Below, one piece after another: positions 1-64,000 of a DNA stretch of 64,000 nucleotides (positions within the stretch are counted from its first letter, which is position 1; every line of letters begins with the position of its first letter). The DNA is taken from assembly GCF_001747105.1 (NCBI RefSeq), contig NZ_MDGQ01000003.1:744001-808000 (forward strand), given 5' to 3'. This DNA comes from Roseivirga misakiensis. GTDB lineage: Bacteria > Bacteroidota > Bacteroidia > Cytophagales > Cyclobacteriaceae. Under the pieces are notes generated by a model. The model ran no database searches and had not been told where the DNA came from. It saw only the letters and a list, made by a program, of their open reading frames with translations. Both the position numbers and the translations under genes were made by a program.

Positions 1-51
1 GGTATCCGCATAAAGCTGAAAAAAAGTATCAATGATTACTTTTTGACTCAT
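1..51 (-). CDS. Partial gene running off the left edge, possible glycosyltransferase
   Basis: An ATG at base 51 on the minus strand opens a frame that reaches the window edge without a stop. The 17 visible residues read MSQKVIIDTFFQLYADT. It lies 48 bases downstream of the O-antigen ligase-like gene on the same strand, so it would be the next gene of the polysaccharide operon. A start of the type K-V-x-I-D is common in GT4 glycosyltransferases of such loci, but that is a guess from very few residues. Confidence 0.4.
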   Translation of the reverse strand, partial: MSQKVIIDTFFQLYADT

Positions 52-99
52 TGAACGAAGTTGTTAACTGGTTTTTCAGAAGACCAACGCAATACCAAG

Positions 100-1524
100 T
101 CAGTTGGTAGCATACTTAAACTTTAAAGAAGAGTCATACTTTGCCGTTGAGTAGATCGCCACGGATGTCCCTGCAAACCACCAAATGAGATAAGAAATAT
201 TGCCATAGTTTTCAGTATTCGAAAACATCATTAAAAATAGCAGACCAAACTTAAATGAAGCCGTAATCAGGGGAATTAGTTTATCCTGACGGGTATCAGA
301 CATTCTATATGCTCTGAGACTAACTGAGATGGTGAGAAAAATCACAGACAAGTATACGATTAGACCTGGAATGCCTAACTGTACAGCAAAGATAATGTAC
401 TGATTTTCACCACCTACCTGAAGGTCTTCATCAACCCCCCCGACATTGCCACTAGTGGCCAAACCATAACCCAGAGGATTTTGCGTGGCAGTCTCGATAC
501 CTTCAATCCATTCAGCAATATGACCCAGGCTTGAACTGTCTGAAAAACTAATGGTATCAAACACATAGTAGCGAACATCCTCGGGCGCTAGAAAAACAAC
601 ATACAACCAAAAAACTAAAAGGCTAAGTAAGCCTGTATAAATCAGCTTCCTGTAACCAAAAGTAAAAGCCAGAAACACTCCAGCCAGAAAAATCCCCCCA
701 ATGGCTGCCCTGGAATAGGCGAAAATCAAGCACATCACGGCAAGCAACATCAAGAGCAGATACTTGAGTTTATTCAGCCTATACTTGACGGATGTAAATA
801 GCGCGAATGCCACAATCAAGGTAAGCAACATACTAGAGGCAAGTGCAAGAGGGCTATGAAAAAAGGCAGCGAACCGCTTGACTCCTCCTGCGGCCTCGAA
901 GGTCCATTGCAAACCATAATTGCCAGTTGGTTCAATGTCCATTATGTCCTGATTGTAGGCACTATACCCAATGATCGACTGAAAATGAGTATTTGTCAAC
1001 TTTTCAAAGCCTGTGACAATAAATGCGAGTACAAGGGTAGCCAGAATGGCATTAAAAATCTTTTTCTGAAAGTCATAAGAGAGCTTTATGTTTCTGCCCA
1101 AAAAATACATGATGCCCAGCAAAAGTAAGTTTTTGAAGTAAACGGCTTTGTTTACAAAACTAGAAGGGCCAATAGGCATCAGGGCGAAGACCAGGGCTAA
1201 GGCCAAAAAGACCATTATGGCATAATCGAGCGAATACATGCGCACACCATAATCAAGTGGCTTTCGCCTTCCGAAAACGAATACGGCCAATGCTCCAAGC
1301 GTCAGCACTTCCTTAGCATATTTAAAGAAGGCCACCAGCAAAGGAGTTCCCGAAAGTTGGTAGGCAAGACTTAAGATGGTAGTGTAGGCAGGAGCAAAAA
1401 GGCAAAAGAATAATAGTAGATACTCTGGTTTTCCCTGAACTACAATTTTGTTAAAACAATATAAGATTACACCCACACCATAAGTGAGAACCAGTATTTG
1501 TAGGACGAATAACGTGAGTACCAC
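100..1524 (-). CDS. O-antigen ligase / Wzy-type polymerase family membrane protein (first copy)
   Basis: Polytopic inner-membrane protein of 474 residues with roughly ten to twelve hydrophobic segments, the usual form of the Wzy_C/O-antigen ligase family, which joins lipid-linked repeat units in the periplasm. The large periplasmic loop near residues 335-375 carries family-typical features: GHIAEW, NPLGYGL and GGENQYI. The start is a GTG at 1524; an in-frame stop lies a few codons upstream and no ATG is available, so GTG is the only reasonable start. It is the Wzy partner of the Wzx, Wzz and SLBB exporter genes at 4.4-9.4 kb. A separate Wzy-like gene lies at 20.4 kb, so each of two export systems appears to have its own polymerase. 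Polymerase and ligase roles cannot be told apart from sequence. Confidence 0.8.
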   Translation of the reverse strand: MVLTLFVLQILVLTYGVGVILYCFNKIVVQGKPEYLLLFFCLFAPAYTTILSLAYQLSGTPLLVAFFKYAKEVLTLGALAVFVFGRRKPLDYGVRMYSLDYAIMVFLALALVFALMPIGPSSFVNKAVYFKNLLLLGIMYFLGRNIKLSYDFQKKIFNAILATLVLAFIVTGFEKLTNTHFQSIIGYSAYNQDIMDIEPTGNYGLQWTFEAAGGVKRFAAFFHSPLALASSMLLTLIVAFALFTSVKYRLNKLKYLLLMLLAVMCLIFAYSRAAIGGIFLAGVFLAFTFGYRKLIYTGLLSLLVFWLYVVFLAPEDVRYYVFDTISFSDSSSLGHIAEWIEGIETATQNPLGYGLATSGNVGGVDEDLQVGGENQYIIFAVQLGIPGLIVYLSVIFLTISVSLRAYRMSDTRQDKLIPLITASFKFGLLFLMMFSNTENYGNISYLIWWFAGTSVAIYSTAKYDSSLKFKYATN

Positions 1525-1651
1525 TGACCTTAGAAATTTCTATTATGTAAAATATCTCATCTTTTGATCAATTTACCTTACTATCAGCGTAGAAGGTTCA
1601 ACGATTAGTCGCATCTTTGAAGTCATTTGCGAAATGTAAATTTAGCAATAC

Positions 1652-2380
1652 ATGAACATTAATATACCACCTGCCTGTTTCCCTTATATTCTCTACCAGA
1701 GAACTGCTTACATCAGAGGTCTTTCAATAGACCGTATGGCAAAAAAGACGCTGGAGAAAGCTGGCCTGATCAAAGCCGGCTCTACCTTTAAAAAATTGGT
1801 TCATCTGAACGCAAGATTGAGCCCTACCAGAATCGCCAAGCGTTACACTGATGACATCTTGCGTGATTTTAATTCAATTAAACCGCATCTACCTGCAACT
1901 GCCTCCAATATTCTTGATATAGGTTGTGGTATTGCGGGCATAGACTTATTCCTTTCTCAGACCTACCAACATGAAGTGAACCTCCATCTAATAGACAAAA
2001 CAAGCATTCAAGAAGAAGTATTCTATGGATATGAGCCATCTGGTTCTTTCTACAACTCTATGGAATATTCGAGAGGGTTCCTGGAGCAGAATGGGGTACC
2101 AAAATCCAATATCCACCTGCAGGAAGCTACTGATGACAATGAGATATTATTCCCAGTATCATTTGACTTGGTCGTATCTCTAATTTCATGGGGCTATCAT
2201 TATCCGGTCAGCACCTATCTTGATACTGTTTTCGACAAGCTGGCACCGGGGGGTAAACTCATCATCGATGTCAGAAAAGGATCGGAAGGCTTGGAATTGA
2301 TCAAAGAGAAATTCGGAAATCAGGAAGTTGTGTACTCTGAAGGGCAATGTGAGAGGGTAGTCGCGATTAAGAGCCGTTAG
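1652..2380 (+). CDS. Class I SAM-dependent methyltransferase
   Basis: A 242-residue protein with a central Rossmann-type methyltransferase core. The SAM-binding glycine loop ILDIGCGIAGID lies near residue 90, and a later LAPGGKLIIDVRKG strand-turn near residue 205 fits the C-terminal half of the fold. The N-terminal 80 residues are helical and basic. It is the only plus-strand gene in the polysaccharide locus: it starts divergently from the Wzy-like gene and its stop overlaps the end of the GT2 gene by four bases. It may methylate a sugar of the polymer or its lipid carrier; the substrate cannot be read from the sequence. Confidence 0.75.
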   Translation: MNINIPPACFPYILYQRTAYIRGLSIDRMAKKTLEKAGLIKAGSTFKKLVHLNARLSPTRIAKRYTDDILRDFNSIKPHLPATASNILDIGCGIAGIDLFLSQTYQHEVNLHLIDKTSIQEEVFYGYEPSGSFYNSMEYSRGFLEQNGVPKSNIHLQEATDDNEILFPVSFDLVVSLISWGYHYPVSTYLDTVFDKLAPGGKLIIDVRKGSEGLELIKEKFGNQEVVYSEGQCERVVAIKSR

Positions 2381-3279
2381 TTTTTTATGCCTTCTCTCAG
2401 CCCTCTAAGGGTAGCCTGAAATTTCTTAGGTTTTCGGCTCACAAAGAAATAAACCAACCTAACAAAAACTTTATATGCTTGAAAAAGCCAGGCGGTCACC
2501 AAATAAATTCCTTTTTGGTGCTTTCTTATCATATAGATATGATTCCTTACAGTGACATAATGTGTAAAGGGCGATAGGGTTCCCTCTCCATAGTTCTTCC
2601 TGTTGTTATTGGACATTCCTACCTCATGATAGATCTGCGCACTGGGTTCATAGCCAAGGCTATAACCTGCTTTTGTAATCCTGAATGACCAATCCGTATC
2701 TTCATAGTAAATAAAAAACCGGTCGTCAAGACTACCAATCTGTTTGATAATACTGCTTTTTACTAAAAAGCAACAGCCGGTCACCCAAGGGGTGGCACCC
2801 GCCTCATCATACTGGCCCATATCTTTTTCCCCTTGTCCTCGGGTTCGTGTAATAGCCCAAACCTTATTAAAAATACCTCCGGCATTCCAAATTACGTCCC
2901 GTTCCTGATTATAGAGAATCTTCGGTTGTACTGCACCTAGTGAACTATCTTTTCCGAAAGCGGTAATTAATCTTGAAAGAAATGGAGGGGTGACGATCGT
3001 GTCATTGTTGAGTAGCATGGTGAAATCGAAATTCTCTTCCAAGGCATAGGTAATACCCCGATTATTACCACCAGTAAAGCCCAGATTCTCCTGATTACGG
3101 AGAAATACCACTTCTTCAAATTCAGATTCCAGAATTTTGTCTGAATCATCTGTCGACCCGTTATCTACTACAATTACTTTATAAGCAGGATAATCTAGTC
3201 CTCTTAGTGAAGCCAAACATGGTCTTGTAACATCGACACTGTTCCAATTGACGATGATAATGGCTACAGATGGGTCCAT
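2377..3279 (-). CDS. Family 2 glycosyltransferase (rhamnosyltransferase-like)
   Basis: A 300-residue GT-A fold enzyme that would transfer a sugar from a nucleotide donor to the lipid-linked repeat unit at the cytoplasmic face. The N-terminus has the family pattern (VAIIIVNWNS) followed by VVDNGSTDDS. The DxD-like metal site is in LLNNDT near residue 91, and FFIYYEDTDWSFR near residue 190 matches the conserved ED acceptor motif of the rhamnosyltransferase-like GT2 branch. A C-terminal hydrophobic stretch (about 258-280) may anchor it to the membrane. It sits 17 bases after the epimerase gene in the same operon. Donor and acceptor are unknown. Confidence 0.85.
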   Translation of the reverse strand: MDPSVAIIIVNWNSVDVTRPCLASLRGLDYPAYKVIVVDNGSTDDSDKILESEFEEVVFLRNQENLGFTGGNNRGITYALEENFDFTMLLNNDTIVTPPFLSRLITAFGKDSSLGAVQPKILYNQERDVIWNAGGIFNKVWAITRTRGQGEKDMGQYDEAGATPWVTGCCFLVKSSIIKQIGSLDDRFFIYYEDTDWSFRITKAGYSLGYEPSAQIYHEVGMSNNNRKNYGEGTLSPFTHYVTVRNHIYMIRKHQKGIYLVTAWLFQAYKVFVRLVYFFVSRKPKKFQATLRGLREGIKN

Positions 3280-3296
3280 GGTAGTGAATTCCAGAT

Positions 3297-4319
3297 TTAG
3301 GCGGGATTAGGCTTCTTTAAATTGCCTGTTTTCCAGAAGTCATAAATACCTTGATCCAGCTCGTATTGATCCCACACAAATTTTTCTCTATATGACTGGC
3401 GCTTTGCCCATTCCCACATAATACTAAGTCCTGTTCTAAGGTCGGTTTTATCCTCGAAAGCCAGAATGTCCACTGATTTTTGCCATGTAGGGTGTGCGTT
3501 CTTCACCTCATGTCTTTGTTCTCTAAATGCCACTTCTCCCTCACCTATGACCTCGCGAAGAATTTCGTTGGCCTGCAATATTGAATGTTCAACACCTGAC
3601 CCTAAGTTAATGATCTCCTTGGATGCTCTGGGTTCCACTGCGGCTGCCCACAGAGGTTTTAGACAATCATCTATAAAGCTAAAAGCACGTTTCTGTGACC
3701 CATCACCAAATACACTCATCGGCTGACCACATATATACTGAAACATCCAGATTCCCAGCACATTACGATACGAATCCCAGATATTCTGTTTAATACCATA
3801 TACGTTGTGTGGGCGAATGATACACCAGTCAAGCCCATGCTGTTCACCCGCCACCTGAATATCCATTTCACAGGCATATTTTGCTATACCGTAAGGATCA
3901 ATGGGGCTGGGGCGATCAGATTCATCAAAAGGCGGAGTCCCTTTTCCATACACTGCCATAGAACTCGTGAATACAAGTCTCTTCACATCATGGCGAATAC
4001 ACTCATTAATAATGTTGGCCGTGGCGATGAGGTTGTTTTGATAGTTAAAGGTTCTGATGAACGGTGATAGTCCTTCTGCAGCATATGCGGCAAAATGAAA
4101 CACATATTCCGGTTTGTGCTGTTCGAAAATTGAATTCAGGGTCTTGTCTTTACAATCCAATTCATAAAAGACCACCTGATCAGGAACATTTTCTCTATAC
4201 CCTCCACTTAAATCATCGATTCCAACGATCTCATACTCCAGATGGTGCTCAATGAGCCAGTCTGCAAGTCTACTCCCAAGAAGGCCGGCTACACCCGTAA
4301 TAATGATATTCTTTTTCAT
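3297..4319 (-). CDS. NAD-dependent sugar-nucleotide epimerase/dehydratase (extended SDR)
   Basis: A 340-residue extended short-chain dehydrogenase. The NAD-binding motif GVAGLLG is at residues 9-15, SSMAVYG provides the catalytic Ser region, and YGIAK near residue 142 provides Tyr and Lys. RAFSFIDD near residue 220 is typical of GalE-like enzymes. The likely role is C4-epimerisation or a related change of an NDP-hexose for the second polysaccharide set. It precedes a GT2 gene by 17 bases and follows the Wzx-like gene by 60 bases. The ATG at 4319 fits the fold, because the glycine motif begins only eight residues later. The exact substrate is not identifiable. Confidence 0.8.
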   Translation of the reverse strand: MKKNIIITGVAGLLGSRLADWLIEHHLEYEIVGIDDLSGGYRENVPDQVVFYELDCKDKTLNSIFEQHKPEYVFHFAAYAAEGLSPFIRTFNYQNNLIATANIINECIRHDVKRLVFTSSMAVYGKGTPPFDESDRPSPIDPYGIAKYACEMDIQVAGEQHGLDWCIIRPHNVYGIKQNIWDSYRNVLGIWMFQYICGQPMSVFGDGSQKRAFSFIDDCLKPLWAAAVEPRASKEIINLGSGVEHSILQANEILREVIGEGEVAFREQRHEVKNAHPTWQKSVDILAFEDKTDLRTGLSIMWEWAKRQSYREKFVWDQYELDQGIYDFWKTGNLKKPNPA

Positions 4320-4379
4320 TTCCTCAGATTGATCACAAATATCTCATCCTATTTAGATTCCACAAGGAGGAGAAACACT

Positions 4380-5726
4380 TTATTCTGTATTTCGACCACT
4401 TCCATATGCTTTATCTCCAAAAACACTCCTTGCAATTTTAAAAAGTGAATTATAAAATGATTTGGTCTCTGTATTCAGCATTCGGAAAGTCATGATTCCC
4501 TGAGTCGTGAATATGAATAATTCCGAAAAAAGCAAGGCGTAGGCCATACCTTCAACTCCTCTCAAGTAAGCCCCAAAAAAGCCCACTACCATCATAACAG
4601 TACTGCATATCCAGGTACTGTCAAAAAGCAATTTCTTCGAACCGGCACTCAACATGATCGTCATGTTTCCAACGTTCAAAGCAGCCAAAAAAGGGATGAA
4701 TGCCAACTTTTCTAAAACTTTTCCCGCATTGGTATTGGTACCGGCAGAAAGAAAGTAAACTACCTGATCTGACAAAAAATATAAGGATAAACTCGTCAAG
4801 AGGGTAAAAAGCAAAGTCAATAGATAAGCCCCACCAACCATTCTATTAAAAGAAATACGGTCATCCTGATAAAATACACTGGCTTTCGCAAGAATAGATT
4901 GAGTCACTAAAACCGGAATCATCCGGAGAACAATCGGCACTTTTTGGGCAAGACTATAGACACCAAGGGCAGCATCTGAAACAAGGTTGCTTAAGATGAT
5001 TATCGCACTGTGTACTGAAAAATGACCGGCAACAGAAGATAGAAAGAGATATGTATTGGAAGAAATTGTTGAAAAAACTGTATGAATTGATTGCAATCTG
5101 AAGGTCAGTCGAAAGTCTTTAACAATCTTCCAAACCAACAATAAGTTGACAACCATGGCCGTCAACCCAAAGAGAAAATTGACTTTAGAAGAATCTTCTA
5201 AACCTTTTACAAATAGGAATACCAAAAGAAGATATATCAAGCGACTGGCCAAATTGCCAATGGAGAGCATACGCATTCGTTCCGCTCCCATCAGAAACCA
5301 AAGGGGGTTAATGACTTCTGCAAGAATAATCGTAATCGAGAAAAGTAATATTAATCTGTAATTGGGAAAAAAGCCAAGCCCTAAAGAAAGGAAGAATAAA
5401 AGGGATACAGTGATAAGGGCAATGAGACTCTTGCTAAAAATTATTTGTGCAAAAATATTGGACAGTGGCTGCCCCTTTGATAACAGAATGGCGATTTCTC
5501 GAGGGCCGCTGAGATGGAAGCCAAAACCGATCAGTACATTCAATAACATCATGATAGACAAGGCCAAATTGATCATTCCATATTGCTGCTCACCTACAGC
5601 ACTGAAAATTATTGGAGTGGCCAATAGACCAATACCAATGTTAATGGCCTGTATAAAGGAAAGAGAAGTAAAGTTTCGAAAAGGACTCTTCTTAATCCAT
5701 AAAAAAGGAGAGGAATTACTCGGCAT
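4380..5726 (-). CDS. Wzx-type oligosaccharide flippase (first copy)
   Basis: A 448-residue polytopic membrane protein of the polysaccharide transporter branch of the MOP superfamily. About twelve to fourteen hydrophobic segments follow a short cytoplasmic N-terminus. The family-typical first repeat can be read: an N-terminal helix with GLLATPIIFSAVGEQQYG, then a segment containing GPREIAILLSKG. It would flip undecaprenyl-linked repeat units across the inner membrane for the polymerase at 100-1524. It lies six bases after the Wzz-like gene, which supports cotranscription. A second, only distantly similar flippase is at 27.7 kb. Confidence 0.85.
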   Translation of the reverse strand: MPSNSSPFLWIKKSPFRNFTSLSFIQAINIGIGLLATPIIFSAVGEQQYGMINLALSIMMLLNVLIGFGFHLSGPREIAILLSKGQPLSNIFAQIIFSKSLIALITVSLLFFLSLGLGFFPNYRLILLFSITIILAEVINPLWFLMGAERMRMLSIGNLASRLIYLLLVFLFVKGLEDSSKVNFLFGLTAMVVNLLLVWKIVKDFRLTFRLQSIHTVFSTISSNTYLFLSSVAGHFSVHSAIIILSNLVSDAALGVYSLAQKVPIVLRMIPVLVTQSILAKASVFYQDDRISFNRMVGGAYLLTLLFTLLTSLSLYFLSDQVVYFLSAGTNTNAGKVLEKLAFIPFLAALNVGNMTIMLSAGSKKLLFDSTWICSTVMMVVGFFGAYLRGVEGMAYALLFSELFIFTTQGIMTFRMLNTETKSFYNSLFKIARSVFGDKAYGSGRNTE

Positions 5727-5732
5727 AAAATC

Positions 5733-6806
5733 TCATTCCTTGAGAGCCGTCATTATTATCTGCTTAATAGACAAATAAAGAATCATCAAAAGACCACCAA
5801 AAAACAATCCTCCTAACAAGGTTCTGAACGTTGTCCATTTGTTGTTATCCAGAGGCAGGATTGGCGAGTCAATAATTTGGACTAGAGGCTGATTGTTTCT
5901 GTGTGTAATCTTGGCAATTTCTAAGTTTTTTATAATTTCTGTGTATGAGGCTGTGGTAATTTGAATATCCACTTGTGTCTTCTGAAGTGGCACCTGTTCA
6001 CTTAATCTCAGTGGATTTAAGTTGGGGTTCTCTTCGGAAAGTCTTGCAAAATCAAGTATCAGCTTGTCGAGAAGTAGTTTAAGACTGTCTGCCTGTGATT
6101 GAAGAATGCGCAGATTTTCACCCGAATTTGAGGTAGTTGTCTTTGCATAAAACTCGTTGACATTATGTACTAGAGCCTCATTAAATGCTTTTGCAAAGAG
6201 CTCATCATGATCGACCACATTCACCACCAAAATGCTCATTTTTCGATCGGGCTTATCCACAGACAAACCACCCTCATTCAGCTCCTTGATTACCTCCTTA
6301 ATCAAACTATCATGAGCAATTGTAAATTGCTCTCTTGGCAAATGGAAATCGATACTTGTCAATTCCTCTACTTTATTCCAACGCTTTCTAAGTCCCTTAT
6401 TTTCGGCATACCGATCTATCAGTAGTGTCGATTTCCCATTAAACTCTGCCTCGGTCAGCAAAGTCTCTGACAACATTCGATAGGAAGTATACAACTTTAT
6501 AATATTGTCTATTTGAAAGGCAGCCCCTGAACCTGTACTATTCAAATTAATACCGGCCAAATTTGCCAATGACGAAAACTGTCCTAGTCCGTCAGAAGCA
6601 CCTGTTTCCAAAACAAAGCTCGTTGAAGCCGAATATTTAAGCTTTTTGAGCTGATTATATCCAAATAATAATGCCGCCAAAAACACCGCGGCCATGACAA
6701 TCCACCATTTCTTCCTCAATATCATTGATAGCCACATTGAGATATTCTCAATGGCCTGCTGGGGAGAAACTTTGTTCTCATCTATATATTGATCTTTCTT
6801 TTCCAT
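5733..6806 (-). CDS. Wzz-family chain-length determinant / polysaccharide co-polymerase (first copy)
   Basis: A 357-residue protein with Wzz topology: a short cytoplasmic N-terminus, a transmembrane helix at about 34-50, a long periplasmic region with predicted coiled-coil segments (about 220-300), and a second transmembrane helix at about 330-350. It has no C-terminal ATPase, so it is not a BY-kinase fusion of the Wzc kind. It controls polymer length and links the inner-membrane polymerase to the outer-membrane exporter. Its ATG overlaps the exporter stop by one base, so the two are likely translationally coupled. The second Wzz, at 33.1 kb, differs clearly in its periplasmic part. Confidence 0.85.
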   Translation of the reverse strand: MEKKDQYIDENKVSPQQAIENISMWLSMILRKKWWIVMAAVFLAALLFGYNQLKKLKYSASTSFVLETGASDGLGQFSSLANLAGINLNSTGSGAAFQIDNIIKLYTSYRMLSETLLTEAEFNGKSTLLIDRYAENKGLRKRWNKVEELTSIDFHLPREQFTIAHDSLIKEVIKELNEGGLSVDKPDRKMSILVVNVVDHDELFAKAFNEALVHNVNEFYAKTTTSNSGENLRILQSQADSLKLLLDKLILDFARLSEENPNLNPLRLSEQVPLQKTQVDIQITTASYTEIIKNLEIAKITHRNNQPLVQIIDSPILPLDNNKWTTFRTLLGGLFFGGLLMILYLSIKQIIMTALKE

Positions 6807-9382
6807 TAATTTCCTGAGGAGGAGAAATCTATTTGACTGACTAATAAAGCCAGTGTGGCCAAACCGCTAGTAATACCAATGATCTCTCCAGGAGTCACTG
6901 GAATCTTCGGAGGCTTTGCTGGAACTATAATTTCTGATCCGGCTGTCACTTTTGGATAATTTCTGAAGAACAAGAATCCCTTGGTTCGAGCAACACTTCC
7001 ATTAGGATAAATCACATAGGTCCCTCGTCTTTTAGCCCTGTTGTCAAACCCTCCTGCCTTATCAATGAAGTGTCTCAAGGATCTTTCCTTTTCGAAAAGA
7101 ACTGTTGTCGGATAAAGTACTCTACCTCTGAGCCTGACCGTTTCTGCTTCTTTTGGAATTACCAATACATCACCCTCCTGAAGAATCAGGTCATGCTTTG
7201 ACCCTGGGTTAGCCAAAATTTTCTCGAGATCAATCCCTATTGCCTCAGATTCTTTCAGCTCTACTTCGCCATAGAGAGTATTCCTTTTTACTATTTCCTT
7301 TAACCTTTCGCGTTTAGCAAATGAAGAAAGGTTTTGATTCTCTTCGGCAGAGTTACTCAATTTTTCGAGTTCTCCGTTAATACGCTCAAGTTGTGCCAAC
7401 TGAGATTCCGTCAGCGATTCTGGGTTTTCGTCAAACCTCTCTAGAAGCATTTGCAGGTCATTAATCTGAAGTTCAATGTCCGAGGACTCAGAATAAAACT
7501 CTGTTTTTCGCAACAAGCTGGCGCCCTCCACAAATGCAAACTGATTAACCCCTCCAGACCTCTCCAAGAGACTCGATATTCTCTCATTTTGGTCTTTGAT
7601 TGCATAATCCCCTGGGAACTCCACCTGTCCTTCAACAACCACAAATCGTTGGGTGAAGAAGTTTGGGTTTTTTCTGACCAATACATGATCATAAGGCATT
7701 AAAACAAATGAGGAGTCAGATAACTTCAGGTCATTTTGAATGTCTCGGACAAGCACTTCAGAAATAGCTCCACTTTCTGAATCTCCCAATCTTCGCGTTA
7801 TCTCTATGCGAGAAGAAGAGGCCGAAGATTTTAATCCACCAGCCAGGGCAATCAAATCTTCTATGGTCATATTATCCGAAAACCCAAAAATTCCTCCGTT
7901 GTTCACCTCTCCGGATACTTCGACATATTGCTCTTCACCCAGATCGTGTATGGAGAATATCTGAAGCACATCCTCTCTTTCCAAGGTAATATCACTGGTC
8001 TTACCTTCAATCAATTGACCTAGATCAAAAGAAATGTTCTCCGTACTCAGGTCTGGTTTAGTTCTTACAATCAAGGCGCGCTGAAAGACGGCATCCCCTT
8101 TCAAACCAGCAGCCTTATCAATAAGTTGAGTAACTGTCAAACCATCTTCAATGGCATAGTCACCAGGTCTGAAAACTGCGCCTTTTACTTGAACCCTATT
8201 CCTAAACCTGTCTAAAACCCTCGGTATATTGTAAATGTCACCTGGTTTGGGCTCAAATAAAGGAAACTGCTGTGCGAAAATGTCTGAAACAAACTTCTCT
8301 CCTTCTAGATTGCGTGTCAGCGATATTTGCTTCGTCAAAGCGAATTCAGAGAACCCTCCCCCAAATCTTATTAGGTCTTCTAGATTTTCCCCCTCCTTCA
8401 ATTCAAATCTCCCTGCTCGTTTGACTTCACCTGCCAAACTCACCCTATTTGTATAAACACCTACGATCACTACATCACCATCTTTCAGCCAACCCTCATC
8501 AGAGAGCATGCCATCGACAAGGTATGGGTATAGATCTATAGTGGATGTTAGTTTTCCTCCTCTGACAATCTTTATCTCTCTTAGTGTTCCATTCTCTCTT
8601 ACACCACCCGATAGGTATAAGGCATTCAATACTGTAGAGAAAGCACTCAAATTATAGGTGCCGGGTACCTCAACTTCACCTGCTATGCTTACCGATATTG
8701 ATCGGGCTGAGCCAAGACTTACACCCAAACTACTTTTTGGGTTTGAGCCCACCAACTCCTTATAGAATCCTGATAGTTTTTGTTTGAGCACCCTTTTTGC
8801 CTCTTCAATCCTTAAACCGGAGACATGAATAGGGCCAATATTCTCTAAAAGCACTATCCCATCAGGGCTAATTTCGGCTTGATAGTACTGCTCTGAAGAA
8901 CCATAAATATCAATAAAAAGCTCGTCTCCGGGACCTAGAATATAATTGGCAGGCGTTGGTAAATTCTGAGAGGAACCAAAGCTTAAAAAAGGGCTTTTGT
9001 TTCCAAAAAAGTCAAGTCCAAAAACATCGGAAATAACCCTGCTCTTTGAGTTGAGCGAGTCAAAATAAGCTCCTCTTAGGCGAGAGTCAGAAATAATATC
9101 AGATGATGCCTCTGAAATTCTTGAGGTCTTGACATTGTCAATTCTCTGCCTAAACTGATCTATCTCTGAACTTGACCATCCTTGCTGTCGCGCCAATTCC
9201 AAAAGATCAGACTCCGAATAGCCTAAGGCAGTCGCTTGTCTCATTAATGACTGAATTCGCTGATCAGAGAGTTTCTCCAATTTGACCCCAGTAAAATCAA
9301 GTAATGTTTGACTTTGGAGATTGTCACTGAAACCTACCAGAAAGAGCTGCAGAAAAACAAATACCAGAAAACGACTCACCAT
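6806..9382 (-). CDS. Large SLBB-domain polysaccharide export protein (Wza-like, first copy)
   Basis: An 858-residue exporter, more than twice the length of E. coli Wza. In order it shows: a Sec signal peptide (about 1-24) without a lipobox Cys; a short helical module (about 35-78) containing SDQRIQSLMRQA and LARQQGWSSSEID; a Poly_export domain starting near residue 139 (LPTPANYILGPGDELF); a series of SLBB-type beta domains, each with V-x-G-E/A-V and PGDY/PGTY-like turns; a charged coiled-coil insert near 630-690; and a hydrophobic C-terminal helix (about 833-852). It is expected to form the outer-membrane exit pore, with the C-terminal helix possibly crossing the membrane as in Wza. It is clearly paralogous to the protein encoded at 35.9-38.5 kb. 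Confidence 0.88.
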   Translation of the reverse strand: MVSRFLVFVFLQLFLVGFSDNLQSQTLLDFTGVKLEKLSDQRIQSLMRQATALGYSESDLLELARQQGWSSSEIDQFRQRIDNVKTSRISEASSDIISDSRLRGAYFDSLNSKSRVISDVFGLDFFGNKSPFLSFGSSQNLPTPANYILGPGDELFIDIYGSSEQYYQAEISPDGIVLLENIGPIHVSGLRIEEAKRVLKQKLSGFYKELVGSNPKSSLGVSLGSARSISVSIAGEVEVPGTYNLSAFSTVLNALYLSGGVRENGTLREIKIVRGGKLTSTIDLYPYLVDGMLSDEGWLKDGDVVIVGVYTNRVSLAGEVKRAGRFELKEGENLEDLIRFGGGFSEFALTKQISLTRNLEGEKFVSDIFAQQFPLFEPKPGDIYNIPRVLDRFRNRVQVKGAVFRPGDYAIEDGLTVTQLIDKAAGLKGDAVFQRALIVRTKPDLSTENISFDLGQLIEGKTSDITLEREDVLQIFSIHDLGEEQYVEVSGEVNNGGIFGFSDNMTIEDLIALAGGLKSSASSSRIEITRRLGDSESGAISEVLVRDIQNDLKLSDSSFVLMPYDHVLVRKNPNFFTQRFVVVEGQVEFPGDYAIKDQNERISSLLERSGGVNQFAFVEGASLLRKTEFYSESSDIELQINDLQMLLERFDENPESLTESQLAQLERINGELEKLSNSAEENQNLSSFAKRERLKEIVKRNTLYGEVELKESEAIGIDLEKILANPGSKHDLILQEGDVLVIPKEAETVRLRGRVLYPTTVLFEKERSLRHFIDKAGGFDNRAKRRGTYVIYPNGSVARTKGFLFFRNYPKVTAGSEIIVPAKPPKIPVTPGEIIGITSGLATLALLVSQIDFSSSGN

Positions 9383-9487
9383 TTATAATGTAAATTTTTG
9401 AATAAGACGCAAGATAAAAGAAAAGACCAACAAAATGGGTAGCCGCCTTTTCACGAAATTGATGAGACTTTAAAGCGCTAGATCAGT

Positions 9488-10558
9488 TTATTGACTTCGA
9501 GCTCCTTTGAAAAGAATATTTTTTACTGCCAAAAAGAAGTATCTGATATCCGTACCAAGAGGGTTCTTTCTATAAGCTTCTAAATACTTCATTTCTGATG
9601 CGACAATCTCATCAAAAGTCTTTGGCATGTCACAATAAAATGGTGGAACTAATCCCGGCTTTGTCTTTAACCGTGCCTCTACTGCTGTTTCTGGATAAAG
9701 ACTCAAGTAGTGTGGACTTAAAGGTCTTACCCCCACTAACTTTAAATCACCATTTAATAAGTTCCAAATCATTGGCAACTCATCAATCCAGTACTTTCGA
9801 AAAATCTTACCCGCCTTGGAGACCCTAGGGTCTCTTTTAAGCTTACCACCCTCGGCCAAACTATAGTTTTGATATATGTATTCCTGGATAAACTCCGAAT
9901 AAGCATACATTGAACGAAGCTTTCTTACTTTGATTTTCTTTCCTCCTTTACCAACTCTATTAAGTCTTATGAATAAACCATAAGTGGGCTCCATAGAATA
10001 TGTAGGTTCACTCACCTTCTCCAATACCATATAAGTCAGGCCGTTAGCTTTTCTTTTCTTTACTAACTCGAAACCACAAGAATACAACCTGCCTAACACT
10101 TCAATTTCATGTAAGACCCTACTTCTGCTTCCCTTAATAAAAAAGTAAAACCTTCTCGTTGGTTCGAGTTTCGGGAACACCCTATGAAATACGAAGTCCA
10201 TGAAGTACAGCATCCAATTCAATCCAAAAGGGTACTTCTTGAGAATCCTTCGCTTTCTTTGAAGTGCCATTTCAGCAACGATAAAGAAACGCCCCCCAGT
10301 TTTCAGCGATGTATTAACACATTCAAAGAACTTATTAATATAACCTAGATCATTCGTAGGCTTAAGGTTAACAATAGCATCACATTTTCTATTGTTTAAA
10401 GTATTTCTAATGTTGAAGGTTGAAGAGGTTTCAAATGCATAGTAGTCTTTTGAGCCCTCAGTCAGGATATAATCATTGACGAGTTCAAAGGCACACTTTG
10501 GCAAAGACTCTAATAAAAGATCGTACTTTACATCTCCATAAATGTTGTCTACAGACAT
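9488..10558 (-). CDS. Sugar transferase (phosphoglycosyl transferase) with methyltransferase-like N-terminal region
   Basis: The C-terminal ~180 residues are a bacterial sugar-transferase domain: LNRVGKGGK, then KLRSMYAYSEF, the catalytic Asp-Glu pair in YWIDELP near residue 256, and GDLKLVGVRPLS. Such enzymes move a sugar phosphate to undecaprenyl phosphate and start repeat-unit synthesis. The usual N-terminal membrane helix is absent. Instead the first ~170 residues resemble the second half of a methyltransferase fold (CDAIVNLKP, then VNTSLKTGGRFFIVAEM, then GLTYMVLEK) without an obvious SAM glycine loop. The usual PGITG element is altered to KPGLVPPFY. I use the ATG at 10558; a GTG at 10582 would add eight residues. 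It is paralogous to the gene at 14344-15768. Confidence 0.78.
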   Translation of the reverse strand: MSVDNIYGDVKYDLLLESLPKCAFELVNDYILTEGSKDYYAFETSSTFNIRNTLNNRKCDAIVNLKPTNDLGYINKFFECVNTSLKTGGRFFIVAEMALQRKRRILKKYPFGLNWMLYFMDFVFHRVFPKLEPTRRFYFFIKGSRSRVLHEIEVLGRLYSCGFELVKKRKANGLTYMVLEKVSEPTYSMEPTYGLFIRLNRVGKGGKKIKVRKLRSMYAYSEFIQEYIYQNYSLAEGGKLKRDPRVSKAGKIFRKYWIDELPMIWNLLNGDLKLVGVRPLSPHYLSLYPETAVEARLKTKPGLVPPFYCDMPKTFDEIVASEMKYLEAYRKNPLGTDIRYFFLAVKNILFKGARSQ

Positions 10559-10582
10559 AGTTTTGTGTTTGATGTTTGACAC

Positions 10583-10752
10583 AAATATGAAAAAAAATTA
10601 TACCACACTAAAATTCAAAGACTTATAAGGTTCATTCTATGAACAAGTTTTGACCATTGACATAATCAATAATACTGTCCAATTCCATTTGAATTTCGGG
10701 CAAATCTCATCACTTATTGATTAGAAAAATAACTTTCTGTAGGATCATTTTA
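10583..10752. other. 170-bp gap separating two polysaccharide gene sets, with an inverted repeat
   Basis: This is one of the longest gaps within the minus-strand polysaccharide genes; most neighbours overlap or sit within a few bases. It contains a perfect 6-bp inverted repeat at 10630-10644 (GTTCAT, three-base loop TCT, ATGAAC). No TAnnTTTG box was found in the minus orientation. It may hold a promoter or processing site for the gene set that begins with the sugar transferase at 10558, but nothing here proves it. Confidence 0.35.
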
Positions 10753-12291
10753 TCACAATAGTCCGCTTAAAAGTCCACTATACGAAGCGGAAAGGGTCAA
10801 ATTGAAAAAATTCTCGTTGTTATTATCCTGATTAAGATAGTTGCTTATCGACTCATACCCTACCTGCAGGTCAAAAGAAAGATTAACTTTTGGAAGATAT
10901 CTGGCTCTAAATCTAAGCTCTTTAAGTTTTTGTGCGATGCCAATAGGAAATTCTGACTTCTCTCCTGTAAATGCTACTCCGAGGTCCTGGTCTCTGCGTT
11001 GATTTAAAAATAGGTCAAACGATAAATAGAGTTTATCTAAACCGAAATAGTCAAAATTCACCGTCAACCCCTCAAAGCCGTTGACAGGAAATCCTAAGCT
11101 ACTTCCATTGAAAGTATAGTTACCATAAGTATAAAAGGAGTTATACGTCCAATTACTCAAGATCTCATAGCCGATTTTGAATTGAGATTTAGGAACCAAA
11201 TCGGTAAATATGACTCTGGATAAAAACCCAACTCTATCCGGAAACTGTTCGCGCAGTGCCTTTGTAAAATCCATATCATCGATAAGAAACTGAGCAAAAA
11301 ATGCGGTTCTCTTTGTCTTGTAATACAGTTCTATTGATCCAAAAGCGTTGGCGTTTCCTTCTTCCAAACCCCTACGGTCGCTGGCCTTAGAAAGAAAAAA
11401 GATATTCATAGGATTGAAGAAGGCCGGTACCACTTGTTGTCTCTCTCCGCCATATAAGATAGTCTCTGTAAGGGCAATTTTAAACCTGTTAGACAGGGAT
11501 AAATCCAGCCTATGAAAACTATAAAATCTTCTATTCCAGTCCGAAACAGGGGATTCTTCTCTAGAATCAAAGCCAAATACATCATCTAGTCTGGCTGCTG
11601 AGAAACTGTATTTGAAATGTTTATTGAACCAGCTAAAACTAAAGTGATCGTAAGAGAAAGGATTATCTGAGCGAATGAGGCTGGAGGTATTGATCAAACC
11701 ATAATTCCTATCAAGTCGACCGTAAAAAACCCTTAAATGATCGCTGTCGTACCTGAGATAACTGGTGGATGTGCGTCCGAAATTTTCATTAAGCAGCTTT
11801 CCTACAGACCCAAAAAGTAGTGTATCATTAAGGTATTCCGTGTTGGCAGTATAGGCACTGTAGGCCAGAATGTTTTTGTAACTATAGCTCACAGAGGGAG
11901 TAGCGCTGAACTCGCCACTGGCTTTATCACGAATGTTCTGAAACTTGGGTGAAGCATCGAGCCCTAGTATTAGCTTGCCTTTTGTGGTCTCTTCCGGCAA
12001 GTATCTCTTAAGATCTTTGAGAAGCAAACCTGCCATATACTCTTCTTTTAAAAGGCTATCCTTACTTATGGCATCATAGAGTACCTTGGCCGTAAAAGGC
12101 TGATTTAAATGATGAGTGATTTGAATTCTCTCCATGTGTATCAGATACTCTATGTATTCATCAAAAGCACCATTGAGATAGTACGGACTATCGTCCTGAG
12201 CCCTAAGCTCTGTGCCCATCAAACAGAAAATCAGACTACAAAAGAGTAGTCGTTTCAGGGTCGCAACATTGAAGCTCAGATAATCTGTCAA
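10753..12291 (-). CDS. Probable outer-membrane beta-barrel protein, Wzi (capsule assembly)-like
   Basis: A 512-residue protein. An N-terminal hydrophobic signal (about 12-30, ending ELRAQ) precedes a short helical region (about 35-100). The remainder is rich in alternating aromatic and polar strands, as in an outer-membrane barrel, and the last residues (LTLSASYSGLLSGLL) end in a strand. The GRLDRNYGL region near residue 190 and the overall length fit the Wzi family, which ties capsule to the cell surface, but similarity is read by eye only. The only start near the signal peptide is a TTG at 12291 that overlaps the upstream TGA (TTGA), suggesting coupling to the amidotransferase gene. It could instead be an unrelated barrel. 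Confidence 0.65.
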   Translation of the reverse strand: MTDYLSFNVATLKRLLFCSLIFCLMGTELRAQDDSPYYLNGAFDEYIEYLIHMERIQITHHLNQPFTAKVLYDAISKDSLLKEEYMAGLLLKDLKRYLPEETTKGKLILGLDASPKFQNIRDKASGEFSATPSVSYSYKNILAYSAYTANTEYLNDTLLFGSVGKLLNENFGRTSTSYLRYDSDHLRVFYGRLDRNYGLINTSSLIRSDNPFSYDHFSFSWFNKHFKYSFSAARLDDVFGFDSREESPVSDWNRRFYSFHRLDLSLSNRFKIALTETILYGGERQQVVPAFFNPMNIFFLSKASDRRGLEEGNANAFGSIELYYKTKRTAFFAQFLIDDMDFTKALREQFPDRVGFLSRVIFTDLVPKSQFKIGYEILSNWTYNSFYTYGNYTFNGSSLGFPVNGFEGLTVNFDYFGLDKLYLSFDLFLNQRRDQDLGVAFTGEKSEFPIGIAQKLKELRFRARYLPKVNLSFDLQVGYESISNYLNQDNNNENFFNLTLSASYSGLLSGLL

Positions 12292-14309
12292 AACATCCTA
12301 GGGATTTGATTAATCGTCTTGATCGTAGATTCGTAGTCCAGACCTACTATATCCAGGTACCACTTTATCGAATTATATCGTGGCCTGTTTTCTTCATAAA
12401 TCTTTTCGAGGGCCTCTTCTCTGGTAATCATACCTTCTCTAATTTGATTACTTCTGAAAGTATCATTCTCACTAAATCCGGCTACTAGTGTGTAGATATA
12501 ATTGTAAAAACTAGCGGTTCCGTCTCCAATTCTCCAGGTAGAATCAGTATCTACAGCCTTCTCCCAATCATAGTTGTTAATAATGGTATCCTCGATGTGC
12601 TTTTCATCCCACTGAGCGTAATCAAACAAGTGATAGTAGTCTGCCTTAGGTGTAATATACCTCGAGGCAAAAGAACCTAATGAATCAAGTATGGACTGAT
12701 TGAAATATCCTGGGCTCTTTAACATATTGGCTCCTACAAAACCAAATAGCTTCATCTGATTCTGTATTGAAATCGAGTAAATTCTCTTTTTGTCAAACTC
12801 AGGCCTGAGTCCAGCAAAACCCGTCTTAAAATTGGTATTCTCCAGATGATTAACTCCCCAGATCTCAAGATCTATACCCAGTTGCTTCTTGATCTTATGA
12901 GCATAGTAAAAGAAGAACTTATCGCCAGCCATAAACAGTGGAATCATACCAAGAGCCGGCTTTTTCAACCAGGCCACAATATTCTTTCTGATATTCTCTC
13001 GCTTCCAGTGCATGTCTGCAGCAACAATGATATTCTCCACACCCAGCTTACCGCATATTCTGGCTACGTTTCTGCGGGCAAGGTCTGTCACCATTCCCCA
13101 GTCATAGGTATAAGTGATAGGGTTTAGCCCCAATTCTTCTTTGACCACATGCAGTACGTAAGTACTATCTCTACCTCCACTGAATGGTAAAAGAACGTCA
13201 GATTTACCATCAGTTCTTCTGTAAGGCTCTACCAAAGTCATCAGCTCGGATAGGGGCCTCGGTTGGTTCTTATTTTCGTAATTATTGCAATAATTACAAA
13301 CTCCGTCATGATCGTAAAGGATGTATGGAAATGTTTCAGGCAACAGGCACTTAGTACACCGCTTAAGCCCTTTTATCTTATCACTCGGATAAATAAGTAG
13401 CCCCTTTTGTGCCTCAGCCTCAGGGTTGAGGTGAATCAGGTTCAGGTCCATCACTGTTGATATTTGCTCCTTATTGGAAGCAACCGTGGCAATATTAATC
13501 TCCCGTTTTTCCTGAGTCTTTGGCGTTTTTTCCTTTGGAGTGGATGCAAAATCAAATTCTGTAATACCAAACGTATCCAATGCCACACTCATTCCTGTAT
13601 TGGCTGGTATTTGCTTTTTCTCGAGTGTAGAGATTACCGACAGATCAGCTTTTTTCTCAAATTCATTAAGAATGTAAATTTCTGAAGCGAAAAAGACGAT
13701 GTCCTTGTTATTTGTAATGACATAAAGTGATCCATTGTTTGTTGCCAAAACGAAACGATCGTAATCTTCGAAGACCAAAGCAGTGGCTACAGTACCAAAC
13801 ACTTCATCTCCCACCGCCTTTACAATACCTTCTTCTAATGAACCTTCCGCAGCAAACTTTCTGACCAATGCCAGCATTACCTCCGTATCGATCTCGTTTT
13901 CTCTGGTGAGATCAGTATGCTTCTCCCATAGCTGGTCCACATTAGTAACAATACCGTTGTGAACCCCAACAACACCATCTTTTGCCACTGGTTGATTGTT
14001 ATTGTCATTCAGCTGTGTACCGTTGGTCACAAGTCGGGAATGCCCATAAACATATTTACAAGCACTCGTCTTAGAGCCGAGGGCATTTTGAATCAGTTGA
14101 GAGGCCTCCGGTCTTTTCAGGAGCTCATTGATCCTCACCGGCCCTTTCAGTACATCTATTTTGTGATTTTGCTGATTGAAAGCGCAAAGACCCGAAGAGT
14201 CTTTACCTCTTCTTTGCGAAAGCTTAGCCAGCGATTTCACTGATTTAATTAGGAAATCACTGCTGTAGGTAGCCTTTTCACTTACAATTACCCCAAAAAT
14301 TCCACACAT
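12288..14309 (-). CDS. Fused class II glutaminase + N-acetyl sugar amidotransferase (PseA/WbpG-like)
   Basis: A 673-residue two-part enzyme. The N-terminal ~230 residues are an Ntn-type glutamine amidotransferase: catalytic Cys2 in MCGIFGV, RRGKDSSG, GHSRLVTNG, HNGIVTN and IDTEV, as in GlmS or asparagine synthetase. The C-terminal ~355 residues match the N-acetyl sugar amidotransferase family (WbpG, PseA, LegG): a two-pair Cys motif (CTKC and CNYC, about 316-343), the ATP-pyrophosphatase loop SGGRDST near residue 375, and GVNHLENTNF. Together they would use glutamine-derived ammonia to turn an acetamido group of an NDP-sugar into an acetamidino group. In the best-known systems the glutaminase is a separate HisH-like class I protein. 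The fusion is unbroken in one frame, and the next gene overlaps its stop. Confidence 0.82.
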   Translation of the reverse strand: MCGIFGVIVSEKATYSSDFLIKSVKSLAKLSQRRGKDSSGLCAFNQQNHKIDVLKGPVRINELLKRPEASQLIQNALGSKTSACKYVYGHSRLVTNGTQLNDNNNQPVAKDGVVGVHNGIVTNVDQLWEKHTDLTRENEIDTEVMLALVRKFAAEGSLEEGIVKAVGDEVFGTVATALVFEDYDRFVLATNNGSLYVITNNKDIVFFASEIYILNEFEKKADLSVISTLEKKQIPANTGMSVALDTFGITEFDFASTPKEKTPKTQEKREINIATVASNKEQISTVMDLNLIHLNPEAEAQKGLLIYPSDKIKGLKRCTKCLLPETFPYILYDHDGVCNYCNNYENKNQPRPLSELMTLVEPYRRTDGKSDVLLPFSGGRDSTYVLHVVKEELGLNPITYTYDWGMVTDLARRNVARICGKLGVENIIVAADMHWKRENIRKNIVAWLKKPALGMIPLFMAGDKFFFYYAHKIKKQLGIDLEIWGVNHLENTNFKTGFAGLRPEFDKKRIYSISIQNQMKLFGFVGANMLKSPGYFNQSILDSLGSFASRYITPKADYYHLFDYAQWDEKHIEDTIINNYDWEKAVDTDSTWRIGDGTASFYNYIYTLVAGFSENDTFRSNQIREGMITREEALEKIYEENRPRYNSIKWYLDIVGLDYESTIKTINQIPRMF

Positions 14310-14343
14310 GACTTATTTATTTTATCAAGAGTTTAGCGTTATG

Positions 14344-15768
14344 TTATTTGCTTCTGACCCCTCCAATAATCTGAAAAAAGGTCTCAAAGAAAAAGGTCAC
14401 GTCAGCCTTTAAACCGTTCTTTCTATATTTTTTTAAGTAGTCGCCTTCAATGTTCACAATCTCATCAAAGCTCGCTGTATTTTCATCAAATATTGGAGAA
14501 ACAAAACCTGGTTTTACCGTGTAGTAAATATCCTTATACCATTGTGGGTACAAGCTGAAATAATGAAAACTCATTGCTCTGATGCCCACAATCTTAATAT
14601 CACCCCGAAGCCAGTTCACCATCTGGGGAAGTTCGTCTAACCAGAATTTACGGATATACTTGCCATACTGGGTGATTCTGAAATCATCTTTAAACTTTCC
14701 CGAGTTATCCAGAGAATTCATTTCGTAAACCTTTTCCTGTAGAAACTCACTATAAGGATACATAGACCTGAACTTGAAAATCTTAATGGTTTTGCCATGA
14801 AAACCCACCCGGTTGAGCTGTATAATGGGATAGAAAGATGGTTTCACTCCCGTCATAGGCTCAAACTGCTTTCTGGCTACTATCAGGAATCTACCATCGC
14901 CAAGGTCTAGTTCTTCCTCCATGTCAAAACCAGTATAGAGTATTCTGCCCCAAGTTTCAGTCCTTGAGATGGCTCTCCAGCGACCTGCCGAAGCATACAA
15001 CAACACCTGACTCAAATAGGGTACTTTCGGCAGCGCCCGAAACCAAAACAGATAGAATATGTATAGTAACTTTGATAGCAGTCCAGGTTTGATGGATAGA
15101 ATCTTCTGCTCCCTGATATCTTCAGGGGTATAGCTGATTAAGGCCACGCCTCCAGCTGGTAGCCGCTCATGCAGTTCTTTAAGCTTGGCATTTATATTCA
15201 GATAATGTTTCACAGGTTTAGGGAGCACCTTCACCTCTGACCCATTTTCAGGTAACTTGACTACCCGACCCGAAAGGGACTTTTTTATATCTTTTTTTCC
15301 TATAGACAGGTCTTTCACGACATCTGTCAGGTTGATCTGCTGAGTCAGTTGAAACTCCAATTTGACCCTTGCCCTTTTTACTGGCTTAATGGCTTCTTTG
15401 AGTTCTGTTTTCTTCACCAGTTTTACTGCAATGAGTAGTACAGTTGTGCTTCCACTCAGAAGGCCTATGATTTCGAGGTAAGGAAAATATACCTTATTTG
15501 CCAAAAACCAGAATTCTATTAACATAAAAAGACCTCCCCAGATCACGGCATGTCTGATAATCACTCCAATATCCAAGATAGCATCAGGTTCTGCTACTTT
15601 TCTATAAGGTTGAGTCAGCCATGTCGAGAGAAGAAAGAGGGCTTCAAAAATGAGAATATCAGACCAATGGCTTTCCCATTCTGAAAGAGTCGGCCACAGT
15701 GCATAAAAGATCAATAGTTGCACCAGTACATAAACCAGCAGTAAAATCCTCGAAGTTTTGTCGGTCAT
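14344..15768 (-). CDS. Membrane-anchored sugar transferase with methyltransferase-like middle region
   Basis: A 474-residue protein. Four hydrophobic segments occupy about residues 8-115, followed by a charged linker. A middle region (about 190-290) recalls the shorter paralogue at 9.5 kb (LPAGGVALISYTP, then GDGRFLIVARK). The C-terminal sugar-transferase domain has QLNRVGFHGK, KFRSMYPYSEF, the catalytic Asp-Glu in FWLDELPQM near residue 375, and GDIKIVGIRAMS. It is expected to transfer a sugar phosphate to undecaprenyl phosphate at the inner membrane and so begin the repeat unit of the larger gene set. The PGITG-type element is replaced by KPGFVSPIF. Its ATG overlaps the TGA of the DUF354 gene (ATGA). 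Confidence 0.8.
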   Translation of the reverse strand: MTDKTSRILLLVYVLVQLLIFYALWPTLSEWESHWSDILIFEALFLLSTWLTQPYRKVAEPDAILDIGVIIRHAVIWGGLFMLIEFWFLANKVYFPYLEIIGLLSGSTTVLLIAVKLVKKTELKEAIKPVKRARVKLEFQLTQQINLTDVVKDLSIGKKDIKKSLSGRVVKLPENGSEVKVLPKPVKHYLNINAKLKELHERLPAGGVALISYTPEDIREQKILSIKPGLLSKLLYIFYLFWFRALPKVPYLSQVLLYASAGRWRAISRTETWGRILYTGFDMEEELDLGDGRFLIVARKQFEPMTGVKPSFYPIIQLNRVGFHGKTIKIFKFRSMYPYSEFLQEKVYEMNSLDNSGKFKDDFRITQYGKYIRKFWLDELPQMVNWLRGDIKIVGIRAMSFHYFSLYPQWYKDIYYTVKPGFVSPIFDENTASFDEIVNIEGDYLKKYRKNGLKADVTFFFETFFQIIGGVRSK

Positions 15769-16874
15769 TGCTTAAACTGCTTTAATACCTTAACTGAGTC
15801 ATCAAAATACTCTTTTATGCAATTCGGGTAGTTTTCTATAAGCCAGATAATAAAGGCTGAAACATCATCTTTCTCACTCAAAAGATGCTCTCTTCGCTTT
15901 TGAAACTCTGAAGAAAGATCTTCCATACTCAATAACTCATCGAGTTTTGCTTTGATACCATCAAAGTCATCCGGACTAAAGCCCTGAAGGAGTTTATATC
16001 TGCCTGAGAGTTCCTCATATTGTTTAAAATCATTGAACCAATCATCACACTCTAAGGCTGGTACTCCGAGCACTGCCGCCTCTGCACACATGGTAGTACT
16101 GTCTGAAATAAAAACCTTGGCATACGCAAAAATGTGTGCGACATCCATTTTGTCAAAATCGAGCAAATACTTCTTCATATCAGGTGCTACTTCCCGCTCT
16201 GAATTCAACACCACTCTACCATGTGGTTCTAAAACCTTCACAATCTTTCTCAGCAAATCGTCACCGATCCCCCTTTTACCCACATCGTGGGTTGATGTGG
16301 CCGAAACAGTTCTGATGAAAAAGTAATCTTCTCCTGTAGACTTAAGTTCATCAGGAACTTTAGTGTAATCAGGAGTAAATCGGTTGGGGTGTAGATGGGC
16401 CAGAGATTTGTAGCCGTCATAACCCAATTTCTTGCTGTTGTACTTGCCCATATCGCACACATTCGGAGCGAATACATATTTAGCTGAAGCTACCAGAATA
16501 ACAGACTCAGGAACACCCTTTAAATCATCATCTGTAACAAAAAATGAGGGTATTCCTTTCATTCTCCCCACAAAGGTAACAAGGTCATCACTTACGAAGA
16601 GGTTATACTTCTTACCCCAGGTAAACCAGAAAAGCTTCCAAATGGTCAATAGCATATACACACCGGCACTGATCCAAATGTGCACGCCTTTCATTTTTCT
16701 TCCATTAGGAAAAATCTTAGTGTACTCCCAACCTTCTTTCTGTACAAGTTCTTCCAGTATATCTCTCCCTGTGATCAGAATATCCACCTGATGACCTTCG
16801 GCCTTCAAATGGTTAACCGTGGCTTTGAAAAGGTGAAATTTCGCTGGGTGAACGAAGTAAAAAAGGACTCTCAT
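15765..16874 (-). CDS. DUF354 family protein (GT-B-like, possible glycosyltransferase or epimerase)
   Basis: A 369-residue protein of the DUF354 family, which resembles UDP-GlcNAc 2-epimerase/MurG-like GT-B folds. The start MRVLFYFVHPAKFHLF, the DILITGRD strand and the later ISDSTTMCAEAAVLGVPAL (about 260-280) match the family; the last segment corresponds to the nucleotide-sugar binding part of GT-B enzymes. No signal peptide is seen, so it is cytoplasmic. It overlaps the sugar transferase downstream and follows a GT2 gene by five bases. Its reaction is not established; in this place it could add a sugar to the lipid-linked primer. Confidence 0.75.
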   Translation of the reverse strand: MRVLFYFVHPAKFHLFKATVNHLKAEGHQVDILITGRDILEELVQKEGWEYTKIFPNGRKMKGVHIWISAGVYMLLTIWKLFWFTWGKKYNLFVSDDLVTFVGRMKGIPSFFVTDDDLKGVPESVILVASAKYVFAPNVCDMGKYNSKKLGYDGYKSLAHLHPNRFTPDYTKVPDELKSTGEDYFFIRTVSATSTHDVGKRGIGDDLLRKIVKVLEPHGRVVLNSEREVAPDMKKYLLDFDKMDVAHIFAYAKVFISDSTTMCAEAAVLGVPALECDDWFNDFKQYEELSGRYKLLQGFSPDDFDGIKAKLDELLSMEDLSSEFQKRREHLLSEKDDVSAFIIWLIENYPNCIKEYFDDSVKVLKQFKQ

Positions 16875-16879
16875 ACTTA

Positions 16880-17737
16880 TTATCTTCTAAAAAGGATATC
16901 CAATATCCGTTTGGTATGAAATTTATTTGTAAATGCTCCTAGTTCCTTATCAATAATATACTTGTCATTGGACAATAAGGCATAATGATATCCGAGGATA
17001 TAGAATATTGAAGGTACTAATATTGGTCTTTTTTTTAACCTTCCTATAAAGCGCAAGAAAGCTAAAAAAAAACTAGTTCTTAATCTGTATGCATACCTTC
17101 CATCTTTGAAATGAAATTTCACAGGATTATATGCCGAACTGGTAGGTCTATAGTGGATCACGGGTAAATCAAAAACTTTGGTTTCCCAACCATTCATCAT
17201 TGCTTGCATAGAATCTAATCCATCCCAATTCCAAATTACCTTAAACCCGCCAATCTCCTGAAAACATTTCATTCTAACAGATTTAAAAGCACCCCGAACA
17301 TGGTAGTCTAGCTCGCCCTCTTGAATGAGTTTGTCTCCAATTTTGTTTTTAATGTAACCTCCACAAATTCCAACCTTAGGGTTTTGATCGAATGTGTTTG
17401 CAACAGTCTGAAAATACTCCTTAGGTAATTCTAAATCACCATCTAGTTTTACGATAAAATCAATTTCTCTGCTAGCCAGGGCCTCATAACCAATGTAAAA
17501 GGCCCTCATTACTTTTGATCCACCTGCCCTTTGCTCATCATGAGAAGGGTTGCTGATAACTCTTATCCAATCATACTTTTCCTCATATTTCCTTAGAATT
17601 ACAAGGGTATCATCGGTTGAACCATCATCAACGATTAACCATTCTGTAGGAGTAAGAGTCTGTGCAACTACTGAGAGAATTGTCTTTTCTACGTATAACT
17701 CCTCATTTTTAACAGGAGAAACAATCGAATATTTCAT
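16880..17737 (-). CDS. Family 2 glycosyltransferase
   Basis: A 285-residue GT-A glycosyltransferase. The nucleotide-binding Asp pair is in LIVDDGSTDDT (residues 34-44), and the metal-binding DxD is in VKLDGDLELP near residue 98. WNWDGLDSMQ near residue 168 is a plausible acceptor-site region. It has no strong membrane segment; the C-terminus has one moderately hydrophobic stretch. Its ATG overlaps the stop of the deacetylase-like gene (ATGA), so the two are likely translated together. Donor and acceptor are unknown. Confidence 0.85.
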   Translation of the reverse strand: MKYSIVSPVKNEELYVEKTILSVVAQTLTPTEWLIVDDGSTDDTLVILRKYEEKYDWIRVISNPSHDEQRAGGSKVMRAFYIGYEALASREIDFIVKLDGDLELPKEYFQTVANTFDQNPKVGICGGYIKNKIGDKLIQEGELDYHVRGAFKSVRMKCFQEIGGFKVIWNWDGLDSMQAMMNGWETKVFDLPVIHYRPTSSAYNPVKFHFKDGRYAYRLRTSFFLAFLRFIGRLKKRPILVPSIFYILGYHYALLSNDKYIIDKELGAFTNKFHTKRILDILFRR

Positions 17738-18645
17738 AAATTTTTAACGCTCAAGAAAAGCGGATTCAAATAGAAATTCAGAACAGATTTTGGATATCGA
17801 AATTCTATACTTGTTCTTTCCCAAAATAGTGGATTTAGCTTTGAGGCGTTGAGTAATTCTTTGGTTCCCAATGCTACATCTACTTTAGGCGAAAAATCTG
17901 AAACAATATCCATGACGTTTTCGGCCCTTTGAAACGGAAATGAAAAGTACGAATTACTAAGTGAGAACTTTTCCTTCAATGAAACAGCTGATTTTTGAAT
18001 TTCTGTGACTATCTCTTCCTCGTTTAGTTTAGAACAACTAGGGTGGCTTCGAGTATGACACCCAACATCAAATCCTTTATTAATTAACTTATTCACTTGC
18101 TTGGTAGACAAATATGGCTTGTTTTCGCTAAGATATTCATCTAAACTACACGGCATTAATGAATTCCAAAGAATGGCCATATTCAGATCTTTTTCCTTCA
18201 TTTGCCATTCACGAAGACTCCAAGACATCAAGTCATCAGCATCATTGAATTTATTCAAATGAGGTAGGACACTTTCAGCCTTGTTCTTGAGTACCTGTTT
18301 GTCAAAATGTTGCGTCAAAACAAACAATCCATGTCTCCACATTAACTTTTTATTATCTATACAGTCTTCAATTAAAAACAGGGTTGGTTTGATTCCAAAC
18401 TCCTCTGCAATTGGCGCAATTACAGTATAATTCTCTACAAAGCCATCATCTGTAGTTAAGACTATTTTGCCTTTGGTTGATGTACCCGATTTATGGCATT
18501 CTAGAGCTTCTGATATAGAAATAAACTGATTCCCCTTCATTAAGAATTTTAGAGTCTTCCTGAAAGCCTTAATGTCTAATGTTTTATCGGAAGGAAAATG
18601 CTGCCTAGTAGAATCACTTACTAAGTGTAAATATATGATCCTCAT
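17734..18645 (-). CDS. Polysaccharide deacetylase (CE4/NodB-like) family protein
   Basis: A 303-residue protein with the NodB-fold motifs: the metal and catalytic Asp pair in LTTDDGF (residues 63-69) and the His-x3-His metal site in GCHTRSHPSC near residue 196. No signal peptide is visible, so it probably acts in the cytoplasm on a sugar nucleotide or lipid-linked intermediate. It would remove an N- or O-acyl group, giving a free amine or hydroxyl. It lies three bases from the formyltransferase gene and overlaps a glycosyltransferase gene, which suggests that deacetylation and formylation belong to the same repeat unit. The substrate is inferred from context only. Confidence 0.78.
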   Translation of the reverse strand: MRIIYLHLVSDSTRQHFPSDKTLDIKAFRKTLKFLMKGNQFISISEALECHKSGTSTKGKIVLTTDDGFVENYTVIAPIAEEFGIKPTLFLIEDCIDNKKLMWRHGLFVLTQHFDKQVLKNKAESVLPHLNKFNDADDLMSWSLREWQMKEKDLNMAILWNSLMPCSLDEYLSENKPYLSTKQVNKLINKGFDVGCHTRSHPSCSKLNEEEIVTEIQKSAVSLKEKFSLSNSYFSFPFQRAENVMDIVSDFSPKVDVALGTKELLNASKLNPLFWERTSIEFRYPKSVLNFYLNPLFLSVKNL

Positions 18646-18648
18646 AAT

Positions 18649-19548
18649 CTAAATTCTCGACAAAGTATTGGACAAAAGCTCGCCATAAACAGTTTTTAAA
18701 TCTGGTTTCATTGCCCTGTCGTATACATTGATTATGTTCTTTGGTCTTTTATATATCCTCATTCTATTTGAACCCTCAAACCATTTTAGTCGAATATCTT
18801 CCCAAATTGTCCAATCATTGGATCCAAAATAGTTTAAACTTCTTTCTTGCTTAAGCGAATGATATTCGGAATTTTTCAAGTAGTAATTTAAAAAGTCGAT
18901 ATAAAGCTCCACACTCCCCTGTATACCTTTCAAAAAAAGCGTACTTGCATTATCCGATTCCGAGATTTCAGGGAGGTAATATGCCAAAATATTTCCCCCA
19001 TCGATCCTCTCATTCATCACCATAAGTGTTCCGCCAGATAGATTTGGTCTGCCTTTCGCCACACAATGAAATGCAATACTTGAACCATTGAAAAGTGGAG
19101 ACAAACCACTGTGATAGTTAAGCACTAATGCCGTAACGTTGTCAAAGAATTTCTTTCTCGCGATATCTCCCCCTAGAAAACACACTACTTTGGGTTTCCG
19201 ATTATTAATCCAGGAAATGGTCACATCTGAATTAACATCTGTTGAATGAAACACTTCACTGGTATCGGGCAATGTATCTAGCGATTGGTTCTTGAAAGAC
19301 TCTGACTCTACATATGCCAGCCTCTTCGCAAAACCATGTCGGGTAAACTTATGATAAAAAGAGCTCATCAGTTTGAGCATCAACCATAAGTATCCAAATT
19401 TCTTAATTCCATCCTTTAACCTCTTCTTGTTTGATACCCTCTCAGGGCGGACAATACATATGCTGACACCAGAAAAAGTTGAGGCCAAGGCTTTAGCCCA
19501 ATAAATATGTCTGGGGCTAGAATTCGTAACCAAAACCAGATTACTCAT
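18649..19548 (-). CDS. Formyltransferase-fold protein, probable sugar N-formyltransferase
   Basis: A 299-residue protein with the 10-formyl-tetrahydrofolate-dependent transferase fold. The catalytic Asn and His are in LNYHSGLSP near residue 143, and the catalytic Asp is in ERIDGGNIL near residue 181, as in ArnA, VioF and PurN. The spacing and length are those of sugar N-formyltransferases rather than Met-tRNA formyltransferase, and the locus is polysaccharide-specific. It would formylate an amino sugar; the best candidate in the window is the aminated deoxysugar made by the genes at 22.4-26 kb. The first 100 residues are less conserved. Its ATG overlaps the end of the preceding GT2 gene by eight bases. 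Confidence 0.75.
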   Translation of the reverse strand: MSNLVLVTNSSPRHIYWAKALASTFSGVSICIVRPERVSNKKRLKDGIKKFGYLWLMLKLMSSFYHKFTRHGFAKRLAYVESESFKNQSLDTLPDTSEVFHSTDVNSDVTISWINNRKPKVVCFLGGDIARKKFFDNVTALVLNYHSGLSPLFNGSSIAFHCVAKGRPNLSGGTLMVMNERIDGGNILAYYLPEISESDNASTLFLKGIQGSVELYIDFLNYYLKNSEYHSLKQERSLNYFGSNDWTIWEDIRLKWFEGSNRMRIYKRPKNIINVYDRAMKPDLKTVYGELLSNTLSRI

Positions 19549-20419
19549 GGTCTTTAAGTCTAAAGTTGAGAAAAGATTTCAGGTTACCTAAAACCACAAT
19601 AGCCATCGTTAAAGGAAAGAGCAGCTTGTTTCCATAGGTGAATATGTTTTTAACATACTTACGCCAATAATTACGGGAGTATGGGCTAAGATAACTTCGT
19701 AAATGACTCCCAAGAGATTCTTTTACAAAAGAAGAACCTGATCCTGTGAGACGATGATGACTGTAGACTACCGCCTCCCAGTTGACCATGACTGGATGTC
19801 CTTTTTTACGAGCCCTAAGACAAATTTCGTCATCAGAACCATATTGAATATAATCCTCATTCAATAACCCTATCTCCTCTAAAATTGAAACCGGGATCAA
19901 CATACCCCTTCCAGGTAATATCACACTTGGTACCAGGCCTTTGAAGTCTACAAGGTCAATTGGTTGAAAAATAGGGTGGTAGTCAACCGACCTGTATCTC
20001 CACCATTGAAAGTCCTTGACACCTGAGAAAGTCAACAAATGTGGCTCTTCATAGGTAACCGACAAAGAGCCGATAATGGTATCTTTGTCCTGTTTCTGAG
20101 CTCCATCAATCATCTTTTCAAAGTATTGTGCATCCAGCTCTATATCGTCATTAAGCATTAGTATATGACTGGGGCCCTCTTCAAGTGCTCTTTTTATTCC
20201 TTCGTTAATAGATCTGGTATACCACCAATTGCCGTCCCCGATTACTTCAATGGCTTGTGGGAATGTTTCGGCCAACATGGATGAGGTTCCATCACTACTT
20301 CCATCATTTACCACTACTATAAAGTCTTTTTCTGGCAACTGTTCATAAATCTGGTAGAGCAGTCGTTGCAACAATTCACATCTGTTAAAAGAAGGAATTA
20401 CAACAGCGATTTTCATCAT
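19541..20419 (-). CDS. Family 2 glycosyltransferase
   Basis: A GT-A glycosyltransferase of about 292 residues. KIAVVIPSFNR opens the protein, VVNDGSSDGTS gives the first nucleotide-binding Asp region, and LMLNDDIELD near residue 90 is the DxD-like metal site. YIQYGSDDEICLR near residue 185 is a GT2 acceptor motif. A hydrophobic stretch near the C-terminus may associate with the membrane. The longest frame starts with TTG at 20428, but two ATGs at 20419 and 20416 fit the family start better; I use 20419. It sits between the Wzy-like gene and the formyltransferase gene. Confidence 0.85.
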   Translation of the reverse strand: MMKIAVVIPSFNRCELLQRLLYQIYEQLPEKDFIVVVNDGSSDGTSSMLAETFPQAIEVIGDGNWWYTRSINEGIKRALEEGPSHILMLNDDIELDAQYFEKMIDGAQKQDKDTIIGSLSVTYEEPHLLTFSGVKDFQWWRYRSVDYHPIFQPIDLVDFKGLVPSVILPGRGMLIPVSILEEIGLLNEDYIQYGSDDEICLRARKKGHPVMVNWEAVVYSHHRLTGSGSSFVKESLGSHLRSYLSPYSRNYWRKYVKNIFTYGNKLLFPLTMAIVVLGNLKSFLNFRLKDHE

Positions 20420-20434
20420 ATCAGACAAACTGAA

Positions 20435-21667
20435 TTATAAATTAGGAATTGAGGAAACTTCTTTGTCGTCCTTAGACAATTGATTCAATTGTAGAATCGG
20501 GAAAATAAAAATCAAGGCATAGAAAAACGGACGTGTAAACACACCCTGACTAAAACCCATGACAAAAATCCCCAGAAAGGGTAACCATACCAGATGCCTT
20601 GATTTCACCTTAAAGTAATCGCAGACCTTGCGCATAGACTTGAATAGATAAAAAAAGTAAATCAGAAACATAGGAATCCCATAAGTGGCCAAAAAACCCG
20701 TAATCCCATTATTCCTATGATTCTCTTTTGTAAAAGACAAGACGAGTTCACCGCCATATCGGCTCTCCCCTCTACCCCATCCTATCCATGGACTATTCGA
20801 AAAGTCGTTGATGTCTGCCAAAGCACTTCCAAATCTTGAGGTAGTGGTTTCCTCAGCTAAAACAATATCTTCTACCAGCTTTTCACCGATGAAACTGACG
20901 TTCATATACGCATAAAAACCAGCTATGGCAAAGAGTATCAGGAAAAAAGCATTGGATAGTTGAAAGCTCCTGGTGTAATAAATAAGTATGAGCACAAAGA
21001 GTGCTATCAGACCTGCAGTCGACTGAGTAGTAACGATGGCTATCATAAAGACCCAATTGAGCCTTGAGAAAAATTTCCCTTTCCAAAGTGTATTAAGGGC
21101 AATGGCAATATTCAGAAAGAACGAGAAGGCACCAGGTTCCCAAAATGGTCCTGGGTTCCGAAAATCAGTGAACAATGTTTTTTCTAAGGCAAATACGAAA
21201 ACAGAAGGGATTTCAGCATAAAAACCAGTCCCCGGATCGAAAGGATCAAGCAGGTAAGTTGAGGCTACATCTCTGATTGCCTCTAGTATTCCTGGAAAAA
21301 ACCAAAGTATCAGAAAGAAGAAGCTCACATAAGTGAAAAAAGCCATCAAACGGACGTACTGTTTGACAAAACGATCGCCAATAATGAAAATGCAAAAGTA
21401 GGCTGTAAAGAGTCTCAGTTGAGTACCTGCCAATAGGGTAATTCCACCTCCGCCATGCAGGAAAACCTGAAGGAACTCCACCACTAGCATTAAAACACAG
21501 AAGATGAGGAAACTCCAATAGACCTTTCCGTTAAACAAGATGAAGAAGAATAGAGAAATGGCAAAAAGAGCTATAACCCACTCTAATGACCTATAGAAAA
21601 ATGGAAATCCCGTAACGGCCAATAGGCCTAAGATCAAAATGGACGATATGACATCGCGTAGCTTCAC
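20435..21667 (-). CDS. O-antigen polymerase/ligase-like membrane protein (Wzy, second copy)
   Basis: A 410-residue protein with about eleven hydrophobic segments. The features of the O-antigen ligase/polymerase family lie in the second half: FWEPGAFSFFLNIAI near 170, then NSPWIGWGRGESRYGG and HRNNGITGFLATYGIP in the large periplasmic loop (about 290-330). It would polymerise lipid-linked repeats for the larger gene set. The start is GTG at 21667, placed directly after an in-frame TGA, so no longer version is possible. It shows no close similarity by eye to the Wzy-like protein at 100-1524, as is usual for polymerases with different substrates. Confidence 0.75.
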   Translation of the reverse strand: MKLRDVISSILILGLLAVTGFPFFYRSLEWVIALFAISLFFFILFNGKVYWSFLIFCVLMLVVEFLQVFLHGGGGITLLAGTQLRLFTAYFCIFIIGDRFVKQYVRLMAFFTYVSFFFLILWFFPGILEAIRDVASTYLLDPFDPGTGFYAEIPSVFVFALEKTLFTDFRNPGPFWEPGAFSFFLNIAIALNTLWKGKFFSRLNWVFMIAIVTTQSTAGLIALFVLILIYYTRSFQLSNAFFLILFAIAGFYAYMNVSFIGEKLVEDIVLAEETTTSRFGSALADINDFSNSPWIGWGRGESRYGGELVLSFTKENHRNNGITGFLATYGIPMFLIYFFYLFKSMRKVCDYFKVKSRHLVWLPFLGIFVMGFSQGVFTRPFFYALIFIFPILQLNQLSKDDKEVSSIPNL

Positions 21668-21695
21668 TCAATCGAGATTATCGGTTTTAGAATAC

Positions 21696-22409
21696 TCACC
21701 GATTCTTGAAATAAACACCATCTACCTGAAGTAGTCTTCCACTCTCCGGGTCATAAAAGCCTGGTTCAAGAGAGTAAAGGTCAAAGCCTTTGGAAACAAT
21801 ATAGGCATTCATATCATCAAAAAGGCTTTCACCCTTGTATAGTTCTGTCAATGACATTTCAAGCTGTATTCCCACAATGTCTTTCAAGGAGTTCTCAGCA
21901 CCTTTTAGCACCATCATTTCAAATCCCTGAACATCAAGCTTCAACATGATTGACCTATGCTGTTGCAGTCCAAGTTCAGGAAAAAGGCTGTCAATAGTCT
22001 TTACCTCGATCTCCTCTCTTGACTCAAAGGTCGATGCAGGAGCTGCTTCTTTGTGGCTGTCTTCTAAATCAAGAAGGGAGCTACTCACTGAGTTCTGCGA
22101 AACATTGATGAAGGCCTTCTCATTTTTATCCCCAACGCCCAGGTTAAGACATTCCCATGAGGGATCATTTTGACTATTGGCTTTCAATCTCTGATAAGCA
22201 AAAGAGGTTGGTTCAAATGAAATAATACGTCCATTAAAACCCAATTTACGGGACAAAGAAGCAAACTGGCCTTGATTTGCACCTATATCAATAAGGCAAT
22301 CCACCATGAAATGATTATAGAGCTTTACCCTTCTTAATAAATGATCGTTTGGATAGCGTACTATCTCAAACCCTAACTTTCTGGACCACTTTTTTACAAA
22401 ATCTCTCAA
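21696..22409 (-). CDS. FkbM-family methyltransferase
   Basis: A 237-residue SAM-dependent methyltransferase of the FkbM family. The SAM loop is LIDIGANQGQFA near residue 41, followed by ISFEPTSFAYQRL near residue 64 and LKLDVQGFEMMVLKGAE near residue 150, all family hallmarks. FkbM enzymes O-methylate sugars and polyketides, so a sugar hydroxyl of the repeat unit is the likely target. The start is a TTG at 22409: an in-frame stop lies three codons upstream and no ATG is near the N-terminus. It lies between the deoxysugar enzymes and the Wzy-like gene. Confidence 0.82.
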   Translation of the reverse strand: MRDFVKKWSRKLGFEIVRYPNDHLLRRVKLYNHFMVDCLIDIGANQGQFASLSRKLGFNGRIISFEPTSFAYQRLKANSQNDPSWECLNLGVGDKNEKAFINVSQNSVSSSLLDLEDSHKEAAPASTFESREEIEVKTIDSLFPELGLQQHRSIMLKLDVQGFEMMVLKGAENSLKDIVGIQLEMSLTELYKGESLFDDMNAYIVSKGFDLYSLEPGFYDPESGRLLQVDGVYFKNR

Positions 22410-22418
22410 TATCTTACG

Positions 22419-23405
22419 TTAAGTTGTTAATGTAGCCTTTTCTCTAAGCTGTTGAATTAGGTTTGCCTGCACTTTATTAGATAGATTTTCCCGTTCCCTC
22501 TTCTCTTCTTCGGCTACAAGCGTGTAAAAATACTGCAACATGTTTTGATAGGCATTATCTGATTCCCAAATAATGCTTTTGGTTCCATCACTGGTTTCAA
22601 GCACGATTGTCGGCTTAAAATCGATAGGGGCTGTAAATATTCTATTCGTAGAAACCTTTCCTTTGCTTCCCCATAACTCAATGTTACATTGGTAGTAATT
22701 ATCAAAACCAAAAGCTATTTCAGAGAATAGGGATCCCGAACGCTGTTTCAGATAGCCACCTCCCCAGATATCTACCTTGAGTTCGTCATCGAAACTCATA
22801 TTTGAAGCCTCTACTAACAAGTCTGTTCCCAAAAACTCTTGAGTAATTCTGATTGGGTAGGCTCCTGCATCTAACAATGCACCTCCACCAAGGCTGGCAT
22901 TGTATCTGATATTGTCTTTATCTTTAAAGGGTGGAAAACCAAAAGAACTTCTTAAACATCTTAGCTCTCCAATGGTGCCATCTGCCACCAGACTCTTGAT
23001 ATAGGCCAGTTGACTGTGAAACCTGAATTGGAAATTTTCCATTAGGGCCAAGCCCCTTTCACCAGCGATGGTTATTAAGCTTTCAACTTCCTGTGGCGAA
23101 CATGCAAGTGATTTTTCAACCAAAACATGTAACCCTTTCAACAGACACTTTTCAATCCATTCAAAATGCAGTGAGTTGGGAAGGGGAATATATACGGCCT
23201 GGAGACCTTCTGTTTCCAAGAGGGTCTCATAAGAAGCAAAGCCTGGAACATTGAACTTCTCGCTCAGCTCTTCTGCCTTCTGTCCACTCCTACTCGCAAT
23301 TCCGATGAGATTGAAGTGGTTCTTCAAACCCTGAATTGCGGGAATCATTGAGCGTTGTGCAAAACTAGAACCTCCAATTATCCCAAAGTTTATTCTAGAA
23401 CCCAT
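22419..23405 (-). CDS. Gfo/Idh/MocA-family oxidoreductase, candidate sugar 3-ketoreductase
   Basis: A 328-residue NAD(P)-dependent oxidoreductase. The dinucleotide motif FGIIGGSSFAQRSM is at the N-terminus, VLVEKSLACS gives the EKP-like element with Ser replacing Pro, and GGGALLDAGAYPI near residue 165 is the family catalytic region. A longer frame begins with GTG at 23459 inside the aminotransferase gene, but the ATG at 23405 is five bases after that stop and places the glycine motif correctly. In antibiotic sugar pathways enzymes of this family reduce the 3-keto product of NDP-hexose 2,3-dehydratase. The adjacent dehydratase makes that the leading inference. Confidence 0.8.
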   Translation of the reverse strand: MGSRINFGIIGGSSFAQRSMIPAIQGLKNHFNLIGIASRSGQKAEELSEKFNVPGFASYETLLETEGLQAVYIPLPNSLHFEWIEKCLLKGLHVLVEKSLACSPQEVESLITIAGERGLALMENFQFRFHSQLAYIKSLVADGTIGELRCLRSSFGFPPFKDKDNIRYNASLGGGALLDAGAYPIRITQEFLGTDLLVEASNMSFDDELKVDIWGGGYLKQRSGSLFSEIAFGFDNYYQCNIELWGSKGKVSTNRIFTAPIDFKPTIVLETSDGTKSIIWESDNAYQNMLQYFYTLVAEEEKRERENLSNKVQANLIQQLREKATLTT

Positions 23406-23410
23406 ATCTC

Positions 23411-24559
23411 TTAATTTGGATACATCTCTGTTAATACCTTCTCCATTTCTGCCATACACTGCTCTAGTCCGCTTTCAGCCAGATCAGTATAAAATGGCAT
23501 TCTTAAAATCAAGTCTCCAAGTTCTTCGGTTAAGGGGAGATCCTCAGGTCTGTAGCCCAGCTTCATACCCATGGGTGAAGAGTGAAGTGGCAAATAGCCA
23601 ATGTAGGCAGAAATACCTTTCTCTTTGAGGGTGAGCATGAAATGATTCTTATTCTCCACAGAATCAAAAACTGCCCAGAAGGCGTGATGATTAAGTTCAT
23701 GGTCAGCTGTTGGTTGAAAGACTCTGACCTTTCCTCTTTTTACGTATTGATCAAAGAGCTTGAAATAGGCTTCTGTTAATTTGCTCCGCTTAGCCCTGAT
23801 CTCGTCCTCACTTTCCAATTGTGCGAGGAGTACGGCTGCCAAAATATCTGATAAGAGATAGCTTGATCCTTTGTCCACCCAGCTGTACTTATTCTTCACT
23901 CCATTCAACACTAACCTGCGGTCAGTTCCTTTTTCTTGAAGAAAATAGGCCCGCTCTTCCCATTCTTTCACATTGACCACAAGCCCACCACCTTCTCCGG
24001 CATTATAATTCTTGGTTTCATGAAAACTATAGGCTGCCAAATGAGCCTGACTTCCACAAGATTTACCTTTGTAGGTAGAGCCAAAAGACTGGGCACAATC
24101 CTGCATAACAATCAAGTTATGTCGATTGGCTATGTCCATAATTTTGTCAATCTCACAAGAAAGCCCTGCATAATCGATTGGCAAGATCATCTTTGTTTTT
24201 TCAGTGATCAGCTCCTCAATCCTATTGGGATCAATGTTCATTGTCTCAGGATCTACCTCACAAAACACTGGTTTTGCACCAAATAGAATTACCGCATTTA
24301 CAGTAGAGCTGAAAGTGTAGGAGGGTAAAATTACCTCATCTCCTGGACTAATATCGGCCAGCACGGCTCCCATTTCAAGTGCCGCAGTACAAGAAGGAGT
24401 GAGGTAAATCTCTCCCAGGTCTTGATATTTATTTTTTATGAGGTCAATGACCCTATTACAGAAAGAGTGGTTACCACAATGCGCTCCGGATCGAAGTGCC
24501 TCTAATACGTACTGCTCTTCTTTGTTAGCTGCGTATACTTTATTGAATGGAATTCTCAT
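23411..24559 (-). CDS. DegT/DnrJ/EryC1-family sugar aminotransferase (WecE-like)
   Basis: A 382-residue PLP enzyme. Residues fitting the family are PSCTAALEMGA near 54, VMQDCAQSFG near 154 with the PLP-ring Asp, and the Schiff-base Lys in FHETKNYNAG near 181. The overall pattern (RIPFNKVYA at the start, SFHETKN) is that of WecE-like enzymes, which aminate C4 of dTDP-4-keto-6-deoxyhexoses. It lies two bases from the 2,3-dehydratase gene and five from the oxidoreductase gene. It would aminate the 4-keto group of a 2,6-dideoxy intermediate; amination at C3 is an alternative. Confidence 0.85.
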   Translation of the reverse strand: MRIPFNKVYAANKEEQYVLEALRSGAHCGNHSFCNRVIDLIKNKYQDLGEIYLTPSCTAALEMGAVLADISPGDEVILPSYTFSSTVNAVILFGAKPVFCEVDPETMNIDPNRIEELITEKTKMILPIDYAGLSCEIDKIMDIANRHNLIVMQDCAQSFGSTYKGKSCGSQAHLAAYSFHETKNYNAGEGGGLVVNVKEWEERAYFLQEKGTDRRLVLNGVKNKYSWVDKGSSYLLSDILAAVLLAQLESEDEIRAKRSKLTEAYFKLFDQYVKRGKVRVFQPTADHELNHHAFWAVFDSVENKNHFMLTLKEKGISAYIGYLPLHSSPMGMKLGYRPEDLPLTEELGDLILRMPFYTDLAESGLEQCMAEMEKVLTEMYPN

Positions 24560-24560
24560 C

Positions 24561-25973
24561 TCACTTTAGAAATTGAATTGTTGAAATCAGGCTCCTCGCC
24601 TGAATATTGAGATAATTGTTAAATTTTAAGAAGATACTCATTTGGTGAAGAGTCATCCAGATATAATTGTCCGGGACTTCTTCTGACATATTATCATCGG
24701 CCTCTATGATCAGGTTGCGATTCTGTTCCCTGTAAAATCGACCCCCCTCTTCAGATTGTAGCGTATCATAACGTATCTGACTACTATCTGCATTGAGAAT
24801 ATAATCCAGAAAGGGCACATCTTTTGAATTGGCATAACTGCCTGTAATACACTGAACGGTCGGTGCCATTTCCAGTATATCAAAGTTTCCACACTCCAGT
24901 TTGGCCTGCACCAAAAAGTGTGATACTCCGTTGATTCGCTTATGAATAAATGCAATGATGCCTGGTTCTATAGGCCCCACCAAAGGCTGGTGCCAAGACC
25001 TGACCTCCCGGTTTGAGATTTCTACCTGAGCGGCTATTACATTGAAATAAAGATTGTTCTCTTGCCGGATGACATCCTCTTCTATAATCCAGCCCTTAAT
25101 ATCAAAAAGTGAAATTGGCCTTACATTGAGGTCAAAATTGCATTTGAGTTGAGTCAACCATGTAATAATTTCATCGACCTTATAGAGAGCTACATCTCCA
25201 TTGATCTGGCTTTCCAGCATAGCATAGTCGATCTGTCCAGCCGCAGCTACTCTCATTTCTGATACGGGCTTTAAATGACCACTAAATGAAATGGCTGAAA
25301 TCACGGTACGGGTATCCATGTTCACCACGTTATCATAACACAGCAGTCGTTTGATTTGCCCTAAAGTAAGCCAGATAAAATCTTCCTCTACAGGGATATC
25401 CTCATCTGCCTTGATGATCATATTCCTATTTCTCTTTTTGTAAAATCTGGCACCTTGTTCCGATTGAAGCTGATCAAGGATAACCTGATCTCGCTTGACC
25501 TGCTGAAAATATTCAAGGTATAATGGCTTTCTACCCTTATGCACTTGAGAATAATTACTTCTCGTGGCCTGTAGCGTAGGAGAGAGTTGAACATTATTTA
25601 CATTGCCGGGCTCTATCTTAGCTTGTAAAAGAAAATAAAGTATTCCATTGATCTCTTTGGTTATGATGCCCAAGTACCCTACTTCGGGCTGATCAATTAC
25701 GGGTTGTTCCCATTCCTCTACTTTACCCCAATTGGTCTTGACATTAATACCGCTTATTGAAAAGAACCTGCCGCTGGAATGCCTCAGCGCACCTTGTTTC
25801 TCGTCTAAATGCCAATCTTTCATTTCCCTGAAAGGGATTTTATTTACATTGACCTTAGTGGCTGCATTCCGCTTTCGTAACCAATGAAGGGTCTCTTCAG
25901 TACTAATGAAAGGATTCTCTTCAGTAATGGCTGAGCCAAGAAGTAGGTCTGTGTTAAGAACTGTACGGTCCAT
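24561..25973 (-). CDS. NDP-hexose 2,3-dehydratase (EvaA/SpnO-like)
   Basis: A 470-residue protein made of two tandem copies of the same ~220-residue unit, as in EvaA, TylX3 and SpnO. The repeat is visible: LQSEQGARFYKKRNRN near residue 170 and LQSEEGGRFYREQNRN near residue 405; likewise VEEWEQPVIDQPEVG and VRSWHQPLVGPIEPG. Enzymes of the family eliminate the C2 hydroxyl of dTDP-4-keto-6-deoxyglucose, the first committed step to 2,6-dideoxy sugars. They are best known from actinomycete antibiotic clusters. Here it sits with RmlA and RmlB genes 3-5 kb upstream and with aminotransferase and ketoreductase genes directly downstream, in a surface polysaccharide locus. Confidence 0.88.
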   Translation of the reverse strand: MDRTVLNTDLLLGSAITEENPFISTEETLHWLRKRNAATKVNVNKIPFREMKDWHLDEKQGALRHSSGRFFSISGINVKTNWGKVEEWEQPVIDQPEVGYLGIITKEINGILYFLLQAKIEPGNVNNVQLSPTLQATRSNYSQVHKGRKPLYLEYFQQVKRDQVILDQLQSEQGARFYKKRNRNMIIKADEDIPVEEDFIWLTLGQIKRLLCYDNVVNMDTRTVISAISFSGHLKPVSEMRVAAAGQIDYAMLESQINGDVALYKVDEIITWLTQLKCNFDLNVRPISLFDIKGWIIEEDVIRQENNLYFNVIAAQVEISNREVRSWHQPLVGPIEPGIIAFIHKRINGVSHFLVQAKLECGNFDILEMAPTVQCITGSYANSKDVPFLDYILNADSSQIRYDTLQSEEGGRFYREQNRNLIIEADDNMSEEVPDNYIWMTLHQMSIFLKFNNYLNIQARSLISTIQFLK

Positions 25974-26010
25974 TAGGAATATTAACCTTTAGCGCAATCC
26001 CGGAATGGGA

Positions 26011-26400
26011 TCAATTTCTTTCAAGCACGATAAGCTTTTCTGTAAAGCCCACAGATTTAAAGAGTCTTATACTGGCCTCGTTGCTAATTTTCACTCTGGC
26101 ATAGGCTTTGGGAAATATCTTCATGATTTCATCTATCATAAATTTTCCACAACCTTTTCCCTGAAAATCAGGATGTGTGCATACCCTGATATCATTATCA
26201 ATCACACCAACATATCCGGCCGGCTGGCCCTCGAAAAGCAGAATTCTGTAAAATTTGGAATGATCAGCCATATAAGCCTTTTGCATATCAGGTGTAATGG
26301 TAATATCATCTAGAAAACCTTCTTTAACACGCTGATCCTGCCTAAGAATCCTTACAAACTCCCAGTACTGCTCGGTACATTTAACCAATTCCATACTCAT
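26011..26400 (-). CDS. GNAT-family N-acetyltransferase
   Basis: A small GNAT enzyme of 129 residues. The acetyl-CoA pyrophosphate loop is HPDFQGKGCGKFM, preceded by the beta strand GQPAGYVGVID and followed by ARVKISNEASIRLFKSVGF, the usual last third of the fold. I use the ATG at 26400; a longer frame begins with TTG at 26448 and would overlap the glycosyltransferase stop by eight bases. Placed between the glycosyltransferase and 2,3-dehydratase genes, it may acetylate an amino sugar of the repeat unit, as an alternative or addition to formylation. The substrate is not known. Confidence 0.75.
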   Translation of the reverse strand: MSMELVKCTEQYWEFVRILRQDQRVKEGFLDDITITPDMQKAYMADHSKFYRILLFEGQPAGYVGVIDNDIRVCTHPDFQGKGCGKFMIDEIMKIFPKAYARVKISNEASIRLFKSVGFTEKLIVLERN

Positions 26401-26440
26401 TATCGCAAATAGTTTTCTTGGTCTTAAGCGGTTGCCAGTG

Positions 26441-27724
26441 TCACTCAAGAGCTGAAAGTAGCTCCTTAAAATTCTTTAGGAAAATATTCATATTGGTTTT
26501 TTCAGAGGCCATCTTGTTACAGGCTTCAGACATTTGAGCATATTCAGCTTCGCTTTTATGCAAAATTCTGAAGATTCCCTCGGCCATCTGATCGGTGTTT
26601 GGCAGATCCGCCATATATCCAGTGGATCCGTTTTCAATAAGATCCGGACCTACTCCTATATTAAAAGAAACTACAGGTGTTCCTGTCATCAATGACTGAT
26701 TGATCATCATAGGACCGGAATCTTCAATAGATGGACTCACCAATACGTCAGCGGCATTGTAAGCCTGAGACAGACCTTGATGATTCATAAAACCTAATGC
26801 ATGGCATTTAAAGGGAAGACTATTAAGGAAGTCCTCCTGCGACTTACCTGCCACCAAAAGTTCGACTTCAGGAGAATCCTTTGTCAACATTGCCTTGAGC
26901 TTATGAAGACAATCAACAAGCTCCTTGAGTCCTTTTCGTTTTTCCCAGGTAGAAACTGCTCCAAAAAGTATCAGCTTCTTCTCTTCAGGAAGCCCTAATG
27001 CTTTTCTGGCAACTCCATGATCCTTCTTCCTAAACACATCATCATCGATTGGCAATAGAAGTTTCGATTTGGGTACTGCTTTGAAAAGACTGCTCTGATG
27101 AGTCTGCTGATCAAGGCCATCAGAACCAGCCACCAGCGCTATGTTCATCTGGTCGATATATTTCTTCTTGAATTCCCAGTTTACCCTTGACAGATCATTG
27201 CCGGTATCTGAGTAATAAGCTGGGCATTTACCGCAAGCCTTCAGGTAACCATCACAATTCCAGGCAAAATGACAACCTCCGGTGACTGCTGCCATGTCCA
27301 TCATGTATAGGATAACCAATGCACCAGTCTTCTGCTGAAGCTCATACAAATGCCTGAAAGAGATGAAATTGTAAATGAAAGTCGCTACAATAATATCTGG
27401 CTGAAAGCTGCCTAACTTGAGAATCTTCTTCGTCTTTAACGAGAGTTTAGAGGCATCTGGAGTCAATACGTAATAATCTGGATCCGTTTTGATTGAATTC
27501 GCCACGCCCAATTCTCTCTTGATCTTATTCTGTACTCTCTTATTTAGTCCGTAAAGCTTTGAGTAGAAAGATTTTACCCCTGGTGTTTCAGAGTCATATG
27601 TATCTTTAACAATAACCTCAACTTTGAAATCATTCTTAGACTCAAGTGCCTTTTTTATGTCTAGCGCAACAATTCCGGCAGACCTGGTTGGATTAGGCGA
27701 ACTAAGGATTAGAACATTTCTCAT
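26441..27724 (-). CDS. Family 4 glycosyltransferase
   Basis: A GT-B glycosyltransferase of 427 residues. The N-terminal domain has the LSSPNPTRSAGIVALDI donor-side loop and the Cys-rich segment GGCHFAWNCDGYLKACGKCP near residue 160, a signature of a GT4 subgroup. The C-terminal domain has GAVSTWEKRKG near 235, the E-x7-E-like region SPSIEDSGPMMINQSL near 330, and GTPVVSFN. It is soluble or peripheral. The ATG at 27724 overlaps the TGA of the flippase gene (ATGA); a TTG at 27733 is an unlikely longer start. It would add a sugar to the lipid-linked unit of the larger system. Confidence 0.87.
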   Translation of the reverse strand: MRNVLILSSPNPTRSAGIVALDIKKALESKNDFKVEVIVKDTYDSETPGVKSFYSKLYGLNKRVQNKIKRELGVANSIKTDPDYYVLTPDASKLSLKTKKILKLGSFQPDIIVATFIYNFISFRHLYELQQKTGALVILYMMDMAAVTGGCHFAWNCDGYLKACGKCPAYYSDTGNDLSRVNWEFKKKYIDQMNIALVAGSDGLDQQTHQSSLFKAVPKSKLLLPIDDDVFRKKDHGVARKALGLPEEKKLILFGAVSTWEKRKGLKELVDCLHKLKAMLTKDSPEVELLVAGKSQEDFLNSLPFKCHALGFMNHQGLSQAYNAADVLVSPSIEDSGPMMINQSLMTGTPVVSFNIGVGPDLIENGSTGYMADLPNTDQMAEGIFRILHKSEAEYAQMSEACNKMASEKTNMNIFLKNFKELLSALE

Positions 27725-29085
27725 CTGTTCCAAATACCTTTGGCGGTACTATTCATGATTTTTTGGTACTGGATCTGATAGACAACCACACCCACAATTT
27801 CAAAAATAACCATGGAGTACATAATACCTGAGATTCCAAATCTATCGCAGAAAAACAATGTCAAGGGTATGTATAGGATGGTCATAATTGTCAGTCGATA
27901 CATCTGCACCACCAATTTGCCGACACCATTTAAGAACGCATTGAAAATATTATTGAAAGTGTTTAGCGAAACATAGACCGCCAATGAGATGATCAGTCCT
28001 TTTTCTATAAACAGTTCTTTTCCTACCCATAGTGGGATAAGCCGATCAGAGAACACAAAGAGTCCGGCAATCAGCAGAAGTAGCAAAAGCCAGGTAAGCT
28101 TAAGCTTGGAGATGGTCTTCTTAATCCATCCCAGTTCATTTTTAACAAAGGCCTCAGTAATGGCGCTCCAATAAGGTGAGAGTATAATAGCAAAGCCCAA
28201 GGTGGCAATGCTGAAATACTGGAAAGCAACACTGTACGGGGTTACTTCAGTTGGCCCAAAAAGACGGGTGAGTATGAAGTTATTGGTCTGATAGAAAACA
28301 ATTGCAGCAATCTGAACAACAAAAAATTTGATCCCCAGATTCATTAAGAACCCAAGTTCCGAAAAACGAACAAGCATGAACGTAGGCCTAAGTTGCTTAT
28401 ACCTTGTCCGGAATATTATGATAGAAAGTGTCAGGCTTATAAAAACGGGAACTCCCGCTAGAATTGCCCCCAGATAAAGCAAGCGACTTTCTGCAAAATT
28501 GAGTAGTAAATAAATCCCCAAAAGTGCCAACAGTCTACCTGTAACACTCAAGCCTTGGGCCAAGGCTGGTTCTTGTTTGGCGTAAGCTATGGATTCAATA
28601 AGGCCAACTACAAACTTGGCGCACAGAAAGAAAAAAACTGTCAGTGCCAGTTTGCCCAATTCTTCGCTCAAAAAGCTTGAGGCATTCAAAATCGAGGCCC
28701 AGTCCAGAAAAAAATTAGCCCCAAGAAAAAGCAGGAATACACCAGCAAATATAAGCCCCAAAGTGACATATGTTGTGCTCACATAAATCCGTGCTTTTTG
28801 AATATCGTTTCTGGCAATGGCTTCAGTTAATCGGTTTCTTAGGCCATTGCCCAAACCAACATTGAACAGTGAGAACCATCCGAGAATCACTGATAAGGTA
28901 ATCCAAATTCCATAGCGCTCATCGTCCAGATAGTTTAGTACAAGCGGAACTTGTATGAAGGAAATGAGAGAATTGAGACCCTGAAGGCCAAACAACCCAA
29001 CTATATTGATTCTCGCTTTGGCTGATCTCTGATCAGCGTTAAAGAAGAGTGTATTAAGAATGGGGATGCGTCTTAAAAAAGACAT
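27721..29085 (-). CDS. Wzx-type oligosaccharide flippase (second copy)
   Basis: A 454-residue membrane protein with about twelve to fourteen hydrophobic segments, from the MATE/MOP-type flippase group. Family features include an early GLQGLNSLISFIQVPLVL helix, YLDDERYGIWI, and LFNVGLGNGLRNRL near residue 75. It would carry undecaprenyl-linked repeats to the periplasm for the polymerase at 20.4 kb. It lies ten bases after rmlA and overlaps the GT4 gene. It is not closely similar by eye to the flippase at 4.4 kb, which agrees with two different polymers. Confidence 0.85.
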   Translation of the reverse strand: MSFLRRIPILNTLFFNADQRSAKARINIVGLFGLQGLNSLISFIQVPLVLNYLDDERYGIWITLSVILGWFSLFNVGLGNGLRNRLTEAIARNDIQKARIYVSTTYVTLGLIFAGVFLLFLGANFFLDWASILNASSFLSEELGKLALTVFFFLCAKFVVGLIESIAYAKQEPALAQGLSVTGRLLALLGIYLLLNFAESRLLYLGAILAGVPVFISLTLSIIIFRTRYKQLRPTFMLVRFSELGFLMNLGIKFFVVQIAAIVFYQTNNFILTRLFGPTEVTPYSVAFQYFSIATLGFAIILSPYWSAITEAFVKNELGWIKKTISKLKLTWLLLLLLIAGLFVFSDRLIPLWVGKELFIEKGLIISLAVYVSLNTFNNIFNAFLNGVGKLVVQMYRLTIMTILYIPLTLFFCDRFGISGIMYSMVIFEIVGVVVYQIQYQKIMNSTAKGIWNR

Positions 29086-29095
29086 ATGAACAAAA

Positions 29096-29971
29096 TCAGG
29101 AGCTGATCAGTCGATTGAGATAAACCGCATAGCTGCTCTTACCATGCTCATTGGCCAGTTCTTTCAACTGTTCCAGATCAATGTATTTCATGCGGTAGGC
29201 TACCTCTTCAATACATGCTATCTTCAAACTTGTTCTTTTTTCAATAGTTTTAACAAATTCTATTGCTTCAGACATAGATTCGTGTGTACCGGTATCTAAC
29301 CAGGCATTTCCCCGGCTCATCTTTTGGATAGTCAATGCATTCATCTTGAGGTACTCCTGATTGACAGAAGTAATTTCAAGTTCTCCTCTATCCGAAGGTT
29401 TTACTCCTTTGGCAATCTGAACCACACTATTTGGGTAAAAATAAAGTCCCACAACTCCATAGTTGGATTTAGGCTTCTCGGGCTTTTCCTCTATGCTTAG
29501 GACCCTTCCATTACTATCAATTTCTGCGATACCATACCTTTCCGGATCTTCCACTATATAACCAAAAATAACGGCCTCTTTCCGCTCAGCCACTCGCTGG
29601 ACTGAAGAAGCAAGGAGTTCCTGAAAACCAGCTCCGTAAAAAATATTGTCTCCTAGCACAAGACACACGTCATCATCGCCAATAAACTCTTCTCCTATCA
29701 AAAATGCCTGGGCCAGACCATCAGGACTGGGTTGTTCAGCATAAGATAAAGAAATGCCCAGGCCACTCCCGTCTCCAAGCATTCTTTCAAAATGAGGTAG
29801 GTCATGCGGTGTAGAAATAAGCAGGATATCGCGGATGCCAGCAAGCATTAAAACCGATAGTGGATAATAAATCATGGGTTTATCATAAATCGGCAACAAC
29901 TGCTTTGATATCACTTTTGTAGCTGGATATAATCGGGTGCCTGATCCTCCCGCAAGAATAATTCCTTTCAT
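29096..29971 (-). CDS. rmlA: Glucose-1-phosphate thymidylyltransferase RmlA
   Basis: A 291-residue nucleotidyltransferase that makes dTDP-glucose from glucose 1-phosphate and dTTP. The N-terminal pyrophosphorylase signature GGSGTRLYP is at residues 8-16, with [11 protein letters not shown] following, and VLGDNIFYG near residue 106 is the metal-binding Asp region. The length is normal for RmlA. It lies 31 bases after rmlB and ten before the flippase gene. RmlC and RmlD are not in the window, so the dTDP sugar is probably routed to the 2,3-dehydratase branch rather than to rhamnose. Confidence 0.96.
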
Positions 29972-30002
29972 TGAATATCTGTCTTTAGTCGAAGAGTCTC
30001 TA

Positions 30003-31055
30003 TCATACTTTCTGACCTAGTCTTTGTAAGTCATAACTACCCTGACTTACGGCCTGGCACCAATCCTCATTTGAGAGATACCACTCCACTGTCTTCCTAA
30101 TACCTGACTCAAAGGTCTCATCAGGATTCCAGTTTAATTCATTTTGTAGCTTGGCTGAATCAATGGCATATCTAAAATCATGCCCCGGTCGGTCTTTCAC
30201 AAAGGAGATCTGATCAGAAAAGATACCTTCTGGCTTAGGTCTTAACTCATCCAGGATAGCGCAGATACTAAGCACTACCTCCAGATTGGTTTTCTCGTTA
30301 TTACCTCCGATGTTATAGGTTTCACCAGGCCTTCCCTCACAGAGTATTTTCCAAAGAGCTTTGACGTGATCATTCACAAAAAGCCAATCTCTTATGTTAT
30401 CACCCTGCCCATATACGGGAATAGACTCTTCTCCCAAAGACTTCAGAATCACTACTGGTATTAGCTTTTCCGGAAACTGATACGGACCATAGTTATTGGA
30501 GCAATTGGAGACGACAACAGGTAATCCATAGGTATAGTACCATGCTCTTGCCAGATGGTCAGAAGAAGCTTTAGAAGATGAATAGGGAGATCTTGGGTGG
30601 TAAGGTGTTTCTTCTGTAAAAAAGCCTGTGGTACCTAGGGAGCCAAAAACCTCGTCAGTAGAAACATGAAGAAATCTAAAATTCTCTTTCGCAACACCTG
30701 ACAAGTTGCTAAAGTAGACCTGTGCCACTTTAAGTAAGCAATGTGTACCTACCACATTGGTGGTGATAAAATCGGAAGAGTTGTCAATAGAACGGTCTAC
30801 GTGAGATTCGGCCGCCAGGTGCATCACTGCATCAGGCCGATGCGTGTTGAAAACTGCATTGACCGCCACTTCATCACGGATATCTACTTTTTCAAAAATA
30901 TATCTTTCAGAATCACTGACTTCTGACAGTGATTCAAGGTGACCGGCATAGGTCAAAGCATCTACATTCACCACTGTATGTTCCGAATGTTGAATTAGAT
31001 ATCTGACCAGCGCAGAGCCTATAAAGCCGGCTCCTCCGGTTACCAAGACTTTCAT
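30003..31055 (-). CDS. rmlB: dTDP-glucose 4,6-dehydratase RmlB
   Basis: A 350-residue extended SDR that converts dTDP-glucose to dTDP-4-keto-6-deoxyglucose with bound NAD. The cofactor loop TGGAGFIGS is at residues 6-14. [12 protein letters not shown] near residue 80, HVSTDEVFG near residue 130 with the catalytic Asp-Glu pair, and the Tyr-x3-Lys in YSSSKASSD near 159 are all RmlB hallmarks. Its product is the entry metabolite for the 2,3-dehydratase encoded at 24.6 kb. It lies 13 bases downstream of gmd in the same operon. Confidence 0.96.
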
Positions 31056-31068
31056 AGATTCTTCTTGT

Positions 31069-32196
31069 TTACTCGGCCTGATTCAGCACCTCATGACCTG
31101 CTTTGATAAGGTCAAGGTTTTTTCTGAAAAGCATAAGATCTGCCTCTACCATTTCATTTATCAGCGCCTCAAGATCATATTTAGGTTCCCAACCCAATAC
31201 CTTTTTGGATTTTGAAGGATCTCCTATCAACAACTCCACTTCTGTAGGGCGGAAATACTTGGGATCGACAGAAACCACTAGTTGTCCAACTGATACCGTT
31301 TTAGGATCACCAGGAAATACGTCAGTGTCGATGGCTGCCACATATGCTTTTTCTTCCACACCCGTTCCCTCGAAGGTCAGTTGGATTCCCACTCTGGCGA
31401 ATGCCTTGATGATGAAGTCACGCACTCTTGTAGTAATGCCCGTAGCAATGACGTAGTCGTCAGGAGTATCCTGTTGTAGAATGAGCCACATAGCCTCAAC
31501 ATAGTCTTTTGCGTGCCCCCAGTCTCTTTGAGCATCAAGATTGCCTATGAAAAACTGATTTTGAAGCCCTAATGCAATCTTGGCCACAGCCCGAGTAATT
31601 TTACGGGTCACAAAGGTCTCCCCTCTTAGTGGTGATTCGTGGTTGAACAGAATACCATTGCTAGCATGAATATGATAGGCTTCTCTATAGTTTACTGTGA
31701 TCCAGTAGGCGTAAAGTTTAGCCACTGCATATGGAGACCTGGGGTAAAAAGGCGTGGTTTCACTCTGAGGTACCTCCTGAACCAAGCCGTATAATTCTGA
31801 AGTAGATGCCTGATATATCTTGGTTTTTTCTACCAAGCCTAACAGTCTTACCGCCTCGAGAATACGTAAAGTACCGAGGCCATCCGCATTGGCAGTATAT
31901 TCTGGAGTATCAAAGCTTACTTTGACATGACTCATAGCGGCAAGGTTGTATATCTCATCTGGCTGAACCTCCTGAATGATTCTGGTGAGATTCATTGAAT
32001 CTGTCAGATCACCATAATGGAGAAAAAGTCGCTGATCTTCGTCATGCGGATCTTGATAAAGATGATCTATCCTGTCGGTATTGAAGAGTGAAGATCTTCG
32101 TTTTATACCATGAACTTCATACCCTTTTTCAAGGAGGAATTCTGCCAAATAAGCACCGTCCTGACCGGTAATGCCTGTAATTAAGGCTTTTTTCAT
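31069..32196 (-). CDS. gmd: GDP-mannose 4,6-dehydratase
   Basis: A 375-residue extended SDR for the first step of GDP-L-fucose synthesis. The N-terminal [11 protein letters not shown] with a Gln-Asp after the glycine loop, [17 protein letters not shown] near residue 33, [17 protein letters not shown] near residue 187 and the YAVAK catalytic pair near 157 identify Gmd clearly. Its ATG overlaps the fcl stop (ATGA), so Fcl and Gmd are likely coupled. GDP-mannose must come from genes outside the window, since manB and manC are not present here. Confidence 0.97.
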
Positions 32197-33134
32197 ATGC
32201 TGTAACTATCAATATTTTCAAGGAAGTCCTCATATGTCATCTGAATACCTTCCCTCAATCCGATTTTATTTTTCCAACCCATGGCATGTAGTCTTTTCAC
32301 ATCCAAAACCTTGCGTGGCGTACCGTCCGGCTTGCTTATGTCCCAAACAATATTGCCTTCGTAACCAACAATATCCCTGACCATTTCCGCCAGCTCTTTA
32401 ATGCTAAGGTCTTCTCCTACTCCGACATTTACTCGGGCCCTGTCACTGTAATTATTCATAATATAAATACAGGCGTCGGCTAGGTCTTGCGCATTTAAAA
32501 ACTCTCTTTTAGGTGATCCACTGCCCCATAACTCCACCTGAGGCTTTCCTTCAGCTCTGGCTTCATGAAATTTACGAATCAGGGCCGGTAATACGTGCGA
32601 GGTCTTCAAGTTGTAGTTGTCTCCTTTACCATAAAGATTTGTTGGCATTACAGAGATGAAATCACAACCATACTGATCACGATAGGTCTCACATAGCTTG
32701 ATTCCCATGATTTTTGCCAGTGCATATGGTTCATTAGTGGGTTCCAACTCCCCTGTCAGCAGCGAGTCTTCCTGAATGGGTTGCGCTGCAAACTTAGGGT
32801 AGATGCATGATGAGCCCAGAAATAATAGCTTTTTGCAGCCCGCCTCATAGGCTGAGTGAATGACGTTGGTAGTAAGTGTTACATTTTCATACAGAAAATC
32901 AGCCCTGAAGGTGTTATTGGCCATAATGCCCCCAACTTTAGCTGCTGCCATAAACACATAATCAGGCTTCTCTTTGAGAAAGAACTGCTCAACACTGTGC
33001 TGATCTAACAGGTTAAGTTCCTGGCGTGTTCTGACAATCAGATTTTCGTAGCCAAGTTCAGACAATCGATTAACAATAGCACCGCCCACCATTCCGCGAT
33101 GGCCGGCAACAAATATTTTTGCTTGCTTCTCCAA
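32193..33134 (-). CDS. fcl: GDP-L-fucose synthase
   Basis: A 313-residue epimerase-reductase that turns GDP-4-keto-6-deoxymannose into GDP-L-fucose. [14 protein letters not shown] begins at residue 6, [13 protein letters not shown] near 62, [10 protein letters not shown] near 106 and the YALAK Tyr-x3-Lys near 136 are family hallmarks. The start is a TTG at 33134: an in-frame stop lies shortly upstream, no ATG exists before the glycine motif, and other family members begin within a few residues of this motif. It lies seven bases after the Wzz gene and overlaps gmd. Confidence 0.95.
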
Positions 33135-33141
33135 GGTTAAA

Positions 33142-34218
33142 TCAGGAAAAAGGTCCGTAATTTTTTAGTAAAATGAAGCCTACGCTTCCAATGAAGCCCA
33201 GAAATCCGAATAGAATCATCACAACACTCTTTCTTAAAGAGCTTTTAGAGTTTGGAATTACAACTGGCTCGATAATGGCGAAGGGTGGTGTTTTGGCATT
33301 GACCTCAATTCGGGCATCCTCATACTGCTGTTGCAGGTTTGAATAGACATTGAACACAAGGTCAAATTCAGTCTCCAGATTGTCTAGTTCAGATCTTGCC
33401 TGATTGGTAATAATTCCTTGATTTTGATCTTTAAATGAAGCCAGAGCTGCCTGGGCTTTCAGTAACTCTTCCTTTTTTTCGGCCACCTGACCTCCAATAA
33501 AGACAAGCCTTCTTTGATCTTTGGCCGTTTTGTAATCGGTGAGATACTCTGCCAGAAAGTCAATCACATCCTGTGTAACCATACTGGCTACCACAGGATC
33601 TTGCATTTGGAAAGAGACGGTAACAATCTTGTTTTTCTTATCCACACCAACGGAGATACGTTTTCTCAGTTCTTTTAGGGCGGTGTATTGTTTTGAATTC
33701 AGTGTGTAAATTTTTACCTCTTCTTTCTCTTCCTCAACTAGTGTTGGAGAGTCATTTTCTCCTGCAATTAGTTTTATTATTTGAGAGGGTAAGTTGGCTG
33801 CTTTACCCAATAAAGATGATTTGGAGTGTTCGGTAATATATGCGGCTAGTGTCACTTTCTCGCCCAGTCGCTTAAAGAAGTACTCGTTCTCCATCAACTC
33901 CAATAAGAATGGTGTATTGGTTGCTATGTTTGGATAAATCTGCGTAGGTACATCACCAGGGCTCTGACCATCTGGAAGACTTACGCCCGTCAGGCCGGCT
34001 AGGCCTCCCAAAGATCCAGAAAACAGCGATTGGGATTGGGCCTCTGGAAGAATTACTGACTTTGCCTTCCACTCATTCGGATTCGTCAGTGCAAAAACAA
34101 CTCCTAAGACAAGAAATACACTTAATACTTTGATTATAAGCATTCTGCCAGACCATATTAGCGTAAAGACATCCTTGAACAAGATGCCGTTATCTTTACT
34201 TTCTGTTTGATTAGCCAT
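33142..34218 (-). CDS. Wzz-family chain-length determinant (second copy)
   Basis: A 358-residue protein with the Wzz layout: a transmembrane helix at about 28-48 (IIKVLSVFLVLGVVFAL), a long periplasmic part with coiled coil around 225-300, and a C-terminal transmembrane helix near 332-352. A glycine-rich stretch (GSLGGLAGLTGV, about 68-80) and a Pro-rich IIEPVVIPNSK before the last helix are family-typical. No kinase domain is fused. It would regulate chain length of the polymer made by the larger gene set. It is located apart from its Wza partner, with two UDP-sugar genes between. Confidence 0.85.
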   Translation of the reverse strand: MANQTESKDNGILFKDVFTLIWSGRMLIIKVLSVFLVLGVVFALTNPNEWKAKSVILPEAQSQSLFSGSLGGLAGLTGVSLPDGQSPGDVPTQIYPNIATNTPFLLELMENEYFFKRLGEKVTLAAYITEHSKSSLLGKAANLPSQIIKLIAGENDSPTLVEEEKEEVKIYTLNSKQYTALKELRKRISVGVDKKNKIVTVSFQMQDPVVASMVTQDVIDFLAEYLTDYKTAKDQRRLVFIGGQVAEKKEELLKAQAALASFKDQNQGIITNQARSELDNLETEFDLVFNVYSNLQQQYEDARIEVNAKTPPFAIIEPVVIPNSKSSLRKSVVMILFGFLGFIGSVGFILLKNYGPFS

Positions 34219-34294
34219 TTTTTGTTACCTACGTCCTAAAATTTTAATAATACCCGTTTTCAGAGCTAATAAGTACACTCATTTTTAGAGCGAC

Positions 34295-35266
34295 TTATCG
34301 CGTTGAAAAAGGGTGTTTTGACAACATTTCCTTGGCCATAGGGTGATAATCTCCCTTTATTCCAATTGGTTTTATGTGGCGTATATCATGTACAATGCTA
34401 ATCGCATTGTGAGTTTCTTCAATACCAAAGCCATTTCCTGCGAGAATATTCTCATAGGAGACACAGTGCAAATCTGTAAAACCTCCACTAAATTCAAGCT
34501 CCTCTCCTTCAATAGCAATGGACCTGTAAGTTCTTTGCCCTTTTTCTGCGATCTTTGCCGGGAGCATATTCTCGTTGATCGATAAAAACCACCTGACATT
34601 TGCTTTCTCCAATTGTAAAAATCCGGCCGCTCTGTCATGAGAATGGATATGGACCTGATTTGACTTCACGTCTCCAAAAATCCAGGTAAGCATATCATAA
34701 AAATGCACTCCTATGTTAGTCGCAATTCCTCCAGACTTCTCTATATCACCTTTCCACGAGGTGTAATACCAGTGCCCTCTTGAAGTAAGGTAAGTCAGGT
34801 CAATATCATATATTTTGTCCTTCGGGCCCTCATCAATTTTCTTCTTAAGGGCTACAATACTCGGGTGTACCCTGAGCTGCAAGATATTCCAAATTCTTCT
34901 ACCTGTATTTTCCTCTATTTTACTCAGTGCATCAATGTTCCAGGGGTTTAAAACCAGAGGTTTTTCACAAATGGCATCTGACCCTACTCGAAGGGCCTGT
35001 CTTATGTGTGCGTCATGCAGATAATTGGGTGTACAAATACTGGTGTAATCCAGATCAATTCCCTTTTCGTACCGAAGCTTTTCTATGTGTCTATCAAATC
35101 TTTCAAATTCGACAAAGAAATCAGCATTGGGAAAATAGGAGTCCATAATTCCCACACTATCAAACTTGTCAAGGGCAGCTATCAGGTTATTGCCTGTGTC
35201 TTTTATGGCCTTGAGATGTCGAGGAGCTATATAACCTGCGGCTCCTATAAGGGCAAAGTTCTTCAT
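34295..35266 (-). CDS. wbpB: WbpB/WlbA-like UDP-GlcNAcA 3-dehydrogenase (Gfo/Idh/MocA family)
   Basis: A 323-residue oxidoreductase. LIGAAGYIAPRHLKAIKDTGN at the start, ICTPNYLHDAHI near 100, ICEKPLVLNPWN near 118 and GGIATNIGVHFYD near 180 match the WbpB/WlbA group. That enzyme oxidises C3 of UDP-N-acetylglucosaminuronic acid, giving the 3-keto sugar for transamination. Its ATG overlaps the stop of the WbpD-like acetyltransferase gene (ATGA), and WbpA- and WbpE-like genes lie 5-8 kb upstream, which supports the assignment. Confidence 0.82.
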   Translation of the reverse strand: MKNFALIGAAGYIAPRHLKAIKDTGNNLIAALDKFDSVGIMDSYFPNADFFVEFERFDRHIEKLRYEKGIDLDYTSICTPNYLHDAHIRQALRVGSDAICEKPLVLNPWNIDALSKIEENTGRRIWNILQLRVHPSIVALKKKIDEGPKDKIYDIDLTYLTSRGHWYYTSWKGDIEKSGGIATNIGVHFYDMLTWIFGDVKSNQVHIHSHDRAAGFLQLEKANVRWFLSINENMLPAKIAEKGQRTYRSIAIEGEELEFSGGFTDLHCVSYENILAGNGFGIEETHNAISIVHDIRHIKPIGIKGDYHPMAKEMLSKHPFSTR

Positions 35267-35853
35267 TGAATTTTGGTGACTTGATTATCCTTTAAAAAGT
35301 ATTCTGTACCTGATTCCGGGCATTTGGCAACGTTATTTTCGTCAAACTCTAAGCGGTGACCAAATTCACTCATCCAGCCAATTTGTCTTCCTGGATTGCC
35401 CACGATCAAGGCATAAGCAAGTACTTCCTTAGTCACTACCGTACCTGCTCCTATAAATGCGTATTCTCCTATGTCGTGTCCGCATACTATTGTTGCATTT
35501 GCACCAATAGTTGCTCCCTTTTTTACCACAGTCTTAGAATATTGACCCCTCCGATTCACTCCGCTCCTTGGATTCACAACATTGGTAAAAACCATAGACG
35601 GGCCCAAAAAGACATCATCTTCACAAATGACTCCCGTGTAAATGCTCACATTGTTCTGAACTTTTACATTCCGACCTAGAGTCACCTTTGGACTCACTAC
35701 TACGTTCTGACCTATATTACAGGCCTCTCCAATAATACAATCAGACATGATGTGAGAGAAATGCCACACTTTTGTTCCAGACCCAATCTTGCAATTGTCA
35801 TCAATTACGGTAGTTTCATGCGCAAAGAAGGAGGTTGTCTTACCTTGATCCAT
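35263..35853 (-). CDS. wbpD: WbpD/WlbB-like N-acetyltransferase (left-handed beta-helix)
   Basis: A 196-residue hexapeptide-repeat acyltransferase. Repeats of the type I-G-x-x-x-x (VIDDNCKIGSGTKVW, CIIGEACNIGQNVVV, TLGRNVKVQNNVSIY) build the beta-helix, and FTNVVNPRSGVNR near residue 89 is typical of WbpD/WlbB. It would N-acetylate the 3-amino group of UDP-GlcNAc3NA, completing UDP-2,3-diacetamido-2,3-dideoxyglucuronic acid. Its ATG overlaps the stop of the exporter gene by one base (TAATG), so it is in the same operon. Confidence 0.85.
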   Translation of the reverse strand: MDQGKTTSFFAHETTVIDDNCKIGSGTKVWHFSHIMSDCIIGEACNIGQNVVVSPKVTLGRNVKVQNNVSIYTGVICEDDVFLGPSMVFTNVVNPRSGVNRRGQYSKTVVKKGATIGANATIVCGHDIGEYAFIGAGTVVTKEVLAYALIVGNPGRQIGWMSEFGHRLEFDENNVAKCPESGTEYFLKDNQVTKIQ

Positions 35854-38504
35854 TAATTATTATTAGTTAATCTAATTGCTTGTACTACTACTAAACCAAT
35901 TGTTGCCAGGCCCGAACCTATTCCAATCCAAGCTTGTGCACTCATTCCATTTCGCTCCGGTTTTCTGCTGACAAAGATTGTGGATCCTGGCTCTATCTTA
36001 GGATATTTTTTGAAGAATAAGAACCTTCTGACACCCTTGCGTTCCCCATTAGGATATTGCACATAACTTCGTCCTCTCTTAGCTGTCTGTAAAAAGCCAC
36101 CTGACTGAAAAATGTAATCTTTAAATGAGTATTCGCTATCGAACCTTACATTAAGAGGTGAGGTAACTTCGCCAGCCACTCTGACTGTCTCTAGCTTTCC
36201 AGGGATTGAAATAACATCACCAGGCCTTACAATTAGATCAAACTTTGATCCTGGCTGCTGTAGGATTCTATCCAAATCAATGGCAACAGGCTCGTTATCT
36301 TGAATAACAATATTTTTAATTAAGGAGTCTTGTTCTGTAATGTCCTCAATTAACTCCTTTTTAAACTTGCTACCTACCCTATCATCGTCTGTATTTGCAC
36401 TTGCCTTATTACCAATTTTGTCAAGTCTTTCGATTAGTCGTACCTGACTAATATTCTTTAATTCGGTCTCGTCATTAAGTACCTTTTGTCTAAGTTGTTG
36501 AAGGTATTCTTGGCTTATTTCGTCGTTTGACTTAGCATCAGAAAACTCAGTTTTTCTTATCAAAATAGCTCCTTTGGCATCACCGTATTGCGTTAGGCCT
36601 TCTGCTCGTTCAAGAATATCCGAAATTCGTTCATCCTTTCGACTAATCGTATATAACCCAGGAGCCACAACCTCACCCTCAACCATTACTTGCTGCTGAA
36701 CAGTGTATCCTGGAGATTTTCTTATATATACTTGATCAAAAGGTTCAAGAATCATTTCGTCATCTTCTCCCTTAATTGAAAGCTCTTCGTCAATTGACAA
36801 GCGAATGATCTCTGCCGTACTATTAGAACTACTATTTTTATTTCTTCTTGATATTTCTACTAATGCACCAGACGCTGACTCCTTGAGACCCTGAGCCAAA
36901 ACTATCAGATCCTTTACCGTCATTTGATTAAAGAAAGGCCAAACTCCTTCCTCTTGAACCTCTCCAGAAATTTGCACTAAGTACTCCTCTCTGAGATCAT
37001 AAATGGAGGTTATCCTTACTACATCTTCTCGAAGCAGTGGAACATCAGGTATACTACCATCATTAAGGGCGCCTAAATCGAAGGGCAAGGTAGATTGAGA
37101 AAAATCCTCTCCTGTTCTGTAAACAGTAGCTCTTTGTAAATAAGCATCACCTCGTAAACCACCAGCCTTATCAATCAATTGTTTAAGTGTTAAACCATCT
37201 GTCAACTGATACTCACCTTCCCTAAATACAGCCCCGTCAATAATAACACGATTTGAGAAACGATCTAAGATCCCACTAACCTCAATCAAGTCACCATCTC
37301 TTGGCATAAACGATTCAAATTCTTCGGTATCTACATCTATGATTTCCCTTTCTTTATCTCCGTTTCTTTTTACTGTAACAGTGGCCTTGAACGCCTCGCT
37401 GGTAAAACCTCCAGTATATTTCATTAAATCTTCAAACCGTTCATCTTGCTTCAGCTCATATAGTCCTGGCCGTTTTATCTTACCTTCCATTTCAACTCTA
37501 CTTTTATAGGGCTTCACGATGATTACATCGCCATTTTTCAAATGCTGATCTCCCGACCTGATACCATCGGTAAGAAAGGAATAGATATCTATACTCGACA
37601 CCAACTTGTTGTCCCTGATTAAACGAATATCACGGAAAGTACCATTTTCAGTGGGTCCTCCAGCAGCATGAAGCGCCGTATATACAGTAGCAAGTGATGG
37701 AAGCGCATAAAGACTTGGCCGAGCCACCTCCCCAACTACGTTTACATTAATGGTACGAATATTTCCTAAACTTACTTGATAAAAAATACTTGGAGGTGCT
37801 CCATTTACTGATTTCAATCCACTATTGACTTCACTCAGCCTAGCAATTATTTTCTCTGATGCTTTCTCAATAGTGAGGCCATTTACATAAATCGGGCTCA
37901 AATTTTCAGGTCTCACGGTTCCCTCTGAAGACAATTCGAGTTCTAAATATTGTTGAGTGGCTCCCCACATATCAACAATTAATACATCTTGCGGTCCTAG
38001 AACATAATTTTCAGGTGTAGGCAAATTTAAATTTGGTGCAAATGTCAAGCTCTCAGTCTGAAACAAGTCAAACCCAAAAATTCTCTTTTGATTCTCAGTT
38101 AGGTCAGGCAATTCTTGCCCTGAAAGTGCTCCAAAGACATCTTCCTGAGTAACCAATTGAGTCGTTCTACTTAGATTACGACTATTGCTCGAAGTACTAG
38201 GATCAATTGACAAACCTCCTCGGAGGCGCTCAATTCTTCTTCTCAATTTAGAAATTTCGGATTCAGAAACTCCACGCTGCCTAGCCAAGTCTTCTAATTG
38301 AGACTGAGTTAAACCTTTTTCTTCTGCTTGTCTTATATAACCAAGAATTTGCTCATCACTCAAATCATCAACACGTATTGATTTCAAATCTATTCCGCCA
38401 AGACCTTGAGCTGACAAAGTTTCTGTTGATACTAAAAAAAACGTCGTTAGCAAAAGAATTCTCACGAGACCGTTAAGACTATTAAGTTGTTGGGGTACTC
38501 TCAT
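35853..38504 (-). CDS. Large SLBB-domain polysaccharide export protein (Wza-like, second copy)
   Basis: An 883-residue outer-membrane exporter, paralogous to the protein at 6.8-9.4 kb. It has an N-terminal signal (about 12-33, ending TLSAQ) with no lipobox Cys, a helical module (about 45-93) with SDEQILGYIRQAEEKGL and LARQRGVSESEISKL, and a Poly_export domain from near residue 155 (LPTPENYVLGPQDVL). Several SLBB-like domains, a charged coiled-coil insert (about 640-730) and a hydrophobic C-terminal helix (about 855-877) follow. It would form the exit channel for the larger polysaccharide system. A TAnnTTTG box lies 37 bases upstream. Confidence 0.88.
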   Translation of the reverse strand: MRVPQQLNSLNGLVRILLLTTFFLVSTETLSAQGLGGIDLKSIRVDDLSDEQILGYIRQAEEKGLTQSQLEDLARQRGVSESEISKLRRRIERLRGGLSIDPSTSSNSRNLSRTTQLVTQEDVFGALSGQELPDLTENQKRIFGFDLFQTESLTFAPNLNLPTPENYVLGPQDVLIVDMWGATQQYLELELSSEGTVRPENLSPIYVNGLTIEKASEKIIARLSEVNSGLKSVNGAPPSIFYQVSLGNIRTINVNVVGEVARPSLYALPSLATVYTALHAAGGPTENGTFRDIRLIRDNKLVSSIDIYSFLTDGIRSGDQHLKNGDVIIVKPYKSRVEMEGKIKRPGLYELKQDERFEDLMKYTGGFTSEAFKATVTVKRNGDKEREIIDVDTEEFESFMPRDGDLIEVSGILDRFSNRVIIDGAVFREGEYQLTDGLTLKQLIDKAGGLRGDAYLQRATVYRTGEDFSQSTLPFDLGALNDGSIPDVPLLREDVVRITSIYDLREEYLVQISGEVQEEGVWPFFNQMTVKDLIVLAQGLKESASGALVEISRRNKNSSSNSTAEIIRLSIDEELSIKGEDDEMILEPFDQVYIRKSPGYTVQQQVMVEGEVVAPGLYTISRKDERISDILERAEGLTQYGDAKGAILIRKTEFSDAKSNDEISQEYLQQLRQKVLNDETELKNISQVRLIERLDKIGNKASANTDDDRVGSKFKKELIEDITEQDSLIKNIVIQDNEPVAIDLDRILQQPGSKFDLIVRPGDVISIPGKLETVRVAGEVTSPLNVRFDSEYSFKDYIFQSGGFLQTAKRGRSYVQYPNGERKGVRRFLFFKKYPKIEPGSTIFVSRKPERNGMSAQAWIGIGSGLATIGLVVVQAIRLTNNN

Positions 38505-38540
38505 ATTAAACTTGATTGCAAAGCGTTTTTTTGTGACTTA

Positions 38541-38548
38541 CAAATATA
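38541..38548 (-). promoter_or_regulatory. Bacteroidota -7 box candidate upstream of the exporter gene
   Basis: The minus strand reads TATATTTG followed by T, matching the Bacteroidota -7 consensus TAnnTTTG. It lies in the 73-bp gap between the UpxY-like gene and the SLBB exporter gene, about 37 bases before the ATG. No TTTG is found at the expected -33 position, so this is a weak candidate for an internal promoter. Confidence 0.35.
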
Positions 38549-38577
38549 GGAGTTTACGGTATTTATCTGATTGCTGG

Positions 38578-39084
38578 TCAGCCAACCTTTTTTAAATGCC
38601 CCAAACTAATTTCGGCCTGTACTTCAATACCAAGACTTACAATTGTCAAATACGCCTTGGCTCCTTTAATTCGACGTACTAAACCATTTTGGCCAGATAA
38701 AGGACCAGAGGAAATTTCGACCTTATTACCAGATTCAAAATCTCCGTAATTAACTTTAGCCAATGGATAATCATTGAGAAAAGATTGGATAGCAAGAATC
38801 TCTTGATCTCTTATAACAGCAGGTTTTCCAAGCCAAAAAACGCTCGAAATAACTCCTTGGTCAGCTAATATTTCATTCCTCAATTGCTCATTAACCTTGG
38901 CGAAAATGTAAGATGTGAAAATTGGTTCCGATATCTTTTTTTTCCTATCCGACCACTGCTTTACAACCGTCCGAGTAGGGCAGTATACTTCATACCCTTC
39001 TTGAACTAGACGGTCAGTGGTCTTTTTCTCGCTTCTTGGCTTCGTGTAGAAAGCAGTCCAATATAATCGAGCGTTATTGTTCAT
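38578..39084 (-). CDS. UpxY/RfaH-like NusG paralogue, transcription antiterminator
   Basis: A 168-residue NusG-family protein. The N-terminal NGN domain starts with YWTAFYTKPRSEKK and contains GYEVYCPTRTVVKQWSDRKK and FTSYIFAKV. The C-terminal KOW domain is VEISSGPLSGQNGLVRRIKG. Bacteroides UpxY proteins of this kind allow RNA polymerase to read through long capsule operons in which they are the first gene. Its position, second gene of a run of some 26 tightly packed minus-strand genes, fits that role. Its ATG overlaps the stop of the regulator gene by 11 bases. It is the only such protein seen in the window. Confidence 0.9.
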   Translation of the reverse strand: MNNNARLYWTAFYTKPRSEKKTTDRLVQEGYEVYCPTRTVVKQWSDRKKKISEPIFTSYIFAKVNEQLRNEILADQGVISSVFWLGKPAVIRDQEILAIQSFLNDYPLAKVNYGDFESGNKVEISSGPLSGQNGLVRRIKGAKAYLTIVSLGIEVQAEISLGHLKKVG

Positions 39085-39601
39085 TCCACAACACTAGAGT
39101 TCGTTCATTTTCAAGATCCAAAGATTTAGCTTCATCCTTAGAATAAATCAAATATTGTATCTTCTTAGGTATTAGCTCCTCTACTTTATTAATCAACTGT
39201 AAGAGATAGGTTTTATCAGGATTACCAACCAAAATTAAACTTACAACATCAGAATTTCTCCCCATTGCAAGGTCGCCTGTCAGATAAACTTTTTTCAAAT
39301 CCCCCAATTCTTCAATGACTTCATCTATTACATCTTGAAGTCCTGTATATTTCAGTAAAATTTTTCTTATCTCTCCGAAAAGTGGGTACTCACCGTTGGC
39401 CTTGAAGAATTTCTTATTTCCGATATTTTCTGAAGAAAGCATACCTGCCTCTTCAAAACGATTCAATTCTAAACGTACTGCGTTCGTGCTTTCACCGAAT
39501 TCGTCGGCAAGCCCTCTCAAATATGCTTTTGAACCTGGGTTCAAAAACAACCTTAATAAAAGTTTAATTCGAGTTTTGGAAGATATAAGCGTTTCCAGCA
39601 T
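39074..39601 (-). CDS. Winged-helix regulator with a degenerate nucleotidyltransferase-like C-terminal domain
   Basis: A 175-residue protein. Residues 1-65 form an ArsR/MarR-like winged helix (SKTRIKLLLRLFLN, then YLRGLADEFGESTNAVRLEL with the recognition helix, then EEAGMLSSENIGNKKFF). Residues 95-170 recall an MNT-type nucleotidyltransferase: LTGDLAMGRNSDVVSLILVG stands where active enzymes have GSxARG-x-SDIDLxV, but the catalytic Asp pair is not intact. It probably binds DNA and perhaps a nucleotide ligand rather than acting as an enzyme. As first gene of the large polysaccharide operon it is the likely pathway regulator. A well-spaced promoter lies upstream. Confidence 0.72.
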   Translation of the reverse strand: MLETLISSKTRIKLLLRLFLNPGSKAYLRGLADEFGESTNAVRLELNRFEEAGMLSSENIGNKKFFKANGEYPLFGEIRKILLKYTGLQDVIDEVIEELGDLKKVYLTGDLAMGRNSDVVSLILVGNPDKTYLLQLINKVEELIPKKIQYLIYSKDEAKSLDLENERTLVLWNEQ

Positions 39602-39652
39602 GATGGAGCTTCGCCTGGTCAGTCACATACTACGCGACTTACAAACGAGTAA

Positions 39653-39682
39653 CAAAATTACTCGATATTTATTAACTACAAA
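39653..39682 (-). promoter_or_regulatory. Bacteroidota-type promoter for the large polysaccharide operon
   Basis: On the minus strand a TTTG at 39682-39679 is followed, after 18 bases, by TAATTTTG at 39660-39653. This matches the Bacteroidota sigma factor consensus of TTTG at -33 and TAnnTTTG at -7. The predicted transcription start is near 39646, leaving about 45 bases before the regulator ATG. It is the best-formed promoter candidate seen in the window and would drive the operon headed by the winged-helix and UpxY-like genes. Confidence 0.55.
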
Positions 39683-39743
39683 TTAATAAAGGAAAAATCT
39701 GACTGAAATAAAGACTGAATGTGTAGCCAACTATTTAATTAAA

Positions 39744-40880
39744 CTATCTATTAAAGTATTCAAGAACTCCGTTAATAATAACGCCTTGCTGTTCATTACT
39801 CATTTCTGTATGAATTGGGAAAGAAATCACTTTAGAACAGAGATCTTCAGTTGTTGGAAAATCTCCTTTTTTGTAACCAAAATAACCATATGCCTTTTGT
39901 AAATGATTTGGCACTGGATAGTAGATCATTGAAGGAATTCCGTTCTGAGCTAAATAAGTATTGAGGCCCTTTCTATCCACACTATTAGAAAGTTTCACAG
40001 TATATTGGTGAAAAACATGTGTAGAAAATTCAGACCGAAATGGTACTTCTATTAAATTTGACTCACCAAATGCTTTATCATAATTATTCGCCACATCTCT
40101 CCTGGCATCACTATACTGGTCTAAATACTTAAGCTTTACTTTAAGGACAGCGGCCTGTAATGAATCAAGCCTTGAATTTACCCCAATCGAATCATGGTAA
40201 TATCTTTTACTTTGGCCATGATTTACAATCATTCTGATACTAGCAGCTAGCACATCATCATTTGTGAAAATAGCACCACCGTCACCATAGCAGCCCAAGT
40301 TTTTGGCAGGAAAGAACGAAGTAGCTCCTGCATCTCCAATTGTTCCAGCCTTAGCAATTCTTCCATCTCTAAAAGTATAGTCTGCACCTATGGCTTGTGC
40401 TGTATCCTCAAACACTTTGAGATTATTCAACTTAGCCAATTCCATTAATGGCTCCATGTTAGCACACTGTCCATAAAGATGTACGGGAACGATAGCAACA
40501 GTCTTATTGGAGATTTTTGACGATAAATCCTCAATATCAATATTGAAAGTATCGGGATAAACCTCAACAAACACTGGTTTTAACCCTAAAAGTGCGATTA
40601 CTTCGACCGTAGCTACATAAGTATAAGATGGGACTATTACTTCAGAACCTATTGGAAAATCATGAGCCATCATGATCACCTGAAGTGCATCCGTGCCATT
40701 AGCGCACGGAATCACATGGTTTACACCTAAATAAGCTTCTAAAGCTGATTGAAATTCATATACTAATGGCCCATTGATAAAGGCGGCCGAATCCAGAACC
40801 CTGTCAAACTCCACTCGGATTTCATCCTTTATTTTAGCATATTGGCTGATTAAATCAACCATTTGAAGTTTTTCTTTCAT
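39744..40880 (-). CDS. wbpE: WbpE/WlbC-like sugar aminotransferase (DegT family)
   Basis: A 378-residue PLP-dependent aminotransferase. PCANGTDALQV near residue 58, VFEDTAQAIGADY near 160 with the PLP Asp, and the Schiff-base Lys in SFFPAKNLGCYGDGG near 191 are family hallmarks. The SFFPAKNLG form is typical of the WbpE/WlbC and DesV-like groups, which aminate C3 keto sugars. With WbpA-, WbpB- and WbpD-like genes nearby it would make UDP-GlcNAc3NA. It is the last gene of the cys-uridine-sugar operon and ends 142 bases before the regulator start. Confidence 0.85.
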   Translation of the reverse strand: MKEKLQMVDLISQYAKIKDEIRVEFDRVLDSAAFINGPLVYEFQSALEAYLGVNHVIPCANGTDALQVIMMAHDFPIGSEVIVPSYTYVATVEVIALLGLKPVFVEVYPDTFNIDIEDLSSKISNKTVAIVPVHLYGQCANMEPLMELAKLNNLKVFEDTAQAIGADYTFRDGRIAKAGTIGDAGATSFFPAKNLGCYGDGGAIFTNDDVLAASIRMIVNHGQSKRYYHDSIGVNSRLDSLQAAVLKVKLKYLDQYSDARRDVANNYDKAFGESNLIEVPFRSEFSTHVFHQYTVKLSNSVDRKGLNTYLAQNGIPSMIYYPVPNHLQKAYGYFGYKKGDFPTTEDLCSKVISFPIHTEMSNEQQGVIINGVLEYFNR

Positions 40881-40890
40881 TTCTTGCTAA

Positions 40891-41946
40891 TTAGATATTA
40901 TTAAACTTTTTATACCAATTGACAAATTCTCTGATACCATCAGTCAAAGGCGTATTGGGTTTATAATCAAAGTCATTTACAAGTTCTTTTGTATCAGCAT
41001 AAGTTGAAACAACATCTCCTGGCTGCATTGGCATGAAATCCTTCTTTGCTTTTTTACCAAGATGGGTTTCTATCGTTTCAATAAAATCCATCAGTTTAAC
41101 TGGAGAACTATTGCCGATATTATAAATGCGATAAGGCGCTTTAGAATTATCCGGGCTTGGTGCCATTCCAGTCCAACTTTCGTTGCCTAACGGAGCATTA
41201 TCATTAACTCTTACAATACCATGAACTATATCATCGATATAAGTGAAATCCCTGGACATAAGCCCATCGTTGAAAACCTTAATTGCCTTATCGTTTAGAA
41301 TCGCGTCAGTAAACAAGTAATAGGCCATATCAGGGCGCCCCCATGGACCATAAACAGTGAAAAACCTAAGACCAGTTGTTGGAAGATTGAACAAATGGCT
41401 ATAGGTGTGAGCCATTAGTTCATTACTTTTTTTACTCGCAGCGTATAAACTTATTGGGTGATCGACATTGTGCTGTACCTGAAAAGGCACCTGCTCGTTT
41501 AAACCATAAACGGAGGAGCTACTAGCATAAGTAAGATGTGTTATACTAAATTGTCTACAAGCCTCAAGAACATTGAGAAAACCAACGATATTACTGTCTA
41601 TATATGCCTTCGGGTTTTCTATACTATACCTTACTCCTGCTTGAGCTGCGAGATTGATAACATGAGTAAAACATTGTGTCTTGAACAAGTTATTAAGTCC
41701 CTCATGGTCCTCTAACTTCAGCTTAATAAAGTAATATTTTGTATGTTTCGAGCTATTTACTAATGCATTATAAACTATATTCTCTTTTTGAATACCAGAT
41801 TCACTAAGCCTTCCATATTTTAAGTGTGGATCATAATAGTCATTGAGGCTATCTAGACCAATCACGGTCTCGCCATTTGACAAAAGATTTTTTACGAGGT
41901 GATAACCAATAAAACCCGCAGCTCCAGTAACAAGAATTTTTTTCAT
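40891..41946 (-). CDS. UDP-uronate/hexose 4-epimerase (UDP-glucuronate epimerase-like SDR)
   Basis: A 351-residue extended SDR. VTGAAGFIGYHLVKNLL at the start binds NAD, GLDSLNDYYDPHLKYGRL near residue 30 and NLAAQAGVRYSIENPKAYIDSN near residue 95 are characteristic of UDP-glucuronate 4-epimerases and their WbpP/Gla relatives. SSSSVYG and YAASKKSNE provide Ser, Tyr and Lys. It would interconvert a UDP-uronic acid or UDP-HexNAcA with its galacto epimer. It abuts the dehydrogenase gene, the TAA of the latter coming directly after this ATG region. The precise substrate, GlcA or GlcNAcA, is not decided. Confidence 0.82.
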   Translation of the reverse strand: MKKILVTGAAGFIGYHLVKNLLSNGETVIGLDSLNDYYDPHLKYGRLSESGIQKENIVYNALVNSSKHTKYYFIKLKLEDHEGLNNLFKTQCFTHVINLAAQAGVRYSIENPKAYIDSNIVGFLNVLEACRQFSITHLTYASSSSVYGLNEQVPFQVQHNVDHPISLYAASKKSNELMAHTYSHLFNLPTTGLRFFTVYGPWGRPDMAYYLFTDAILNDKAIKVFNDGLMSRDFTYIDDIVHGIVRVNDNAPLGNESWTGMAPSPDNSKAPYRIYNIGNSSPVKLMDFIETIETHLGKKAKKDFMPMQPGDVVSTYADTKELVNDFDYKPNTPLTDGIREFVNWYKKFNNI

Positions 41947-43227
41947 TTAAAGTCTTCCGTCAACTATTTCTCTAGGCAAGAACGCCTTGACATCATATAT
42001 GACACCACCATTCCCTTGAACAGAAGAATAATCCAAGTCACTAAATTCATTATGGCTTACTGCAAGAATTATAGCATCATAATCAGACAGCGCTATTTCT
42101 TTGGTCAAAGAAACTCCTAATTCGTGCTCGACTTCCTTAGCATTAGCCCAAGGGTCAAAGACGTCAACGGAAATACCATATTGCACTAATTCTCCATAAA
42201 TATCAATCGCCCTGGTATTTCTTATATCTGGACAGTTTTCCTTGAACGTAATACCTAACATTAGACATTTGCTCCCACTGACTTTTTTGCCTTTAGCTAT
42301 AAGCAGTTTGATTACTTTTGTACCAATGAATTCTCCCATACCATCATTCACTCTTCTTCCCGATGAAATAACTGCCGGAAAGTAACCAAGTGATTCAGAT
42401 TTTTGCTTTAAGTAATATGGATCAACACCAATACAATGACCACCCACGAGTCCTGGCTTATATTTTAAAAAATTCCATTTGGTCCCAGCAGCCTCAATAA
42501 CATCCGTTGTGTCTATTCCCATTCTATCAAACATCAACGCTAACTCATTGACAAAAGATATATTGATGTCTCTCTGTGCGTTTTCTATAGCTTTCGATGC
42601 TTCAGCAACCTTCATGGAAGGTGCAAGGTGAGTTCCCGCAGTAATGATAGTCCTGTAAAGTGCATCCACCCGCTCGCCAATCTCTGGAGTAGATCCAGAA
42701 GTCACCTTCTTGATTGTAGCCAAGGTATTAATCTTATCACCAGGATTAATTCTTTCTGGAGAATATCCACAATAGAAGTCCTCGTTAAATTTTAGTCCTG
42801 AGGACAATTCTAATTCGGGAACACAATCCTCCTCTGTACAACCAGGGTAAACCGTAGATTCGTAAATAACCAAATCATCCTTTTTCAGGATTTTGCCGAT
42901 CATCTTGCTAGCACCAATAAGCGGAGTCAAATCGGGTTTATTGTCTTTATCAACAGGAGTCGGAACTGTAACAATAAAGATATTGCAATTCTCAATTTCA
43001 CTTACGTCAGAGCTATTCTTTAAACCGGATCCAGTGCCTTTCGACTCCAAAACCGCTTTTAGTAAAGTATCTTCAACCTCCAGTGTATGGTCATGGCCGC
43101 CATTTAACTCATCTACTCTAGACTTGTTAATATCAAACCCTATTACTTCATATTTTTCAGCAAAAGCTACCGCCAAAGGTAGTCCAACATAGCCGAGGCC
43201 GATAATGGCAATTTTGTCTTGATTCAT
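41947..43227 (-). CDS. UDP-N-acetylhexosamine 6-dehydrogenase (WbpA / VipA-TviB type)
   Basis: A 426-residue nucleotide-sugar dehydrogenase that oxidises C6 twice to the uronic acid. The NAD motif is IGLGYVGLPLA near residue 9. VTVPTPVDKDNKPDL near 88, YESTVYPGCTEEDC near 123 and GGHCIGVDPYYL near residue 264, with the catalytic Cys, follow the WbpA/TviB pattern rather than that of UDP-glucose dehydrogenase. The ATG at 43227 is preferred over a TTG at 43233. It supplies UDP-GlcNAcA (or the galacto form) for the WbpB-E-D steps. It lies nine bases from cysQ. Confidence 0.87.
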   Translation of the reverse strand: MNQDKIAIIGLGYVGLPLAVAFAEKYEVIGFDINKSRVDELNGGHDHTLEVEDTLLKAVLESKGTGSGLKNSSDVSEIENCNIFIVTVPTPVDKDNKPDLTPLIGASKMIGKILKKDDLVIYESTVYPGCTEEDCVPELELSSGLKFNEDFYCGYSPERINPGDKINTLATIKKVTSGSTPEIGERVDALYRTIITAGTHLAPSMKVAEASKAIENAQRDINISFVNELALMFDRMGIDTTDVIEAAGTKWNFLKYKPGLVGGHCIGVDPYYLKQKSESLGYFPAVISSGRRVNDGMGEFIGTKVIKLLIAKGKKVSGSKCLMLGITFKENCPDIRNTRAIDIYGELVQYGISVDVFDPWANAKEVEHELGVSLTKEIALSDYDAIILAVSHNEFSDLDYSSVQGNGGVIYDVKAFLPREIVDGRL

Positions 43228-43236
43228 TTTCAAAAA

Positions 43237-44004
43237 TTATCCAGCGCGAAAATAAGGATTAAGTAGGTTTTTTTTATTGTATTCTAAAGATTTTCCATCT
43301 TGAGCAAATACTTTACCATTTAGCTCATTTAAAACAGCATGAGCTGCTGCAGTATCCCATTCCATTGTAGGGGCAAATCTCGGATAAACATCCGCATTTC
43401 CTTCTGCAATTACCATAAATTTTAATGAACTACCCATACTTACAATCTCAGGCTCATTCAATTTATCTAGAAAAGCTTGTGTTTCTTCATTCAAATGTGA
43501 GCGGGAGGCTACTACCCTTAATTTGGGCTTCGTTAAGTCTAGTTGATCGATTGGATTCAATCTGCTAATATCTTTCTTAGTCTTTAAGGTACCACCTAAT
43601 CCTTCAGCAGCGGCATACAACTTATCAAGCACGGGTGCATAGACCACTCCTAAAATTGGCTCTTGATTACGAATCAAAGCAATATTCACAGTAAACTCGC
43701 CGTTGCGCTTGATGAACTCTTTGGTACCATCGAGTGGATCGACGATCCAAATGTACTTCCAGTTCTTGCGTTCATTGTAAGGAATATCTCTACCTTCTTC
43801 ACTTAAAATTGGCAGATTAGTAGGTTCTAAAAATGAAACTATAATATCGTGAGCCGCTATATCAGCTTTTGTTAAAGGAGAATTATCCCCTTTGAGCTCA
43901 ACCTCAAAATCATCTGAATTATATATTTCTAGAATCTTTTTGCCTGCTATTAGACTTGCTTCTTTAGCAGTCTCCAATAACTCATCTAACTTCTCCTTTG
44001 TCAT
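43237..44004 (-). CDS. cysQ: 3'(2'),5'-bisphosphate nucleotidase CysQ
   Basis: A 255-residue inositol-monophosphatase-fold enzyme that hydrolyses the PAP left after PAPS is used. The metal sites are DNSPLTKADIAAH near residue 40, ILSEEGRD near residue 71, and WIVDPLDGTKEF near residue 90; WDTAAAHAVL near 218 provides the last Asp. The length and motifs are those of CysQ. It follows cysN by one base in the sulfate-activation operon and would keep PAP from building up when sulfate is transferred or reduced. Confidence 0.92.
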   Translation of the reverse strand: MTKEKLDELLETAKEASLIAGKKILEIYNSDDFEVELKGDNSPLTKADIAAHDIIVSFLEPTNLPILSEEGRDIPYNERKNWKYIWIVDPLDGTKEFIKRNGEFTVNIALIRNQEPILGVVYAPVLDKLYAAAEGLGGTLKTKKDISRLNPIDQLDLTKPKLRVVASRSHLNEETQAFLDKLNEPEIVSMGSSLKFMVIAEGNADVYPRFAPTMEWDTAAAHAVLNELNGKVFAQDGKSLEYNKKNLLNPYFRAG

Positions 44005-44005
44005 A

Positions 44006-45268
44006 TTAAATGATCATTCCAGCGCCAACTGTGTCATTAGTCGAATTATCGACTAAAATAGCTGAACCCGTCAACCTATTCTTTGTATAAGCGTCCTTTA
44101 ACAATGGTTTTGTTGTTCTTAAAGTCACTCTCATGATATCATTCATTCCAATTTCAAGGTCGTCAACTTTACGATGTAAAGTATTGATATCAAGCTTATA
44201 AGCTATTTTAGTAATCATTGCTTTCACTTCATTGTTGGCGTGCAATAGTGTGAACTTTGTTCTTGGCAATGGGCTATCTTGGCTAAACCAACATAGCATA
44301 ATATCAATTTCCTGACTTGTGTCGGGCCTGTTATTATTTCTAACAATCATATCTCCCCTTCCCAAATCAATATCGTCTTCTAAAGTAACCGTTACTGACA
44401 TTGGTGAAAAGGCTTCATCTATCTCTCCGTCCATCGTATGGATACCCTTAATTTTGGAGGAAAAGCCAGAGGGCAATGCCACAACTTCATCTCCTTTTTT
44501 CAAGACACCACCAGCTACACGCCCTGCATATCCTCTAAAATCATGGTATTCATCTTGTTTTGGCCTGATTACGGTTTGTATCGGGAACCTACAATCAATG
44601 TGGTTTCTATCACTTGCAATATGTGTATTCTCTAAATTAAAGAGTAAAGTGGCTCCTTCATACCAGTCCATATTTTCGGACTTATTGACAACATTATCAC
44701 CGTGAAGTGCGCTCAAAGGCACAAACTTAATGTCTTGCACATTGAGCTTTGAAGCAAATGATTCATAATCAGATTTTATTTTTTCAAATACTTCCTCACT
44801 ATAATCAACCAAGTCCATCTTATTAATACAGACTATCAAATGTGGTATCTGAAGTAGGGAAGCAATAAAACTATGTCGACAAGTCTGTTCTACAATTCCA
44901 CGGCGTGCATCAATCAGTATTAATGCTAGGTTGGCAGTAGATGCACCAGTAACCATATTTCTGGTATACTGAATATGACCTGGTGTATCGGCAATTATAA
45001 ACTTGCGTTTAGGAGTGGCAAAATACCTATATGCTACATCTATGGTTATTCCTTGCTCTCGCTCATCGCGTAGACCATCAGTCAATAATGCGAGATCCGT
45101 ATGATCTAAACCCCGTTTTTTACTTGAGTTCTCAACTTGGCTTAATTGATCCTCGAAAATAGACTTACTATCATAAAGCAACCTTCCAATCAAAGTACTT
45201 TTTCCGTCATCTACACTTCCAGCAGTTGTAAACCGTAGAAGTTCCATGTTCAAATAAGTATTATCCAT
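44006..45268 (-). CDS. cysN: Sulfate adenylyltransferase large (GTPase) subunit CysN
   Basis: A 420-residue GTPase subunit of ATP sulfurylase. The P-loop GSVDDGKSTLIGRLL is near residue 17, DVAYRYF and DTPGHIQYTRNM (G3) near residue 93, and NKMDLVDYS (G4) near 148. GTP hydrolysis drives APS formation by the CysD partner. Its ATG overlaps the cysD stop by one base, so the subunits are probably made together. No APS kinase is fused at the C-terminus; that activity is encoded separately by cysC. Confidence 0.96.
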   Translation of the reverse strand: MDNTYLNMELLRFTTAGSVDDGKSTLIGRLLYDSKSIFEDQLSQVENSSKKRGLDHTDLALLTDGLRDEREQGITIDVAYRYFATPKRKFIIADTPGHIQYTRNMVTGASTANLALILIDARRGIVEQTCRHSFIASLLQIPHLIVCINKMDLVDYSEEVFEKIKSDYESFASKLNVQDIKFVPLSALHGDNVVNKSENMDWYEGATLLFNLENTHIASDRNHIDCRFPIQTVIRPKQDEYHDFRGYAGRVAGGVLKKGDEVVALPSGFSSKIKGIHTMDGEIDEAFSPMSVTVTLEDDIDLGRGDMIVRNNNRPDTSQEIDIMLCWFSQDSPLPRTKFTLLHANNEVKAMITKIAYKLDINTLHRKVDDLEIGMNDIMRVTLRTTKPLLKDAYTKNRLTGSAILVDNSTNDTVGAGMII

Positions 45269-46173
45269 TAAAAATAACCCTCCTTTTTACGGTCTTCCAT
45301 TGATGTTTCTGAACGTTTATCGTCCGCTCTGTTTCCTCTTTCAGTTTGTCTGGCAGCAGCAACTTCAGCTACAATTTTCTCTAGTGTATCCGCATCCGAC
45401 TCATCGCCTCCTGTAATGGTTATGTCACCCAGAGTTCTAAATCTGATCTTCTTATTTACAACTTCTTCACCTTCTCTGAGTGTTATAAACTCAGAATTTG
45501 GTAGCCAAGTACCTCCTCTTCTGATAACATCACGCTGGTGAGCAATATAGAGAGACGGTATGGCAATACCCTCTGATAAAATATACTGCCAAACATCCAT
45601 TTCAGTCCAATTACTGATTGGAAATACTCGAAAATGCTCACCGAAGTTCTTCTTCCCATTGAATATGTTCCAGAGTTCAGGTCGTTGGTTTTTGGGATCC
45701 CATTGACCGAAATCATCGCGATGAGAAAAGAACCTTTCTTTAGCACGAGCCTTTTCTTCATCTCTACGCGCACCCCCCATCAACGCATCAAAACCATTTT
45801 CTTCTATCGCATCTAGTAAGGTGGTAATCTGCAACCAGTTTCTAGAGGCATCTTTCCCTGATTCTTCTCGAACTCTTCCTTGATCTATTGATTTCTGAAC
45901 TGAGGCGACGACAAGGTCAACTTTTAATTCATTGACAAGATTATCTCTAAACTCAATTGTTTCTGGAAAATTATGCCCAGTATCAATATGTACGAGTGGA
46001 AAAGGCACTCTAGCTGGCCAAAAAGCTTTTCTAGCAAGGTGCGTAACTACGATTGAATCTTTGCCACCAGAAAAGAGAATACCAGGTTTCTCAAACTGTG
46101 CAAAGACTTCTCTTATCACATAAATTGCTTCTGATTCAAGCTCTTTTAAATGAGTTAAATTATATCTCGACAT
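45268..46173 (-). CDS. cysD: Sulfate adenylyltransferase small subunit CysD
   Basis: A 301-residue PP-loop enzyme that makes adenosine 5'-phosphosulfate from ATP and sulfate. The pyrophosphatase loop SGGKDS is at residues 35-40, HIDTGHNFPET near residue 66 and MGGARRDEEKARAKER near 130 are hallmarks of CysD. The C-terminal GNRADDKRSETSMEDRKKEGYF region is typical. It overlaps cysC by 14 bases and cysN by one base. Confidence 0.97.
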   Translation of the reverse strand: MSRYNLTHLKELESEAIYVIREVFAQFEKPGILFSGGKDSIVVTHLARKAFWPARVPFPLVHIDTGHNFPETIEFRDNLVNELKVDLVVASVQKSIDQGRVREESGKDASRNWLQITTLLDAIEENGFDALMGGARRDEEKARAKERFFSHRDDFGQWDPKNQRPELWNIFNGKKNFGEHFRVFPISNWTEMDVWQYILSEGIAIPSLYIAHQRDVIRRGGTWLPNSEFITLREGEEVVNKKIRFRTLGDITITGGDESDADTLEKIVAEVAAARQTERGNRADDKRSETSMEDRKKEGYF

Positions 46174-47014
46174 TCGCCTTTAACACAATTTTAGGTTCAA
46201 CATAGTCAAATAGTTCTTTCAGGAGCTCACCACTTTCTACTTCATTTGTCTTTAACACAATATCAGGTTTCGTTGGCTTTTCAAAAGGTGAATCTATTCC
46301 CGTGAAGTTTTTAATCTTGCCCTGCCTTGCCTTTTCATACAAACCTTTCACGTCACGTTGTTCGCATACTTCAAGCGGACAATCCACAAAAACTTCAACA
46401 AATCGATCTTCTCCTACCAATTCCTTCACCAATGCCCTATCCTTTGCAAAGGGAGAAACAAAAGCACATAGTACAACTACACCAGCATCGAGAAATAAGT
46501 TAGCCACTTCCCCGATTCGTCTGATATTTTCTACACGGTCCTCTTCGGTAAAAGTCAAATCTTTACAAAGACCTCCTCTAACGTTGTCGCCATCTAAAAT
46601 GTAAGTTTTAACTTTCTCTGAGTACAATTTCGCCTCAAGCAAATTAGCCATGGTCGATTTACCCGAACCTGAAAGACCTGTAAACCATACCAAAAGAGGT
46701 TTTTGTTTCATTAACGACTCTCTTTGGGTTTGATCAATTTTAAAGTGCTGCTCGACTATGTTTTCAGAGGGCGTGAGCTTAACTCTCTGTCTATTTCTTC
46801 TTTCTTGAATTCGATCAATTCCAAAGTTGACCTTATACCAAATCCTTTCGTGGAAATAGTATAATATCATTTTGGTAACAATCTCTGCTGCGCCGATTTT
46901 CAAACCGGTTGCAGGGTCACCTGATATCAGCCATGCCAAGAGCATAGTGTCGATTGTGCCGACAATTCGCCAAGTAACTGCTTTAGCGAGGTGTCTTAAT
47001 CTACTATTTGCCAT
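46160..47014 (-). CDS. cysC: APS kinase CysC with an N-terminal DUF2061 membrane domain
   Basis: A 284-residue fusion. Residues 1-65 are a DUF2061-type domain with two hydrophobic segments (KAVTWRIVGTIDTM, then a second around 38-55 ending in FHERIW). Residues 105-280 are APS kinase: the P-loop GLSGSGKST at 113-121, LDGDNVRGGLCKDLTF near residue 140, and NFTGIDSPFEKP near 236. The kinase makes PAPS, the sulfate donor. The DUF2061 part suggests membrane association, which is not needed for classic CysC. It is the first gene of the cys operon, with 53 bases to the divergent ccmB start. Confidence 0.93.
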   Translation of the reverse strand: MANSRLRHLAKAVTWRIVGTIDTMLLAWLISGDPATGLKIGAAEIVTKMILYYFHERIWYKVNFGIDRIQERRNRQRVKLTPSENIVEQHFKIDQTQRESLMKQKPLLVWFTGLSGSGKSTMANLLEAKLYSEKVKTYILDGDNVRGGLCKDLTFTEEDRVENIRRIGEVANLFLDAGVVVLCAFVSPFAKDRALVKELVGEDRFVEVFVDCPLEVCEQRDVKGLYEKARQGKIKNFTGIDSPFEKPTKPDIVLKTNEVESGELLKELFDYVEPKIVLKANVEI

Positions 47015-47041
47015 TCGATCATTTAGGTATCAAGTTATCAT

Positions 47042-47049
47042 CAAACCTA
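47042..47049 (-). promoter_or_regulatory. -7 box candidate for the cysC operon
   Basis: The minus strand reads TAGGTTTG, matching TAnnTTTG, about 28 bases before the cysC ATG in the short divergent gap with ccmB. A TTTG is found 14 bases further upstream (47067-47064), closer than the usual spacing, so the -33 element is doubtful. Confidence 0.35.
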
Positions 47050-47067
47050 ATATATTTACCATCCAAA

Positions 47068-47736
47068 ATGAAGGACTCGGCAATAATCACGCTCATTAAA
47101 AAAGAATTCTTATCGGAATGGAGGCAGCGGTATGCGCTGAATGGCATTGTCCTTTATTTAGCTTCAACAATTTTTGTTTGCTACATGAGCTTTGGTCTCA
47201 AAACTGGGACTTTAAACGGACCAACTTGGAACGCTTTGCTCTGGATAGTCCTCTTGTTTACGGCAACAAATGCTGTAGCAAAGAGCTTCATTCAAGAATC
47301 AACTGGAAGGCTATTGTATTTCTATTCGATCGCCAAGGCAGAGTCTATAATTATCTCTAAAACGATCTATTATTCGTTGCTATTGATCGTAATGGCAATA
47401 ATTGGCCTGTTTTTTTACAGTATTGTTATGGGCAACCCTATTCAAGATTGGCCTATGTACCTCTTAATTATGGTTCTTGGATCGATCGGGCTTGCCTCAG
47501 CACTCACCATGGTATCGGGTATTGCATCGAAGGCTCCTAATAGCACATCGCTCATGGCTATTATGAGTTTCCCAGCCATTATCCCCATGCTCTTGGTGAT
47601 TATAAAAACCTCAAAAAGCGCTATGGATGGCATAGATAGATCGGTATATATGAATCAAGTGTTGGTACTAGTCGCCATAAATGCCATTATCATTGCTGTA
47701 TCTTATATGCTATTCCCTTATCTTTGGCGCAGCTAA
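47068..47736 (+). CDS. ccmB: Heme exporter protein CcmB
   Basis: A 222-residue membrane protein with about six transmembrane helices, the permease part of the CcmAB complex of cytochrome c maturation system I. FLSEWRQRYALNGIVLY at the start and LWIVLLFTATNAVAKSFIQES near residue 60 fit CcmB. A longer frame starts with TTG at 47008, overlapping cysC, but the ATG at 47068 gives the usual N-terminus. The CcmA ATPase gene is not adjacent. ccmC follows 68 bases later on the same strand. Confidence 0.88.
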   Translation: MKDSAIITLIKKEFLSEWRQRYALNGIVLYLASTIFVCYMSFGLKTGTLNGPTWNALLWIVLLFTATNAVAKSFIQESTGRLLYFYSIAKAESIIISKTIYYSLLLIVMAIIGLFFYSIVMGNPIQDWPMYLLIMVLGSIGLASALTMVSGIASKAPNSTSLMAIMSFPAIIPMLLVIIKTSKSAMDGIDRSVYMNQVLVLVAINAIIIAVSYMLFPYLWRS

Positions 47737-47804
47737 ATGACGGCAGGTTGGGTATAGTCCAGCGAAACCCGTTTTACATATCAAAGGGGCCATAAAAGTC
47801 TGTT

Positions 47805-48470
47805 ATGAAAAAAGTCTGGTGGAAAGTATTAGCGGTAGCCTTAGTCTTGTACACAATCATTAGTGGGCTATTATTAGATGTTCCAAGATTGTCGATTTTG
47901 AATGAGACCATTCGTAACCTACATTTCCACGTACCTATGTGGTTCGGCATGATCATAATGCTTACCGGGTCTGTAGTTTACGCTGTTAAATATCTCCGTA
48001 CTGGCAAGATAGACTTCGATATGAAATCAGTAGAATTAGCCAAGGCAGGTATACTATTTTGTATTCTAGGGCTGTTAACTGGCATGTTGTGGGCAAAATT
48101 TACTTGGTCTGAATGGTGGAGCGGTGACCCTAAGCAAAATGGTGCTGCTATCTGCTTATTGATTTACCTGGCATATTTGGTGCTTCGCAACTCACTTCAA
48201 GATGAACAGCAGCGAGCTAGAATAAGTAGTATCTGGGGCATTTTTGCTTTTGCGGCCATGATCCCTCTACTATTTATACTACCTAGAATGGCCGATAGCT
48301 CCCTACACCCTGGTAATGGTGGTAACCCCGCACTAAATTTCTTCGACTCAGACGATAAGTTAAAAATGGTCTTGTACCCTGCCGTAATCGGTTGGACTTT
48401 AATAGGCGTTTGGTTGGCTGAATTGAGAGTACGATACAAAAGAATTGAAAAGGCAACAGAAGAAGATTAA
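47805..48470 (+). CDS. ccmC: Cytochrome c maturation protein CcmC
   Basis: A 221-residue protein with six predicted transmembrane helices of the CcmC/CcsA family. The tryptophan-rich WWD-type segment is WAKFTWSEWWSGDPKQNG near residue 105, which binds heme at the periplasmic face, and conserved His residues occur in NLHFHVPMW near residue 47 and in the Ser-Leu-His-Pro stretch near 165. CcmC loads heme onto CcmE. It lies one base before the small CcmD-like gene. Confidence 0.92.
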   Translation: MKKVWWKVLAVALVLYTIISGLLLDVPRLSILNETIRNLHFHVPMWFGMIIMLTGSVVYAVKYLRTGKIDFDMKSVELAKAGILFCILGLLTGMLWAKFTWSEWWSGDPKQNGAAICLLIYLAYLVLRNSLQDEQQRARISSIWGIFAFAAMIPLLFILPRMADSSLHPGNGGNPALNFFDSDDKLKMVLYPAVIGWTLIGVWLAELRVRYKRIEKATEED

Positions 48471-48471
48471 G

Positions 48472-48753
48472 ATGAAGAAAGTAATATTAGCGCTGTTTTT
48501 GGCATTTAGCATGCCTGCTTTTGCTCAAGACATCAGTGAACTGAAAACAGGCGAGAAGTATGAAATTAAGGATGACGACTACACGAACAAGGATGTAGAT
48601 ATGGCTGACAAAATGCGCGAAAATGGAAAAATCTATGTCGTGGTTGGTGTCATTACGATCATCTTTATTGGCATTACTGCTTATGCCATTTCAATAGACC
48701 GAAAACTATCCAAAATTGAGAAGGAGGTTTTCAAGGAAAAGGTTAATTCTTAG
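48472..48753 (+). CDS. Small CcmD-like membrane protein
   Basis: A 93-residue protein with a signal-like N-terminus (KKVILALFLAFSMPAFAQ), a short charged, acidic stretch (about 20-50), and one transmembrane helix (about 53-73) followed by a lysine-rich tail. Size, single helix and position between ccmC and ccmE fit CcmD, which helps release holo-CcmE from CcmC. The extra signal peptide is unlike E. coli CcmD, so the match rests on context. The ATG at 48472 is preferred; a longer frame starting at 48445 overlaps ccmC. Confidence 0.65.
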   Translation: MKKVILALFLAFSMPAFAQDISELKTGEKYEIKDDDYTNKDVDMADKMRENGKIYVVVGVITIIFIGITAYAISIDRKLSKIEKEVFKEKVNS

Positions 48754-48765
48754 GCGTTTGTGTCT

Positions 48766-48773
48766 TACTTTTG
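48766..48773 (+). promoter_or_regulatory. -7 box candidate upstream of ccmE
   Basis: TACTTTTG followed by C matches TAnnTTTG and lies 26 bases before the ccmE ATG. No TTTG occurs at the -33 spacing. A good ribosome-binding site (AAAGGAG) follows at 48786-48792. Confidence 0.3.
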
Positions 48774-48799
48774 CCCATGTAAACTAAAGGAGAAAGATC

Positions 48800-49198
48800 A
48801 TGAAAAAGTCTAGTCTAATTGGTATCGTTGTCATAGCCATTGCTATAGCGGTAATCATCTCAACCTCTAGTAGTGCAAGTTCATATGTGACCTTCGACGA
48901 GGCCTATGCACTCTCTGAAAATGGAAAGTCAAGCTCAATTCATGTGGTAGGTGAACTTAAAAAGAATAGTGCGGGAGAAATTATTGGCGTAAGACCTAGC
49001 CAGGACCGATTGTCGGTGGAGTTTATTCTTGTAGATGACAATCAAAAAGAACAATCCGTATTCCTGAATAGCCCAATGCCTTCGGACTTGTTGGAATCTG
49101 ATAAAGTAGTTGTGATTGGTGCTTATAGAAACAACCAATTCATGGCGGATAAGGTATTGCTTAAATGCCCGTCCAAATACGAAGAAACATCACTCTAG
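48800..49198 (+). CDS. ccmE: Heme chaperone CcmE, CxxxY variant
   Basis: A 132-residue periplasmic heme chaperone anchored by an N-terminal helix (about 5-22). The OB-fold body includes ASSYVTFDEA near residue 27, HVVGELKKN near 48 and GVRPS near 63. In E. coli a His in an HxxxY motif binds heme covalently; here the motif is Cys123-Pro-Ser-Lys-Tyr127, so the ligand position is a Cys. CxxxY CcmE proteins are known from some archaea and sulfate reducers. The ribosome-binding site AAAGGAG precedes the ATG by seven bases. Confidence 0.9.
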   Translation: MKKSSLIGIVVIAIAIAVIISTSSSASSYVTFDEAYALSENGKSSSIHVVGELKKNSAGEIIGVRPSQDRLSVEFILVDDNQKEQSVFLNSPMPSDLLESDKVVVIGAYRNNQFMADKVLLKCPSKYEETSL

Positions 49199-49259
49199 AA
49201 CGCTGAAGTAAATTTTCAGATAGTCTATTGCTCTTTACTTGAAATAAAACAAAGAACTA

Positions 49260-51824
49260 TTGAATCCGGAACCTCAAACCTTACATCTTGGAATAGGAAA
49301 CGCAGGTCACCTCTTTGTGATTATTTCCTTTATCTCTTCAATCCTAGCCTCATTTGCCTACGGCAAGGCCGCTGTAAATAATGAAATCGGCAAAGCACCT
49401 TGGGTCAGTTTCGGTAGAAAAGTATTTATAGCGCATGGGTTGGCCGTAATCGCTACGGTAGTTGTGCTGTTTCTGATTATATACAATCACTATTTCGAGT
49501 ACCACTACGCTTGGAGTCACTCTTCCGTAAACCTAGCGGTTCATTACATGATAGCGTGTTTTTGGGAAGGACAGGAAGGAAGTTTCTTGATTTGGACACT
49601 CTGGAATGCACTTTTAGGCTTTGTTCTAATCGGAACGAATAAAAAATGGGAGGCACCAGTGATGACGATTTTCTCGTTAGTTCAGGCCTTTCTAACGTCT
49701 ATGATTTTAGGCGTTGTCTTTGGAGATTTTAAACTGGGTAGTTCGCCTTTCATATTAATGAGAGATGTAATGCCGGATATTGAGTTTCTCATTAACCCGA
49801 ATTTCGTACCAGAAGACGGCACAGGTCTAAATCCACTTTTACAGAACTATTGGATGGTTATCCATCCACCACTCACATTCCTTGGCTTTGCGCTTACCTT
49901 AGTACCATTCTCGTTTTGTTTGGCTGGCCTTTGGCGAAGGGATTTCACTGATTGGATCAGGCCTGCTTTACCTTGGACAATCCTTGGTGGTGTGGTGCTC
50001 GGTACGGCAATAATCATGGGTGCTTATTGGGCTTATGAAACGCTAAATTTTGGCGGTTATTGGAACTGGGACCCTGTGGAAAATGCCGTTTATGTGCCAT
50101 GGCTCGTCTTAATTGCGAGTATGCACACTATGATCGTGTACAAGAAAAGTGAAACAGCACTAAAGACATCTATAGTGCTGGTAATTTCGACTTTCTTGTT
50201 GATTCTATATGCTACCTTCCTCACCCGAAGTGGTATCTTAGGCAATACTTCAGTTCACTCCTTCACCGATCTCGGTTTGTCTGGACAGTTACTCATTTAT
50301 ATGTTCTTCTTCATCATCGGGAGTATAGCATTATCGATTATTAGATGGAAAGAGATTCCGACTTCGGAAAAAGAAGCAACCACTTACTCAAGAGAGTTTT
50401 GGATTTTCATTGGTGCACTCACACTCTGTTTGATGTCTTTTCAGGTTATTGTACCAACGTCGTTCCCAGTGATCAATAAAATCGTTGAAGGCCTTGGGGG
50501 AATATCCTCATTAGCACCACCAGCCAATCAAATCGAGTTTTATTCTCAATGGCAACTTTGGTTTGCAGTGGGTATAGCGATCCTTTCGGGTACGGGTCAA
50601 TTTTTCTATTGGAGGAAGATGGATCGAGAAAAGCTAAAAGCGGCTATGGCTGCGCCAATACTGATATCACTAATACTTTCAGCGGCAATTTTTACAATCC
50701 AAAAAATATTCGAACCGACTTACATTTTACTATTAGTGGCAAGTACCTATTCGGTTGTTTCCAACGGTAAAATATTACTTGGCCTACTTAAAAGTAAAAG
50801 CTATAAGCTAACTGGGGGTTCTGTAGCACACATTGGTATAGCAATGATGCTCATCGGCATTATGTTTTCTGAAGGTTATTCGAGAATTATTTCTCAAAAC
50901 ACCACTCAGATTTCAGATGACCTAACGGAAAAAGACAATAGCGAAAACATCATCCTTTTTCTAAACGATCCTAAAGTGAGGGCTGGTTATCAATTGCTCT
51001 ACAAGAACGAAGGGATGCGTTCAGAAGATGTCCCAGGTTATATCAACAAATCTCTTCTTAGAGATACTCAAGATCCACACTATAAAGTAGCCGTCAAGCC
51101 AATTGTAGTGGATGGAAAGACTTACGCTCAACCTGAAGACACTTTATACTTCAGAACGCCAGAAAACACTTATCATGAAATAGAATTTACTTCATTAGAA
51201 TCTGGCAAGAAATTCACGCGTTTTCCGAGAATTCAAAAAAATGAGACTATGGGAAGGCCAGTGCAATCTCCTTCCATCGAAAAGCAATGGAATAGAGATT
51301 TATATACTTTCGTTCAACTTCAAAATGATTTCGAAGAAGAATATACAGAATGGAGTGAAAAAGAAATTATTCGTTTAGACTCTATCGGTCAGCGCTTTTT
51401 TATCAATGATTATGTAGCAGAGTACCAAGGTTTCGAAAGAATCCCAAGAATAAGGTTTGCCGACCTTGGGCCTAACGATATTGCGGTTAGAGCCAATATT
51501 GTGGTATTTGCCGAAAATGGAATCCAGCACCTAATTCAGCCCATATTTGCTATTGTAAACTACGACATTGATCCAGGTAGACCTTTTGAGCTCAATCAAG
51601 AAATTGCAGCACGTGTCCGCTTCGAAAACATCAATCCAGATGACGATACCATTGAAATTGCTGTTCAGACCACCCAGAAAGATTGGGTTATCGTTCAAAT
51701 TGTAGAAAAACCACATATCAATATATTGTGGATAGGTACTATCATCATGATCATCGGTTTTATCATCGCCACTCGCCGACGCTATGTAGAGTTTATAAAG
51801 ATGCGTGATAAAGGAATGGCCTAG
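49260..51824 (+). CDS. ccmF: Cytochrome c heme lyase CcmF
   Basis: An 854-residue heme-lyase component with about fifteen transmembrane helices. The WWD-type segment is GGYWNWDPVENAVYVPW near residue 265, with HPPLTFLGFA near residue 202 and AYWAYETLNF preceding. A large periplasmic region follows at about 560-810, and a last helix near 820-840. It transfers heme from holo-CcmE to apocytochrome. The start is TTG at 49260: an in-frame TAA is five codons upstream and no ATG precedes the first helix. It is the last ccm gene; ccmG and ccmH are not adjacent. Confidence 0.93.
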   Translation: MNPEPQTLHLGIGNAGHLFVIISFISSILASFAYGKAAVNNEIGKAPWVSFGRKVFIAHGLAVIATVVVLFLIIYNHYFEYHYAWSHSSVNLAVHYMIACFWEGQEGSFLIWTLWNALLGFVLIGTNKKWEAPVMTIFSLVQAFLTSMILGVVFGDFKLGSSPFILMRDVMPDIEFLINPNFVPEDGTGLNPLLQNYWMVIHPPLTFLGFALTLVPFSFCLAGLWRRDFTDWIRPALPWTILGGVVLGTAIIMGAYWAYETLNFGGYWNWDPVENAVYVPWLVLIASMHTMIVYKKSETALKTSIVLVISTFLLILYATFLTRSGILGNTSVHSFTDLGLSGQLLIYMFFFIIGSIALSIIRWKEIPTSEKEATTYSREFWIFIGALTLCLMSFQVIVPTSFPVINKIVEGLGGISSLAPPANQIEFYSQWQLWFAVGIAILSGTGQFFYWRKMDREKLKAAMAAPILISLILSAAIFTIQKIFEPTYILLLVASTYSVVSNGKILLGLLKSKSYKLTGGSVAHIGIAMMLIGIMFSEGYSRIISQNTTQISDDLTEKDNSENIILFLNDPKVRAGYQLLYKNEGMRSEDVPGYINKSLLRDTQDPHYKVAVKPIVVDGKTYAQPEDTLYFRTPENTYHEIEFTSLESGKKFTRFPRIQKNETMGRPVQSPSIEKQWNRDLYTFVQLQNDFEEEYTEWSEKEIIRLDSIGQRFFINDYVAEYQGFERIPRIRFADLGPNDIAVRANIVVFAENGIQHLIQPIFAIVNYDIDPGRPFELNQEIAARVRFENINPDDDTIEIAVQTTQKDWVIVQIVEKPHINILWIGTIIMIIGFIIATRRRYVEFIKMRDKGMA

Positions 51825-51890
51825 TAAATCCTTTTTAATAGATTCTGACCTTTGTTTTTCCTAATTTGAGTATTCTTCAAATGGACTCAA

Positions 51891-53180
51891 ATGAACAATC
51901 GACGATCTTTTATTCGTAAATCGTTCCTGACGGCAGGGACGCTTTCTTTAAGCACCCTTTTTAAAAAGTCTCTTGCGGAGGATATTGCCGATGCCTTCCA
52001 AAGTCTTCAACAACTAGACCCTGCTGCCGCAGCACAAGACGAAGATTTATGGGCAAGAATACAGCAAGCTTACACTACTTCCACTTCGATCATTAACCTA
52101 AATAATGGCGGTGTGAGCCCTCAACCTAAAGTTGTACAAGATGCCGCTAATCGGTACTATACCTATGCCAATGAAGCTCCGTCCTATTATATGTGGAGAA
52201 TTCTAGACCAAGGTAGAGAACCGTTGCGCGCCAAACTTGCTGCGCTAGGCGGTGTTAGTCCAGATGAAATTGCCATCAACAGAAATACGACTGAAGCTAT
52301 TAATACTGTAATCTTCGGCTTGGACTTAAAAGCTGGTGATGAGGTAGTTCTAACCAAATACGATTATCCTAATATGATTAATGCTTGGAAGCAGCGGGAG
52401 CGACGAGACGGTATTGTACTCAAATGGTTGGACTTTGACATGCCTATTAATACGGATGAAGAGGTCATCCAACAATTTACCGCAGCCATAAGTCCTAGGA
52501 CCAAAGTATTTCATATCACACACATGATCAATTGGACTGGACACATTATGCCGGTAAAGGAACTCTGCGACATAGCAAAGAAGAATGAAATTCTGTCCGT
52601 GGTAGATGGTGCTCATACTTTTGGTCACTTAGATTTTAAAATTTCCGACCTCAATTGTGACTTCTTTGGCACCAGTTTACACAAATGGCTCTGCGCTCCC
52701 TTTGGTACTGGCTTATTATATATAAGGAAGGAAAAGATCAAAGAGGTATGGCCGCTACTGGCTTCACCAGAAGATCAGCAAGAAAACATTAGAAAATTTG
52801 AAAATATCGGTACTCGATCGTTTGCTATAGAACAAGCAATTGGATCGGCTATAGACTTCCATCTTGCTATTGGGCCAGCCAGAAAAGAGGCTCGACTAAA
52901 GTATCTAAAGCAATTCTGGGTAGATCAGGTTAAGGATGTAGATAAAGTTAAATTCTATACCAGTACCAATCCCCAGTTTAGCGGAGCACTATTTAACTTT
53001 GGTATTGATGGCATGGATGCTAGCCCAGTGCATAATTCACTATTTAGAACCCATAAAATACATACCAGTCCTATAAAATGGGAAAAGGTAAATGGCCCAA
53101 GAATTACTCCACATGTCTATACTAAAAAGTATGACTTGGAAAGGTTGGTGGAAGCCATTAATATAGTTGCAAAGCAATAG
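51891..53180 (+). CDS. Exported class V aminotransferase-fold PLP enzyme
   Basis: A 429-residue protein of the NifS/isopenicillin N epimerase-like class V group. The N-terminus carries a Tat-type signal (NRRSFIRKS, then a hydrophobic run to about residue 27). INLNNGGVSPQP near 68, RNTTEAINTV near 126, VVDGAHTFGH near 239 with the PLP Asp, and the Schiff-base Lys265 in TSLHKWLCAPFGTG define the fold. Its reaction is unknown; relatives act as epimerases, desulfurases or lyases. An exported PLP enzyme would need its cofactor inserted before export, which fits the Tat route. It lies five codons or fewer from the next gene. Confidence 0.8.
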   Translation: MNNRRSFIRKSFLTAGTLSLSTLFKKSLAEDIADAFQSLQQLDPAAAAQDEDLWARIQQAYTTSTSIINLNNGGVSPQPKVVQDAANRYYTYANEAPSYYMWRILDQGREPLRAKLAALGGVSPDEIAINRNTTEAINTVIFGLDLKAGDEVVLTKYDYPNMINAWKQRERRDGIVLKWLDFDMPINTDEEVIQQFTAAISPRTKVFHITHMINWTGHIMPVKELCDIAKKNEILSVVDGAHTFGHLDFKISDLNCDFFGTSLHKWLCAPFGTGLLYIRKEKIKEVWPLLASPEDQQENIRKFENIGTRSFAIEQAIGSAIDFHLAIGPARKEARLKYLKQFWVDQVKDVDKVKFYTSTNPQFSGALFNFGIDGMDASPVHNSLFRTHKIHTSPIKWEKVNGPRITPHVYTKKYDLERLVEAINIVAKQ

Positions 53181-53188
53181 AATAGTTG

Positions 53189-53971
53189 ATGGGACATAAA
53201 ATTGCCATTCTTGGAACAGGAAATGTCGCTTGGCATTTTGCCAGAGTTTTAGAAAATGCGGGTCATGTGATTACGCATGTATTTAACCGAGAAATAGAGA
53301 AAGCGGAAAAGTTTGCCCTAGATTTTTTTAATGCATCCACCGGCAACTCCACTGATATGAGTCAAGTGGATGCCTCACTTTTCATTTTAGCCATTAGCGA
53401 CGATGCCATTGAAGAGATTGCTCAGACATTGGTACTTCCCCACGGAAGCATGTTAATTCACACATCTGGTAGTATACCACTGAGTGCCCTCGGCTATGCC
53501 CAAACGCAGAATATCGGCGTGTTATATCCTGTTCAAACTTTGAGCAAAGGTCAACCAATTGATTTTAGTAAAGTCCCACTTTGTATAGAAGGAGAATCTC
53601 AGGAAACGCTCAATACCTTAGAGGAGATAGCCAGTGGTATGAGCGAAACAGTTTACCCCTTGTCCAGTCATCAGAGAAAAGTCATTCATTTGGCGGCAGT
53701 TTTTGCCTGCAATTTCGCTAATCACATGTTTAGCATTTCCAAAAAGATATTGGAATCGAATCAAATGACATTTGAACTGTTGCAACCTCTAATAGTAGAG
53801 ACGCTGAATAAATCGCTGGATATAGGACCAGAAAATGCCCAAACGGGACCAGCTAAACGAGGCGACTTAGAAACGCTAGACCAGCAATTTAACGCATTGT
53901 CTAACGACGCAGAACTTGCCGAAATCTACAAATTGGTCTCACAGCATATTATGGATACCTACGCAGATTAA
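53189..53971 (+). CDS. Rossmann-fold DUF2520 / F420-NADP oxidoreductase-like protein
   Basis: A 260-residue protein with an N-terminal NAD(P)-binding motif (KIAILGTGNVAWHFARVL) and a C-terminal helical DUF2520-type domain (HQRKVIHLAAVFACNFANHM near residue 155, and NAQTGPAKRGD near 225), resembling ketopantoate-reductase-like enzymes. The ATG at 53189 is preferred to a TTG at 53186. It would be a cytoplasmic dehydrogenase of unknown substrate. It follows the class V gene by eight bases and is the last gene before the ubiA promoter region. Confidence 0.78.
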   Translation: MGHKIAILGTGNVAWHFARVLENAGHVITHVFNREIEKAEKFALDFFNASTGNSTDMSQVDASLFILAISDDAIEEIAQTLVLPHGSMLIHTSGSIPLSALGYAQTQNIGVLYPVQTLSKGQPIDFSKVPLCIEGESQETLNTLEEIASGMSETVYPLSSHQRKVIHLAAVFACNFANHMFSISKKILESNQMTFELLQPLIVETLNKSLDIGPENAQTGPAKRGDLETLDQQFNALSNDAELAEIYKLVSQHIMDTYAD

Positions 53972-54034
53972 GGTTGTCTTCAAATAATATTCAAACAATA
54001 GTCCAAACCAATTAAATATAATTCTAAACAGGCG

Positions 54035-54042
54035 TAGATTTG
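54035..54042 (+). promoter_or_regulatory. -7 box candidate for the ubiA-purN operon
   Basis: TAGATTTG followed by C matches the TAnnTTTGY consensus well and lies 17 bases before the ubiA ATG. A TTTG at the -33 spacing is not seen. The 88-bp gap around it is otherwise AT-rich and without recognised structure. Confidence 0.45.
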
Positions 54043-54059
54043 CATCGTACACACTGACA

Positions 54060-54920
54060 ATGCAAGCGCAGCCACGCCAAAAAAGATCATTTATTTTCAA
54101 CTACCTAAAACTGGTTAGGGGTTTGAACCTATTCATGGTGGCTTTGACGCAGTATTTAACAGCGATTTTCTTAATCGGAGATCCTGATGGGTGGCTTCAA
54201 GTATTAACTAATAAGGGGTTCTTTTTGCTTGTATCAAGCACCGTTATGATCACAGGGGCTGGCTATCTCATTAATGATTATTACGATGTTAAAATTGATC
54301 TAGTTAATAAGCCGGGTCGTGTGATCGTTGGTAAAAATCTAAAAAGAAGATGGGTGATCGTCGGGCATACTTTTTTGAACCTAGCCTCGATTGCGATCGG
54401 TTTTTACCTATCCATTACCATTGGCATCATTAATTTCATGGCCGCCTTTCTCTTGTGGCTTTACTCAAACCGATTGAAGCGGCATCCATTCATTGGCAAT
54501 TTTGTAGTAGCTGTACTCACGGGGACTACCCTTTTCCTGGTGAGCGAATACTATGGTGAAAAACAATATCTCATCTTGTGCTATGCCATTTTTGCAGGCT
54601 TCATTACCCTAATCCGAGAAATCATCAAAGACTTGGAAGACATGAAAGGTGATGAACGATATGGTTGTAAAACACTACCAATAGTCTTAGGAGTATCAAA
54701 AACAAAGAATATCATTTATGGTATAGCTGCTATTTTCCTAACGACTGTTTTTCTTATGATCAGTCATATTTCCATGATTTTACCCATCACCCTGTCCGTT
54801 GCACTTATTTTTCTGATCTTTGGGGTTATTAAAGCAGACACCATCAAAGCCTATAACCGCTTGAGCAACTTGTGTAAGCTAATAATGCTTTTAGGGGTGA
54901 TCAGCATGATCTGGATATGA
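54060..54920 (+). CDS. UbiA-family prenyltransferase (geranylgeranylglyceryl-phosphate type)
   Basis: A 286-residue membrane protein with about eight to nine helices. The two Asp-rich motifs of UbiA enzymes are NDYYDVKID (72-80) and DLEDMKGDERYG near residue 191; they bind the prenyl diphosphate with Mg. The sequence (NRLKRHPFIGN, LIREIIKDLEDMKGD) is like the Bacteroidota branch related to archaeal digeranylgeranylglyceryl phosphate synthase. The acceptor and product are not known. Its last four bases overlap the purN start (ATGA). Confidence 0.82.
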   Translation: MQAQPRQKRSFIFNYLKLVRGLNLFMVALTQYLTAIFLIGDPDGWLQVLTNKGFFLLVSSTVMITGAGYLINDYYDVKIDLVNKPGRVIVGKNLKRRWVIVGHTFLNLASIAIGFYLSITIGIINFMAAFLLWLYSNRLKRHPFIGNFVVAVLTGTTLFLVSEYYGEKQYLILCYAIFAGFITLIREIIKDLEDMKGDERYGCKTLPIVLGVSKTKNIIYGIAAIFLTTVFLMISHISMILPITLSVALIFLIFGVIKADTIKAYNRLSNLCKLIMLLGVISMIWI

Positions 54921-55495
54921 CAAAGAAGAGAATTTCAATCTTCGCATCGGGCGGAGGATCAAATGCATTAAAGTTTTTCGAGTACTTTGAAAATGACCAA
55001 GACATAGAAATTGTCTCAGTTTTCACGAATAATAAATCCGCTGGTGTCATAGAAAAAGCGGAACGTTTTTCAATCCCCCATAATGTATATAATCGGAATT
55101 ATTGGGAAACGGGTGAAGTCATTATTGATCATTTAAAGGACCAAAAGGTAGACTACATTGTACTTGCGGGTTTTATGCTACTCATCCCCTCAGAACTTAT
55201 TAGAGCCTTCAGCAACCGAATATTTAACATACACCCTGCCCTTTTGCCCAAGTTTGGGGGCAAAGGTATGTATGGCATGAATGTGCATAGAGCAGTGAAA
55301 GAAGCCAAAGAAAGTGAATCAGGCATAACGATTCATTTTGTGAATGAACACTACGATGAAGGCGAAATAATTAGTCAAGTATCATGTCCGATCGCACTAT
55401 CAGATTCACCAGAAGAAATTGCTCAGAAAGTGCTACGCGTGGAACATGAAAATTATCCAAAAGTGATTGCAGAAGTAGTTCGGAAATCCATATAA
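54917..55495 (+). CDS. purN: Phosphoribosylglycinamide formyltransferase PurN
   Basis: A 192-residue enzyme for step three of purine synthesis, transferring a formyl group from 10-formyl-THF to GAR. ISIFASGGGSNA at residues 6-17 binds the phosphate, IFNIHPALLPKFGGKG near residue 102 carries the catalytic Asn and His, and the catalytic Asp is in HYDEGEIISQ near 142. The length is usual for PurN. It is coupled to the prenyltransferase gene by an ATGA overlap and lies 39 bases before purH. Confidence 0.95.
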   Translation: MTKKRISIFASGGGSNALKFFEYFENDQDIEIVSVFTNNKSAGVIEKAERFSIPHNVYNRNYWETGEVIIDHLKDQKVDYIVLAGFMLLIPSELIRAFSNRIFNIHPALLPKFGGKGMYGMNVHRAVKEAKESESGITIHFVNEHYDEGEIISQVSCPIALSDSPEEIAQKVLRVEHENYPKVIAEVVRKSI

Positions 55496-55501
55496 TATCC
55501 C

Positions 55502-55509
55502 TAGTTTTG
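55502..55509 (+). promoter_or_regulatory. -7 box candidate upstream of purH
   Basis: TAGTTTTG matches TAnnTTTG and lies 25 bases before the purH ATG, seven bases after the purN stop. The base after it is G, not the usual pyrimidine, and no -33 TTTG is seen, so it may be chance; purH could equally be read from the ubiA promoter. Confidence 0.25.
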
Positions 55510-55534
55510 GGCTTTTATTATCACCCCCTCCGAC

Positions 55535-57064
55535 ATGTCGCAAATTAGAATCAAATCCGCTTTAGTATCAGTGTTTTACAAGGATAATCTGGCGCCTATT
55601 ATTGACTTGTTGAAAGCCAATAATGTGACCATTTATTCAACAGGCGGAACACAAAAATTTATTGAAGATCAAGGTGCCGAAGTCATCCCAGTAGAAGACC
55701 TGACAAGCTATCCTTCGATTTTCGGTGGTAGAGTAAAAACGCTCCACCCGAAAATATTTGGAGGAATACTTTACCGAAGGGATCATGAAGGAGATCAAGG
55801 CCAAGCTGAAGAGTTCGAAATCCCAAGTATTGATCTTGTGATTGTTGACCTATACCCTTTCGAAGAAACTGTGGCTTCTGACGCTCCAGCTCAGGATATT
55901 ATAGAGAAAATCGACATCGGTGGTATTTCCTTGATCAGGGCTGCAGCAAAAAATTACAAAGACGTGCTAATCGTATCTTCTCGAGAGCAATACGCTAACT
56001 TGGAGGCGCTCTTGAAAGAAAAAGACGGAAGTACTGACTTATCGGATAGAAGAAGATTTGCGGCCGAAGCTTTTGATATTTCATCACATTATGACAGTGC
56101 CATTTTCAATTACTTTAATGAAGAAGAGGGCTTAGAGAAATTTAAAGTCAGTGAAAGAACAGGAAAGCAGTTGCGCTATGGTGAAAACCCGCATCAAGAA
56201 GGTCATTTCTATGGACCGCTTGGTGAGCTCTTCGATCAACTGAATGGGAAAGAGCTTTCCTACAATAATCTCGTTGACATTGACGCGGCGGTTTCATTGC
56301 TAGAAGAGTTTGGTGATGATGAAACTGCTTTTGCAATACTAAAACACACTAATGCTTGTGGAGTGGCCACAGGAGCAAACGTAAAAGAGGCTTACCTCAA
56401 GGCTTTTGCAGCCGATACCGTTAGCGCATTTGGTGGCGTGCTTATCTGCAACCAAACCATAGATGCTGCTGCAGCTGAAGAATTACACAAACTGTTTTTT
56501 GAAGTACTAATAGCGCCTGGTTTTGATGCGGATGCTTTAGAAATTCTCAAGGCTAAAAAGAACAGAGTACTTTTAGTGAAAAAGCAGAAACTAAATACTC
56601 AAAAACAGTACAAAAATCTCTTGAATGGCGTTATAGTGCAGGACAGAGATTTAGTAACTGATAAAGCAGAAGATTTTAAAACTGTTACCAAAAAAGATGT
56701 AACTGAGGAACAAAAACGTGCACTCGTATTTGCTTCGAAAATCTGTAAGCATACAAAATCAAATACCATCATATTGGCAAAAGAAGGACAGCTTTTGGCA
56801 AGTGGTGTTGGACAAACTTCAAGAGTAGATGCGTTAAGACAGGCAATTGAAAAGGCAAAATCCTTTGGATTTGAATTGACAGGAGCTGTTATGGCATCAG
56901 ATGCGTTTTTTCCGTTCCCTGACTGTGTTGAAATAGCAAGTGGCGAAGGAATTACCGCAGTTATTCAACCGGGAGGATCAATAAAAGACGAATTGTCGAT
57001 TAATTTCTGTGATAACAATGATATGGCAATGGTATTTACCGGTACCCGTCATTTCAAACATTAA
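55535..57064 (+). CDS. purH: Bifunctional AICAR formyltransferase / IMP cyclohydrolase PurH
   Basis: A 509-residue bifunctional enzyme for the last two steps of IMP synthesis. The N-terminal IMP cyclohydrolase domain (about 1-190) has SVFYKDNLAPI, STGGTQKFIED, GRVKTLHPKIFGGIL and DLYPFEE. The C-terminal AICAR transformylase domain has LRYGENPHQEG near 210, LKHTNACGVA near 267 with the catalytic Lys and His, and DAFFPFPD near residue 455. Both active sites look complete and the length is standard. It follows purN on the same strand. Confidence 0.97.
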   Translation: MSQIRIKSALVSVFYKDNLAPIIDLLKANNVTIYSTGGTQKFIEDQGAEVIPVEDLTSYPSIFGGRVKTLHPKIFGGILYRRDHEGDQGQAEEFEIPSIDLVIVDLYPFEETVASDAPAQDIIEKIDIGGISLIRAAAKNYKDVLIVSSREQYANLEALLKEKDGSTDLSDRRRFAAEAFDISSHYDSAIFNYFNEEEGLEKFKVSERTGKQLRYGENPHQEGHFYGPLGELFDQLNGKELSYNNLVDIDAAVSLLEEFGDDETAFAILKHTNACGVATGANVKEAYLKAFAADTVSAFGGVLICNQTIDAAAAEELHKLFFEVLIAPGFDADALEILKAKKNRVLLVKKQKLNTQKQYKNLLNGVIVQDRDLVTDKAEDFKTVTKKDVTEEQKRALVFASKICKHTKSNTIILAKEGQLLASGVGQTSRVDALRQAIEKAKSFGFELTGAVMASDAFFPFPDCVEIASGEGITAVIQPGGSIKDELSINFCDNNDMAMVFTGTRHFKH

Positions 57065-57130
57065 ACACTAGAATACAATAGTAATTCATTAACTTAGTTA
57101 ACTAATTTAAACCGCAAGGAGACCACTTAA

Positions 57131-58159
57131 ATGGGTTTTTTCGACTTTTTAACCAGTGACATTGCCATAGACTTAGGAACGGCAAACACATTAATCATCC
57201 ACAAAGACAAAATCGTTGTAGACGAACCATCGATCATTGCGATAGATAAAAATACCAACAAGGTTTTAGCCATTGGTAGAGAAGCGATGAACATGCATGA
57301 GAAAACGCATGACAACATCAAAACCATTAGGCCGCTTAAAGATGGTGTGATTGCAGATTTCGAGGCTGCCGAAATGATGATCAAGGGGATGATCAAAATG
57401 ATCGATCTAAAGAAACGTAGCTTTCTCCCCTCTTCTCACAGAATGGTGATTTGTATTCCATCTGGTATTACGGAAGTAGAAAAACGAGCGGTTCGAGATT
57501 CTGCGGAGCATGCCAACGCCAAAGAGGTTTATATGATTTATGAGCCAATTGCTGCTGCTATTGGTACAGGAATTAAAATAGATGAACCTGTTGGTTCTAT
57601 GATTGTCGATATTGGGGGTGGTACTACAGAAATTGCGGTTATTGCTTTGAGTGGTATTGTTTGCGATCAATCGATCAGAGTGGCTGGTGATACTTTCACG
57701 AAAGATATTCTAGACTACATGAGAAGGCAACATAATCTACTCATTGGTGAGCGATCGGCAGAGAAAGTAAAAATAGCCATCGGTTCGGCTTTAACTGAGT
57801 TAGAAGACGCCCCAGAGGATTATGAAATCCGTGGTAGAGACTTAATGACTGGAATTCCGAAGGTTATTAAAATTTCATACTCTGAGATTGCCTTCGCCCT
57901 GGATAAATCTGTTTCTAAAATAGAAGAAGCTGTTTTGAAGGCATTGGAGATTTCCCCACCAGAACTTTCGGCAGATATTTACGACCGTGGTATTTATTTA
58001 ACGGGCGGTGGCGCCATGCTTAAAGGTTTAGACAAGCGTTTGGCACTTAAAACAAAGCTTCCAATTCACATTGCCGATGATCCATTAAGGGCTGTAGTTA
58101 GAGGAACTGGAGAGTCCTTAAAGAATATTGATTCGTATCGAGCAGTGCTAATGACTTAA
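57131..58159 (+). CDS. mreB: Rod-shape determining protein MreB
   Basis: A 342-residue actin-like protein that organises wall synthesis along the cell body. The nucleotide-binding loops are IAIDLGTANTLI near residue 12, IVDIGGGTTEIAV near residue 158, and YLTGGGAMLKG near 291. VKTIRPLKDGVIADF-like text (IKTIRPLKDGVIADF) near residue 61 is highly conserved. An AAGGAG ribosome-binding site ends nine bases before the ATG. mreC starts six bases after the stop. Confidence 0.98.
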   Translation: MGFFDFLTSDIAIDLGTANTLIIHKDKIVVDEPSIIAIDKNTNKVLAIGREAMNMHEKTHDNIKTIRPLKDGVIADFEAAEMMIKGMIKMIDLKKRSFLPSSHRMVICIPSGITEVEKRAVRDSAEHANAKEVYMIYEPIAAAIGTGIKIDEPVGSMIVDIGGGTTEIAVIALSGIVCDQSIRVAGDTFTKDILDYMRRQHNLLIGERSAEKVKIAIGSALTELEDAPEDYEIRGRDLMTGIPKVIKISYSEIAFALDKSVSKIEEAVLKALEISPPELSADIYDRGIYLTGGGAMLKGLDKRLALKTKLPIHIADDPLRAVVRGTGESLKNIDSYRAVLMT

Positions 58160-58165
58160 TAATGG

Positions 58166-59011
58166 ATGGGTCAGCTTCTAGCATTTCTATTTAAATATCG
58201 AGCGTTCTTCATTTTTCTATGCCTAGAACTTCTGTGCATAGCACTCATTGTTTCTAATAACGACTACCAAAGAAGCGCCTATATTAACTCCTCCTCTAAC
58301 TTTGTAGGAGGTATCACGGCAACTTCTGATAACATAGGTGATTATTTTAGTTTAAAAAGAGTGAATAAGGAACTGGCCGAAGAAAACGCCAGGCTTCGAG
58401 AGGAACTCCTCAGCACAAAACGTGTAACTATAGACTCTTTAGACAGAATTATCATTGAAACCGACTCGACGAACACTTATAATTACCGTTTGATTTCAGC
58501 GGAAATAGTCAAAAACTATATTAGAAATACGAGTAACTTCTTTATGATCGATAAGGGTTATAGAGACAGTATCAAACCAGAAATGGGCGTGACAAGTCCA
58601 TATGGTGTAATCGGAAAAATACGCTCTGTTTCAAAGAATTTCTCTGTTGGTATCTCTTTACTAAACACCCGTAACTCATTTTCAGTCAAGCATAAAAAAT
58701 CGGATAGAATTGGTACTGTCCAATGGGACGGTATTGACCCCAAATTTGCTCAATTGCTCTACATTACGCCAGATGTGGATGTTCAACAAGGCGATACAAT
58801 AGTTACCTCTGGCTTTAGTTCAATCTTTCCGAAGGACCTTATGATCGGGGTAGTAGAATCAAGCCAAAAAGACGCAAATAGCACTTACCTCAACGTGAAA
58901 GTGGCCTTGAGCGTCGATTTCGGACGTCTATCGTATGTACAAGTGATTGAAAACATCCAAAAAGTGGAGCAGGATTCATTAATTAATGCAAACCCAGAAG
59001 ACATTCAATGA
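58166..59011 (+). CDS. mreC: Rod-shape determining protein MreC
   Basis: A 281-residue periplasmic protein anchored by an N-terminal helix (about 10-30). A short coiled coil (VNKELAEENARLREELL, about 67-83) leads into two beta domains; DKGYRDSIKPEMGV near residue 127 and QQGDTIVTSGFSSIFPKDL near 205 are family features. It links MreB to the wall enzymes PBP2 and RodA. Its stop overlaps the mreD start (ATGA). Confidence 0.95.
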   Translation: MGQLLAFLFKYRAFFIFLCLELLCIALIVSNNDYQRSAYINSSSNFVGGITATSDNIGDYFSLKRVNKELAEENARLREELLSTKRVTIDSLDRIIIETDSTNTYNYRLISAEIVKNYIRNTSNFFMIDKGYRDSIKPEMGVTSPYGVIGKIRSVSKNFSVGISLLNTRNSFSVKHKKSDRIGTVQWDGIDPKFAQLLYITPDVDVQQGDTIVTSGFSSIFPKDLMIGVVESSQKDANSTYLNVKVALSVDFGRLSYVQVIENIQKVEQDSLINANPEDIQ

Positions 59012-59520
59012 ATCGGAATACCATCATATTGATCACAAGCTTTATTGTCTTGATTCCGCTACAAATCCTTGTCTTTCAAAACTTTGTATTCTTCAACTTG
59101 GGTTTTTGCTTTATTTACCTGCTATTTCTATTGAGTTTGCCACTTGAGGTAAGCATCATCACGGGTATGCTGCTGGCACTTGTTACGGGACTCACAGTAG
59201 ATATCTTTTATCAAACCTTAGGCATACACGCAGCTGCTGGGGTGTTAATGATGTTTTTAAAGCCTTATTGGTTGAAGCTGAATGTACCGAGGAGTGGCTA
59301 CGAAGCCAGCCGACTTCCATTGATTCGAGAATACGGTTTAAGCTGGTTTATCGTTTACACCTTACCGCTAATCTTTATCTATACATTATCCGTTCTTTTT
59401 ATTGAGGCTAGCAATTCTAGCCTGTTTTGGTTAATATTATCTAAAGCACTGGTAACCACATTAGTTACGTTGCTTTTTGTTATTGTCACACAATATATTT
59501 TCTACCCCAAATCGAAATAG
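59008..59520 (+). CDS. mreD: Rod-shape determining protein MreD
   Basis: A 170-residue inner-membrane protein with about five helices. It is weakly conserved in sequence, as usual for MreD, but its length, helix pattern, the GLTVDIFYQTLGIHAAAGVL segment near residue 70 and its place between mreC and mrdA identify it. It is translated in overlap with mreC and lies three bases before the PBP2 gene. Confidence 0.88.
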   Translation: MNRNTIILITSFIVLIPLQILVFQNFVFFNLGFCFIYLLFLLSLPLEVSIITGMLLALVTGLTVDIFYQTLGIHAAAGVLMMFLKPYWLKLNVPRSGYEASRLPLIREYGLSWFIVYTLPLIFIYTLSVLFIEASNSSLFWLILSKALVTTLVTLLFVIVTQYIFYPKSK

Positions 59521-59523
59521 TAA

Positions 59524-61338
59524 ATGTTAGAAAATAGAAGGTATATCATTCAAGGGTTCTTCGTTTTTATCGGACTTGTTTTTCTTGTGAAGCTTTTTGC
59601 TCTACAAATAGTGAATGATACTTATTCTAGACAGGCAGAGAGTAACACCAGACAGCGAATCGTCGAATACCCGTTCAGAGGGTTGATTTATGATAGAAAC
59701 GATAAGCTGATCGTTTATAATGAGCCCATCTATGACCTGATGGTGATACCCAAAGATATTCAAGTAACCGATACCACATCTTTTTGTAACCTGTTTGAAA
59801 TTACCAAAGAGGATTTTGAAAAGAATGTATTAAATGCTCGGAAGTACTCCTACGTGAAGCCTTCCACCTTTCTAAAGAAGATTTCTCACGAAAAATATGC
59901 GCAGATTCAGGACCAACTCTACAAGTTCAGAGGTTTTTATGTGAACCCACGAACAGTCAGGAGATATTCGAAACCTCTTCTTGCCAATGAGTTGGGCTAT
60001 ATCGGTGAAGTAGATCAGGACTTTTTAGATAAAGACACTACGAATTCATATAAACCCGGAGATTACTTAGGAATAACTGGTCTAGAAGAATCTTATGAAG
60101 ATCTTTTAAGAGGAAAAAGGGGAGTCAGTTATAAGTTGGTGAACGTCAGCGGTATTGTTAAAGGAGCCTATAAAGGTGGATCAAATGATACAGCATCCAT
60201 ACCTGGCAAAAACTTAATAAGTACAATTGATTTACCGCTTCAAGAATATGCCGAAAAACTGCTCGATGGTAAACGCGGGAGCGTAGTAGCGATAGAGCCT
60301 TCTTCAGGAGAAATTCTGGTAATGGCCTCTGCACCCACCTACGATCCGAATTTACTAACGGGTAAGAACCTAGGCGACAACTTCAATAAAATCAAAGTCG
60401 ACACCACCGCTCCACTTTTCAATCGACCTATAATGGCCCGATACCCTCCTGGATCTATTTTTAAGACAGTGCAAGCATTAATTGCTTTGGATAAAGGGGT
60501 AACGACTGTTGACGAAAAAATAAAGGTAAACCTGACTAACATTGGTGACCATGCTCCGGCAGGCATTTATGATGTTAAAAAAGGTATTAGGTACTCCTCT
60601 AACAATTACTTCTATGAAGTGATGAGACGCGTTGTACTTCGTGGAAAAGGGTCCAATCTTTTTACCGACAGTGCCATAGGAATGGACGAGTGGAGTGAAG
60701 CGGTTAAAAAGTTCGGTTTTGGTAATGTTCTGGGAATTGATATTCCTGGTGAAGTACCTGGTAACGTACCCAATACAGCTACTTACGACAAAATGCACGG
60801 CAAAGGAAGGTGGGCCTATAGTGGTGTAAAATCACTATCAATCGGTCAGGGAGAACTATTGGTAACACCACTTCAAGTAGCTAACCTTGGAGCCATCATC
60901 GCAAATAGAGGGCACTACATCAAGCCTCATTTAATAAAAGGCATCAAAGAGAACGGCAAAATTGAAGAATTCGAGTACGAAAAAGTCTACACAGGAGATC
61001 ATACAGAATACTACCCTGAAATTATAGAGGGTATGGCTCAAGCGGCTAAGCAAACTGCTCCTCGCGCAATCATCAACGACATTGAGATTATAGGAAAAAC
61101 GGGCACGGCTGAAAATGGTAAAAAAGATGAAACGTTAGATCACTCCGTTTTTATGGCATTCGCCCCACGAGAAAACCCTAAAATCGCTATTGCGGTATAC
61201 GTGGAAAATTCAGGAATGGGCGGCCGTGCTGCAGGTATGACTGCAAGTCTTATCATAGAAAAATACCTTCGCGGATACATTAAGAAGAATTGGTGGAAAC
61301 GAGAAGAGTATGTCTTAAAGGGTGATTTCATAGACTAG
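59524..61338 (+). CDS. mrdA: Penicillin-binding protein 2 (MrdA), elongasome transpeptidase
   Basis: A 604-residue class B PBP. An N-terminal helix (about 8-26) is followed by the pedestal domain (RGLIYDRNDKLIVYNEP near residue 52). The transpeptidase domain has the active-site Ser311 in PGSIFKT, the SxN motif in YSSNNYF near residue 361, and KTGT at 525-528. It crosslinks peptidoglycan during elongation with RodA, whose gene follows. All three catalytic motifs are present. Confidence 0.96.
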   Translation: MLENRRYIIQGFFVFIGLVFLVKLFALQIVNDTYSRQAESNTRQRIVEYPFRGLIYDRNDKLIVYNEPIYDLMVIPKDIQVTDTTSFCNLFEITKEDFEKNVLNARKYSYVKPSTFLKKISHEKYAQIQDQLYKFRGFYVNPRTVRRYSKPLLANELGYIGEVDQDFLDKDTTNSYKPGDYLGITGLEESYEDLLRGKRGVSYKLVNVSGIVKGAYKGGSNDTASIPGKNLISTIDLPLQEYAEKLLDGKRGSVVAIEPSSGEILVMASAPTYDPNLLTGKNLGDNFNKIKVDTTAPLFNRPIMARYPPGSIFKTVQALIALDKGVTTVDEKIKVNLTNIGDHAPAGIYDVKKGIRYSSNNYFYEVMRRVVLRGKGSNLFTDSAIGMDEWSEAVKKFGFGNVLGIDIPGEVPGNVPNTATYDKMHGKGRWAYSGVKSLSIGQGELLVTPLQVANLGAIIANRGHYIKPHLIKGIKENGKIEEFEYEKVYTGDHTEYYPEIIEGMAQAAKQTAPRAIINDIEIIGKTGTAENGKKDETLDHSVFMAFAPRENPKIAIAVYVENSGMGGRAAGMTASLIIEKYLRGYIKKNWWKREEYVLKGDFID

Positions 61339-61342
61339 GAGG
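61337..61342 (+). promoter_or_regulatory. Ribosome-binding site AGGAGG that fixes the rodA TTG start
   Basis: AGGAGG lies four bases before the TTG at 61347 and partly overlaps the end of mrdA. Strong Shine-Dalgarno sequences are uncommon in this group, and this one supports the non-ATG start of rodA. Confidence 0.7.
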
Positions 61343-61346
61343 ATCG

Positions 61347-62621
61347 TTGAGAAGAGAGGGCAGTTTTTTTTCGAACCTAGATTGGTTAACAGTCTTTATT
61401 TACTTGATCCTGCTGATCCTCGGTTGGTTCAATATCTATGCCTCTGTTTACGATCCCGTGCAGGATTTAAGTATCCTAGATATGAGCATCGATTCTGGAA
61501 AACAGCTCATTTGGATCGGTACCTCTGCTATTTTAATTATTCTTGTACTGCTACTAGATTTTAGAATCTACGAATCAGTTGCCCCCTTACTTTATGGTGT
61601 ATTTATACTCCTTCTGATAGCCGTGGTTATTGTGGGAAAGGAAACCAATGGCGCTAAAGCCTGGTTTCAATTTGGCGCCTTTAGATTTCAACCCTCGGAA
61701 CTCGCCAAATTTGCTACAGCACTTTTATTAGCGCGATACGTCTCAACGAACAACGTAAAGCTGACCAATTTCAAAAATCAGATGGTCACATTTACCATCA
61801 TGTTATTTCCAGTAGCACTCATCATGCTACAGCCAGACTTGGGATCTGCACTGATTTTCTTCTCATTCTTTATCCCAATCTTTAGGGAAGGCTTGCCATC
61901 AATATATCTAACGACTGTGCTTTCTATCGTGATTATCGGTACGCTGACCATCGTAACAAGTATTGAAACTATTGCCATAATTCTCGGCTCCATCGGATTG
62001 CTTTGGATTTTAATTACTTCAAAATCACTCAAAAACATTCTGCTGACCTTATTAATTGTCGGTGCTAGCATAGGCTTTGCTTCGGGCTTCAATTATGCCT
62101 TTAACAATGTGCTACCAACATATCAGCGAGATAGAATAATGATCATCTTTTACCCGAACGCTTTAGACGAGCAGGGTGCGGGGTATAATCTAAACCAATC
62201 TAAAATTGCAATCGGTTCGGGAGGTTTTTCCGGGAAAGGTTTTTTAGATGGTACCCAAACTAAATTTGACTTTGTACCAGCGCAAAGTACCGATTTTATC
62301 TTTAGTACATTGGCTGAAGAACACGGTTGGTTGGGTTGTGCGCTTATCATCGCACTATTCGTGGCGCTGATGATGAGAATAGTCTTTATCGCAGAGCGGC
62401 AAAAATCGCAATTTGCGCGAGTCTATGGGTACAGTATTGCTGGAATAATATTTTTTCACTTCACCATCAACATCGCCATGACCATCGGATTATTCCCTGT
62501 CGTGGGAATTCCGCTGCCATTTTTCAGCTATGGGGGTTCCTCACTTTGGTCATTTACGATTATGCTGTTCGTGCTTTTGAAAATTGATATGCACAGAACG
62601 CAGGTATTGATGAGAGGTTAG
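61347..62621 (+). CDS. rodA: Peptidoglycan glycosyltransferase RodA
   Basis: A 424-residue SEDS-family membrane protein with about ten helices that polymerises lipid II glycan strands with PBP2. WFQFGAFRFQPSELAKFA near residue 110, QPDLGSALIFF near residue 158 and the FFSYGGSSLWSF motif near residue 391 are family hallmarks. The start is a TTG at 61347, supported by a strong AGGAGG just upstream; no in-frame ATG precedes the first helix. Its stop overlaps the convergent gene by four bases. Confidence 0.96.
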   Translation: MRREGSFFSNLDWLTVFIYLILLILGWFNIYASVYDPVQDLSILDMSIDSGKQLIWIGTSAILIILVLLLDFRIYESVAPLLYGVFILLLIAVVIVGKETNGAKAWFQFGAFRFQPSELAKFATALLLARYVSTNNVKLTNFKNQMVTFTIMLFPVALIMLQPDLGSALIFFSFFIPIFREGLPSIYLTTVLSIVIIGTLTIVTSIETIAIILGSIGLLWILITSKSLKNILLTLLIVGASIGFASGFNYAFNNVLPTYQRDRIMIIFYPNALDEQGAGYNLNQSKIAIGSGGFSGKGFLDGTQTKFDFVPAQSTDFIFSTLAEEHGWLGCALIIALFVALMMRIVFIAERQKSQFARVYGYSIAGIIFFHFTINIAMTIGLFPVVGIPLPFFSYGGSSLWSFTIMLFVLLKIDMHRTQVLMRG

Positions 62622-63613
62622 GCAAATCGACGTTCGAGCACACTCATAAAAGCCTCCACTTCTTCGCTATCCATATCCCAGTCTGTATTATACTGATTAG
62701 CCCTATTCAAGGCATCCTGTAAGTCGATCGCTTGGTCAATGCTGGTAAAAGCTTCTTTCATTTTAGAATTATCTCCATCGAAAAGGTTATTCTGGAACAT
62801 AAACTTCTCATTCAGCGTGAGCGAGGACTCGATAGATTTATTAACCTTTCGCTGTAGTTTCTCAGCCAATGTCATCCCTTTTGTAGGTTGATCAAATTGA
62901 TCATTAATTGTCACGGGTCCATCAGCCACTTTTTCACTCGGTAATTCTTCCTCAATGGGTTGAGGCTGAGGTGCTGGTTCTTCCACAATTGGTACTTCGA
63001 CAACCTCTTCGATTGAATCGAATAGATCGCTTATTCTATTAGCGGCATTTAATTTATCCAGAAATTCAGGTACATCTACCACTTCCGTTTCACCATTTTC
63101 AATCGTTTCATAGGCTTGCAGTATGCTTGACTTGGTATCGAAATCGCCTATTCTATCCGTAAGACTTTTGAACAGTTCTCGATTGGTTTTTATGTATTTA
63201 AACTGAAGTTTAAAATCTTGCGGTCGCTCAATTCTATTTAAAATGCTTTCTAAGTAATCTTTTGGTTCAAAAGAGATCAGAATGGCATCTTCAATCGCCT
63301 GAGTGAGCAATGGCTCCAAATGCTCCTTATCTATGCTGATGTGATTCGAGAGCACGTTCATAAAACTTTTGAGCGCCTCTTTAACACGTTCGTGATTAAA
63401 ATCGAAATAAGGGCTCTCTAATCGTTCCACCTCATTTCGCCATTGGTTAAATAAGGAACGAATGATAAAAGAATTAACCTGACGTGAATTAGTCAAAGAA
63501 ATTAAGCGCTCACCGTCCATTTTACTATGAGACTGGTAGGCATGGTCAATTATATCAGCAGCAATTAATTTACTGATTTCTATAACTGCATGGTTCTTTA
63601 ACTTGTAGCGCAT
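62618..63613 (-). CDS. Conserved hypothetical protein with acidic proline-rich linker
   Basis: A 331-residue protein I do not recognise. The N-terminal half (about 1-190) is helical and charged with no membrane segment. An acidic, proline-rich linker follows near residues 205-230 (VPIVEEPAPQPQPIEEELP), then a helical C-terminal region with EKLQRKVNKSIESSLTLNEKFMFQNNLFDGD near 255-285. That last segment resembles short motifs seen at the end of several Bacteroidota proteins of unknown function. It is cytoplasmic by appearance. It converges on rodA with a four-base overlap and diverges from the ferredoxin gene. Confidence 0.7.
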   Translation of the reverse strand: MRYKLKNHAVIEISKLIAADIIDHAYQSHSKMDGERLISLTNSRQVNSFIIRSLFNQWRNEVERLESPYFDFNHERVKEALKSFMNVLSNHISIDKEHLEPLLTQAIEDAILISFEPKDYLESILNRIERPQDFKLQFKYIKTNRELFKSLTDRIGDFDTKSSILQAYETIENGETEVVDVPEFLDKLNAANRISDLFDSIEEVVEVPIVEEPAPQPQPIEEELPSEKVADGPVTINDQFDQPTKGMTLAEKLQRKVNKSIESSLTLNEKFMFQNNLFDGDNSKMKEAFTSIDQAIDLQDALNRANQYNTDWDMDSEEVEAFMSVLERRFA

Positions 63614-63728
63614 TGCTTATTTCTTTTGATTTGTAAATTACACGGGTTCGGCAAAAGGCCGGAAAAAGGAAGCCCCTTTTTGTATTGAAAATTCAACACC
63701 CAAAAGAACTCACGTCAAATTAAGCATA

Positions 63729-64000
63729 ATGCCCAAAATCCTAATTCGAAATCTGAACAATAAAACCATTTCTGCTAACGAAACCGACGCAACTATATTG
63801 GATATAATCCATTCTGAAAATATTGATTGGATGCATGCATGCGGTGGAAAAGGGAAATGCACTACCTGTAAAATGATCGTCCATTCGGGTTTATCATCCT
63901 TTGGACCTGATACTGAGCCAGAAACAAGATTAAGAGGCTTGGATCGTCTAGCCGAAAATGAAAGATTGGCTTGCCAATGCCAGCTCAAAGCGGATATTGA
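63729..64000 (+). CDS. 2Fe-2S ferredoxin, partial (runs off the right edge)
   Basis: An ATG at 63729 opens a frame with no stop before the window end, giving about 90 residues. The [2Fe-2S] plant-type pattern is Cys38-x5-Cys44-x2-Cys47 in HACGGKGKCTTC, and LACQC near residue 82 supplies the fourth Cys. The start PKILIRNLNNKTI and the IDWMHACGG run are ferredoxin-fold-like. It would carry electrons; the partner is unknown. It is divergent from the hypothetical gene at 63613. Confidence 0.85.
   Translation, partial: MPKILIRNLNNKTISANETDATILDIIHSENIDWMHACGGKGKCTTCKMIVHSGLSSFGPDTEPETRLRGLDRLAENERLACQCQLKADI

Follow-up and report, generated by a model that had tools for sequence, protein, structure and literature searches.

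Why would a locus for a surface polysaccharide carry a sugar 2,3-dehydratase of the type known from antibiotic pathways, and which sugar would it help to make? We addressed this question in a stretch of 64,000 nucleotides (hereafter the window, to which all positions refer) and in other loci that encode such a dehydratase.

Gene content of the locus

All genes that the earlier note had named for positions 22419-31055 are located there, on the minus strand. They are listed below together with two further genes of possible relevance.

30003..31055, minus strand: RmlB, dTDP-glucose 4,6-dehydratase (TIGR01181, 469.8 bits; equivalog cut-off 365.1)
29096..29971, minus strand: RmlA, glucose-1-phosphate thymidylyltransferase (TIGR01207, 458.6 bits; equivalog cut-off 360.65)
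27721..29085, minus strand: Wzx-type flippase (PF01943, 45.9 bits; cut-off 28.2)
26441..27733, minus strand: glycosyltransferase, Glycos_transf_1 (PF00534, 73.9 bits); by its position, candidate transferase for the predicted sugar
26011..26448, minus strand: GNAT acetyltransferase (PF00583, 38.1 bits); by its position, candidate N-acetyltransferase for the 4-amine
24561..25973, minus strand: NDP-hexose 2,3-dehydratase (DH), EvaA type, two repeats (PF03559; EvaA, PDB 4j7g; Glu121 and Glu172)
23411..24559, minus strand: WecE-like aminotransferase (AT), C4-type GEGG motif after the PLP lysine (PDB 6blg/4piw, 308 bits; tree)
22419..23405, minus strand: Gfo/Idh/MocA reductase (RED), sugar 3-ketoreductase type, Lys98 and Tyr183 (PDB 3rbv; trees)
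21696..22409, minus strand: FkbM family methyltransferase, the gene following RED (TIGR01444, 96.1 bits); possible O-methylation
18649..19548, minus strand: formyltransferase-like protein (PF00551, 30.9 bits; cut-off 26.1); possible N-formylation of the predicted aminosugar or another sugar

The dehydratase, aminotransferase and reductase genes are indeed closely spaced, with 1 base (DH-AT) and 5 bases (AT-RED) counted where gaps of 2-6 bases had been stated, and 37 bases separate the GNAT and DH genes. RED likely starts at ATG 23405 rather than at GTG 23459, which would overlap the AT gene. Base composition (DH 41%, AT 42%, RED 41%, window 40%) was dropped as a sign of transfer, being uninformative either way. 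A separate aminotransferase, of GDGG type, is encoded at 39747-40883.

The absence of RmlC and RmlD, also claimed earlier, holds for the window, where neither family gave a match over its cut-off, and a dTDP-L-rhamnose pathway within the cluster was set aside for that reason. It does not extend to the genome, which has one RmlC (C3:702919, 210.6 bits, over cut-off) and, at C3:577165, a single RmlD-like gene that scores 195 bits and so stays below the cut-off of 224.05; rhamnose could therefore still be made. A second rmlA, adjoined by an RmlB-like gene (L051), also lies elsewhere in the genome.

Dehydratase, reductase and aminotransferase

The dehydratase contains two PF03559 domains in two stretches (502.9 bits, cut-off 25). 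Aligned with each other over 208 positions, the halves of the protein share 33% identity (E 1.4e-44), and the internal repeats noticed from the letters are thus genuine. EvaA, the chloroeremomycin 2,3-dehydratase, is part of a route to a 3-amino sugar, and its structure (PDB 4j7g) is the closest solved relative of the window enzyme (E 5.1e-111), with which it shares the two-repeat architecture and both catalytic glutamates. These residues, named as Glu139 and Glu190 of EvaA in a review (PMC8987622), align in pocket A with Glu121 and Glu172 of the window enzyme, and both positions are Glu in all 32 aligned dehydratases, the window's and 8 actinobacterial ones included. Pocket B differs: Asp353 of EvaA is replaced by Glu in the window protein and in 30 of the 32. 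By its domains and its pocket A residues the protein is an EvaA-type NDP-hexose 2,3-dehydratase, with predicted activity on dTDP-4-keto-6-deoxyglucose. None of the 146 other genomes in our sample of relatives contains it.

The reductase, assigned to the Gfo/Idh/MocA family by domain search, has as its best solved match the sugar 3-ketoreductase 3rbv (E 4e-58), which we take to be KijD10. The Lys and Tyr altered in the mutant entries 3rcb/3rc7 correspond to its Lys98 and Tyr183, and are kept in 26/26 aligned reductases.

The aminotransferase belongs by domain search to the DegT/DnrJ/EryC1/StrS family. It passes the NCBIfam model NF008687 (dTDP-4-amino-4,6-dideoxygalactose transaminase; 432.1, cut-off 375) and fails TIGR02379 (ECA_wecE; 370.7, cut-off 434.85). 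WecE is its closest relative in the PDB, and the E. coli protein is 43% identical to it. The catalytic residues are kept in the alignment, and in the GEGG motif after the PLP lysine it shares EGG with WecE, perosamine and DesI-like enzymes, DesV and QdtB having GDGG. The aminotransferase tree places it on a very long, fast-diverging WecE branch and not among DesI-like enzymes. Compared with 32 WecE-like sequences, it departs from at least 95% of them in 34 columns of the alignment, which include an inserted residue and the positions of E. coli F319 and H320; such departures would fit a new substrate, but also loosened constraint.

Comparison with other dehydratase loci

The comparison set comprised 25 non-actinobacterial DH loci besides the window, selected without L020 (contig end just past DH), L055 (partial DH in the genome of L054), L107 (same genome as L015), the diverged short dehydratases L053, L057 and L116-L118, similar matches G739 and G807, and L056, where a more distant DH (210 bits) is accompanied by no match to RED, the ketoreductase or the AT over 15 kb. 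L054 and L027 have partial DH only and the DH of L026 is split across two frames; the DH tree was built without these three.

RED lies less than 1 kb from DH in 24 of the 25 loci. The third enzyme varies: 14 loci have an SDR, by its position a putative 4-ketoreductase, and 7 have a DesI-like AT directly after RED, both classes having been assigned by phmmer with one query each. The seven DesI-like ATs fall into one group of the AT tree; DesI was the best NCBIfam model, under its cut-off, for the two that were compared with NCBIfam, and 2po3 the best match of the one compared with the PDB. Their cassettes, found in Bacteroidota, Nitrospirota and Ignavibacteriota, resemble the window in that DH and RED adjoin a C4-type AT, and differ in that the AT follows RED and is DesI-like. 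All four that were checked (L019, L105, L108, L109) have a family 2 glycosyltransferase nearby, and in L108 the cassette is followed by a homologue of dTDP-4-amino-4,6-dideoxyglucose N-formyltransferase (226 bits to 6v2t). The window has an AT in the third slot, without a ketoreductase of the 14-locus type, and its DH-AT-RED order is unique among the loci examined. The choice between ketoreductase and aminotransferase is not a strict rule, given that C4-type ATs occur in the fetched stretches of 2 of the 14 ketoreductase loci (L027, about 5 kb, and L111, 7.2 kb from DH), that L015, L019, L026 and L115 have C3-type ATs at 2.5 to 8.7 kb, and that some contigs are short.

In the reductase tree (without L020, L022, L026, L027 and L104; a second tree also omitted the long branches L025 and L115), the window RED clusters with those of four AT cassettes with support 100/99. 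Forcing it together with six ketoreductase-cassette REDs, a group chosen after inspection of the first tree, was rejected by the AU test (p-AU 1.7e-8). Of the six REDs from AT cassettes that the tree contains, those of L019 and L023 fall outside this clade, implying that AT cassettes are not a single lineage.

Predicted pathway and alternatives

The sequences show which genes are present and in what order, which catalytic residues are kept, which genes occur together and where the proteins fall in the trees; the reactions, C4 stereochemistry, acylation and polymer use proposed here are predictions. On this basis, the cluster probably makes dTDP-4-amino-2,4,6-trideoxyhexose as a building block of a surface polysaccharide of the Wzx/Wzy type. 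The starting compound, dTDP-4-keto-6-deoxyglucose, would come from RmlA and RmlB, and the dehydratase would remove its C2 hydroxyl to give a 3,4-diketo-2,6-dideoxy sugar; RED would reduce C3, yielding a 4-keto-2,6-dideoxy sugar, and the AT would aminate C4, probably in the axial orientation, like WecE. The order of C2/C3 dehydration, C3 reduction and C4 amination put forward in the earlier note is thus suggested by the EvaA, 3-ketoreductase and WecE relatives and the kept catalytic residues. The adjoining GNAT would then probably acetylate the C4 amine, and the nearby glycosyltransferase and flippase would use the sugar for the polymer.

Two candidates for the acylating enzyme are the GNAT and the formyltransferase-like protein at 18.6 kb. 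The GNAT has no match in the PDB, and its identification as a WecD orthologue was rejected for want of a detectable match to E. coli WecD. The 18.6 kb protein resembles sugar formyltransferases weakly: it gives 28.4 bits to the N-formyltransferase 6nbp, its top PDB match (30.3 bits) being a purine enzyme, and its scores against the formyltransferase of L108 range from 15 to 31 bits; with these scores, a VioF-like enzyme was set aside.

An unlikely alternative would be that the locus serves two products, the AT converting dTDP-4-keto-6-deoxyglucose to dTDP-Fuc4N, as happens for enterobacterial common antigen (ECA), and DH and RED separately making a 2,6-dideoxy sugar. Where the other cassettes have DesI-like ATs, that of the window is WecE-like, and the set of rmlB, rmlA, GNAT, AT and flippase resembles the E. 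coli ECA cluster. Yet the candidate 4-ketoreductase of the other loci lacks a close homologue in this genome (best match 52 bits), the AT gene sits tightly between those of DH and RED, and the RED belongs to the clade of AT-cassette reductases.

More improbable still would be amination at C3, by action of the AT on the 3,4-diketo product of the dehydratase to give a 3-amino-2,3,6-trideoxy sugar. C3 amination of such a product has been proposed for EvaB-type routes. The dehydratase product does have a keto group at C3; on a plasmid of Streptomyces clavuligerus, a locus of 19.5 kb combines DH, SDR, AT and RmlC, and no Gfo-type reductase is annotated in it; and in L025 an EvaB-like AT occurs with a ketoisomerase-like gene. 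In the window, however, this route is made less likely by RED, which would use up the keto group at C3, and by the GEGG motif of the AT, in place of the GDGG of DesV/QdtB, a motif found here in the separate enzyme at 39747-40883. We give very little credence to a decayed or recently acquired, non-functional cassette, with polymer sugars coming from other genes only: DH is missing from the relatives sampled and the AT branch is very long, but the reading frames are open and DH, RED and AT keep their catalytic residues.

Returning to the 4-amino-2,4,6-trideoxyhexose, the placement of the AT on the WecE branch, and not with DesI-like enzymes, means that the AT of the cassette may have been swapped, in which case the orientation of the C4 amine would flip. 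We consider it possible, if somewhat doubtful, that the DH-RED cassette once had a DesI-like AT (equatorial C4 amine), replaced by a WecE-derived AT retuned to dTDP-4-keto-2,6-dideoxyglucose and giving an axial amine; the product would be an N-acetylated 2-deoxy Fuc4N, and the third slot would be exchangeable among ketoreductase, DesI-like AT and WecE-like AT. Our literature search found no report of N-acetylated 2-deoxy Fuc4N as a surface sugar, nor of a 2,3-dehydratase in surface polysaccharide. These third-slot states form a set for asking how one-enzyme swaps diversify surface sugars, and how an aminotransferase adapts to a 2-deoxy substrate.

Comparison with known pathways

Two known systems resemble the locus. 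The E. coli ECA module for dTDP-Fuc4NAc (rffG, rffH, rffC/wecD, wecE, wzxE) likewise clusters RmlB, RmlA, a GNAT, a WecE-like AT and a flippase; it differs in that no DH or RED is annotated in the E. coli stretch compared, and in that the window GNAT lacks a WecD match and the window AT is a diverged branch.

A better precedent, absent from the earlier note, is the vicenisamine route of vicenistatin, for which VinA, B, D, E and F are reported as dTDP-glucose synthase, 4,6-dehydratase, 2,3-dehydratase, 3-ketoreductase and aminotransferase (PMC11284099). Compared by function and not by Vin sequences, these ordered enzyme functions equal those of the window, where the set is complete (RmlA, RmlB, 2,3-dehydratase, 3-ketoreductase and C4-type aminotransferase), which makes dTDP-4-amino-2,4,6-trideoxyhexose the best prediction. 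The differences are that vicenisamine belongs to an actinomycete antibiotic and involves the N-methyltransferase VinG, whereas the window is a polysaccharide locus with a GNAT adjoining DH and a WecE-like AT. As regards a VinG-like step, the observation is an FkbM-family methyltransferase beside RED (TIGR01444, 96.1 bits). The locus would thus represent a known pathway type in a new setting, with antibiotic-type 2-deoxy-4-aminosugar enzymes placed, as judged from their sequences, in a surface polysaccharide locus of the Bacteroidota. If this is true, a set of reactions so far described chiefly for the antibiotics of actinomycetes extends to Gram-negative surface glycans, and a defined, unusual surface sugar is predicted that can be sought.

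Dehydratase cassette and its genomic setting

The proteins considered here are all encoded on the minus strand:

18649..19548 (-), formyltransferase-like protein
22419..23405 (-), Gfo/Idh/MocA reductase
23411..24559 (-), WecE-like aminotransferase
24561..25973 (-), EvaA-type NDP-hexose 2,3-dehydratase with two PF03559 repeats
26011..26448 (-), GNAT protein, candidate N-acetyltransferase

The order of transcription is RmlB, RmlA, flippase, glycosyltransferase, GNAT, dehydratase, aminotransferase and reductase, with gaps of 37 bases between GNAT and dehydratase, 1 between dehydratase and aminotransferase, and 5 between aminotransferase and reductase. An FkbM methyltransferase follows downstream and then a polymerase-like protein (Wzy_C 22.3, under the cut-off of 31.7). 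The cluster is flanked by genes for an initial sugar transferase (PF02397), two glycosyltransferases of family 2, and Wzz-like and export proteins, as well as by GDP-sugar genes; its setting is therefore a polysaccharide locus. The window also encodes a second DegT-type aminotransferase with a GDGG motif (39747-40883) near Gfo/Idh/MocA and hexapeptide genes (34295-35853) reminiscent of WlbA and WlbB, whose product is perhaps a 2,3-diamino uronic acid, and a WbuX-like N-acetyl sugar amidotransferase (12288-14309; 139.6 bits against a cut-off of 203.2) whose chain also includes an N-terminal part resembling glutamine amidotransferases.

EvaA (4j7g) is the sole solved match of the dehydratase at E 0.001 (E 5.1e-111, both repeats covered). 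According to the excerpted text of PMC8987622, changing Glu139 or Glu190 in pocket A of EvaA abolishes activity. The window dehydratase has Glu121 and Glu172 at these positions, and both are Glu in 32 of 32 aligned dehydratases. At the second-repeat position equivalent to Asp353 of EvaA, in its inactive pocket B, the window and 30 of the 32 dehydratases carry Glu, so this residue may point to a less degenerate pocket B than that of EvaA. The best solved match of the reductase is the sugar 3-ketoreductase 3rbv (E 4e-58), which we take to be KijD10; the Lys and Tyr altered in PDB entries 3rcb and 3rc7 are retained, as Lys98 and Tyr183, and likewise in 26/26 reductases.

Distribution and composition of related cassettes

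A scan of genome contigs, which finds close relatives only, gave 14 loci, and domain searches found matches in 1 of 147 genomes in a sample of relatives (the window itself), in 3/395 of the phylum sample, 9/395 of the class and 12/390 of the order (window's genome counted in these three; six of the 12 are of a diverged, shorter type), and in 2 of 92 genomes of one other family, the window's genome not among them. Plasmid records with a match (n=85) are actinobacterial in 83 cases, by first word of name; the remaining two are from Serratia and Hoeflea. Members of the diverged PF03559 subfamily (L053:8769-11013, L116-L118, L057:7669-10260) are 423-441 aa long and score about 110-147 bits against the window dehydratase; they retain Glu139 and have Asp for Glu190. 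In L053 (the window's own family) and L057 (the Hoeflea plasmid) the gene lies directly downstream of a GT61 glycosyltransferase, with no 3-ketoreductase of the window reductase's type adjoining.

The comparison covered 25 distinct loci from outside the actinobacteria, all with a dehydratase of the main type, which is partial in two of them. A reductase lies within 1 kb of the dehydratase in 24 of them (exception L104; weak in L025, 78 bits). A short-chain dehydrogenase, the candidate 4-ketoreductase, is present in 14, a DesI-like aminotransferase directly follows the reductase in seven (L019, L022, L023, L054, L105, L108, L109), and three (L112-L114) have neither; L025 has an EvaB-like aminotransferase and a ketoisomerase-like gene. 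This dehydrogenase-or-aminotransferase rule is not strict, because L027 has both (aminotransferase about 5 kb from the dehydratase), L111 combines the dehydrogenase with a WecE-like aminotransferase 7.2 kb away, and C3-type aminotransferases occur 2.5 to 8.7 kb from the dehydratase in L015, L019, L026 and L115. In the window's genome the candidate 4-ketoreductase lacks a close homologue (best 52 bits). L112-L114 carry a methyltransferase-like gene downstream of dehydratase and reductase (profile-checked in L112) and no match to ketoreductase or aminotransferase in 19 kb. In a 26th locus (L056), whose dehydratase is more distant (210 bits), no reductase, short-chain dehydrogenase or aminotransferase was matched within 15 kb.

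The seven DesI-like aminotransferases form one group in the aminotransferase tree, separate from WecE. Two of them, checked against NCBIfam (L019, L022), score best with the DesI model (272.7 and 252.8, far under the cut-off of 650), and that of L019 best matches 2po3, presumably DesI (192.6 bits), followed by QdtB, a C3 enzyme (165.5). Downstream of the aminotransferase, L108 encodes a dTDP-4-amino-4,6-dideoxyglucose N-formyltransferase homologue (226 bits to 6v2t), L019 (8 bases) and L105 (0.2 kb) hexapeptide transferases, and L109 a GNAT (1.7 kb) and a hexapeptide protein (2.2 kb). Acyl or formyl transferases thus lie near the aminotransferase in four of the seven, which supports a C4 amine in these sister cassettes; the adjacent gene is not such a transferase in L022, L023 (judged by a start resembling that in L022) and L054. 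L022:3374-5747 and L023:3399-5774, from Ignavibacteria and Nitrospirae bins, are very similar loci whose post-aminotransferase genes begin alike; the product of that in L022 is a B12-binding radical SAM protein and may be a C-methyltransferase.

Conflicting affinities of reductase and aminotransferase

The window reductase falls in a clade with those of L054, L105, L108 and L109, all aminotransferase cassettes (100/99), recovered again after two long branches were dropped; the other two aminotransferase-cassette reductases in the tree, those of L019 and L023, fall outside it. Constraining it to the six nearest ketoreductase-cassette reductases, a group chosen after the first tree was seen, costs 56.7 log units (p-AU 1.7e-8). 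The sister group of the window dehydratase mixes three aminotransferase cassettes with six ketoreductase cassettes (95/91), which fits this placement and does not decide it. The window aminotransferase departs from the affinity of the reductase, being WecE-like, unlike the DesI-like enzymes of related cassettes.

Among solved structures it matches WecE enzymes best (308 bits), and it groups with E. coli WecE and two further WecE-like proteins (100/100), although its long branch (4.89 vs median 0.33) makes the exact placement unsure. Its motif C-terminal to the PLP lysine is GEGG. In the compared PDB chains of WecE, ArnB-like enzymes and perosamine synthase this position has EGG, whereas all five chains of another PDB set, including QdtB (3frk) and 2oga, which we take to be DesV, have GDGG. 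In our reading of these chains, the motif would mark the amination position. WecE-like matches at 1e-70 occur in 130/380 genomes of the order (window's genome counted). The best-scoring homologue in the other genomes is 45% identical, and the highest identity among the matches listed is 50%, over part of the protein only. The enzyme departs at 34 alignment columns with at least 95% agreement among 32 WecE-like sequences, one being an inserted residue; they include E. coli positions F319, H320, H127 and G30. The FHY stretch presumably adjoins the sugar in WecE.

Predicted sugar and comparison with known pathways

Most simply, the cluster would encode a vicenisamine-like route whose product, dTDP-4-amino-2,4,6-trideoxyhexose, would serve a surface polymer; the earlier note had predicted this sugar. 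That note had also reported RmlC and RmlD as absent, which holds for the window and fails for the genome; it had named their being encoded elsewhere as part of what would speak against its prediction, and both are found elsewhere in the genome (RmlD as an RmlD-like gene), along with a second rmlA, which has an RmlB-like gene beside it. More boldly, a WecE-derived enzyme may have taken the place of the usual DesI-like aminotransferase, in which case the C4 amine would be axial instead of equatorial. DesI yields an equatorial and WecE an axial C4 amine, and it is from these properties that C4 stereochemistry is proposed for the window product and the DesI-like cassettes. GNAT, which had no match to WecD in sequence comparison, is the best placed candidate for acylation; the 18.6 kb protein is weakly similar to sugar formyltransferases.

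Of one set of 16 openly accessible papers matched to this subject, 14 concern actinomycetes by title or abstract start, and none of the titles or abstract starts listed from the open literature placed a 2,3-dehydratase in a surface polysaccharide, which is not proof of absence; those named in the PMC8987622 excerpt come from antibiotic pathways. In 12 of 35 passages of a marine O-antigen review (PMC3210612), we found no 4-amino-2,4,6-trideoxy sugar without nitrogen at C2. Excerpts of PMC11284099 assign dTDP-vicenisamine to VinA, VinB, VinD, VinE, VinF and VinG, respectively dTDP-glucose synthase, 4,6-dehydratase, 2,3-dehydratase, 3-ketoreductase, aminotransferase and N-methyltransferase, and those of PMC8944477 predict, from genes for 2,3-dehydratase, 3-ketoreductase and 4-aminotransferase, that polyene clusters make sugars of this kind. 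Because the window holds the first five of the six Vin functions, its sugar chemistry is already known in kind; it differs from these precedents in its setting, a polysaccharide locus, and in the lineage of its aminotransferase.
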